Shown: positions 1 to 23,318 of the stretch, piece by piece | Position numbering within the stretch: position 1 is the first letter of the stretch | How the letters are laid out: every line of letters starts with the position of its first letter | Virus record (IMG/VR): IMGVR_UViG_3300013005_005109 | Coordinates: 1-23,318 of that record | Direction: 5' to 3' (one strand) | Source: a virus | Length of the DNA stretch: 23,318 nt | The notes under the pieces: model-generated | The model's database searches: none | What the model was told of the DNA's origin: nothing | Seen by the model: only the letters and a program-made list of their open reading frames with translations | Made by a program: the position numbers and the translations under genes

Positions 1-2225
1 CCGATGTTGATGCTGCCAAGAACGCCGATTGTTCCATCAACGTTTAGGTTGTTGCTGACGTCAACACCGCTTGGCGCAGTAATGTCGACTGCTGTTGCGG
101 CAGTAATGTTGACTGGTCCAATTACAGAATTGATTGAAGTTGCAACATAACCCTCAATAATTACGTCTTCTAGGCTTGTGACCGTCGCGCTGATAGCCCC
201 AGCCACAAGCGTCTCGTCTCCAACAATGACATATCCGCTTTGGCTGCCGTTGTACATTGAGAGTTCGTTGTTGTCGTTGATGATGTAAGCAGGCAAGTTT
301 GTTGGTGTGCTCTTGTCGGTCAAGATCAACTCCGGCAAGCCGTTGCCAACGCGAACTTCTGTCAAGTCCACAACGCGATTCGCGGACTGCGTTGCAACCG
401 TGGCAATAGTGATAGTGACCTTCAGATATGCAGCATCGGCAGGGGCGGTGCTATCTGTAAGGTCAGGGCTGGTCTCCCACAAATCTGGAGCAGTAATTCC
501 TGTCGGTGTTTGCAGCAGATTAAATCCGTATAGGAGAGACTCGAAGGGAGTGCCTGTTGCTGTCACTCCGTCTGACTTGTAGAACTCGCAAGTTAGTTTG
601 GCATTGGCTTGGGTGCTGTTGGTGGCGTTGTCAAAGGTTGCCTCAGCGTAAAACGAGAAGGAGCGAGATGCAGATGATGCGACAGGCACATAGCGCGTCA
701 GCGTTGCGCTCTTACCAGTCAGCGTGCCACTAGCGACCGTGAATCGCAGCACATTTCCAGACGCTGCTCCAGCATCCGCAACAATCGCGGCGGTAATTGC
801 GCCAGCACTATTCACGTCGGTGAATGTCCAATACGGCAGCTTGTTTGCGCCGCCAACGTTTGCATACGGGCTTGGCGGAGGTTCTGCAAATGAGCCATTT
901 GCTACGCCAGCTTGTATTTCCCTTAAAGCAGCGCCGCCAAATAGCGTTGATTTCTCCCCATCGCTATCCGTGTCAATAATGGTTACGCCGCTATCGTTGG
1001 TAATTCGTGTTTGCTGCAGCACCAGGTCATCAGTCAGTTGGCCGCCCGTGCTAAGACTAAAATCTCCAATGGTGATGCTGCCACCAGTGACCGTGAGGTT
1101 GCTTGCTGTTACGGCTCCGGATGTATTGGCTGAGAACTCAGCCGTAGACGGATTGGCACTTCCTGCCCAAATTCCCTGGAAGGTTGGGGTGATAGCATCT
1201 GGGTAGCTGCCAACGCGCACAACTCCTTCTCCGGAGCCAATTGTAATTTCTGTGGCTGCAATCTCGCCGACGATGAGCGTGGAGTCAACCGTGCCGGAGG
1301 TAATGTGAATAGAGCCGTCGGCATTCTGGGTGTAGGACTTCAGCACCTTGATGGCCACTGGGGCGCCAAGGTCCGGAAGCACCGGGTCAACTTCCGCAAG
1401 GTCAAGCTCAATGTCCGCACCAAAGCGCTGCTTAAAGGTAAAGGTGGTGCTGGTGACTGCGGTAATGTATGCCACGCCGTCGATGGTCGGGGCGACATTT
1501 ACTAGCTCGACATATTCTCCTACGGAAAAGCCATGTGCCGCGCTCGTAGTCACGACCACAGTGCTAAGCTCTGCTGGGTTCTCAGGCTCGTCAAAGGAGC
1601 GAACAACGCCAGTGATTGTGTGCGCCTTGCCAACATAGACAATGGAGGCGGTAGAGGCAGTGAGGCCGCTGGTGATGTCGGCCTTGCTGTAGGTCAGGGT
1701 GTTTGTGGCGACTGTTGCTGCGGCGTAGTCAAGTGGGCCATTGGTCGGTAGGTTAAGGCCAACGCCGCCTAGCAGGGTGCCGGTAGTGAAGTACAGGCCG
1801 GATACCCGGACGTAGTCGCCGGTGATTAGGCCATGCCCGCCAGGGAGCGTAAGGCTAACGGTGCCAGTGCCGGTTGAGACGGCAGTTGCCGCAATTGAGC
1901 CGCCGGTAAAGCCCATCTGCACTGCGGCATGGTCTTCTGGGGCCCCATACCACTTGGTGTTCCAGGAAGGGACGGTCTGGATAAGGCCGGCGCGCATAAG
2001 GTTGGCGTCAATCACGCCTGTTTTTATGTAGCTGGCATTAATTGTAGTACCGGTAGATCGGCTAGCGGAAAGCACCTCGTCGCTGCCAGCCGACACAAGA
2101 TTTCCAGACGAGTCTATCTCGTCGGCAGCATTCCTAATAAGAACGCCGTCTCCGTCAATCTCAATAGCAGAAAATTGATTCCCAGTATTCCCGTAAATCT
2201 TGCCGCTAGAAATCTTGTCAAACAT
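1..2225 (-). CDS. Tail fibre / receptor-binding-like protein (partial, C-terminus outside the window)
   Basis: An ATG at 2225, overlapping the hub stop as TAATG, opens a frame that stays open to the left edge: 741 complete codons to position 3. The N-terminus (MFDKISSGKIYGNTGNQFSA, IKTGVIDANLMRAGLI) is typical of phage tail fibre or side proteins that carry 'i.tG.id..li.aG.i' repeats. Later repeats are STLIVGEIAATEITIGSGEG and ASNLTVTGGSITIGDFSLS. Two beta-barrel modules like those in the hub protein follow HGLITGDYVRVSG (about residue 115) and HGFSVGEYVELVN (about residue 230). Residues about 432-548 look like a carbohydrate-binding jelly roll. The visible end (VNITAATAVDITAPSG, VDVSNNLNVDGTIGVLG) has beta-helical fibre-like repeats. 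Host-surface recognition is the likely role. Confidence 0.75.
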   Translation of the reverse strand, partial: MFDKISSGKIYGNTGNQFSAIEIDGDGVLIRNAADEIDSSGNLVSAGSDEVLSASRSTGTTINASYIKTGVIDANLMRAGLIQTVPSWNTKWYGAPEDHAAVQMGFTGGSIAATAVSTGTGTVSLTLPGGHGLITGDYVRVSGLYFTTGTLLGGVGLNLPTNGPLDYAAATVATNTLTYSKADITSGLTASTASIVYVGKAHTITGVVRSFDEPENPAELSTVVVTTSAAHGFSVGEYVELVNVAPTIDGVAYITAVTSTTFTFKQRFGADIELDLAEVDPVLPDLGAPVAIKVLKSYTQNADGSIHITSGTVDSTLIVGEIAATEITIGSGEGVVRVGSYPDAITPTFQGIWAGSANPSTAEFSANTSGAVTASNLTVTGGSITIGDFSLSTGGQLTDDLVLQQTRITNDSGVTIIDTDSDGEKSTLFGGAALREIQAGVANGSFAEPPPSPYANVGGANKLPYWTFTDVNSAGAITAAIVADAGAASGNVLRFTVASGTLTGKSATLTRYVPVASSASRSFSFYAEATFDNATNSTQANAKLTCEFYKSDGVTATGTPFESLLYGFNLLQTPTGITAPDLWETSPDLTDSTAPADAAYLKVTITIATVATQSANRVVDLTEVRVGNGLPELILTDKSTPTNLPAYIINDNNELSMYNGSQSGYVIVGDETLVAGAISATVTSLEDVIIEGYVATSINSVIGPVNITAATAVDITAPSGVDVSNNLNVDGTIGVLGSINI

Positions 2226-5200
2226 TATTGATCTCCAATTATTGGCTCAACGACACCCGAAAGCATGAGGCTGTCGGTAATATAGATCCATCCGGACTGC
2301 GCTGAGGCGTTAATGTATCCAGGTGGAACATACGACCAAGGACCAGAAAGCTTAACGCCAGTAGTTATGTCTGAGGAAACGGCCCTTACGCGATACTGAT
2401 ATCGGTAGTTAATGCCAAGGCCAGGGCCTTTAACCTGTGCCGTGTTGGTGTCGCCGTCATCAGTATAAGTCTGCGACCTTGTTGTAACAAGCGGTGCCCA
2501 AGCTTCAGCGGTTTTGGCCACGTTCTCGTACCAGGAGACAACTATAGACGGAATATCCTTTGTTTGCTTTGCTTTAAGTTCTGTAATGCCATGAGTTGCC
2601 GAAGCATATTGGTTAAATTTAATAGTCTTGCCAGAGTTTGTTACGCTGATTACTTCGTGTGATCCGGCCAATGAGGGGTTCTTAGGGCCTTTTGTTGTTT
2701 GCTTGCCAATTTGCCCACCTTTAATTTGAATATATGCACCAACGTCAATACCCGTTGAGCTAGCAAACGTCAATGAAACAACAGAAATTCCACCAGCCAC
2801 AGCGGGAGTTCGCGTCAGAACAGTGACACCAGCTTTCATGTTCGTTTTGCTAAAAGAGGTCTTTTTTAGCTCTTGCCTTCGCCGCTCAATCTCGTAGCCC
2901 GTAATGCTTTTGTTGCTTGGGTTTGTAGTGTCAATAGACCATGAAAGCTGAACATTTTGATCTATAGTTGTTATTTTTCCGTCGTTATCTACTGTTTGAA
3001 CAACCAGGTTACGAAGTTTAGTCGGGGCCATAAATTTAATTTTGCCGGTGCCAAGATTTTCTGTGAGATATTCTTTTTGCACAAGGATAATGGCGTTCTT
3101 TTGGAACGCTGGCTCCCCTGCAAGTTGCACGCTGTAGTAGATTTCCCCGCCAATAATGGTAACGGTCTGGCTCTTTACCACAAGAGGCTCAACGATTCCG
3201 ACCTCACTCCAAAGGTATGGAATAATCGACCCAACGGTAAGCCTGCCGGCTGAAGCGTTATTTGAGTGAGAGAATTCGTATGACTCGATGCTTTGGCCAT
3301 TCTCTGCCCAGAAAGAGCTGGCAGACAAGACGGCATCCTCCACGCTTTCTGGCGCGGTATCTGCCTTAGAGGCTTCAACAATTTTCCCGTGTGTGTCCCA
3401 AACCCCTTGAACATAGTCAAAGGTGTACCGGATAACTTGACCACTCTTAACGTACGGGGTGATAACGCTGTTAGATTGGTCAACTGTTGTGGCCTTGCCG
3501 TAGAGATAGAGCCTATTAGCTTGCGTTCCGCCCTGGCTAATGTTTTCTGGGGATTCATATGTTTTCATTGGCAAGATGGTATTAAGGTCAGGATCAAACA
3601 GCATCTCAACACTTGATCCAGGCGCAATACCATAGTCAGCAAATCCGTACTCTGCGGTAATCTTTACAACCTTTGGGTCTGCGTAGAAGTCGGTATAAGA
3701 GCTACTATGGCTTGTGTGATGAAAAATTAAAGCAGCTTTGACAATGCCAGCTGTGGTTGGAACCTTAACCATCCCCCACATCTTCTGCCAGGAGTTATTA
3801 AGGTTTACTCCAGCGCCAATAGTTTTATCTGACCCAACTTGCGCATCAGAAACATCGTAAAAACGAATTTTCAAACGGCTTTTTTCTGAGTTTGACGTCT
3901 TCATTAGAGCCGAGGCAAAGTACACCTCATTTGCTGCAACGGTAAAGTATTGCGACCTAGCAATTGATTCCGTTGACCCAGCGCACGTAGCGGCATAGCC
4001 GTAGCCGTATGGCCCAGATGAGCGGTTGCTTAGGACAAACGAGCCGCCAAAGTTCCATTCGTTTGAGCTAGCATTGCCAAACTTGTCTTCGTAGGTTGCA
4101 TTTTCCACAAGGTTCTTAACGTCTCTTCGCTGGTAGTGAAGGTTCTTGTTGGCGTCAATCCAGTATTGCGATCCAGTCTTCTTGCAGATATAGTCCATGG
4201 CCTGGCGAAGCGTCATTGCATTAAACGGCTCCTTAGCCCGATTAACCTCTATCTTTCCAGGATGGTCTGCAAGATATCGATAATCGTTGTCCTCGCTTAA
4301 AAGATCGGAAATCGTAAAGTAATGTGCCATCCACGACACTAGCTGATCACGCTCGGCGTTTCGCAAAACACGATCAAGCACGTAGATGTTGCCAATCAGC
4401 CCGTCAAAGAATGACGTTGCCACTCCGGCATTTGTGTAACCGTGACCAACAGTGAAGTTTCCAAAGGCAGTGACTGCTATGGTTGACACTGTTTGTGTCT
4501 GTGGGGTTTCATCATTCTTTTGAATTGTTAGCAGTCCTGACCCTGCAAAAGTTTCTGAACCGCTCTCTGCAGGATACATATGCAGTGCGGCTGGGTTGTA
4601 TGACACAAAGATGATTGCTGTTTCCCCAACGGTTAGCAACAGCGTAGTTGTAAATCGCTGAGTCGATCCTGCGTTATTGATGGTCATGAAGCAAATAGCC
4701 CCAGCGTCGTTAATTTGCAGCTCTCGGCGTTGGCCGGTTGTAATTGACCCGTGATGCCAGACGGTTCGATACTCGCCAGATGATGGAAGAGATTCTAGTT
4801 TAACGACGCAGATACAGCTCATCTTTCTGCCTGCTGCGTAGAATCCTGTCCCAACTGATGTTGCAGAGCCGGTTGCGGCAGCTTCGGTAATGTTTGAGCC
4901 GGCAAGAGAAAAGGTAAAGGTTCCCGCAGTTGCATCTGAAATTCCGTACGACCCATTAAGACTTGTATACGGGGCAGACGCGGCTACGGTAACGGTTTCT
5001 CCCTCAATAAACGCATGGGGCGCTTTTGTTCGAATCGTTACAACATTTGAAGCGCGAGAAACATAGGCAATTTCAGCGTATTTTGATGTTCCGATGCCCT
5101 GGAATTCTGACGATTCAAAGTCAACACTTTGCCTGCCCCCCATGTAGTCGATAGAGTCGTTTGGCATAGTAATGAAGCTTGTGCTTGGCGTTGCGGCGGT

Positions 5201-7597
5201 TCTAGACCCGCCAGAAACTGCATCCCACGAGTGATAAGGAATTGAAATATAGGCCCCCGCAGAAACGCTTATAGGAGAATTTGCCGTGTCTGCCCTGCTG
5301 TCAATAAATTTAACATACGACAATGTCTTTTCTGCAAATGTAATAGACGAAGCCTTTTTTTGCGTATCAGTAAGGTTTGTGTATTTTTGATTTGTGCCGG
5401 TACTTGCATAATAAATATTAGAAGCGGTTAGGTTGCTGCCCGGGGCCCCTACGCCAGTAATAATTTTTGCAGTGCCAGAAAAGCTTGTGTACGGCGATGG
5501 AAGCGTAACATCAACCACCTCTCCACGGTCAAAAGCATGAGCCGACGCGTCTCTTGAAATTGACAAGGCTTTATCCGTTAGCAAGACCTGCGCAACATTG
5601 CTTGTTCGACTAATCGCCCCAATGCGAATAGGAACGCCAGAGTTTCCAGGAGCAGAGCCAACCTCCGTGACGGTAAATCTCCCATCATAGGTAGTTGATC
5701 CGTTTACATGAATCACATCGCCAACATTAAAATAGGAAGTTGCACTATCGTAATAAAGTGTTGTGATTGTGTCCAGCCGCTGGCCAGAAATAAGCTTTAA
5801 GCGTTTTTCAAACGCCCCAACGGATTGCACGCGATTCAAGGCCACAAACGACGCGTATGCCGTTCCGCCGCTAGTGTATGTTCTGTTAGTGGAGTTACGA
5901 ACCTTAAATGTTGTTGGCGTCGAATCTTCGATAATTGTAAAGCTTACGTTAAAAGATCCGGTGGAACCACCGGATTCCGTAATTCCGCTAACGGCAATCG
6001 GGTCGCCAATAAGAAACGTATTGTTGCAAGTATACGTTGCAAAAGTACCGTCAGACGTGGCTCCGGTTACGGCTGCCGACCGCAGCGAAAGGCCCGGGTC
6101 AACATTTGTCTCAATACGCAAAACGGTTTCAGATTGTTTGTTTGCTCGGAAGCCAGCAGAGTAGTCTCCCACTCGGCTATAGTCAACATTTCCAAGAGCA
6201 AGAATCTGCCCCGACTCAAAATTGTGATCAGAGATTGTTGTAATATCTAGGTAATTTGACGCCGCGTCATACGCGCCAATGCTTGTAAGGACGTACATCT
6301 CTTTAATTTCATTGTCAAGTCGATAGAGGCGCAGGCGTTCGTCTGAGTCAAGCGACCTTGGGTCGGCAGCTGCCCTGGTGATGTCTGACTTGCCCTCGGA
6401 CAATGGAAGGAAGATCTTTGCCCCTAGCTTTTCTGGGAACTGGGCATCCGGAACATAATTGATTGGGCTAAAGCGCCAATCGCTGCCTTCGGTGACAACG
6501 TATCCGGTAGTGCTTGTTGGGCTGTCATAGTTAATGCCATGCGCAATTGAAACCCCAGAATAAGGATCTGTCTTGTTGACGTCTTCAAAGAAGGAGATAG
6601 TCCAAGGCGTACTCCGGCCGGACTTCTCATCGGGAATTTGAACCGTTCCGGTAGCTGCTCCAGAGGTAACCGTGCCAGAGGTTGTGGTTGTGTAGGTAAT
6701 AGAGGTGTTCGCTACAACGCTGGTAATCTTGTACGTGCCGTTGAGGGCCGCATAGCCGGTAGGGCCAGTTGCAAGGGCAACCTGAACCGTATCGCCGACA
6801 ATAAATGCGTGTGTGCCAACTGTAATGGTTGCTGTGCTGCCAGCTCTTGCCGCGTTCGTTACAGAAACCGGGCCAGCGTAGGTAGAAGAATTTGTTGCGG
6901 TATAGCCAATAAGTGAAAGAATGGAGGCAACTGTCCACGTGCCGTTATAATTGCTTGTCTGATCAATGCTGACCTTTTGGCCAACAATAAGGTCATGGGC
7001 GTCCTCAAGCGTTACGGTAATCACTCTGGTTGGGCTGCCGCCGCCGCTGCTTCCGTTGATGATCTTTGTGATCTTTACACCGTTTTTGTCGGCGTCTGTT
7101 TGGTATCCGCCACGGATAAGCTCGTAGTCATATGTCTCAAATGGAGCTTTGTACCGGTCAATAACAATCTCGTCAAGAAGGGCGGTATAGTCGGAGCAGG
7201 TGACTTTGGTTGTAATAGTGCCGCCCGCTCGGACCCTGGCAACCTCCATGACGACCCCGCCAAAGAGCAGGGTGGCGTCTTCGTAGATCTGAACCTCTGT
7301 CCGGGGCGGGATCTCAAAGTCAAAGGTGTGGTCGTTTAGGGCATTTTGCACCTTGTCATCTACTGTTGCCCCGGAGTAGCTGGACCAGTCGGTAATCGAG
7401 AGTGGAAACATGGTAAACATGTCGAATTTGGCCTCGCCCAAAGAGCCGTCTGAGCTCTCGGTGAAGGTAAAGGAACTATCCGCCCCGCCTTCTGAAAAGC
7501 TGATGCGCCGGGTAATGTCAAAGAAACCATCGCCCACAGGGGTATGGTTTAGCAGCTTGGGCTTGATCTTTACCGTTATCGTTCCAGTGTAGTTCAT
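2225..7597 (-). CDS. Large tail hub / adsorption protein with nested lectin, CBM, FCCH-like and Fn3 modules (1,790 aa)
   Basis: Directly follows the tape measure gene, where siphophages encode tail-tip proteins. Residues 1-165 look like a tail hub domain (FEIPPRTEVQIYEDATLLFGGVV, then VTCSDYTALLDEIVIDRY). About 1100-1170 and 1313-1500 resemble the rest of that hub (MTLRQAMDYICKKTGSQYWI, DANKNLHYQRRDV, NRLYLYGKA). Between these lie six beta-barrel modules with an 'aHaf..Gd.v.v......lnG.y.v' pattern (near 201, 263, 458, 523, 621, 685), and then a LamG/concanavalin-like domain (about 825-1094, ending DGLIGNIYVLDRVLRNAERD). A seventh module (846-903) lies within the LamG domain. A carbohydrate-binding-like jelly roll follows (about 1172-1313). 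The C-terminus is an Fn3 domain (about 1528-1756) split by an eighth module (1602-1663). It likely forms the tail tip and binds surface glycans. Its TAA overlaps the next ATG as TAATG. Confidence 0.8.
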   Translation of the reverse strand: MNYTGTITVKIKPKLLNHTPVGDGFFDITRRISFSEGGADSSFTFTESSDGSLGEAKFDMFTMFPLSITDWSSYSGATVDDKVQNALNDHTFDFEIPPRTEVQIYEDATLLFGGVVMEVARVRAGGTITTKVTCSDYTALLDEIVIDRYKAPFETYDYELIRGGYQTDADKNGVKITKIINGSSGGGSPTRVITVTLEDAHDLIVGQKVSIDQTSNYNGTWTVASILSLIGYTATNSSTYAGPVSVTNAARAGSTATITVGTHAFIVGDTVQVALATGPTGYAALNGTYKITSVVANTSITYTTTTSGTVTSGAATGTVQIPDEKSGRSTPWTISFFEDVNKTDPYSGVSIAHGINYDSPTSTTGYVVTEGSDWRFSPINYVPDAQFPEKLGAKIFLPLSEGKSDITRAAADPRSLDSDERLRLYRLDNEIKEMYVLTSIGAYDAASNYLDITTISDHNFESGQILALGNVDYSRVGDYSAGFRANKQSETVLRIETNVDPGLSLRSAAVTGATSDGTFATYTCNNTFLIGDPIAVSGITESGGSTGSFNVSFTIIEDSTPTTFKVRNSTNRTYTSGGTAYASFVALNRVQSVGAFEKRLKLISGQRLDTITTLYYDSATSYFNVGDVIHVNGSTTYDGRFTVTEVGSAPGNSGVPIRIGAISRTSNVAQVLLTDKALSISRDASAHAFDRGEVVDVTLPSPYTSFSGTAKIITGVGAPGSNLTASNIYYASTGTNQKYTNLTDTQKKASSITFAEKTLSYVKFIDSRADTANSPISVSAGAYISIPYHSWDAVSGGSRTAATPSTSFITMPNDSIDYMGGRQSVDFESSEFQGIGTSKYAEIAYVSRASNVVTIRTKAPHAFIEGETVTVAASAPYTSLNGSYGISDATAGTFTFSLAGSNITEAAATGSATSVGTGFYAAGRKMSCICVVKLESLPSSGEYRTVWHHGSITTGQRRELQINDAGAICFMTINNAGSTQRFTTTLLLTVGETAIIFVSYNPAALHMYPAESGSETFAGSGLLTIQKNDETPQTQTVSTIAVTAFGNFTVGHGYTNAGVATSFFDGLIGNIYVLDRVLRNAERDQLVSWMAHYFTISDLLSEDNDYRYLADHPGKIEVNRAKEPFNAMTLRQAMDYICKKTGSQYWIDANKNLHYQRRDVKNLVENATYEDKFGNASSNEWNFGGSFVLSNRSSGPYGYGYAATCAGSTESIARSQYFTVAANEVYFASALMKTSNSEKSRLKIRFYDVSDAQVGSDKTIGAGVNLNNSWQKMWGMVKVPTTAGIVKAALIFHHTSHSSSYTDFYADPKVVKITAEYGFADYGIAPGSSVEMLFDPDLNTILPMKTYESPENISQGGTQANRLYLYGKATTVDQSNSVITPYVKSGQVIRYTFDYVQGVWDTHGKIVEASKADTAPESVEDAVLSASSFWAENGQSIESYEFSHSNNASAGRLTVGSIIPYLWSEVGIVEPLVVKSQTVTIIGGEIYYSVQLAGEPAFQKNAIILVQKEYLTENLGTGKIKFMAPTKLRNLVVQTVDNDGKITTIDQNVQLSWSIDTTNPSNKSITGYEIERRRQELKKTSFSKTNMKAGVTVLTRTPAVAGGISVVSLTFASSTGIDVGAYIQIKGGQIGKQTTKGPKNPSLAGSHEVISVTNSGKTIKFNQYASATHGITELKAKQTKDIPSIVVSWYENVAKTAEAWAPLVTTRSQTYTDDGDTNTAQVKGPGLGINYRYQYRVRAVSSDITTGVKLSGPWSYVPPGYINASAQSGWIYITDSLMLSGVVEPIIGDQ
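3660..4082 (-). other. Carbohydrate-binding-module-like domain in the hub protein
   Basis: Residues about 1172-1313: SNEWNFGGSFVLSNRSSGPY, ARSQYFTVAANEVYFASALM, RLKIRFYDVSDAQVG, SWQKMWGMVKVP and AALIFHHTSHSSSYTDFYAD. This is the beta jelly-roll order of CBM4/9-like, galactose-binding-like domains. It splits the hub region between LHYQRRDV and the continuing AEYGFADYGIAPGS segment, so it appears as another insertion. Confidence 0.6.
4320..5125 (-). other. LamG/concanavalin-like lectin domain with inserted beta-barrel module
   Basis: Residues about 825-1094 of the hub protein. The beginning (GGRQSVDFESSEFQGIG) and the later part (MSCICVVKLESL...EYRTVWHHG, RELQINDAGAICFM, ETAIIFVSYNP, FDGLIGNIYVLDRVL) match the usual LamG order, including the final 'G.ig.iyvldRvL...E...l..wl' strand and helix. 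Between them, residues 846-903 (5060-4890) form a separate module: VVTIRTKAPHAFIEGETVTV, then LNGSYGISDATAGTFTF. Glycan binding is the probable role. Confidence 0.68.
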
Positions 7598-7600
7598 GAT

Positions 7601-10600
7601 TTATGAGGGCCTTGCATATCCGGCTGAGCGTAGAGCACGCGTTTGCGCCTCTGCTACCTTCTTGGCTAGTTTATCAATATCTCCGGCGTTAGAGACGCTT
7701 GGGTTGTTGATTACTACAGATGCGTTGACGGTCTGGCCGCCGCCCACGGCGGTGACGCCCTCTGGCCCACGCATCTTGTGGTTTGGGATAATGCTGCCGC
7801 CAAGGCCGCCTGGAACCAGAAGCTCTGGGCCGCGCTCTCCGACCATATACCCTACGTTAGGCCGAACGGCACCACCAAAGGCACGCCCACCAATCTTCCG
7901 AAGTGGCTCACCAGAGAATGGAACATTTGATGGTCCGTCAAATGGGAACGGGGCATTTGGGCCAACGTTGTACACCGCTCCACCACCGGCCTGGATCATT
8001 TGGGTTCCCTGCTTTGCGGATTCTGGGTTGATGAAGCTAGTGTAAATCCAGTCGCCAAGCATTCCGCCAAGGATGCTGCCGATCATGCCGCCAATAAATG
8101 GGATTGGAATCAAATTGCCAAGGAGGCCGCCAACCAGCGAGCCGACGGTTCCGGCCACTGCTCGCCCCATATCGCCGCCGGTAGCCCCCGTCGTCAGAAG
8201 CCCTGCAATCATGGCTGCCGGTCCGCCAATCTTTGGAAGGATGCTAAGGAGGTTAAACCCTAGAGATGGAATGAGTTGACCGAAATTCTCAAAGTTACCA
8301 CTAATGGCCATCATGGCAACATCTGCAAGGAATCCTGAGAGGAAGTTACCCTTTTTGGTACCGACAAAACTATCTGCCCTTGCGGCCGTACCCTTAAACC
8401 CGCCCTGGTCTGTGGTGTAAGTCTTCATCCCCGGAAGGTTTAGCTTGCCGCCAGTAAATGGTACGGCAACTTTTCGATATTTAGAGCCGTATAGCTCCGG
8501 CATAAGCCCCGCCCTAACAGCCCCAGGGTCCCTAATGCTCCTAAAGTCAAAGGCTCGAGCCACTTCTCGCGGATATTGAGATCGGGCAGCAGCAACGGGC
8601 CTCACTGAGGCCGGAAGAGTTCCCTCTGCTATTTGAGCCTGCACACGTTCGTAATCAAGGTCAAGCAGTTGGCCGGCAGATTGAAGCTTGCCGAACGCCG
8701 CCTGTGTGAAAGGATCAGCAGTACCCCTGTTGGAAAGCGGGTCAGGAAGTGATTCCTGGGTATGCCCCGCGAAAATGTCAGCAAAATGTTCCATTGGGTC
8801 TGCGCCTGAATAAATTGTTGGTAGCGGGAAGTTTCGCGGCATTGTATATTCCGGGCCGGTGGGGTTCGTAGGGATTCTGCCAAGTGGTTTGCTGTTCGCA
8901 GCATTGGTGGCAATTTCCTTAGCCCGGATAGGGTCAAAGCCTTGGGCAATTAGGCTTTTCTCATAGGCTGCAGTCAAATCTTTCATTTGCATTCTTTCTT
9001 GGAGGTCAGCAATATGCCCTCTAAGATCGCCCTTCGTCTTAATTATTCCAATGGTTTCTTTTAAATTTGATGGCTTGAAGGCTTCTAGGTACATCTTCGG
9101 CACGGTGTAGCGATTATTAGTAATAAGGTGTCCAACCTCGTGAATCATTGCATCCGGCAGTTCGGTTAGTGGCGTGCGCGTATCAACTTGAATATTATTT
9201 GTGTCAAAACGAGCAACTCTTGCAGCAAAGCCCGAATCGGGCCCTCCGTCGACAAGGTCAACAGTTAGTCGCTTGCTCGGATCTGATGGGTCAAACATGC
9301 CTTGCGGCGCAGCGGCAAGGGCCAACCGAATGTTTTCAGAAATTATCTTAAGCTTTTCGGCACTAGTATTTCCTACAAGGGTGTGAGGGATGCGTATATC
9401 CCCCCAATCAAAACTTATAAGGTCCGCAGGCAACCCCTGTATAGGAAAACTATATTTATTACCGTATTTATCTGTTTCGCCAATAATACCCTCAAACCTA
9501 TGCTCGTCGATAACTTGAGAAAGAGATGTCCTATCCCTAAATGCTTGCACACCCGGTATAAGGCTTAGGATTGTGTCCAGCATGCCAGGCCTGAGGTCGC
9601 CCATAACTGTTCGTTGAGCCGGCTTGCCCCTCAGGCCCTCTCCCACCCTCAGGACCCGAGACATCATTCTTTCCTGCAGGTCAGCAGCAGGGTTATATGG
9701 GTCTACTACATCTGAAGATGGGAACTTGCTGAAAAGATCAAGCTGTTCGCCGCCGGACTTTGGAATTACCGGCGCGTCATCTAGTAGCATCTTGAGCGCT
9801 GGGGCGTCTACGGGCCCAAGTTCGGGGAAGAGTTCTGGCTGGGTATAGAGGAGGCGCTCTCGGATCAGTGCAACCTTATCCTCAAACGATCCGCCGCGAG
9901 GAATTGTCCTGGCAACACGAGTTCGCTCCGCCTCGATGTCAATGTTTTTAGCGCGCACTCCCTTAAAGTGCTCGTCGGCAGTGACGGCGTAGAGCGCAGC
10001 TTCGTCAATGTTAGTAAACACCCCTGCTCGAAGGAGAGATGCCGCCTGCGCCGCTCGGCCGGCAAGGATGCGGCCTGTCTCCTGCTGCCGGAGAATCGTT
10101 TCCTTTGCTGCAAGAATTTGCTCGGGGTCAACCGGCATACCGCCAGATGAGGCTCGCCAGTCGGCAATTTGCCTCTCAAGAACGTCAGTTGCGACTGCGT
10201 GATTTCCAAGGTCGGTAAAGCCCATTGCCGCAAGCGCAGCAGCCCGTGCTTTTGCTTCAGCGTCATTAAACGGCCGGTAACCGTTTTTGTCATCGATTAG
10301 AGTTGGCAGACCAAGGATTGTCTCGATTTGATCAATTGGAATGCCGCCAGGGATTTGGAACTCTGCAAGCCTGGTTGCGCCCTTGCCGCTCTGGGGAAGA
10401 GCAGAGGTAAAGCCTATCCTCTTGTTTTCCGGGAATGAGGCTGGGTCGGTTGCAAAGAATGGGAAATGATAGTCGCCGGATAGGAAGTCATTGAATGAGG
10501 TGGTCACATGAGGTGGCTTGTATCCCGGTCGGGTAACAACCGAAGTAATTGGGTCTGCTCCGCCCAAGCTCATGAGGTCAGAGGCATCTCCGCTGAGCAG

Positions 10601-13600
10601 GTTGCCCAAATGGCCGTAGTCGCCGGCAAGGCCGCCAACAATCGAGCTCACCACGCCCGTAGAAAGCGGTCGTGATCCCCTACCCCAAATGCCGCGCTTG
10701 ACAATATCAAGGCCAGGATCAAGCTCGTAGGTATCTCGCAAGCTCATTGGGCGCGAGATGTTAGAAAGCTGGGACAACCCCAGCATATTTCGTGCAAGGG
10801 TTTCAAGTGGTCCCGGAAGCTTTCCTGAGCCGACAAGCCTGGCCAACGCGTCAGCGAGATCCGGCCCAGGCATGATTGACTTCAATCCAGCCCCGTAAAG
10901 AGCGCTCAGGATATCAACAAAGCCGCCAACTCCAGCCAGATTGCTGTTGCTCATTCCCGGAGGAAGAATCTGATGAATAAATCGGGTAGCCGGGTTGGTG
11001 TAGTCCTCAAGCCAGCTCAGCTTGCCGTCGTAGCCACGGCCGACGTCTGTGGCATCAACTGGCCCGCCCTCAGCTCGGCCGCCACCGAAGCGAATCTTTG
11101 GCATTGCGGTTGGGCTTGGCAAATTCAGAAGCTCGCTTCCCGGCGTTAGACTTGGCTTCGGAGCTGGGTTGTTGAATCCGCGATTGTAATTAAACAAGTT
11201 TCCAAAGAAGCCTAGGTCTTTCTTTTGGCCCATATCAATAGACTGCTGTGTTTGCTTTCCATCCCAGACGTTGCCAAAGAGGAGGTCATAGACACTGCCA
11301 GAAATCGCGTCTAGGGCAGTGGCAACCGCCGCATTTGCAGCAAACATTCCTGCGGTTGCCATTCCGCCGCTGGCTACTACTCCTGCAACATTTGGAACGG
11401 CCATGGCAAGTGCGCCAACATTCATGGCAATATTGCGCACCCAGGCACGAGCTGGAGACTCTCCGCGCTCGCTAGCGCCCAAAATGTCAAAGAAGCTCAT
11501 GCCTGTACTGAGGATGGCGGTACCCCTAAACGCCTGGGCCATAACGTTTGCGGCGCTCTTACTTATAGCGTTGCCAGGCTTAAGTTTTATCTTTCCATCA
11601 GGGCCTTCAACCTTTATGCCCGGAACAAAGCCGCTCTTCGGCGACCATGTTTTAATATTTCCAGGACCCTCCCAATTGAATGGGGCAATCTTCCGAACGC
11701 CAATATCGTTCTTAAATCTGTCCCACCAGTTTGGGCGCTTGACTACGGCAAAGGCGTCATCTTCCTCAAACGGAGTCGTTGTGCCCCTGTTATAGCCAGT
11801 GAACTCGCCATTTGGTCCGCCGTAGATTCGACCAATGCCGCCAAGTGGAATGACCGAGTTGATCCACTTTGTATACATCCTAAAATTGAACGGGAACAGC
11901 CCCCATGGATCGTTGGTTGTTGTTGGCGTTGGGCCTGCTGTTGGTGTTGGGGTTGGAGATGGCGTTCCGGTAGGAGTTGGCCTTGGAGTTGGGGTTGGTG
12001 TTGGCTCCCATGACGGCTCTGGCGTTGGGCCCGGGGTTGGGTCCGGGACGAAATCCTGAGGCATGATGCCCTTGCCATACCCAACGTATCCGCCAACCGC
12101 TCGGCCGTATGCGCCGGCACGAAGAGCGCCAGCCGAAGACTTAAGTGTTGATGGGAGTTTATGGTTTGGCGTGACGTATCCGCCGCCCTGCTTGAACATG
12201 GTGAGCATCTCTGGTCCGCGCTCGCCAACCATATAGCTGGTGGCACTGGAGAGGGACCCGCCCATAGCCCTATTCCTGTCTGGGTTATACCCAGCAAGAC
12301 CAGACATAACCATCTGAAGAAGGGTCTGGAACTGCTCCATAAACCCAGTATTCAAATCATCGTATTGGCCGGTTGTGTACTTTCCTCCTGGGGTATAGAC
12401 ATTCTGCATGCGCTGAAGCTGCGCAAGGAATTGGCCAATTTGGTTAAAGCGCTTTACCCGCTCTGGATCGTTTCCGCCAATCTCTGGCTTAACCAGGGCA
12501 TAGTATTCACGGAGCTTTGTCTGAAGGTTCTTAGCATCAGAAATACGTGCCTTAAGCAAGTCCACCATGGTCTGACCCTTGATGGTTCTTGTCTCCGAGT
12601 CTGGGTTCATGATGGCGTTCAGCGCGTCTTGTGCCTTCTTGTACGCAGCAGATTGCGACAAAACGTTTAGGGCGGCAGTAATGGCCTTAGGAAGGGCGGC
12701 AAAGGTCGAGTTAATGTTTGCCTGCAACGCAGCCATGAAGCCAGAGGAGAACGATTCCATGAAGGAGTAGCCCTGGGCAGAAGCGACCTCTAGGTCAAGG
12801 CCAACGTCACCAAAGATGTCCTTAAGCTCGGTAGATGCCTTGGACTTGCTAATCTTGCCTTCTTGGATCTTCTTGAGCAGGTCGTCAATGCGCTCTTGCA
12901 TGACGCGGCTACGCTCTGCCTGATCGAGCTCAAGCGCCCGGGCCTTCTCGTCGTAGAATTGGGTAGTCCCAACGTATGCAGAGCTGGTCTTGCCGGACTG
13001 GATGGCGGCCCCCATTGAGTCAAGACGTGCGCGCTGCTCATCTTGGAACATCTCACGTGCGGCGTCTCGCGCGGCGCGGGCGCGTTCCAGTGGATCAACG
13101 CTAGCATCAAACATGTCAAGGGCGGCCTCTGATGCCCTTGTCCTTGACTCTTCAAGCTGCTGCAGCTTTTCCATCTGCTTTGCCTGGGCTTGCAACGCTT
13201 CGTACTGCTGCTCCAGGACGCCAAGACGGATCATTTCTCCGTCATACAGAACCTCAACGTTTGCAAGTGCTGCAACCTTCTCCTGCTCCAGGGCTTCCTT
13301 TTCGGCCTCAAACAGTGCCTGGATGGCAACCTGTGCTCGGGACATGAGGCGATTAAGCGGGGTCTGGAAGGCTTCCATTGCCTTCTGCATTGCCTCTTGC
13401 GCCTGCTGCAGGAGCTCTCCGGTGGCGTCTAGGGCCTTGGTAAGCAGGCTGATGTACTTTGTTGCCTCGGCATCGCCAGCGCCATACCACTTTGCATAGA
13501 GTTCTTCAACGTATTTCTGATCAAGGTTAAGCGTCTTTGCCACTTCGTCAGGCGAGAACCCCTCTCGAAGCATTTGCTTGATCTTGTCCTGCTGCACTTG

Positions 13601-16600
13601 TTCCAGCTGGCCGATAATGCCAGTTGTGCTCATGGACCACGAAGGATTGTCCCGGAGCCATTGCTGGGCTCGTGATGGATCGCTGTCCGCAACCATTTCT
13701 CTGTTAATTTGCGTGTCGTATCTAGCAGCAGCGCCTTGAGGATCAATGCTTGCGCCCATAAGAGCAAATGTGCGCCTGAGGTACGTTTCAAGGTCATCAA
13801 GGAATCCGCGCTCTTCGGCATAGAGCTCCGGGAACATCTCCTTTGCTTTGTCTTTTCCAACCTGGCCCTCAAGGCGGGTCCTTGTGTCGGTAACAACTTT
13901 TGCCTTTGTGTTAATTGGGTTATTGTTAAATGCCGCTTGCGCTGCTTTTGAAAGCTCCCCAGTAAGGAAAGCCAACGCCATGACCGCACCAGCAATACCA
14001 AAGGTAAGCGCTGCGGTCTGTGCGCTTGTAGCTGCAGTAAGGGCGATGAAAGCGCCGTGCAAGGCCTCTGTTGCCATTCCAACCATCATCATATTGTTAA
14101 AGACAGTAGAAATGCTCTCGTCAAGACCGAGAAGGTTAGAGGCAATGCTGCCGAACATGCCAAACCCGGTCAGTACTCCGCCCAGCATGCCAAGGCGAGA
14201 CCTAACGGCATCAATAATAACGCCGAGCTTAGCGAGCTTCCCGTTTGCTGCGGAAAGTTTGTCTCCAAAACCCTTAACTCTGTTGGTAACGCTTTCTAGC
14301 CCTGCGGCAAGTGCTTGCTCAATTTGGGCTCGCTCGCTGGCACCTACGGTGTCTAGGAAGTCATTGTATCCCTTTGGGTCGTCTATGCTGTATTTCTTTA
14401 GTTCCGCCAATCGTTGAGTTGCGTAATCTACGTCAACGCCAGTATTGAGAACTGAATCTACCCCGCCGGCTGGCGCAATAAATTCTCGACCACCCTTAGA
14501 GGCCCCTAGGGCTTCTATAAATGCAATGGCGCGTACAAGCGCCGGCGATGTGATGGTTTTGCCCGGCGTATTGTCAACGCCGAATCCGGATGCGACTAGG
14601 TTCCCGTCTTGGTCTTGCCTTTGGATAGGAACAAGACGCTGCATGCCATAGCTTTCTACGGCACCAAGGGCCTTGAATGCAAACATGCTGATTTTGAGTT
14701 TTGCCATTTGCTCTGCGGACCTGGCAGCAGCGTTAGCAAACTTTGTCATTGCAAGGGCAAGGCCATCAACCAGAAGTTTTCCGCCGACGAATCCAGCAAA
14801 GAGCACACCAAAGAGCGGAGCAAGAGGCTCAATAACCTTCATTATCCCAGCAAAGGCGGCCAAGATTCCGTCAATGACTGGCATTGCGGTAGAAAGTGCC
14901 GAGGCAATTGTAGCGGCAAGCGTCCCGATTGATGCGGCTGCGGCTGATGAGACTCCTGGGATTACCGAATTGGCGATTGAATCCGCTGAGCTAAGGATGC
15001 CCGGGGCAGCTCGGTCAAAAGCAGAGCGAACGCCATACTGGTTATTTTCATAGGCGTTAGCAAGGAACCCAACAAGGGCCGTGCTGGCTCCAAGAGTTGC
15101 TACAAGCGGGTTGCTACTGATAAATCCAAACAGGGCCCTGGCAACAATAATTGATGCGCCAAGCTTGCGGATAACATCATTAGAGAGGATCTCGGCCATT
15201 GCCTTAAATCCAGAAACCGAGGAGGTAATAAATGCGTTTAGAGGACCCCCGCTGGCCGTTACTGCGCCGCCGATGCCCCCAAGTGTCTTAAGCACGGCAT
15301 CCATAAAGCCGCCGGCGACACTAAGTCCCTCTGGGAGGCCAGATCGGATTGCCTCCGCAACAGTTTTAACTGAACGTGCGAATAGCTGAGATGCCTTTAT
15401 TGCCTCTTCGCCCTGGAGGAATGTTGCAAGGCCGTCGTTAAACTCTTGAGCCTTTGTTCCAGCAAGAAGGTCTCGCATAACCGAGAACAGTGGATTAAAC
15501 GCTGTTGCAACAAGCGACTGAGACGTATCCGCAACAGTCGTCATTGCTCCTTGGAAGGTGCGTGAGAACGCCTTCATACCGCCGCCGTATTTTGCCTCCA
15601 GCCCCTGCAGGATCGCCTGAACTCCGCCAGGCCCAGAGAGGGCGCCGATGCGAGCAAGGCGGCGGATTTCTTCGATGGCGGACTGTGGGTTTAGCAGCTT
15701 CTTGTATGTTGCGCTAGCGGTTTGCCCAGTTCGCTCAAGCTCCGCAAGCAAAGCGTTGGCAAGAATTTCATATCCGGCGATACCAGCGTTTGCCAGCTGC
15801 ATCATGTCGTTTTGATAGACGCGTCCAGCAGAGTTCATTTGTCCGAGTGCGTACGTTACTCGGCGGAGCTTATCGTCTTCGGCACCGAGTGCCGCAACGG
15901 CGTCTCCAATGTTTACAAGCGCCCCACGGAATTCCTTCAGGCCGGTTGTTGAGTACGGGTTGGTAAACGACTCGAGAATCGGCATTTGACCTTGGGCTTT
16001 TGCTTTAACGGAGTCAACCTCGAAGCCGAATGCTTGCATGCGGACGGCTGCAACCTCAAGGTCACCGAACCTGAAGTTTGTGACGTTGGCAAAGTCTTTA
16101 AGGGTTTGAATTGTTGATTCTGTTTCCCGCTGTGCTTCCCTTACGCTGCGTCCTGCATTCTTGAAGAGTGTATTAAATCCAACTCCGGCGGACTCAAGCA
16201 TGGCGTTAAAGCCAATGATGCCGCCCATGAGGTGTTGGATTCCGCCGGCAAAGGCAAAGATTGCCTGCTGGCCAATGGCAAACGAAAGACCAAGCGAAAG
16301 AACGCCGGTTACGGATTGTGTCAATCCGGTATTTGCCTGGGTCAAAACATTTGCTAGCTGACCAAATTGAACGCGACCATCTTGGATGACAAGATTAAGT
16401 CGGCTGTTGGCGGCTCTGGCTGCCTCTGCCGCCTTGGCATTATTTTGGAACTCTGTAACTGCTTGCTGCTTGTTTACTACAGAGGCTTCTGCCTGGGCGC
16501 CGTACTGGACTTGTGCCTCTCGGTATTGCCCAACTGGGCTAAAGCGCTCAAATATACTGCGTCCGTAGGATGATGCAGTCCGCATTCGGGCCGCACGAGC

Positions 16601-19600
16601 CTCGGCTTCTTGGCGAGCCCTCTCAACAAAATCAATAGGTTGGCCGCTGAGCGGCACAAGTGAACCGCCAGGTGGAATGTTGTAGACAGGCTCACCGCCT
16701 GGCAGGCGGAACTGAGGGCCAGATTCATTTGGGTAGGCACCGGCAGGCAAGAAACCGCCACGGCGGGTTATTGGCAGTGGCATGCCAACGAGACTGCCCT
16801 TCTGTACTAGCGCGCCACTTTGGGCAATCTCGGCATTGATCTGTGAAACGGTAGACTGGAGGATGGTCTTTGTAAGCTCATTGAGCTGCTGCTGAACCCC
16901 CGGATCATCTGCGGCCACTCCGGGCTTTTGCCCCTTAATAATCTTTTCAAATGCTTCTGGGTTGATGGCCATGGCAACAGCCTGCTTCTCGGCCTCTGAT
17001 GCGTTGGCCATGAACGCGGCCATCATCTCTGGTGTTCGGTTGGAGATACCGGTTATGCCACGAAGCTCGCTTCCTGGCTTGAGCAGCGAGCCGGTAGCCT
17101 GGATAAACGCACGCTGCAGGGCCTGTTCAAACGGCATGTTAAGGCCCTGGAATTGCTTGGCAGCCCCAGACCGAATGCCGCCCTCTCCGTATGATCGGAT
17201 GGTTTCAGAAAGGATAGAAGCAATCTCAAGGAACGAGGTCTTTGGGAACATCTTGGAAGACTTGCCAAGCTCTCCAATTCCTGCCGAAACTTGGGCAAGC
17301 AGCTCTTGGATTGGAGCCCCGCCACCCTGCACCTTTGCTGCGGTTTCATGAATCTTGGTAGCAAACTCAGTAAAGAGGGTTGAGGCGGAGACAAGCGAGG
17401 GCTTAGTTTTAAATGCTAGCTCCTGAAGATGTGGTGTGAGTTGCGCTGCGGCAATGCCAACGCCAAGCCCGGGGGTATTGAAGCCTTGCGGCCGCGATTG
17501 AGCATATTGGTGAAAGGCAAGATTGGCGAGGAGGCCACCAGTCTTTTTAGAGATCTCTGCCTGGAGTTGGTAGAACATTGGGTCAGCATGGCTAATTCCT
17601 CTGCCGCCTTCAGCGGAAAGAATTCCTTGCAGGCTCTTTTCTCCAAGCTTTTCTCCCTTTGGCCCGTAATGCATCGCTGTGGCTGGCGGCGTATAGCCAC
17701 CCTCCTTCATCCGCTCAAATGCACCGTGCGCAATTTCATGGATTGCAGTACGAAGAATGGCTCCTGAGCCTCGGTTTAGGTTTCCAATCTCCAGGAACCC
17801 GGCAGCTGCACCGGTAGTTGTCTGCCCCTGCAAGCCTTCACTCTCGCCAGGGAGTCCACGGAACGACGCCTTAAAGTGTTGCAAAATCTGAGATGCAAAG
17901 TTCCTTTCTAGGAAAGGCTTAAATGCCTCAGTAATGCCCGGAAGCACGCCCTCAACGGCCTCGGTCATAAACTTTGTATTGGCGGTGCGCGGACCGACAG
18001 AGGCGCTCTTACCAAACATGAGTCGCTCAAAGCGCTGCATTCCTGGGGTCCTGGCAACAGCCTCAGCGGCAGCCTGGGTAGCTGCTTGTGTTGCGGCTTG
18101 GGTAGCGGCCTGGGTAGCTGCTTGTGTGGCTGCCTGTGTTGTGGCAGGAATCAGGCTGGCCGTTGACTGGCCAGATGAGGCGGATGCAATGAGCGCTTGA
18201 TGCGACGCAAGTGGCGGGACCAACAGGCCACGAGTCTCCATGAGGGCACGTGCCTTATTCAGCTCGGCAATCATTCCCTCAACGTGAGCCGAGCCAAAAG
18301 CATGACCGCCCTGCATGCCAACCTTAGCCAACTCATTGGCAAGATTTTTATACCCCTGAGTAAGGTTTTTGTTTAGTTGTTCCTGACGAGCCGGGTCAGA
18401 CTCTTCGTACGGCAGGTATCCACCGGCACGAGCCTTTGCAGAGCCCTTAGCAGTTCCGGTTGCGCGCGGATTAAGGCGATATGAGCGTGCGCTTTCTGGG
18501 CGACGCATCGAAACTGGTTCCTCTGGTTCCTGTGGCTCTGGGGCCGCCGTAGGTGCCTTTGGGGGCTTAGGAGGCTTCTCTCCGCCGCCGCCGCCGCTAG
18601 AAGCTGGGGGCGCTGAGCCAAGATATCCAGGGTCTCGGGCTGCAGAAGCCTGGATTGCGCCCTCAACGGCCTCTTGGATAAGGCGCTCGACGCCCCTAGC
18701 GCCCTTACCCTGCCCAGACTTGAGTCCGGCAAGCATGGTGGCAGCTGCCTCTTGTGCAATCTGCAGTGCAACACGTGGGTCTGCTGTGATTGCGCTTGGG
18801 TCAAGCCCCATGCCGCCTTGGGTTGCAGACATTGCGCGTCCGCCATAGGTAGAAAGGCCGGCAAAGAATGCAGGAAGGCCCCGGCCAGCTGCAAGAATGC
18901 TTGAGGCAAGCTCAACGCCTTGGGCGGACGGCTCTCCAAAGGCAGTTGTTTGCGCGGTAATAAGTTTTCTGGCTTCTGCAAGCTTGCCAGCAACCCTTCC
19001 CATTCTGCTTGCCCCGCCGGCAACCGCCTGGGCAGCATTGATCAGCTCAATTGCTTCTGGGAGCGCATTGTAAATCGGGTCCATTCCGGCTGGAATCTCT
19101 CCAGCGCCAATTCTGCCTCGAAGTTGCAGCTGTGGCCCAACCGCCTTGTGAAGTTCTCTTAGTAGCGGCGCTGGAATGCCGCCGCGCTCGCCTTCCAGAA
19201 TCCTGCCGACCATGCTCTCAGTTGCAGCGTTGTTACCAAATGCCGTAGAGAGCAGCACGCCCTCCATAAGCCTTTGCAGCTTTGGACTAGTTCCTCCCTT
19301 GGCTGTCTGGTACTCAGAACGCACTCGCTCTACGGGAATTTCAGCAAGAACAAGCTGCTTTAGCTCTTCGACGGCAGATCCGCCCTTGCGGATTGTTGGG
19401 CCAACATTTCCGCGCTCAAAGCCGCCAGGAATCCGTGCAATAGTTTTAGAAATCGCTTGCGCAATTTCCGCTTCGGTCATGCCGGTAGAGAAGTTAAGCA
19501 TGGAGCCAAGGCGTGAGCCTTCTCGTGTGCCAATTTTTTCAAGGCTTGCCGTAAGCTCTCGCGTCACCACCGGCGTCCTTCCGGCTTGCACTATTGCTAT

Positions 19601-20698
19601 AGCCTCGTTAATCGCCCTTGTTACGCCCGATGGCCCGCCAAATGCTGCTGGATTTTTTGTAATAAACTCTCGTACTGCTGTAATAATTTGCTCTTTCCCT
19701 GGCTTGGTGGAGGCAAGTTGCTGCATGCCAAGCGTTCGGGCATTTCCGGAAAGAACCAATGCGGCTTTAGATACCTCAGAGCGAACTGTCGCAACAATTC
19801 CCTCTGCAAGGTTAGGGCTACCGTAGAAAATCTTCTGTGGGTCAAATCGGCCGGAGATTTCCTCAATGAGCTGGCGAGAGGCAACGCTTTCAGCTCGGCC
19901 AGCGCCACCACGAGCACGTGGTTGAAGATACTGCGGGTATGCGGGCTGCCTTGAGGTAACAAGCTCCTCAAGCGCCTGGACAACATACCTTGCCTCTATT
20001 TTTCCGCCAGAACTGCGCGGGTCGGCAAAGCTTTCGGCCGGGGCTGGCTTTGGTGTTGCGGCACGCTTAGGTGCCCGGGCAGGCCTATCGCTCTCCACGT
20101 CATCAATTAGGCCAGACCGTCGCAGCTGCGAGCGTATGTTTTCAACGTTTCTGCGGTCACCTCCGGTAGATGGGAAGAAGACCATGCGCTTGGACTTGTC
20201 TGGCGGGTAGGCAACAAAGTGTCCGCCATTGGTCTTTTCAATGCGGAACCCTTGGCGTTCGGCCTTTGCCATCAGGGCTCGTAGGCTTGCCTCTTGGCCA
20301 CGGCGAATCCTGGCGTCTTGAACTATGCCTGAGGAGGATGGGGAGGAGGAGACCCGCCCGGCCTGGCGCTGGACACGCTCCGAAGCTGCGGCTAGTCGGG
20401 ACATTTCCTCCATAGAACGACGAACGGCCCCGCCGACACGGATCGCATTGCGTTCCATGTCGCGCAGAGCCGGTATCGCCGTGCGAGTAATGTCTTTTGC
20501 AAATCCGGCAACGGGGGACTTCGATCCGCTGCCGAGTAGGCCGCCAGACGCAAGGGAGATTTGCTTGTTCGCAGACTGCAAGGCCTTAAGGCCGCTGAGA
20601 AGCCTGTCAATGTCGCGGAGCGTACGGGCTACACCGTCCTGGAATGCGGCAGAGTCAAGCGATATGCCAACCCGTGCTACATTATCAATCTCGGCCAC
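7601..20698 (-). CDS. Giant multidomain tape measure protein (4,365 aa)
   Basis: Tape measure protein, the helical ruler inside the tail tube that is released when DNA is ejected. It begins at GTG (20698), eight bases after a GGGGGG stretch and just after the chaperone stop, with a typical start (VARVGISLDSAAFQDGV). In order: HicA-like fold (about 137-199); helical region; Gly/Pro linker (about 695-727); AATQ repeats (856-875); zincin-like domain with HEIAH (987-991); tape measure core (about 1465-1740); several long hydrophobic stretches (about 1800-2300); coiled coil (about 2417-2573); VGERGPE motif (2824-2830); Pro/Thr linker (about 2885-2929); a second half of about 1,400 residues with a hydrophobic stretch and a second zincin motif HEVGH (3853-3857) plus E3970; Gly-rich hydrophobic region; a second VGERGPE (4286-4292). 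No lysozyme, NlpC/P60 or M23 domain was recognised. It is far longer than most tape measures (about 700-2,000 aa). The stop TAA is 3 nt before the hub gene start. Confidence 0.93.
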   Translation of the reverse strand: MAEIDNVARVGISLDSAAFQDGVARTLRDIDRLLSGLKALQSANKQISLASGGLLGSGSKSPVAGFAKDITRTAIPALRDMERNAIRVGGAVRRSMEEMSRLAAASERVQRQAGRVSSSPSSSGIVQDARIRRGQEASLRALMAKAERQGFRIEKTNGGHFVAYPPDKSKRMVFFPSTGGDRRNVENIRSQLRRSGLIDDVESDRPARAPKRAATPKPAPAESFADPRSSGGKIEARYVVQALEELVTSRQPAYPQYLQPRARGGAGRAESVASRQLIEEISGRFDPQKIFYGSPNLAEGIVATVRSEVSKAALVLSGNARTLGMQQLASTKPGKEQIITAVREFITKNPAAFGGPSGVTRAINEAIAIVQAGRTPVVTRELTASLEKIGTREGSRLGSMLNFSTGMTEAEIAQAISKTIARIPGGFERGNVGPTIRKGGSAVEELKQLVLAEIPVERVRSEYQTAKGGTSPKLQRLMEGVLLSTAFGNNAATESMVGRILEGERGGIPAPLLRELHKAVGPQLQLRGRIGAGEIPAGMDPIYNALPEAIELINAAQAVAGGASRMGRVAGKLAEARKLITAQTTAFGEPSAQGVELASSILAAGRGLPAFFAGLSTYGGRAMSATQGGMGLDPSAITADPRVALQIAQEAAATMLAGLKSGQGKGARGVERLIQEAVEGAIQASAARDPGYLGSAPPASSGGGGGEKPPKPPKAPTAAPEPQEPEEPVSMRRPESARSYRLNPRATGTAKGSAKARAGGYLPYEESDPARQEQLNKNLTQGYKNLANELAKVGMQGGHAFGSAHVEGMIAELNKARALMETRGLLVPPLASHQALIASASSGQSTASLIPATTQAATQAATQAATQAATQAATQAAAEAVARTPGMQRFERLMFGKSASVGPRTANTKFMTEAVEGVLPGITEAFKPFLERNFASQILQHFKASFRGLPGESEGLQGQTTTGAAAGFLEIGNLNRGSGAILRTAIHEIAHGAFERMKEGGYTPPATAMHYGPKGEKLGEKSLQGILSAEGGRGISHADPMFYQLQAEISKKTGGLLANLAFHQYAQSRPQGFNTPGLGVGIAAAQLTPHLQELAFKTKPSLVSASTLFTEFATKIHETAAKVQGGGAPIQELLAQVSAGIGELGKSSKMFPKTSFLEIASILSETIRSYGEGGIRSGAAKQFQGLNMPFEQALQRAFIQATGSLLKPGSELRGITGISNRTPEMMAAFMANASEAEKQAVAMAINPEAFEKIIKGQKPGVAADDPGVQQQLNELTKTILQSTVSQINAEIAQSGALVQKGSLVGMPLPITRRGGFLPAGAYPNESGPQFRLPGGEPVYNIPPGGSLVPLSGQPIDFVERARQEAEARAARMRTASSYGRSIFERFSPVGQYREAQVQYGAQAEASVVNKQQAVTEFQNNAKAAEAARAANSRLNLVIQDGRVQFGQLANVLTQANTGLTQSVTGVLSLGLSFAIGQQAIFAFAGGIQHLMGGIIGFNAMLESAGVGFNTLFKNAGRSVREAQRETESTIQTLKDFANVTNFRFGDLEVAAVRMQAFGFEVDSVKAKAQGQMPILESFTNPYSTTGLKEFRGALVNIGDAVAALGAEDDKLRRVTYALGQMNSAGRVYQNDMMQLANAGIAGYEILANALLAELERTGQTASATYKKLLNPQSAIEEIRRLARIGALSGPGGVQAILQGLEAKYGGGMKAFSRTFQGAMTTVADTSQSLVATAFNPLFSVMRDLLAGTKAQEFNDGLATFLQGEEAIKASQLFARSVKTVAEAIRSGLPEGLSVAGGFMDAVLKTLGGIGGAVTASGGPLNAFITSSVSGFKAMAEILSNDVIRKLGASIIVARALFGFISSNPLVATLGASTALVGFLANAYENNQYGVRSAFDRAAPGILSSADSIANSVIPGVSSAAAASIGTLAATIASALSTAMPVIDGILAAFAGIMKVIEPLAPLFGVLFAGFVGGKLLVDGLALAMTKFANAAARSAEQMAKLKISMFAFKALGAVESYGMQRLVPIQRQDQDGNLVASGFGVDNTPGKTITSPALVRAIAFIEALGASKGGREFIAPAGGVDSVLNTGVDVDYATQRLAELKKYSIDDPKGYNDFLDTVGASERAQIEQALAAGLESVTNRVKGFGDKLSAANGKLAKLGVIIDAVRSRLGMLGGVLTGFGMFGSIASNLLGLDESISTVFNNMMMVGMATEALHGAFIALTAATSAQTAALTFGIAGAVMALAFLTGELSKAAQAAFNNNPINTKAKVVTDTRTRLEGQVGKDKAKEMFPELYAEERGFLDDLETYLRRTFALMGASIDPQGAAARYDTQINREMVADSDPSRAQQWLRDNPSWSMSTTGIIGQLEQVQQDKIKQMLREGFSPDEVAKTLNLDQKYVEELYAKWYGAGDAEATKYISLLTKALDATGELLQQAQEAMQKAMEAFQTPLNRLMSRAQVAIQALFEAEKEALEQEKVAALANVEVLYDGEMIRLGVLEQQYEALQAQAKQMEKLQQLEESRTRASEAALDMFDASVDPLERARAARDAAREMFQDEQRARLDSMGAAIQSGKTSSAYVGTTQFYDEKARALELDQAERSRVMQERIDDLLKKIQEGKISKSKASTELKDIFGDVGLDLEVASAQGYSFMESFSSGFMAALQANINSTFAALPKAITAALNVLSQSAAYKKAQDALNAIMNPDSETRTIKGQTMVDLLKARISDAKNLQTKLREYYALVKPEIGGNDPERVKRFNQIGQFLAQLQRMQNVYTPGGKYTTGQYDDLNTGFMEQFQTLLQMVMSGLAGYNPDRNRAMGGSLSSATSYMVGERGPEMLTMFKQGGGYVTPNHKLPSTLKSSAGALRAGAYGRAVGGYVGYGKGIMPQDFVPDPTPGPTPEPSWEPTPTPTPRPTPTGTPSPTPTPTAGPTPTTTNDPWGLFPFNFRMYTKWINSVIPLGGIGRIYGGPNGEFTGYNRGTTTPFEEDDAFAVVKRPNWWDRFKNDIGVRKIAPFNWEGPGNIKTWSPKSGFVPGIKVEGPDGKIKLKPGNAISKSAANVMAQAFRGTAILSTGMSFFDILGASERGESPARAWVRNIAMNVGALAMAVPNVAGVVASGGMATAGMFAANAAVATALDAISGSVYDLLFGNVWDGKQTQQSIDMGQKKDLGFFGNLFNYNRGFNNPAPKPSLTPGSELLNLPSPTAMPKIRFGGGRAEGGPVDATDVGRGYDGKLSWLEDYTNPATRFIHQILPPGMSNSNLAGVGGFVDILSALYGAGLKSIMPGPDLADALARLVGSGKLPGPLETLARNMLGLSQLSNISRPMSLRDTYELDPGLDIVKRGIWGRGSRPLSTGVVSSIVGGLAGDYGHLGNLLSGDASDLMSLGGADPITSVVTRPGYKPPHVTTSFNDFLSGDYHFPFFATDPASFPENKRIGFTSALPQSGKGATRLAEFQIPGGIPIDQIETILGLPTLIDDKNGYRPFNDAEAKARAAALAAMGFTDLGNHAVATDVLERQIADWRASSGGMPVDPEQILAAKETILRQQETGRILAGRAAQAASLLRAGVFTNIDEAALYAVTADEHFKGVRAKNIDIEAERTRVARTIPRGGSFEDKVALIRERLLYTQPELFPELGPVDAPALKMLLDDAPVIPKSGGEQLDLFSKFPSSDVVDPYNPAADLQERMMSRVLRVGEGLRGKPAQRTVMGDLRPGMLDTILSLIPGVQAFRDRTSLSQVIDEHRFEGIIGETDKYGNKYSFPIQGLPADLISFDWGDIRIPHTLVGNTSAEKLKIISENIRLALAAAPQGMFDPSDPSKRLTVDLVDGGPDSGFAARVARFDTNNIQVDTRTPLTELPDAMIHEVGHLITNNRYTVPKMYLEAFKPSNLKETIGIIKTKGDLRGHIADLQERMQMKDLTAAYEKSLIAQGFDPIRAKEIATNAANSKPLGRIPTNPTGPEYTMPRNFPLPTIYSGADPMEHFADIFAGHTQESLPDPLSNRGTADPFTQAAFGKLQSAGQLLDLDYERVQAQIAEGTLPASVRPVAAARSQYPREVARAFDFRSIRDPGAVRAGLMPELYGSKYRKVAVPFTGGKLNLPGMKTYTTDQGGFKGTAARADSFVGTKKGNFLSGFLADVAMMAISGNFENFGQLIPSLGFNLLSILPKIGGPAAMIAGLLTTGATGGDMGRAVAGTVGSLVGGLLGNLIPIPFIGGMIGSILGGMLGDWIYTSFINPESAKQGTQMIQAGGGAVYNVGPNAPFPFDGPSNVPFSGEPLRKIGGRAFGGAVRPNVGYMVGERGPELLVPGGLGGSIIPNHKMRGPEGVTAVGGGQTVNASVVINNPSVSNAGDIDKLAKKVAEAQTRALRSAGYARPS
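7760..7890 (-). other. C-terminal tape measure signature (VGERGPE), terminal copy
   Basis: Residues about 4270-4313 read FGGAVRPNVGYMVGERGPEL, then LVPGGLGGSIIPNHKM, with VGERGPE at 4286-4292 (7843-7823). A short segment typical of tape measure C-termini follows (VNASVVINNPSVSNAGDIDKLAKKVAEAQTRAL). It is preceded by a Gly-rich hydrophobic stretch (VGGLLGNLIPIPFIGGMIGS) that could enter a membrane during ejection. Confidence 0.85.
8770..9290 (-). other. Second zincin-type metallopeptidase domain in the tape measure protein
   Basis: A beta-rich lead-in (RLTVDLVDG..., ARVARFDTNNIQVDTRT) is followed by LPDAMIHEVGHLI with HEVGH at residues 3853-3857 (9142-9128). At 113 residues downstream lies GADPMEHFADIFAGH, with E3970 (8791-8789). 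The 'dp.E.FAd.FA' helix is the usual place of the third zinc ligand (glutamate) in gluzincin-type peptidases. Both halves of the signature are therefore present, which makes this copy better supported than the first. Substrate unknown. Confidence 0.72.
11912..12046 (-). repeat. Pro/Thr-rich low-complexity linker in the tape measure
   Basis: Residues about 2885-2929 are almost entirely P, T, G, S and E in a PTP repeat (for example EPTPTPTPRPTPTGTPSPTP). It is encoded by GTTGG/GGTGTT-rich DNA on the plus strand. It separates the classical tape measure part, which ends with the first VGERGPE motif, from the additional C-terminal half. An extended, flexible inter-domain linker is the likely role. 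Confidence 0.88.
12140..12265 (-). other. Internal copy of the tape measure C-terminal signature (VGERGPE)
   Basis: Residues about 2812-2853 read AMGGSLSSATSYMVGERGPE, then GGGYVTPNHKLPS, with VGERGPE at 2824-2830 (12229-12209). This 'GG......Y.VGErGPE....GG.v.PN' signature normally occurs once, near the end of tape measure proteins. Here 1,500 further residues follow it, and the same signature appears again at the true C-terminus. Confidence 0.85.
12980..13450 (-). other. Long coiled-coil segment of the tape measure
   Basis: Residues about 2417-2573 are rich in A, E, Q, K and R with few prolines or glycines and regular hydrophobic spacing (LLQQAQEAMQKAMEAF..., ALFEAEKEALEQEKVAAL, LEQQYEALQAQAKQMEKLQQ, ARAARDAAREMFQDEQRARL). 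This is the rod-like, helical part expected to span the tube lumen. Confidence 0.75.
15480..16300 (-). other. Canonical tape measure core domain
   Basis: Residues about 1465-1740 contain the recognisable conserved part of phage tape measures. A hydrophobic segment (IFAFAGGIQHLMGGIIGFNAM) is followed by LESAGVGFNTLF, TLKDFANVTNFRFGDLEVAAVRM, the region with GDAVAALG, LRRVTYALGQMNSAGRVYQNDM, and MQLANAGIAGYEILANAL. The run 'AlgQm...Grv...dm.qLanaGi.gyeiLa' is characteristic of the family (TIGR02675-like). It lies 1,400 residues into the protein, although this domain is normally near the N-terminus. Confidence 0.85.
17430..18040 (-). other. First zincin-type metallopeptidase-like domain in the tape measure protein
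   Basis: The motif ILRTAIHEIAHGAFERM contains HEIAH at residues 987-991 (17740-17726) within a hydrophobic helix, the classic HExxH zinc-binding signature. About 46 residues later, GISHADPMFYQLQAEI offers H1037 or D1039 as possible third ligands, resembling the 'HGp.F' helix of several zincins. The flanks (about residues 887-1090) are mixed helix and strand, unlike the helical tape measure around them. The third ligand and activity are uncertain. Confidence 0.62.
18074..18133 (-). repeat. Five 12-bp tandem repeats encoding (AATQ)5
   Basis: Five consecutive units of A-A-T-Q (residues 856-875) are encoded by imperfect 12-bp repeats. A degenerate unit ATTQ precedes them and AAAE follows. Codons vary between units (GCA/GCT/GCC, ACA/ACC, CAA/CAG). 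The repeat sits just before the first zincin-like domain and likely forms an alanine-rich helical or flexible linker. Confidence 0.9.
20105..20290 (-). other. HicA-like domain within the tape measure protein
   Basis: Residues about 137-199 read as helix, then QGFRIEKTNGGHFVAY, then a basic loop and a strand (PPDKSKRMVFFPST), then DRRNVENIRSQLRRSGL. This matches the HicA/YcfA alpha-beta-beta-beta-alpha double-stranded-RNA-binding-like fold: 'Gf....ggH..y', a 'p' strand and a final helix ending in 'l...gl'. The histidine of the GGH motif is H160, the position of the catalytic histidine in HicA mRNA interferases. The match is by pattern; similar stand-alone or fused domains occur in phage proteins of unknown role. 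Confidence 0.6.
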
Positions 20699-20713
20699 TG
20701 CCTTTACCCCCCG

Positions 20714-21270
20714 CTAGGCCCCCGGCTTTCCGAAGACCGAAATCATTTGCTCCAGAGACCCAACTGTTTTCATCCCTGAAGAACCATCGGCGAATTTCGC
20801 CTTATTTTTACCGGAGGTGTTTTTGGTTTCGCCCTTCATCGCTTCATCACGCTTCTCAACATACTTTGCGTATGCATTGAGTTGTGGAAGCGTAAGTTGC
20901 ATGAACTCGGCTGGGGTATAACCAAAGGCATCTGCATAAGAAGCCATGATCGACCCCCAGTCGATCTCCCCCCAGCTTACGCCTCCGGAGCTTTTCCCTC
21001 GGAAACGCCACCCTCATCGTTGCCGATGAGACCGCTTGAGCGAAGCACCTTGTCGATTTCGTCACGCATTGTATCGAGCGAGAACTTGTCACCTACCGCG
21101 CGCTCATCCATCTTGTTGTCATCCTTGCGAAGGACAAGCCAAAGGATATAACGAAGTACAGTGAACTTGGTAAGGTCGACCTTGTCAAGGCCTCCAAACT
21201 TATCCTCAATGTCCGCGAGGTCGTTGAGGGTGAGTACGCGCGTTGGGCGTACTTGATTAAGGGTTGCCAT
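20714..21270 (-). CDS. Tail assembly chaperone, long (GT-type) product by -1 frameshift
   Basis: Predicted fusion made by slipping back one base at GGGAAAA (20998-20992). It is translated from 21270 to 20992, then from 20992 again to the TAG at 20716-20714, giving 93 + 92 = 185 residues. Directly after the slip the frame reads SSGGVSWGEIDWGSIMASYADAFGYTPAEF and then LTLPQLNAYAKYVEKRDE. This 'WG.I......G.tp.e...LtlpqL.ay' pattern is typical of the T portion of chaperones in lambda-like siphophages. The downstream part also exists as a 77-codon ORF starting at ATG 20947, but that ATG has no well-spaced Shine-Dalgarno and begins in the middle of the conserved segment. Independent translation is therefore less likely. 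The T part is thought to recruit tube subunits to the tape measure. Confidence 0.85.
20948..20966 (-). other. Perfect 7-bp stem-loop downstream of the slippery site
   Basis: The minus strand reads GATCGAC-TGGGG-GTCGATC, a perfect inverted repeat with a 5-nt loop. It begins 25 nt after the slippery heptamer and ends one base before the internal ATG at 20947. That spacing is longer than the usual 5-9 nt for a frameshift stimulator. It may instead, or additionally, block initiation at the internal ATG so that the T segment is made only by frameshifting. The function is inferred. Confidence 0.5.
20977..21270 (-). CDS. Tail assembly chaperone, short (G-type) product
   Basis: A 97-residue acidic, mostly helical protein (TLNDLADIEDKFGG..., LRYILWLVLRKDD, then a polar tail). 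It sits between the tube genes and the tape measure gene, where siphophages encode the G/GT tail assembly chaperones that coat the tape measure before tube polymerisation. The ATG at 21270 has a good Shine-Dalgarno AGGAG (21282-21278) 7 nt upstream. Five codons before its TAA stop lies the in-frame slippery sequence G GGA AAA, which gives a longer product (see the frameshift entry). Size, position and frameshift agree with the family although sequence similarity among chaperones is low. Confidence 0.85.
   Translation of the reverse strand: MATLNQVRPTRVLTLNDLADIEDKFGGLDKVDLTKFTVLRYILWLVLRKDDNKMDERAVGDKFSLDTMRDEIDKVLRSSGLIGNDEGGVSEGKAPEA
20992..20998 (-). promoter_or_regulatory. Programmed -1 ribosomal frameshift slippery site GGGAAAA
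   Basis: The minus strand reads GAG GGA AAA GCT in the zero frame, so the heptamer is G GGA AAA, a perfect X XXY YYZ match, close to the lambda GGGAAAG site. Slippage changes the reading to GGG AAA AGC TCC and enters the open frame of the T-type segment, avoiding the TAA at 20979-20977. It is located at codons 92-93 of the 97-codon chaperone ORF, the expected place. Confidence 0.88.
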
Positions 21271-21282
21271 CTGAACACTCCT

Positions 21283-21299
21283 GGCCCCCGGAGGGGTCC
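21283..21299 (-). other. Short GC-rich hairpin before the chaperone gene
   Basis: Read on the minus strand this is GGACCCC-TCC-GGGGGCC: six GC pairs with one A-G mismatch around a 3-nt loop. It lies in the 46-nt gap between the second tube gene and the tail chaperone gene, just before the Shine-Dalgarno AGGAG (21282-21278). No T-run follows, so it is not a classical terminator. A role in RNA stability or in lowering chaperone expression relative to tube protein is conceivable but unproven. A 12-bp palindrome (21313-21324) also covers the tube gene stop codon. Confidence 0.35.
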
Positions 21300-21316
21300 G
21301 CTAAAAGCTCGGCGGC

Positions 21317-22171
21317 TTAAGCCGTGATTGTCACGATTTGCGCCGTGCTGGAATCATACTGAAGGTTGAACTCAAGGTCAACCTTGATGATGTCCTCTCG
21401 TGTAAACGGAATGTTGTGCTGATAGATACAAACCTTATGGCCGGTGATCTCCACCGACTTGGATGGATCATCTGAGCGGATGTGCGTGAACACTGCACGA
21501 ACCGGTCGGTTGCGGAGCATCGACAAGTCAAGTGGGTTGACAGCCGCTGTACCAAAGTTAAGGTTTTCGCGGAAGTTCAACGTGCCTGGGTAGATGCTTG
21601 TCGAGCCATTATGGGTCAGCGTAGTGCTGAAGAGGCGCGAGAAGCGCATTGGGTCAAGCTCAAGTCCGCTGACGCGGATGGTTGACTTGCCACCAAAGTG
21701 TGCCTTAGCAATAGGGAAGTTAAACTGACCAAAGAATTCACGCTCTTGGAAGGAGATGTCAAACTCAACGTCGCCACCAATTTCGCCAATGTCCTGCATG
21801 CCTTGGTACTGAGCAAGGGCTGCGCTAGCTGGGTCAACAATGGCCGTAATGCTGGCCGTTGTTGAGGCGGTGTTGGTGTGAAGCCATTCGTAGTTGTAAA
21901 CGGTTCCAACATACACGTCGTACGTTGTGGCGCCGGAAAGCGCGGTCCAGGAAACATCAAGCTTCCCGGTTGCGCTAAGGATTGCCGTCAGCGGGGCCGA
22001 CGGAGTTGCCGTACCGGCAGCGTTCCGCCCAGCGACACGTACATAGTACGTGCCGGCTGGGACGGAGCCGCTAGCAGTTGAGGGGGTTACGGCGACGCCC
22101 GCAACCTGAGTATAAAGACCACCGGAAATCCAAGTACCGATTTGGAGCCGGCCGCTACCAAGTGTAAACAT
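21317..22171 (-). CDS. Second tail tube protein with inserted Ig/Fn3-like domain (paralog 2)
   Basis: A 284-residue paralog of the preceding tube protein. The shared block GGDVEFDISFQEREFFGQ begins at residue 132 here and at residue 47 in paralog 1, so about 85 extra residues lie between the common N-terminus (MFTLGSG...W14) and the common core. The extra segment (about residues 25-112) has an Fn3/Ig-like pattern: PAGTYYVRVAGRNAAGT, then LDVSWTALSGATTYDVYVGT, then a final TASITAI strand. Ig-like domains on tube proteins commonly face outward and are thought to help weak binding to cell surfaces. A Shine-Dalgarno AGGGGG (22185-22180) sits 8 nt before the ATG. The protein could be a minor decorating tube subunit or a co-polymer with paralog 1; the sequence cannot decide. 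Confidence 0.76.
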   Translation of the reverse strand: MFTLGSGRLQIGTWISGGLYTQVAGVAVTPSTASGSVPAGTYYVRVAGRNAAGTATPSAPLTAILSATGKLDVSWTALSGATTYDVYVGTVYNYEWLHTNTASTTASITAIVDPASAALAQYQGMQDIGEIGGDVEFDISFQEREFFGQFNFPIAKAHFGGKSTIRVSGLELDPMRFSRLFSTTLTHNGSTSIYPGTLNFRENLNFGTAAVNPLDLSMLRNRPVRAVFTHIRSDDPSKSVEITGHKVCIYQHNIPFTREDIIKVDLEFNLQYDSSTAQIVTITA

Positions 22172-22194
22172 ATTCGTAACCCCCTAAATTTCTA

Positions 22195-22857
22195 TTACGC
22201 CGAGATCAGTACAACTGCTGGGGTCTTAGCACCACCAACGGTCGTGACACAATCGCGGTCAACAACAGCCGAGAAGTCAATGTCCTGTCGGGCAATGTCT
22301 TCACGGGTGAACGGCATCATGAGCTGCATGCTGTATGCCTTCGGTAGGTGAATAATCACCGACTTTGAAGGGTCGTCCGAGCGAATGTGCTCAAACTTGA
22401 CGTACAGCGGTCGTGGCAGGCCCATGAGGGCAGTCACGTTTGCAATGCTGGCGTTCGGGCGGCCACCGTCTGGGTCAAAGTTGACCGTGTACGAGCCACC
22501 GGTAAAGTCGTCATGGGCGTTGCCATAAACGGTTGAGCTAAGGTCGGTGCCCTCACCGAGCGAAACGTGGAAGAGGTTCTTTACGTTGTCCCAGTTAATC
22601 TCAACGCCACGTGCGCGAATATCGGCCTTACCGCCGAAGAACGCCTTGGCAATTGGGAAGTTGGACTGACCATAGAACTCTCGCTCCTGGAAGTTAATGT
22701 CGAACTCGACGTCGCCGCCGACTTCGCCAACCGTTACGAGCTCGCCAGCGGCGTTGTAGCCACCGGTCGTACCAAAGTAGTTGGTGCTCGTCTGATTAAT
22801 GACCGCTCCGGACTTCCAGAACGCCACCTTGACTACACCAGATCCAAGTGTAAGCAT
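22195..22857 (-). CDS. Major tail tube protein (paralog 1)
   Basis: A 220-residue protein interpreted as a tail tube subunit that polymerises as rings around the tape measure. It follows the terminator and precedes the chaperone pair, the usual position of the tube gene. It shares several blocks with its downstream neighbour: the N-terminus M[LF]TLGSG, a block GGDVEFDINFQEREFYGQ at about residues 47-64, FPIAKA..GGK, HIRSDDPSKSV and PFTREDI near the C-terminus. A Shine-Dalgarno AAGGGAG (22872-22866) lies 8 nt before the ATG and overlaps the previous stop. This copy lacks the inserted Ig-like domain of the second copy. Either copy could be the main tube subunit. I favour this one because it is the compact form. 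Confidence 0.8.
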   Translation of the reverse strand: MLTLGSGVVKVAFWKSGAVINQTSTNYFGTTGGYNAAGELVTVGEVGGDVEFDINFQEREFYGQSNFPIAKAFFGGKADIRARGVEINWDNVKNLFHVSLGEGTDLSSTVYGNAHDDFTGGSYTVNFDPDGGRPNASIANVTALMGLPRPLYVKFEHIRSDDPSKSVIIHLPKAYSMQLMMPFTREDIARQDIDFSAVVDRDCVTTVGGAKTPAVVLISA

Positions 22858-22870
22858 ATTTATTTCTCCC

Positions 22871-23269
22871 TTATGTCTTGATGACGCTGTACCGGATCAC
22901 ACGCCGGTATTCCAAGCTCGGGTCATCGAAAAAGTCCCGTTGCGTAACTTTATGGGATAGGTGGAGAACAACCCCACCTGGACCCGCCAGTCGTTTCCTA
23001 TTAAGCAACACATCGACCCGGTTGCCAATAGTATTAATCTCTGCGGCGCTCAATTTGCTCACGATTACTATGTCTACAATAGGCCGGTCAATGGCAAGCC
23101 CAATGTCGCTGCCTCCGCCCAAAATAGCTACTCGAATGGCTGGAGCGCCGCTTTTGCCCGTAAAATTGATTGGATAAACCTTTTTATCCGTGTTCGTGCC
23201 GCCCAGCAGAGTCTGCAGGGTGGCGTCCCCGCCTAGGGTGCTAAAAAAGGTTTCGTACACGCCATTCAT
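22871..23269 (-). CDS. Tail terminator / tail completion protein (DUF3168-like)
   Basis: A 132-residue protein with the look of the small tail terminator family (lambda gpU / SPP1 gp17 / DUF3168 type), which caps the growing tail tube and joins it to the head. Visible traits: an N-terminal helix followed by a short loop leading to KVYPINFTGKSGAPAIRV, which matches the usual 'vyp...PaIrv' strand; a central beta strand VDIVIVS; a helix AAEINTIGNRVDVLLNRKRL; and a C-terminal strand ending YRRVIRYSVIKT, which resembles the 'yrrvi.y.v' ending of the family. The start is the ATG overlapping the upstream TGA. The stop lies 13 nt before the tube gene start. Its place directly before the tube proteins fits the conserved siphophage gene order. 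The family is inferred from pattern and synteny only. Confidence 0.72.
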   Translation of the reverse strand: MNGVYETFFSTLGGDATLQTLLGGTNTDKKVYPINFTGKSGAPAIRVAILGGGSDIGLAIDRPIVDIVIVSKLSAAEINTIGNRVDVLLNRKRLAGPGGVVLHLSHKVTQRDFFDDPSLEYRRVIRYSVIKT

Positions 23270-23318
23270 GCTTTGGATAGTATCTTTTTAGCCAACAAGA
23301 ATCTACGTTTTTGCGATC
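23266..23318 (-). CDS. 3' end of an upstream head-tail connection gene (partial)
   Basis: Seventeen codons, including a TGA stop at 23268-23266, are open to the right edge of the window. The visible C-terminus reads SQKRRFLLAKKILSKA. The stop overlaps the start of the tail terminator gene as ATGA (23269-23266), a typical translationally coupled junction in phage operons. By position (immediately before a tail terminator) this should be a neck or head-tail joining protein. The visible piece is too short to assign a family, and another frame (ending in TAG further downstream) is also open here, so the call rests on the ATGA overlap. Confidence 0.45.
   Translation of the reverse strand, partial: SQKRRFLLAKKILSKA

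Follow-up and report, generated by a model that had tools for sequence, protein, structure and literature searches.

The window analysed here is a 23,318-base IMG/VR fragment that carries one giant open reading frame on the minus strand (7601..20698, 4365 aa, GTG start; all features within this ORF are given on the same strand). The initial annotation had taken its product for a tape measure protein (TMP), and this was borne out by a Pfam match to TMP_3 at residues 1588-1731 (E 1.3e-8, slightly below Pfam's cut-off) and by a match to the PHROG tail length tape measure group (1.1e-9); tape_meas_nterm (TIGR02675) was matched as well (7e-4). The TMP_3 core (15506..15937) contains an invariant VYQNDMMQLANAGIAGY block and is conserved in 76 related loci, which were collected with the core as query and from which the full TMP frames were extracted. 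Its matches to Arthrobacter, Bacillus and Meiothermus phages show only 23-31% identity. Bases 1-18566 of the window are 100% identical in a second record, IMGVR_UViG_3300013004_000083 (38,178 bases), which runs on beyond them; the ORF is thus no oddity of a single contig.

The neighboring genes fit a siphophage tail module, so that both core homology and gene order place the ORF among the siphophage TMPs. Directly upstream of it, a slippery heptamer G GGA AAA (20992-20998) joins two small minus-strand ORFs (20977-21270 and 20714-20947) and is phased such that a -1 shift would lead from the first into the second. Judged from sequence, this supports the usual tail assembly chaperone arrangement with a frameshift, and it backs the identification of the TMP. 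Two further adjacent minus-strand ORFs (21317-22171 and 22195-22857) share the stretch GGDVEFDI.FQEREF.GQ.NFPIAKA.FGGK and are likely to be duplicated tail tube-like genes. The same phage has, at locus L004, a subtilase gene (8625-9587, plus strand; S8, 3.3e-21; mycosin-like, 1.6e-25) beside the terminase gene.

The organization of the giant TMP became apparent from comparison with short relatives, whose lengths range from 1537 to 1926 residues. Their alignment covers about residues 1412-2863 of the window TMP and resumes at about 4261-4360, and they contain a single VGERGPE motif with the C-terminal tail directly after it and no intervening cassette. In the window TMP this motif is present twice, at residues 2824-2830 (12209..12229) and 4286-4292 (7823..7843), and the second copy precedes the conserved C-terminal tail. 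The two-part alignment implies that the single motif of the short proteins corresponds to both copies, and that the window TMP is a short TMP to which a large N-terminal extension and, at the duplicated motif, a cassette of about 1460 residues (2831-4285; 7844..12208) have been added. The first part of this cassette includes a hydrophobic segment (residues 3090-3108; 11375..11431). A second, glycine-rich hydrophobic segment (about residues 4150-4240; 7979..8251) has hydropathy peaks at residues 4150-4168 and 4188-4206 and is possibly a membrane-inserting module. It adjoins a putative metallopeptidase domain, is common to the relatives' cassettes that carry such a domain and is absent from those that do not.

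This domain spans residues 3756-4025 (8624..9433), as delimited by the profile alignment of the relatives, an AlphaFold2 model and fold searches. It contains HEVGH at residues 3853-3857 (9128..9142), which would provide two zinc ligands and the catalytic Glu, and EHFADIF at residues 3970-3976 (8771..8791), in which E3970 (8791-8789) is the predicted third ligand. E3970 lies within DPMEHFADIFAGH, 113 residues past the second His of HEVGH, and the positions given for both motifs in the initial annotation proved exact. Only 0.012 HExxH motifs per protein are expected from composition; the TMP has two. Shuffling the protein 500 times produced HExxH four times, in no case with E-x-[FYW]-A-[DEQ]-x-[FY] within 160 residues. 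Both motifs occur together in all 13 TMP loci that carry the domain, with the first in the form HE[VIFT][GA]H and an H-to-E spacing of 55 to 153. The loci fall into about seven lineages and are 18-49% identical to the window. Elsewhere in the 49,209 residues of the related TMPs, the E-x-[FYW]-A-[DEQ]-x-[FY] pattern did not occur. In an alignment of 12 sequences (alignment numbering), H116, E117 and H120 are invariant, and E233 and A236 are conserved in at least 90%. One apparent exception (L010) proved to be an alignment slip, as EMYAQLF is present 104 residues past its HEFGH. Since the ligands stay fixed in 13 of 13 loci while the rest of the domain diverges and the insert between the motifs varies in length, the two histidines and the glutamate clearly do not vary freely. 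Taken together, these patterns support a conserved predicted zincin with its third ligand on an E-helix.

A profile built from ten of the C-terminal domains matched a subset of the related loci with E values far below 1e-30, but none of the other reading frames of these loci; among the related loci examined, no phage with a short TMP was found to carry the zincin as a gene of its own. None of the Pfam, PHROG and NCBIfam models recognises the zincin domain in the window, and Zincin_1 appears in three of 12 relatives at 0.067. When the domain alone was searched by sequence against solved structures, the matches did not rise above chance level and most were designed armadillo repeats. In a profile search of the PDB, an M34 peptidase was the top hit, and its alignment includes the two motifs in the right order, EHFADIF falling on its E-x-F-A-E-x-F, although at an E value of only 0.07.

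The structure predicted by AlphaFold2 from the 12-sequence alignment has a mean pLDDT of 69.6 and a pTM of 0.72; in the zincin core, sheet and helices reach values of 75-91, and residues 200-226 of the model fall below 50. Its helix 107-126 carries HEVGH and its helix 231-245 carries E233, which corresponds to E3970. Strands precede the active-site helix at 21-25, 29-34, 74-79, 89-91 and 98-102, as in solved gluzincins. The features of gluzincin clan MA(E), namely an HExxH helix, a downstream Glu helix and a preceding beta sheet, are thus all present in the predicted fold. All 50 matches listed by VIA are zinc metallopeptidases, led by the M30 peptidase lugdulysin (Z 8.1, 144 aligned residues, rmsd 3.9) and followed by M1 aminopeptidases, M34 and a Pro-Pro endopeptidase (PPEP); with hard models, the best background matches come close to a Z of 7-8, and the support comes from the agreement among the matches. 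The top Foldseek matches are likewise zinc metallopeptidases (best E 0.009, all above 0.001). Among the viral models listed, the fold matches include a putative peptidase and SprT-like, MuF-like, minor capsid and polyvalent-type proteins. For M34, the profile E value of 0.07 is accompanied by a VIA Z of about 7 that is tied with M1. With good confidence, the predicted domain can be called gluzincin-like, but it is placed in no named family. This agrees with the initial proposal of a gluzincin-like domain, for which the moderate-confidence model provides the active-site helix and the matches to M30, M1 and M34 the fold.

The domain is not embedded in tape measure coil. Instead, it lies in the C-terminal cassette between the two VGERGPE copies, and this arrangement is general: wherever a TMP has a C-terminal zincin and its upstream stretch is intact, two copies of the motif are present. 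No HExxH was found after the core in the 15 single-motif TMPs or in the 19 motif-free TMP ends. In three relatives (L016, L019 and L024), the slot between two copies holds other cargo without HExxH. A Fisher test for association between motif number and zincin presence gave p 7e-6, which serves for orientation only, as the sequences are related and one locus (L088) was counted on the wrong side. In this locus the zincin does lie between two VGERGPE copies, and the miscount stems from the truncation of its TMP core. We consider it very probable that the window TMP carries a real zincin in a cargo cassette.

A closer relative (L006), with a TMP core 99% identical to that of the window, revealed that the cassette can be exchanged. 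Its TMP is 95-100% identical to that of the window over long stretches of the core and 96-99% identical over the last 265 residues, and the zincin in between shares only 34-52% identity. The dS values are 0.11 for the core, 1.93 for the zincin and 0.07 for the tail, where a dS above 1 is saturated and reads only as 'much larger'. This jump between conserved flanks indicates that the module has been exchanged, a different zincin allele having been recombined in and not derived by selection from the existing one. In a further relative (L007), zincin and tail differ in the same way, but there the core has diverged too. The dN/dS of 0.29 in the zincin domain indicates purifying selection. Positive selection was considered as a cause of the divergence and ruled out, since dS rises together with dN at this ratio. 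Allele swapping also affects other parts of the TMP, namely residues 201-500 and 701-900.

These data bear on the question of whether the domain is an enzyme at all. Virion proteins can keep enzyme folds as structural parts, and the zincin activity here is a predicted one, so the domain could be a degenerate or purely structural fold that has no catalytic function. We find this very improbable, because the catalytic Glu and the three ligands have been kept in 13 of 13 loci from about seven lineages in spite of 18-49% identity and variable spacing, and because dN/dS is only about 0.3.

An active zincin might cut the TMP itself or its own cassette, at tail assembly or after ejection, and thereby free cargo or N-terminal domains. 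For polyvalent proteins such as P1 DdrB, autoproteolysis by the zincin is the role preferred in the literature (PMC5512222), the TMPs of T5 and lambda are cut near the C-terminus during morphogenesis (PMC10038345), and the duplicated VGERGPE could mark the boundaries of such processing. However, TMPs that have no C-terminal zincin are common and include the two-motif relatives with other cargo. As they comprise close and distant proteins, TMP maturation does not depend on the domain, which disfavors a general self-processing step. The divergence of the zincin between flanks that are 96-99% identical is also a poor fit to a fixed flanking cleavage site, although a site inside the cassette is possible, and the N4 virion RNA polymerase is packaged unprocessed despite its HExxH domain (PMC5512222). 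Autoprocessing thus seems rather doubtful to us as the main role.

The T5 TMP pb2 provides another precedent. It has a C-terminal metallopeptidase with muralytic activity that adjoins a cleavage site and a hydrophobic, membrane-inserting sequence and is released at entry (PMC10038345). The zincin and the glycine-rich segment of the window TMP occupy a similar position, so the domain might likewise open peptidoglycan at entry; Pfam recognised no other virion peptidoglycan hydrolase in the scanned genes of the window and of L004. Still, we judge wall digestion to be unlikely. The region of pb2 after its cleavage site is much shorter than about 270 residues, the length of the gluzincin-type domain, and the small muralytic enzyme described for T5 differs from a domain within a 1460-residue cassette that is absent or replaced in relatives; no link to it by sequence was observed. 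Some of these relatives carry other cargo and no zincin. T5 is absent from the phage records matched by the zincin, and a search against 50,697 cultured phage records returned no match. Furthermore, the fold matches are to gluzincins that cut proteins and peptides, and exchange together with fast divergence would be odd for an enzyme with a conserved substrate such as peptidoglycan.

The N-terminal extension appears to carry cargo of its own. The initial annotation had shown only one HExxH and missed a second, HEIAH at residues 987-991 (17726..17740). It lies in a region (residues 872-1222; 17033..18085) that is conserved in ten TMPs, in all of which an invariant DPxF (SHADPMF in the window) follows about 50 residues on. 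The model of this region reached a pLDDT of 54, and its matches, to helical bundles, are dominated by residues 228-333. When the N- and C-terminal HExxH regions were compared by hhalign as candidate duplicates, only the active-site helix was joined, with a probability of 52%, which does not establish a duplication. Further upstream, residues 231-332 (19703..20008) match the DdrB-ParB model PF18763 at E 1.4e-4 to 2e-4, which is below Pfam's cut-off. The match is weak in the window and clear in relatives, as it recurs in six of 19 N-terminal parts of TMPs with a best E value of 2.8e-10. Residues 130-197 (20108..20311) match phrog_2089, a group of unknown function (E 1.5e-9). This was the sole match of the segment, and a HicA-like reading made by eye was unsupported by searches of PDB, Pfam and NCBIfam.

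The window TMP thus combines a zincin, a second HExxH and a weak DdrB-ParB match, a mix that recalls the polyvalent type and would presumably be delivered with the virion. Polyvalent proteins, in which DdrB-ParB is a hub domain, similarly contain a zincin of the HExxH-plus-Glu type and several MPTase-like regions and are assumed to be delivered by the virion; zincin-bearing injected proteins of this kind are an established phage strategy (PMC5512222). The paper that describes them does not mention TMPs, whereas the zincin of the window is built into the tail ruler. The N4 virion RNA polymerase, a giant protein ejected from the virion, also has an HExxH domain (C1) in its C-terminal half (PMC12633501), but it is ejected as a separate protein and not as part of a TMP. 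A parallel for a giant TMP with enzyme cargo is gp96 of Thermus phage P23-45, a 5002-aa TMP with an N-terminal virion RNA polymerase, whose metallopeptidase and membrane domains were called 'characteristic of many TMPs' (PMC10770324). In the window TMP no RNA polymerase was found; its cargo, at both ends, consists of HExxH regions and the DdrB-ParB-like segment, and its C-terminal slot, unlike gp96, is exchanged between near-identical phages. Finally, the Sle1-type effectors of actinobacterial contractile injection systems resemble it in placing variable functional domains on a TMP-derived platform, but they belong to a bacterial system and not to a phage, and the abstract on them mentions no zincin (PMC13277306).

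We tentatively propose, at somewhat less than even confidence, that the domain is a virion-borne gluzincin-type metallopeptidase that is delivered at entry and acts most likely on a host protein. Cleavage of a host protein is favoured because the module can be exchanged, changes quickly and is not required for TMP function in relatives. In T5, 80alpha and JBD30, the tail tip holds the C-terminus of the TMP, which has been proposed to be the first part out (PMC11445458, PMC10038345). By analogy, the cassette would leave the virion first, and the glycine-rich hydrophobic segment beside the zincin may help it to reach or cross a membrane. The peptidase could then cut an envelope or cytoplasmic protein of the host. 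If this target differed between hosts, the swapping of alleles would be accounted for. The N-terminal extension, with the second HExxH and the DdrB-ParB-like segment, would be the final part to enter and would immediately precede the DNA. Searches with the zincin against bacterial and archaeal genomes gave no match with either query. A broader idea, which we regard as more speculative, is that these TMPs are the phage counterpart of polymorphic toxins, with a fixed ruler and a C-terminal two-VGERGPE slot for swapped, host-matched effector cassettes that are delivered before the DNA.

TMPs with a C-terminal metallopeptidase (T5 pb2), enzyme-fused TMPs (P23-45 gp96) and injected multi-domain zincin proteins are already known. 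The initial remark that a metallopeptidase in the C-terminal half of a TMP is unusual thus does not hold as such; what does look new is the protease family and the VGERGPE-bounded slot. In the open-access literature, we found no description of a gluzincin cassette in a TMP slot with duplicated end motifs that is exchanged between near-identical phages. If our reading is correct, the tail ruler also serves as a vehicle for cargo, which is inserted at a defined slot, and filled as well as empty alleles of this slot occur naturally. This would give direct access to a little-understood step, namely which molecules other than DNA siphophages bring into the cell and how these change with the host. 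The duplicated VGERGPE and the combination of HExxH with E-x-[FYW]-A are suggested as markers for TMP cargo that homology searches miss.

Two related loci (L021:926-17419 and L040:1097-17410) encode TMPs of about 5400-5500 aa with three separate HExxH regions, and two relatives match the PI3/PI4 kinase family in their N-terminal extension (best E 3.2e-8).

What the first reader, a model, noticed from the sequence alone, without database searches (positions are those of the whole stretch)
7601..20698. Tape measure protein as a polyvalent effector carrier (candidate undescribed system)
One polypeptide combines a HicA-like fold, two zincin-type domains, low-complexity linkers and the tape measure ruler. 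Polyvalent proteins of phages and conjugative elements are known to string together peptidase and other effector domains and to be delivered with DNA. Here the carrier would be the structural ruler itself, which all infecting particles contain in a few copies. This links tail length, delivery and host takeover in one gene.
Basis: inference. Interest (0 to 1): 0.85.

Follow-up and report, generated by a model that had tools for sequence, protein, structure and literature searches.

The report
Giant phage tape measure carrying cargo
A virus of bacteria has a gigantic tail-length ruler protein into which nuclease-like, toxin-like and metal-enzyme domains of a kind other phages inject into cells have been spliced and swapped like cassettes, so the ruler may also carry takeover enzymes into the host.

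Summary
ORF 7601-20698(-) is a 4,365-aa siphovirus tape measure protein (TMP): tail-gene synteny in 54-59 of 77 related loci, core similar to annotated TMPs. It carries a HicA-like domain, two HExxH domains and low-complexity linkers. The C-terminal HExxH domain looks like a true gluzincin; the N-terminal one is not confirmed as a peptidase.

Across 77 related TMPs (41 complete clusters), HExxH domains occur in all 13 proteins of 4,000 aa or more and in none of 17 under 3,000 aa. They are never in the ruler core. Cargo is exchanged independently of the core: two TMPs with 99% identical cores carry zincins only 48% identical, with near-saturated silent sites.

'Polyvalent cargo on the ruler' is therefore well supported as anatomy; delivery and enzyme activity are untested. 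The principle is not undescribed: Thermus phage P23-45 has a TMP-fused virion RNA polymerase (PMC10770324), and TMP-like effectors of contractile systems exist (PMC13277306). What appears new is a family of TMPs with combinatorial polyvalent cargo: a new variant of a known kind.

The parts
7601..20698 (-). Giant tape measure protein gene, 4,365 aa, GTG start
   Evidence: TMP
20354..20698 (-). N-terminal domain (aa 1-115), shared by the window's clade; the N-terminal cargo follows it
20099..20314 (-). HicA-like domain (aa ~129-200), conserved His in all 10 TMP copies aligned
18785..20023 (-). DdrB-like ParB module (ParB aa ~229-332 plus companion region to aa ~638); signature QPRxR...SGNxR intact
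18075..18145 (-). Low-complexity TQAATQAAT linker (aa ~851-874)
17108..17980 (-). HExxH domain A (aa ~907-1197), HEIAH at aa 987 (17726-17740); downstream [GSE][HE].DP.F motif; enzyme class not confirmed
14729..16381 (-). TMP core (aa 1440-1990), present in all relatives; no HExxH here in any of 77 TMPs
13568..14731 (-). Variable central block (aa ~1990-2377), exchanged between relatives
12299..13651 (-). Conserved segment (aa ~2350-2800) present in 43 of 77 TMPs, coiled-coil-like by inspection
12134..12274 (-). First copy of the C-terminal motif YMVGERGPE...PNHK (aa ~2809-2855)
11922..12004 (-). Pro/Thr-rich linker, tandem repeat
8669..9481 (-). Zincin domain B (aa 3740-4010), HEVGH at aa 3853 (9128-9142), conserved downstream Glu (E.FAD)
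8399..9751 (-). Most divergent exchanged block (aa ~3650-4100); aa 3200-3650 is also diverged
8054..8341 (-). Gly-zipper-like hydrophobic segment (aa ~4120-4215)
7769..7888 (-). Second copy of the YMVGERGPE...PNHK motif (aa ~4271-4310), near the protein's C-terminus
20977..21270 (-). Tail assembly chaperone (first frame)
20714..20947 (-). Tail assembly chaperone second frame, probably reached by -1 frameshift at GGGAAAA 20992-20998
21317..22171 (-). Major-tail-protein-like gene 2 (position and synteny)
22195..22857 (-). Major-tail-protein-like gene 1 (position and synteny)
22871..23269 (-). Tail terminator/completion-like gene (position and synteny)
2225..7597 (-). Tail-hub-like protein, 1,790 aa, directly downstream
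3..2225 (-). Tail-tip or fibre-like protein, 741+ aa, runs off the contig

Best explanation
The gene encodes a siphovirus tape measure that doubles as a carrier of polyvalent cargo. SHOWN BY SEQUENCE: a ruler scaffold (N-terminal ~115 aa, core aa 1440-1990, segment 2350-2855, C-terminal GERGPE/PNHK end) with two variable cargo regions. The N-cargo holds a HicA-like domain, a DdrB-like ParB module and HExxH domain A. The C-cargo holds linkers and zincin B and is followed by a Gly-zipper-like hydrophobic segment; the C-cargo plus this segment lie between two copies of the C-terminal motif. Cargo is absent from short relatives and exchanged between close relatives. INFERRED: a few TMP copies fill each tail tube. 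On infection the TMP is ejected C-end first, the hydrophobic segments insert in the membrane, and cargo becomes exposed on the inner side as DNA passes. The ParB module (DNase/NTPase-like) and HicA-like domain then act on nucleic acids, protecting or nicking phage DNA or attacking host RNA/DNA. Zincin B cuts a host target, or first frees the cargo; its cassette-like exchange favours a host- or defence-directed target. HExxH domain A, which always accompanies ParB (10 of 10), may process the protein, as is proposed for the peptidase of P1 DdrB.
For: TMP identity and synteny. ParB: above Pfam cut-off in relatives, same family as in classical polyvalent proteins, invariant signature, profile match to P1 DdrB E=3.5e-5 with no shuffled decoy matching. 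P1 Dar proteins, DdrB among them, are ejected with DNA. HExxH motifs: 40 in N-parts, 0 in cores, 14 in C-parts of 77 TMPs; all 13 complete clusters of 4,000 aa or more have them, 0 of 17 under 3,000 aa. Metal-ligand motifs conserved at 15-50% identity. Zincin B model pLDDT 71.5, fold neighbours almost all zincin peptidases. Cassette exchange: silent-site difference 0.08 in core and 0.09 at the C-end against 0.69 in zincin B; same pattern for zincins in L007/L006 and L020/L037. Another clade's N-cargo has a PI3/4-kinase-like domain above cut-off. TMP reaches the inner membrane and contacts the defence protein SNIPE during infection (PMC13190303). Functional precedent: P23-45 TMP-fused RNA polymerase.
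Against: No protein data: neither incorporation of full-length protein, ejection, nor catalysis is shown. Folded domains are hard to fit in a tail lumen of about 4 nm (own knowledge), so cargo may be cleaved off before or during assembly. HExxH domain A has no recognisable peptidase fold. Fold matches for zincin B are consistent in kind but weak (E 0.06 or worse). HicA never passes Pfam's cut-off. ParB in the window itself is below cut-off (21.9 against 27.6 bits). Domain families say nothing about the target.
Confidence: 0.55

Rival explanations
1. Assembly-time processing: the HExxH domains are self-cleaving maturation proteases that trim the giant TMP, and the N- and C-cargo are chaperone-like or scaffold pieces removed before the virion is finished. 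Nothing is delivered.
For: P1 DdrB is processed before packaging, and self-processing by metallopeptidases is the main role proposed for polyvalent proteins (PMC5512222). Long low-complexity linkers would be natural cut sites. HExxH domain A always co-occurs with ParB (10 of 10) and is not an exchange hotspot in W/L008.
Against: Short relatives with the same tail genes need no such domain. Zincin B is swapped between TMPs with 99% identical cores, odd for a self-processing enzyme whose substrate stays the same. Pure self-processing gives no reason to keep ParB, HicA or kinase motifs intact.
Confidence: 0.2
2. Envelope breaching: the metallopeptidase cargo digests cell-wall or surface-layer proteins or peptidoglycan cross-links at the injection site, as TMP-borne muralytic domains do.
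For: TMP-borne peptidoglycan hydrolases are known; P23-45 gp96 carries an M23 peptidase. One relative's C-part matches a PHROG labelled endolysin. The C-cargo would sit at the tail tip (own knowledge).
Against: Zincin B is an HExxH/Glu gluzincin type, not M23 or M15, and no peptidoglycan-hydrolase family was found in the window protein. It does not explain the nucleic-acid-directed ParB and HicA domains.
Confidence: 0.15
3. Inert spacers: the domains are catalytically dead remnants recruited to lengthen the tail or fill the tube.
For: Cargo adds thousands of residues, and TMP length is expected to scale with tail length (own knowledge).
Against: HExxH, downstream metal-ligand-like residues, the ParB QPRxR/SGNxR signature and kinase TDRHxxN...DN motifs are kept at low overall identity.
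Confidence: 0.07

Closest known systems
Thermus phage P23-45 gp96 (5,002-aa TMP with N-terminal virion RNA polymerase; PMC10770324)
   Same: Giant siphoviral TMP with an enzymatic N-terminal cargo that works early in infection; metallopeptidase elsewhere in the protein; cargo absent from some related phages
   Different: Cargo is an RNA polymerase and an M23 peptidase. gp96 has no HExxH, no recognisable ParB or HicA, and no convincing sequence similarity to this TMP family. None of the 77 TMPs has the D.DGD RNAP motif
Phage P1 DdrB and other polyvalent proteins (PMC5512222)
   Same: DdrB-like ParB module together with an HExxH domain in one large polypeptide; other disparate domains in the family
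   Different: DdrB is a 995-aa internal head protein with no ruler. Classical ddrB-ParB occurs in 37 of 50,697 phage records and none of the places is annotated as a tape measure. 'Tape' does not occur in the text of PMC5512222
Sle1/Tme TMP-like effectors of actinobacterial contractile injection systems (PMC13277306)
   Same: TMP-related coiled-coil carrier with exchangeable functional domains, packaged in a tail-like tube
   Different: Bacterial contractile systems, small proteins, C-terminal effector only, not a phage ruler
TMP-borne cell-wall hydrolases (e.g. mycobacteriophage TM4, phage T5 pb2; own knowledge)
   Same: Enzymatic domain carried by the TMP and used at entry
   Different: Cargo targets peptidoglycan; no polyvalent-type domains
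HicA toxins / phage 'HicA-like toxin' genes
   Same: ~70-aa domain with the conserved His and similar motif layout
   Different: Embedded in a TMP, and no HicB antitoxin found in 14 contigs with one HicB model

Membership tests
Siphovirus tape measure protein | Homology of the core to annotated TMPs | tested here: met
Siphovirus tape measure protein | Place in the tail module between frameshifted chaperone and tail hub | tested here: met
   (54-59 of 77 loci); slippery GGGAAAA 20992-20998
Siphovirus tape measure protein | Length sets tail length | not testable with these tools
   needs microscopy of virions
Polyvalent proteins (Iyer et al. 2017) | Several unrelated enzymatic or nucleic-acid domains in one polypeptide | tested here: met
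   HicA-like, ParB and HExxH domains, with some assignments remote
Polyvalent proteins (Iyer et al. 2017) | A polyvalent-specific domain such as DdrB-like ParB (PF18763) | tested here: met
   Window copy 21.9 bits, below the 27.6 cut-off; relative L007 34.7 bits and five members matched; invariant signature and P1 DdrB match
Polyvalent proteins (Iyer et al. 2017) | Zincin-like metallopeptidase of a polyvalent clade | tested here: inconclusive
   Zincin B zincin-like but only weak matches to any clade; domain A unconfirmed
Polyvalent proteins (Iyer et al. 2017) | Injected into the host with DNA | not testable with these tools
   no protein-level data
P23-45 gp96-type TMP-fused virion RNAP | RNAP D.DGD motif in the N-terminal cargo | tested here: not met
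   no match in 77 TMPs
P23-45 gp96-type TMP-fused virion RNAP | M23 peptidase domain | tested here: not met
   present in gp96, not found in the window protein
HicA toxin-antitoxin system | HicA domain above curated cut-off | tested here: not met
   best 15.9 bits for a TMP copy against a cut-off of 27
HicA toxin-antitoxin system | HicB antitoxin partner | tested here: not met
   none in 14 related contigs with PF15919; other HicB models not tried and contigs may be partial
Zincin metallopeptidase (domain B) | HExxH helix, downstream Glu ligand, zincin fold | tested here: met
   motif; downstream Glu in most rows; model; neighbours almost all zincins, but E 0.06 or worse
Zincin metallopeptidase (domain A) | Zincin fold around HExxH | tested here: inconclusive
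   low-confidence model; top two hits HExxH oxygenase-type structures at E~0.24
TMP-like CIS effector (Sle1/Tme) | Encoded beside a contractile sheath and DUF4157 partner | not tested
   no sheath or DUF4157 gene among the window's few genes; no dedicated search

The most novel reading that the evidence does not exclude
A lineage of siphoviruses uses the tape measure as a polymorphic effector carrier: a constant ruler core with combinatorial, recombining N- and C-terminal cassettes (DdrB-ParB, HicA-like, several unrelated HExxH types, PI3/4-kinase-like) delivered into the host as an arms-race arsenal, comparable to polymorphic toxins.
Probability: 0.45. Interest if true: 0.8.

Novelty: new variant of a known kind. 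Interest (0 to 1): 0.62.

Why it matters
If true, a structural part present in every infecting siphovirus particle would also be an injected, exchangeable effector platform. That would extend the single demonstrated TMP-fused RNA polymerase to a whole family of cargos, give a testable answer to what tape measures far longer than 3,000 aa are for, and provide a catalogue of candidate counter-defence or takeover enzymes. The cassette swap in otherwise near-identical phages points directly to the domain to test first (zincin B).

Tried and rejected
No near DNA match in 50,697 phage records. tblastn of the L007 ParB region, zincin B, HExxH domain A and the L020 kinase-like region against phages found nothing. 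PDB sequence searches with HicA, HExxH-A and ParB profiles gave only chance-level hits. The zincin B profile gave lethal-factor-like zincins, best E=0.006, taken only as a fold hint. Literature searches for TMP plus HicA plus metalloprotease found nothing. Rejected: vRNAP-type cargo (no D.DGD motif); a HicA toxin-antitoxin pair (no HicB found); chance HExxH; assembly artefact (same architecture in independent contigs). Considered and lowered: domain A as a proven peptidase. A TerL search of ten related contigs was negative and says nothing about the finding. No RNA families or tRNAs in the window.

Full report
WHAT IS THERE. The window is an IMG/VR virus record of 23,318 bases. All major genes are on the minus strand: a tail terminator-like gene, two major-tail-protein-like genes, a tail assembly chaperone in two frames, the giant ORF 7601-20698 (4,365 aa, GTG start), a 1,790-aa tail-hub-like protein and a tail-tip protein that runs off the contig. 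Homologues of the terminator, tail-protein and chaperone genes lie upstream, and of the hub gene downstream, of the giant ORF's homologue in 54-59 of 77 related loci, same strand and order.

IT IS A TAPE MEASURE. PF20155 TMP_3 matches aa 1588-1731 (E=1.3e-8; 35.2 bits, under the cut-off of 41), and PHROG TMP families match aa 1586-2602 and 1593-2000 (E~1e-9 and 1e-8). The core (aa 1440-1990) matches annotated tape measures of cultured Arthrobacter and Bacillus phages. 78 related IMG/VR loci were collected, of which 76 gave relatives plus the window, 77 TMPs in all; complete ones are 1,536-5,594 aa long.

CARGO IN THE N-PART (aa ~125-1300). (i) HicA-like domain, aa ~129-200: phrog_2089 E=1.5e-9, mycobacteriophage proteins annotated HicA-like toxin at 37% identity, E=1e-4, plasmid proteins annotated HicA family toxin for two other TMP copies, conserved His in all ten aligned copies. 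Pfam HicA is the best Pfam family but stays below cut-off, so this is a remote assignment. A scan of IMG/VR with the ParB profile returned 68 loci: 13 from TMPs of this family and 55 others. The ORFs behind 49 of those others are 621-4,318 aa long, many with HExxH; the four examined carry PF18763 at E<=4e-27, three of them with LPD1, LPD38 or ART-PolyVal. Twelve positions, including QPRxR and SGNxR, are invariant between TMP copies and classical copies, and the TMP profile matches P1 DdrB at E=3.5e-5 with no shuffled decoy matching. Homology often extends through the companion region to profile position ~330-360, so a two-part module travels together. (iii) HExxH domain A (HEIAH, aa 987), conserved in relatives, with a downstream [GSE][HE].DP.F motif. 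It occurs in all ten TMPs that have ParB, echoing P1 DdrB, which has HELGH at aa 872. Its model is weak (pLDDT 64.9) and its two best fold hits are HExxH-containing oxygenase-type structures at E~0.24: a peptidase is not established.

CARGO IN THE C-PART (aa ~2860-4110). A Pro/Thr linker (11922-12004) leads to a variable stretch and zincin B (HEVGH aa 3853). W26, G27, the HExxH residues and a downstream Glu are invariant or nearly so in relatives 15-50% identical. The model (pLDDT 71.5, pTM 0.72) has the HExxH residues in a long helix and the downstream Glu in a later helix. Nearly all of the top 50 PDB neighbours are zincin peptidases, though with E 0.06-1.5; viral neighbours include SprT-like, M34, IrrE-like and PolyVal metallopeptidase proteins. 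Next comes a Gly-zipper-like hydrophobic segment (aa ~4120-4215), conserved in the members that carry zincin B. The C-cargo and this segment lie between two copies of the motif YMVGERGPE...PNHK (aa 2825 and 4287); short relatives have at most one copy, at the end.

NOT CHANCE. Shuffling gives about 0.01 HExxH per protein. The 77 TMPs hold 40 in the N-part, none in the core and 14 in the C-part. Among 41 complete clusters, 13 of 13 TMPs of 4,000 aa or more have HExxH, 7 of 11 at 3,000-4,000 and 0 of 17 below 3,000. The HExxH domains fall into several groups that do not detect each other at E<=1e-3. One clade's N-cargo also has a PI3/4-kinase-like motif (TDRHGSN...DNEH, 34.3 bits, cut-off 27.1).

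CARGO MOVES INDEPENDENTLY OF THE RULER. On a core tree the fewest changes are ParB 1, N-terminal HExxH 2, HicA 3, zincin B 4 (quick tree with some long branches). The window and L003/L008 share 99% of core residues, and the DNA is 97.8% identical over 8.6 kb from aa ~4035 onward, but aa ~3656-4035 is not found by blastn. Four-fold-site differences are 0.08 in the core, 0.09 at the C-end, 0.50 at aa 3200-3560 and 0.69 in zincin B. A zincin is also the identity minimum in L007/L006 (zincin B) and in L020/L037 and, among the N-terminal blocks, L020/L023. L008 and L002 instead share N-cargo and zincin B while differing between them. Exchange of an enzyme on an almost unchanged ruler is what a host- or defence-directed effector would show. 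It is not proof: exchange also affects the central block aa ~1990-2377.

MECHANISM. Shown: the anatomy, motif conservation and exchange. Inferred: carriage in the tail, ejection and activity. Independent literature makes delivery plausible. The lambda TMP is the phage protein robustly labelled by an inner-membrane ManZ fusion during injection, and the membrane nuclease SNIPE contacts siphovirus TMPs (PMC13190303). Gly-zippers occur in TMP C-terminal regions and are needed for translocation of a T6SS effector (PMC10240207). P1 Dar proteins, DdrB among them, are ejected with DNA (PMC12810830). P23-45 gp96 is a 5,002-aa TMP with a working virion RNA polymerase at its N-end (PMC10770324). The best reading is a polyvalent tape measure (0.55); rivals are assembly-time self-processing (0.20), envelope breaching (0.15) and inert spacers (0.07).

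NOVELTY. The principle that a TMP can carry an enzyme used in the host is published, so 'undescribed system' is too strong. The combination with the polyvalent repertoire was not found in the searches made: the polyvalent-protein paper's text contains no 'tape', classical ddrB-ParB occurs in 37 of 50,697 phage records with no place annotated as a tape measure, and gp96 itself lacks HExxH. This is a new variant of a known kind.

LIMITS. Host and habitat are unknown; relatives were found through this protein and some contigs repeat each other or are fragments; structure matches are weak; no protein-level evidence exists here.

Noticed in passing
window 20992-20998 (-), with ORFs 20977-21270 and 20714-20947: Canonical -1 slippery site GGGAAAA near the end of the first tail-chaperone ORF; the -1 frame runs into the second ORF, as in lambda gpG/gpGT. 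The motif alone is at chance frequency, so support is positional.
   Followed up: partly
window 21317-22171 and 22195-22857 (-): Two adjacent major-tail-protein-like genes; most relatives outside the window's clade have a single place that both queries hit. Only the larger one has an Ig/fn3-like stretch.
   Followed up: no
TMP aa ~1990-2377 (window 13568-14731): A second exchanged block in the middle of the ruler: window and L008 share one type, L002 and L004 another, at 32-50% identity inside much better conserved flanks. Could be a host-membrane-interaction region.
   Followed up: partly
L020 TMP aa 640-760 (also L037, L021, L023, L072, L074): PI3/4-kinase-like catalytic motif TDRHGSN...DNEH inside the N-cargo of a tape measure, above the Pfam cut-off; no match in the phage collection.
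   Followed up: partly
TMP aa 2825 and 4287, and relatives: The C-terminal TMP motif GERGPE...PNHK is duplicated in most cargo-bearing TMPs with a C-cargo and flanks it, as if cargo was inserted beside or through a duplication of the C-terminal end.
   Followed up: partly
C-parts of relatives in alignment A4: One member's C-part matches a PHROG labelled endolysin (phrog_12490, E=2.3e-9), so some relatives may carry cell-wall hydrolase cargo; the member was not identified.
   Followed up: no
L090 (Anaerolinea MAG) and L091 (Dethiobacter MAG): The only two bacterial MAG contigs with a distant relative of the TMP core (954 and 1,029 aa ORFs, no HExxH); weak hints to host range only.
   Followed up: no

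Follow-up and report, generated by a model that had tools for sequence, protein, structure and literature searches.

The locus analysed here raises the question of whether a short HExxH motif in the N-terminal third of a giant phage tail protein marks a genuine zincin metallopeptidase and, if so, what such an enzyme might do there. The window, which is the whole stretch of DNA under study, is a 23,318-base virus record with a tail gene run on the minus strand. In its giant ORF (7601..20698, minus strand; GTG start, 4365 aa), residues 1586-2602 match tape measure profiles (Pfam TMP_3 and tape-measure PHROGs), and the TMP_3 match (E 1.3e-8) places the tape measure core at residues 1588-1731 (15506..15937, minus strand). 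A tail-protein PHROG match lies directly upstream of this gene and a large tail-tip-like ORF downstream; by profile and by its place between tail and tail-tip genes, the 4,365-aa ORF is a tape measure protein (TMP). The residues around the core (1440-1760) are the most constrained part of the protein, with dN/dS values of 0.03-0.08. The window also contains an adjacent pair of tail-tube-like genes (21317-22171 and 22195-22857, both minus strand) that are alike in sequence when compared by eye, one of which carries an extra domain insert.

Conservation of the HEIAH motif in related tape measure proteins

The sequence-only reading had placed a zincin-like domain at 17430-18040, which corresponds to TMP residues 887-1090, and its numbers proved correct when the ORF was checked again. 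HEIAH occupies residues 987-991 (17726..17740, minus strand), with E988 as the putative general base, and SHADPMF begins at residue 1036, which puts H1037 (17588..17590, minus strand), the probable third zinc ligand, 46 residues after H991. Only one further HExxH, HEVGH at residues 3853-3857, is present in the whole protein; the two lie 2,866 residues apart, close to the 2,860 or so given earlier.

As HExxH is a short motif, its chance occurrence in a coiled coil has to be considered. Histidine makes up 0.7% of the window TMP; by composition, 0.0115 HExxH would be expected, and two are seen. The tape measure core served as the query to collect relatives, which gave 77 related viral loci, and across these the HExxH recurs at the same place down to about 34% protein identity. 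In the 35 distinct relatives with long N-termini that were kept after duplicate removal, 37 HExxH were counted against 0.36 expected, and in 17 of the 35 the motif stands 456-644 residues ahead of the core. The earlier view that chance poorly explains two such motifs is thus borne out; with the mixed alpha/beta models described below, the probability of a chance motif becomes negligible, and conservation across orthologues refutes it. Moreover, HExxH is absent from related TMPs in the size range of about 1,500-1,930 aa (L036-L051 among them), and TMPs without any zincin exist at 42-47% core identity, which indicates that the N-terminal zincin is an accessory module. The domain combines a conserved active site with modular presence and absence.

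The residues H987, E988 and H991 are identical in all eight orthologues compared (overall identity 86% to 34%), and conservation of the HEIAH histidines, which had been proposed as a test in close relatives, was found in close and distant relatives alike. Of the 30 histidines in the window TMP, only four (H987, H991, H1489 and H2846) occur in every one of the eight orthologues, and H1037 and H1063 are each kept in six. An alignment of 11 sequences has T984, H987, E988, H991, D1039, P1040, F1042 and Q1046 as invariant positions. In addition, residues 888-1130 are under purifying selection between close relatives (dN/dS 0.11-0.19), and residues 901-1100 are about 93% identical between the window and L015.

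The replacement of H1037 in two orthologues counts against the reading of an active zincin. L022 and L023 have Glu at or beside this column, next to the invariant DPxF, a placement that depends on where gaps are set, as one alignment has a gap there instead. Glu is an accepted zinc ligand in zincins. A third-ligand column that varies between His and Glu could also reflect a degenerate zincin, retained as a structural part without catalysis; this is very improbable, however, as E988, which is required for catalysis, is invariant together with both histidines of the motif. The N-terminal zincin very probably binds zinc and is active.

Predicted fold and family of the N-terminal domain

The AlphaFold2 model of the window segment, which was built with 11 sequences, has a pLDDT of 65.5 overall and of 74-90 across the catalytic part, and follows the order helix-strand-strand-HExxH helix-hairpin-helix. 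The HExxH lies inside a predicted helix (99-120 in model numbering), H1037 is found at the next helix region after the hairpin, and the strands upstream of the catalytic half are poorly predicted. This model gave no significant PDB match, with BepA (Z 3.5) as the one zincin listed, and the orthologue L041, which is 33% identical to the window and alignable along the whole domain, was therefore modelled. The upstream part of L041 is better predicted than that of the window, with a helix at 20-36, strands at 44-46, 57-59 and 64-66 and the HExxH helix at 75-96, followed by two strands and a helix starting at DP. When the L041 model was searched against the PDB with Foldseek, the best 14 rows were all zincins (leukotriene A4 hydrolase and further peptidases of the M1/M61 type), the best of them at E 0.065 with a probability of 0.87, and no match reached E 0.001. 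Over model residues of about 10-180, the best VIA matches of L041 were Wss1 (Z 7.3, and again Wss1 at Z 7.2 with an rmsd of 2.8 over 98), selecase (7.2), BepA (7.1), YbeY (6.8) and SPRTN (6.8, 19% identity), and other VIA rows cover C-terminal helices only. These Z values near 7 are modest, tied and within the range of chance arrangements; it is the repeated appearance of zincins among the core matches, taken with the conserved active site, that makes the zincin assignment strong.

Structure prediction, which the sequence-only reading had named as its first check, thus came out in favour of the domain in one part, as the models of both the window and L041 are mixed alpha/beta and exclude a plain coiled coil; the other part, a zincin fold match, was obtained from the orthologue and not from the window model alone. 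Taken together, orthologue alignment, AlphaFold2 models and the fold matches of L041 delimit a domain at residues of about 905-1110 (17369..17986, minus strand), which is well supported as a genuine zincin metallopeptidase domain. It would comprise an N-terminal helix, three strands, the HExxH helix, a hairpin and a helix led by the distal ligand His.

As to the family, the profile search suggested earlier recognised no metallopeptidase family in the N-terminal segment with Pfam and PHROGs, and PDB sequences gave no match either. The SprT-like profile PF10263 had no match in the window and WLM none for the N-terminal domain; among 34 mixed HExxH segments, WLM matched one weakly, at E 0.084. 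In isolate phages the tape measure core alone was matched, at 26-27% identity, while the zincin segment had no match, and scans of bacterial and archaeal genomes likewise returned no relative of this segment. In SprT/Wss1 metallopeptidases, a GH..F-like turn with a distal His comes after HExxH, as in the N-terminal zincin. The GHxDPxF turn and the modelled fold matches to Wss1 and SPRTN could point to a SprT/Wss1-like placement, but Wss1 and SPRTN score level with selecase and BepA. The possible likeness to this group (SPRTN, WLM) lies in the core topology and in the fold matches of L041, whereas the window domain differs in having no SprT-like or WLM profile match and in sitting in a phage tail protein.

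TMPs some 5,000 aa long (L028-L035) have HEITH/HEIEH domains in the position of HEIAH, and these share with the N-terminal zincin a T..xHE..H pattern, a distal His and a hairpin with PKG; homology between the two is unproven, with an hhalign probability of 8-11%. In the distant TMPs L069, L072, L073, L077, L078 and L079, HExxH is found 1,000-1,500 residues ahead of the core. The ExxA-type third-ligand pattern of these motifs is perhaps that of a further zincin kind.

Modules around the tape measure core

As a module, the N-terminal zincin belongs with the HicA-like and DdrB-ParB domains to an accessory N-terminal block, which flexible linkers would tie to an ordinary tape measure core, with a second zincin behind it. 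The DdrB-like ParB domain at residues 231-332 (19703..20008, minus strand) was matched by Pfam PF18763 with a sub-region E of 1.3e-6 and 29 bits, against a cut-off of 27.6 bits, and also occurs in 5 of 19 relatives (best E 3e-10). The small HicA-like domain at residues 130-197 (20108..20311, minus strand) matches phrog_2089 at E 1.5e-9, with a hint of the HicA Pfam family at E 0.21; it contains a GGHF motif, the His of which is present in some relatives and absent in others. Directly ahead of the zincin lies an ATQAATQAATQ linker (residues 852-875; 18075..18145, minus strand), a tandem repeat with a 24-bp unit according to Tandem Repeats Finder. One protein holds DdrB-ParB, the N-terminal zincin, a second HExxH domain and the TMP core; such a gathering of domains with different activities is a trait of polyvalent proteins.

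Other giant TMPs (L031-L034) measure 5.3-5.5 thousand aa where complete, and L031, L032, L033 and L034 (ORF from 1106) have three HExxH each at conserved places. A PI3/PI4-kinase-like match (E 3e-8 to 4e-5) was seen in the N-terminal part of the TMP at L034:2906-3806 and L031:2735-3635; these two relatives are about 5,450 aa long, with three HExxH each.

The second, C-terminal zincin-like domain (residues 3740-3990; 8729..9481, minus strand) was recognised from HEVGH at 3853-3857 and EHFAD from residue 3970, about 115 residues on, in an alignment with L015-L022. The E3970 region reads EHFAE, ESWAE or ETYAE in relatives, which makes Glu the probable third ligand. Residues 3701-4000 are 37-52% identical between the window and L015. 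The two domains had been taken for different subtypes, and they do differ, the N-terminal one having GHxDPxF with a distal His and the C-terminal one the EHFAD/E-type Glu pattern. An origin of the N-terminal zincin as a duplicate of the C-terminal one was rejected on this difference.

The C-terminal zincin module is bracketed by two copies of a TMP end motif, namely GERGPEM...PNHKLP at 12143..12226 and GERGPEL...PNHKM at 7772..7840 (both minus strand). This motif, GE.GPEL..P, is single in short TMPs and in L019, L041 and L023, which are without a C-terminal HExxH, and double, flanking the C-terminal module, in all examined TMPs that have one; L029 and L035 carry two copies, yet no C-terminal HExxH. 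The duplicated motif around the C-terminal zincin suggests the insertion of a cassette behind the ancestral end of the TMP.

Possible roles of the zincin and of giant tape measure proteins

In phage T5, the TMP is ejected and its C-terminus lies at the tail tip, and the TMPs of T5 and lambda are cleaved in morphogenesis (PMC10038345). By analogy with T5 (PMC10038345), the window TMP would fill the tail tube, be cleaved in morphogenesis and exit C-terminus first; packed in the tube and expelled ahead of the genome, it might carry the zincin domain to or into the host.

Enzymes within TMPs have been described in connection with the cell wall. T5 pb2 is a TMP with a metallopeptidase motif and is cleaved in morphogenesis (PMC10038345), and TMPs with M23 or lysozyme domains are known, for example from Basilisk-like phages, with M23 in Bacillus phage TMPs, the enzyme being built into the TMP as here (PMC6145125). 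On these precedents, the N-terminal zincin could be a peptidoglycan hydrolase that eases passage of the tail through the wall, like pb2. We consider this improbable, as the domain precedes the core and by the T5 analogy would leave the tube late, and as the C-terminal zincin is the better fit for a cell-wall role. The pb2 motif is C-terminal and muralytic, whereas the window has its domain ahead of the core and, at the C-terminus, another zincin of a different type; M23 domains, which are regarded as cell-wall enzymes, are not zincins and are without HExxH.

A closer likeness is offered by polyvalent proteins such as phage P1 DdrB and the N4 virion RNA polymerase (Iyer et al. 2017, PMC5512222), which are very large and, as here, combine zincin, DdrB-ParB and other modules. 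Those with zincin and DdrB-ParB are injected or packaged, and their zincins were proposed to self-process (PMC5512222). The window protein differs in its chassis, a tape measure protein, which is a term absent from the main text of PMC5512222, and in the distal ligand, which is Glu in the zincins described there and His in the N-terminal zincin; the MPTase-PolyVal profile PF18818 had no match at E 1 in the window and four relatives.

By the example of these polyvalent proteins (PMC5512222), a zincin beside DdrB-ParB may self-process or act in the host. Its likeliest job might be self-processing, in which the TMP would be cut to free the N-terminal cargo or to mature the tail. This is preferred since relatives exchange the C-terminal zincin but keep the N-terminal domain stable, and such stability might be expected of a domain that acts in cis; self-processing is thereby put slightly, and weakly, ahead of cleavage of host proteins. 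The same domain could instead be an injected effector protease, delivered by the TMP, with host proteins as its substrates, such as defence proteins or proteins bound to DNA. Wss1 and SPRTN are among the best core fold matches, and SPRTN/Wss1-type proteases act on protein-DNA adducts; the company of DdrB-ParB is typical of injected polyvalent proteins (PMC5512222), and a zincin cutting host targets would look identical to a self-processing one. However, a stable N-terminal domain and a variable C-terminal zincin are the opposite of what is expected of a host-facing function. Cleavage of host proteins comes close to self-processing in likelihood, and we hold the injected effector to be a real possibility that falls short of an even chance. 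The reading as a whole, an active zincin module in a polyvalent TMP that is self-processing or host-acting, we consider evenly balanced.

Enzymes inside TMPs are already known, as is the pairing of zincin and DdrB-ParB in one injected protein. No paper joining the two was found in a search to which most subscription papers were out of reach. The present locus may belong to a class of giant polyvalent TMPs in uncultured phages, for which we see about an even chance. In this class, the core would be flanked by exchangeable enzyme cassettes (two or three unlike zincins, DdrB-ParB, HicA-like, PI3/4-kinase-like), with C-terminal cassettes between duplicated end motifs, and the ruler would double as a carrier of injected effectors. 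TMPs, which are ejected with the genome, are usually viewed as rulers and pores; the modules found here suggest that this giant tail protein may in addition bring enzymes into the bacterial cell. Close relatives that have or lack the cassettes allow a direct test of this question. If giant TMPs do carry enzyme cassettes, the tail lumen would be a protein delivery route, and oversized TMPs would be worth searching for processing or anti-defence enzymes missed by family libraries.

Follow-up and report, generated by a model that had tools for sequence, protein, structure and literature searches.

The HicA mRNA interferase family (PF07927) includes E. coli HicA and the proteins of B. pseudomallei (6g26) and S. 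pneumoniae (5yrz). Closer in sequence to the domain described here are the actinophage genes of phrog_2089, annotated as "HicA-like toxin" (for example, Gordonia phage Sour gp71 and Microbacterium phage Brahms gp27), which are free-standing, 60 to 95 amino acids long, located outside the structural module, lack HicB, and are putative toxins. An orphan HicA-like protein, LeBron gp82, was nontoxic when tested. In Adephagia gp91, a phage HicA closer to the canonical type, mutating the G or H that matches the motif described below abolishes toxicity (PMC11373665). The 14 HicA context classes of Gerdes 2024 (PMC10865869) do not include a phage tail protein; in class 14, SMC-HicA, the HicA domain is C terminal to a cellular SMC. 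Among phage polyvalent proteins (Iyer et al. 2017, PMC5512222), such as P1 DdrB and the N4 virion RNAP, a DdrB-like ParB domain is a hub domain and a zincin-like metallopeptidase is the commonest hub, although not an obligatory one. That paper mentions neither HicA nor the tape measure. Thermus phage P23-45 gp96, a giant tape measure protein (TMP), carries at its N terminus a virion RNA polymerase of ~1,200 residues, shown to be active, together with a metallopeptidase and membrane segments (PMC10770324).

The window (the whole 23,318-nucleotide stretch analyzed) comes from an uncultured phage and contains, on the minus strand, a giant TMP gene (positions 7601 to 20698) with a GTG start that encodes 4,365 amino acids; all features given below lie on this strand. 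The gene product matched phrog_1686 TMP (1.1e-9), PF20155 TMP_3 (1.3e-8, under the curated cut-off) and TIGR02675 (7e-4), and the gene is positioned after the major tail proteins and a chaperone pair. A slippery heptamer is present in the chaperone pair. The TMP_3 match marks the tape measure core, at residues 1588 to 1731 (15506 to 15937). An earlier note on this DNA had placed a HicA-like domain at the start of a TMP, and the finding of all three TMP matches farther along the same open reading frame agrees with this. The first 125 residues (20324 to 20698) are a basic, coil-like segment, at 79 to 85% between lineages, that is kept whether or not a TMP has the HicA-like domain.

Residues 137 to 199 (20102 to 20290) have the HicA fold, as the earlier note proposed and as the profile, PHROG, AF2 model and PDB structure matches confirmed. 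Residues 138 to 197 scored 61.5 bits with an HMM of 17 TMP-free relatives, while the best of 200 shuffled TMPs scored 4.7 bits, which rules out a chance match. The isolated domain matched phrog_2089 with an E value of 1.4e-11 (positions 24 to 90 of 107), as did the whole protein with 1.5e-9, and there was a single such match in each of five records. With Pfam HicA (PF07927), the domain in the window reached an E value of 0.1 and 13.2 bits and the copy in a related record, L011, 4.4e-4 and 20.7 bits, both under the curated cut-off of 27 bits; 13 of the 18 family members matched this profile, the best at 8e-8. A direct phmmer search of the domain sequence against the PDB gave nothing useful. Profile hits to "Cake" repeat proteins were discarded as repeat artifacts. 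The AF2 model of the domain (mean pLDDT, 81.5, with most of the core in blocks of ~90) has the alpha-beta-beta-beta-alpha order of the dsRBD-like HicA fold, and HicA proteins account for its four best matches in the PDB (Foldseek probability of 0.97 for 6g26; VIA-align Z scores of 6.0 for 1whz, 5.8 for 6g26, 5.6 for 5yrz, and 5.0 for 6hpb). The domain is basic, with a pI of 11.2, and resembles the HicA family in fold, length, histidine position and basic character.

The GGH motif consists of G158, G159 and H160 (20219 to 20227), so that a conserved His follows Gly in the beta1-beta2 region, as in the HicA family. The earlier note had taken H160 for the HicA histidine, and hhalign placed it on the catalytic H23 of E. 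coli HicA (probability, 76; E value, 2.3e-5). In an alignment of 18 divergent members, H160 was invariant along with D181, R183 and N187, where the last helix begins (20138 to 20158), and the same H, D, R and N are invariant in the phrog_2089 actinophage genes. The His was missing in one plasmid homologue. Every domain-carrying TMP retained H160, even one with no more than 43% identity across the domain, and the loss of H160 from otherwise intact domains that the earlier note named as evidence against an enzyme was therefore not seen among the TMPs.

The HicB profiles PF15919 and PF05534 had no match in the five records, in line with the earlier observation that no HicB-like antitoxin lies next to the domain. 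A home-made HicB profile, positive at six control loci that were the same loci used to build it, found no HicB near 19 subfamily loci, those on plasmids and chromosomes among them; this speaks against a free RNase of high potency. Since HicB is missing from the five records, the domain falls under the Pfam cut-off and its closest free-standing relatives have no HicB-like neighbor, we conclude that it is not a HicAB toxin. It belongs, as a dsRBD-like module of the HicA superfamily, to the antitoxin-less GGH...TPSD branch (phrog_2089), and it differs from PF07927 HicA in having no HicB, in having GGH...STGGDxR in place of the canonical motif, and in being fused within a 4,365-amino-acid tail protein.

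The same fusion was found intact in L001 to L004, L011 and L034. Two related TMPs, those of L036 and L037 (43 to 46% identity), lack the domain; in these, the N-terminal coil runs directly into a DdrB-like ParB domain, and the flanks align on both sides. The HicA-like domain is thus an optional insert between the coil and the ParB domain, a feature that the earlier note had missed. The intact fusions, together with dN/dS values below 1 in all comparisons that yielded a dS, rule out an artifact of misassembly or frameshifting. Between the window and L011, the module had a dN of 0.19 (dN/dS, 0.42) and the neighboring regions had dN values of 0.03 to 0.05; between the window and L034, the corresponding values were 0.49 and 0.12 to 0.15. 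In these sequence comparisons, the module evolves faster than its neighbors yet under constraint, as would be expected of cargo. A scan of genome contigs with the TMP N terminus found no relative, and the matches to the large terminase were all weak (23 to 27%) and came from mixed hosts. Scans with free-standing HicA sequences covered few contigs, so HicA fusions in further TMP lineages may have escaped notice. A single draw of 398 genomes, all of the phylum to which a Bacillota MAG belongs, contained only 5 with a match.

The DdrB-like ParB superfamily domain (PF18763; residues 231 to 335, 19694 to 20008) scored 29.0 bits against a cut-off of 27.6 and was found in all seven records searched, L036 and L037 included. 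Farther along lies a zincin-like HEIAHG motif (residues 987 to 992, 17723 to 17740) that is invariant in seven aligned sequences, down to 36% identity, as are H137 and D139 (alignment numbering) downstream of it. The HEIAHG region gave no zincin fold match, and the AF2 model there was too poor to use. A second zincin-like motif, HEVGH (residues 3853 to 3857, 9128 to 9142), sits in a C-terminal region that varies between relatives. With a HicA-fold domain, a DdrB-ParB domain above its cut-off and a TMP core, the protein combines at least two biochemically unrelated domains and, going by its sequence, is a TMP that incorporates a polyvalent protein. As in the proteins of Iyer et al. (PMC5512222), DdrB-like ParB and zincin-like HExxH motifs occur together in a single giant late-gene product for which injection is predicted, but in this case the tape measure itself is the carrier.

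The reading we favor, with a probability of roughly one-half, is that the domain is an accessory, virion-delivered module that acts on RNA or another nucleic acid and is optional cargo of a polyvalent TMP. It starts from the fold, the conserved histidine, the presence or absence of the domain between related TMPs, and the company of the ParB domain and the HEIAHG motif. A small, removable HicA-fold domain beside a DNA-enzyme-like one suggests a second role for the tail protein, as an effector package delivered into the bacterium. The TMP, carried in the tail tube, would leave it at infection, and its N-terminal cargo would reach the cell, perhaps after release by the zincin-like region. Once inside, the basic module would bind RNA, whether tRNA or transcripts of the host or of early phage genes, and could tilt the first minutes of infection in the phage's favor. 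P23-45 gp96 is, by analogy, a precedent for delivery, having an enzyme-like domain at the N terminus of a giant TMP, although that domain is an active polymerase, whereas here a predicted function is assigned to a 63-residue module. In lambda, the TMP C terminus is located at the tail tip; by that analogy, the N terminus would face the head, which we count against delivery. The sub-cut-off Pfam HicA score of the window's domain, the plasmid homologue without the His and the lack of HicB across the subfamily loci also weigh against the favored reading, as does nontoxic LeBron gp82. The RNA-acting, injected domain that the earlier note envisaged is therefore plausible in its polyvalent context (DdrB-ParB, HEIAHG and the P23-45 precedent), but the label "interferase" was overstated, because RNA cleavage is only possible, the side branch to which the domain belongs lacks antitoxins, and LeBron gp82, an orphan HicA-like protein, proved nontoxic. 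That H160 also cuts RNA is possible but falls short of probable.

In its strong form, with which its likelihood overlaps, the cargo reading becomes an injected HicA-type RNase toxin that would use H160 to cut host mRNA or tmRNA and shut the host down at entry. We regard this as doubtful. The position of H160 on the HicA catalytic His, its retention in every TMP carrier and the loss of toxicity in the Adephagia gp91 mutants speak for it, and such an enzyme would need no antitoxin because the dose would be a few molecules per virion and it would be silent while threaded in the tail. However, the producing cell makes the TMP without an antitoxin, the TPSD subfamily lacks HicB even when made freely from plasmids and chromosomes, orphan LeBron gp82 is nontoxic, and the invariant residues extend beyond H160 to D, R and N. 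It is quite improbable that the module instead works inside the virion, where this basic fold, near the head end of the TMP, would bind the leading genome end or a head-tail connector protein. The lambda analogy would point the N terminus at the head and the DNA end, and the domain, coil and ParB domain are all basic, but two related TMPs lack the domain and still have both flanks, and fast divergence around a conserved His/D/R/N set is atypical of a structural adaptor. We keep as a minor and very improbable rival the idea that the HicA fold steers the DdrB-ParB nuclease/NTPase on nucleic acid or controls its activity there, since, although it directly precedes that domain and free relatives adjoin ParB genes on two plasmids (L043, in the order ParA-HicA-ParB, and L040), these are only 2 of the ~9 plasmid loci examined, which discounts a systematic linkage, and the ParB domain persists in L036 and L037 without it.

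The HicA-TMP fusion is listed neither in the HicA context survey (PMC10865869) nor in the polyvalent protein paper (PMC5512222). A broader proposal, which we consider unlikely as it stands, is that siphophage TMPs are exchangeable effector carriers and that this one would deliver an antitoxin-free HicA-type RNase, a ParB-type nuclease and a self-processing protease with the DNA, to act before phage gene expression. If the tail ruler does carry swappable RNA- and DNA-acting domains, the host would first meet effectors preloaded in the particle rather than early gene products. Naturally occurring TMP pairs, in which one member has the HicA-like insert and the other lacks it, offer a direct comparison, and the same logic could help to read effector modules from the many giant TMPs annotated merely as structural.

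The window is a complete IMG/VR record of 23,318 bases. Its tape measure protein (TMP; 4365 aa, minus strand, 7601-20698) was identified from its matches to phrog_1686, TMP_3 (below its own cut-off) and TIGR02675, which fall at residues about 1586-2600. Also on the minus strand are major tail proteins (22195-22857 and 21317-22171) and a tail-chaperone pair (20977-21270 and 20714-20947), assigned from gene order and from a weak match (3e-5) of a 97-aa ORF to the tail-protein family phrog_2115; two large ORFs follow downstream of the TMP gene. A canonical, in-frame slippery heptamer, G GGA AAA, lies near the end of the first chaperone ORF (20992-20998, minus strand), and a −1 shift there would continue into the frame of the second, an arrangement like that of the G/GT pairs of other siphophages. 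The TMP also contains simple repeats, namely ATQAATQAATQ... and a stretch of PTPTPTP rich in Pro and Thr (residues about 865-890 and 2880-2930), that look like flexible spacers separating its modules.

The earlier note had proposed a HicA-like domain at TMP residues 137-199, and we found it at that position (20102-20290). With an HMM built from 17 relatives, none of them TMPs, residues 138-197 scored 61.5 bits versus a maximum of 4.7 bits for 200 shuffled copies, placing the domain beyond chance. It matched phrog_2089, a family of actinophage HicA-like genes, at 1.4e-11 and phrog_353, labeled "toxin," at 0.002. With the Pfam HicA model, the window copy reached an E value of only 0.1, the copy in contig L011 reached 4.4e-4 and the best-matching family member 8e-8. 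An AlphaFold2 model had a helix-strand-strand-strand-helix topology, and the best Foldseek matches among about 350,000 PDB chains were Burkholderia pseudomallei HicA and Thermus thermophilus 1whz. The top four structures from VIA-align were all HicA or HicA-like (Z, 5.0 to 6.0); a Z near 6 is weak by itself, and the weight comes from four independent HicA structures topping the list with nearly the whole domain covered. Together with the family HMM, these matches establish the HicA fold. Profile-profile alignment placed the histidine of the GGH motif (H160) on H23 of Escherichia coli HicA, making it the counterpart of the HicA histidine, as had been suggested.

We found TMP relatives in viral contigs only. 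The domain was present in six contigs beyond the window, all of which kept H160, as GGH or KGH. In two other TMPs, L036 and L037 (43-46% identity), both flanks aligned and about 70 residues were missing at the domain site, the N-terminal coil being joined by a short basic linker to FEDPRS..GKI, where a ParB domain begins; phrog_2089 had no match anywhere in these records (91 and 55 kb). Because the domain is absent there with its flanks kept, and because it diverges faster than its neighbors yet is constrained wherever measurable, it shows the pattern of a swappable accessory.

The ParB domain is DdrB-like (residues 231-335) and exceeded the Pfam cut-off when searched alone; each of the seven records searched contained it, and in four of them it scored above the cut-off. 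Seven aligned sequences (identity down to 36%) all share a HEIAHG motif and, downstream of it, an H and a D; modeling and fold comparison did not confirm a zincin-like fold for this region. A second HExxH lies near the TMP C terminus and was present in every relative read that far (window 8400-10000, minus strand; L018:11810; L022:11848; L036:18659; L037:16245). Its surroundings differ from lineage to lineage, as would be expected of another exchanged module. Polyvalent proteins, which are giant and multidomain and for which injection together with the DNA of a phage or plasmid is predicted, have DdrB-ParB domains and zincin-like peptidases as hubs (PMC5512222); the window TMP carries a hub-type DdrB-ParB domain and the HEIAHG motif.

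Four residues, H160, D181, R183 and N187 in the window, were invariant across the 18 sequences aligned. The branch pattern, GGH...TPSDxRxxxN, occurs in actinophages, labeled "HicA-like toxin," and on plasmids. Free HicA-like genes are flanked by ParA and ParB on a Pseudomonas veronii plasmid (L043:1983-2219) and lie directly 3' of a ParB-domain gene on a Tsukamurella plasmid (L040:2974-3186), recalling the HicA-ParB order within the TMP. A 69-aa HicA-like ORF on Cutibacterium plasmid NC_021086 (L041:1986-2195), alone among the family members seen, lacks the His; in the predicted-resistance table of the plasmid database it is entered as a tet(59) efflux pump, a label that looks false. Two Bacillota chromosomes (L062:151-1674 and L063) encode proteins of about 510-530 aa with a C-terminal GGH...TPSD domain, a possible cellular, non-toxin use; a coiled coil precedes the domain, and the genes adjoin a carboxyltransferase-like gene. 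No HicB-like gene was found at 19 branch loci, a result that is suggestive only, because the six control loci detected were the profile's own source; Pfam scans of ten neighboring genes returned no HicB. From the actinophage, plasmid and Bacillota cases and the failure to find HicB, the branch occurs both free and fused, its antitoxin not recognizable.

The P23-45 TMP carries an active N-terminal RNA polymerase that is present in virions within the full TMP and that, in its authors' view, acts at the TMP pore (PMC10770324); going by this precedent, TMP cargo at the N terminus can serve a phage during DNA entry. By inference from it, we favor the domain being a virion-delivered RNA-acting module. 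Whether it would cleave RNA is uncertain, since altering H31 or G28 abolishes the toxicity of Adephagia gp91, which is a more canonical HicA and has a HicB of its own (PMC11373665), but orphan LeBron gp82 is non-toxic despite 44-49% identity to toxic HicA-like proteins (PMC13148394). The earlier interpretation is partly supported: the HicA fold stands and an injected effector is plausible, while interferase (RNase) activity is uncertain; we do not read the domain as a HicAB toxin. None of the 14 classes in a survey of HicA contexts is a phage tail protein (PMC10865869), the main text of the polyvalent-protein paper (PMC5512222) mentions neither HicA nor tape measures, and no paper in the library searched combines the terms "tape measure protein" and "HicA domain." The TMP fusion places the known HicA domain in a new context and gives the polyvalent theme a new cargo.
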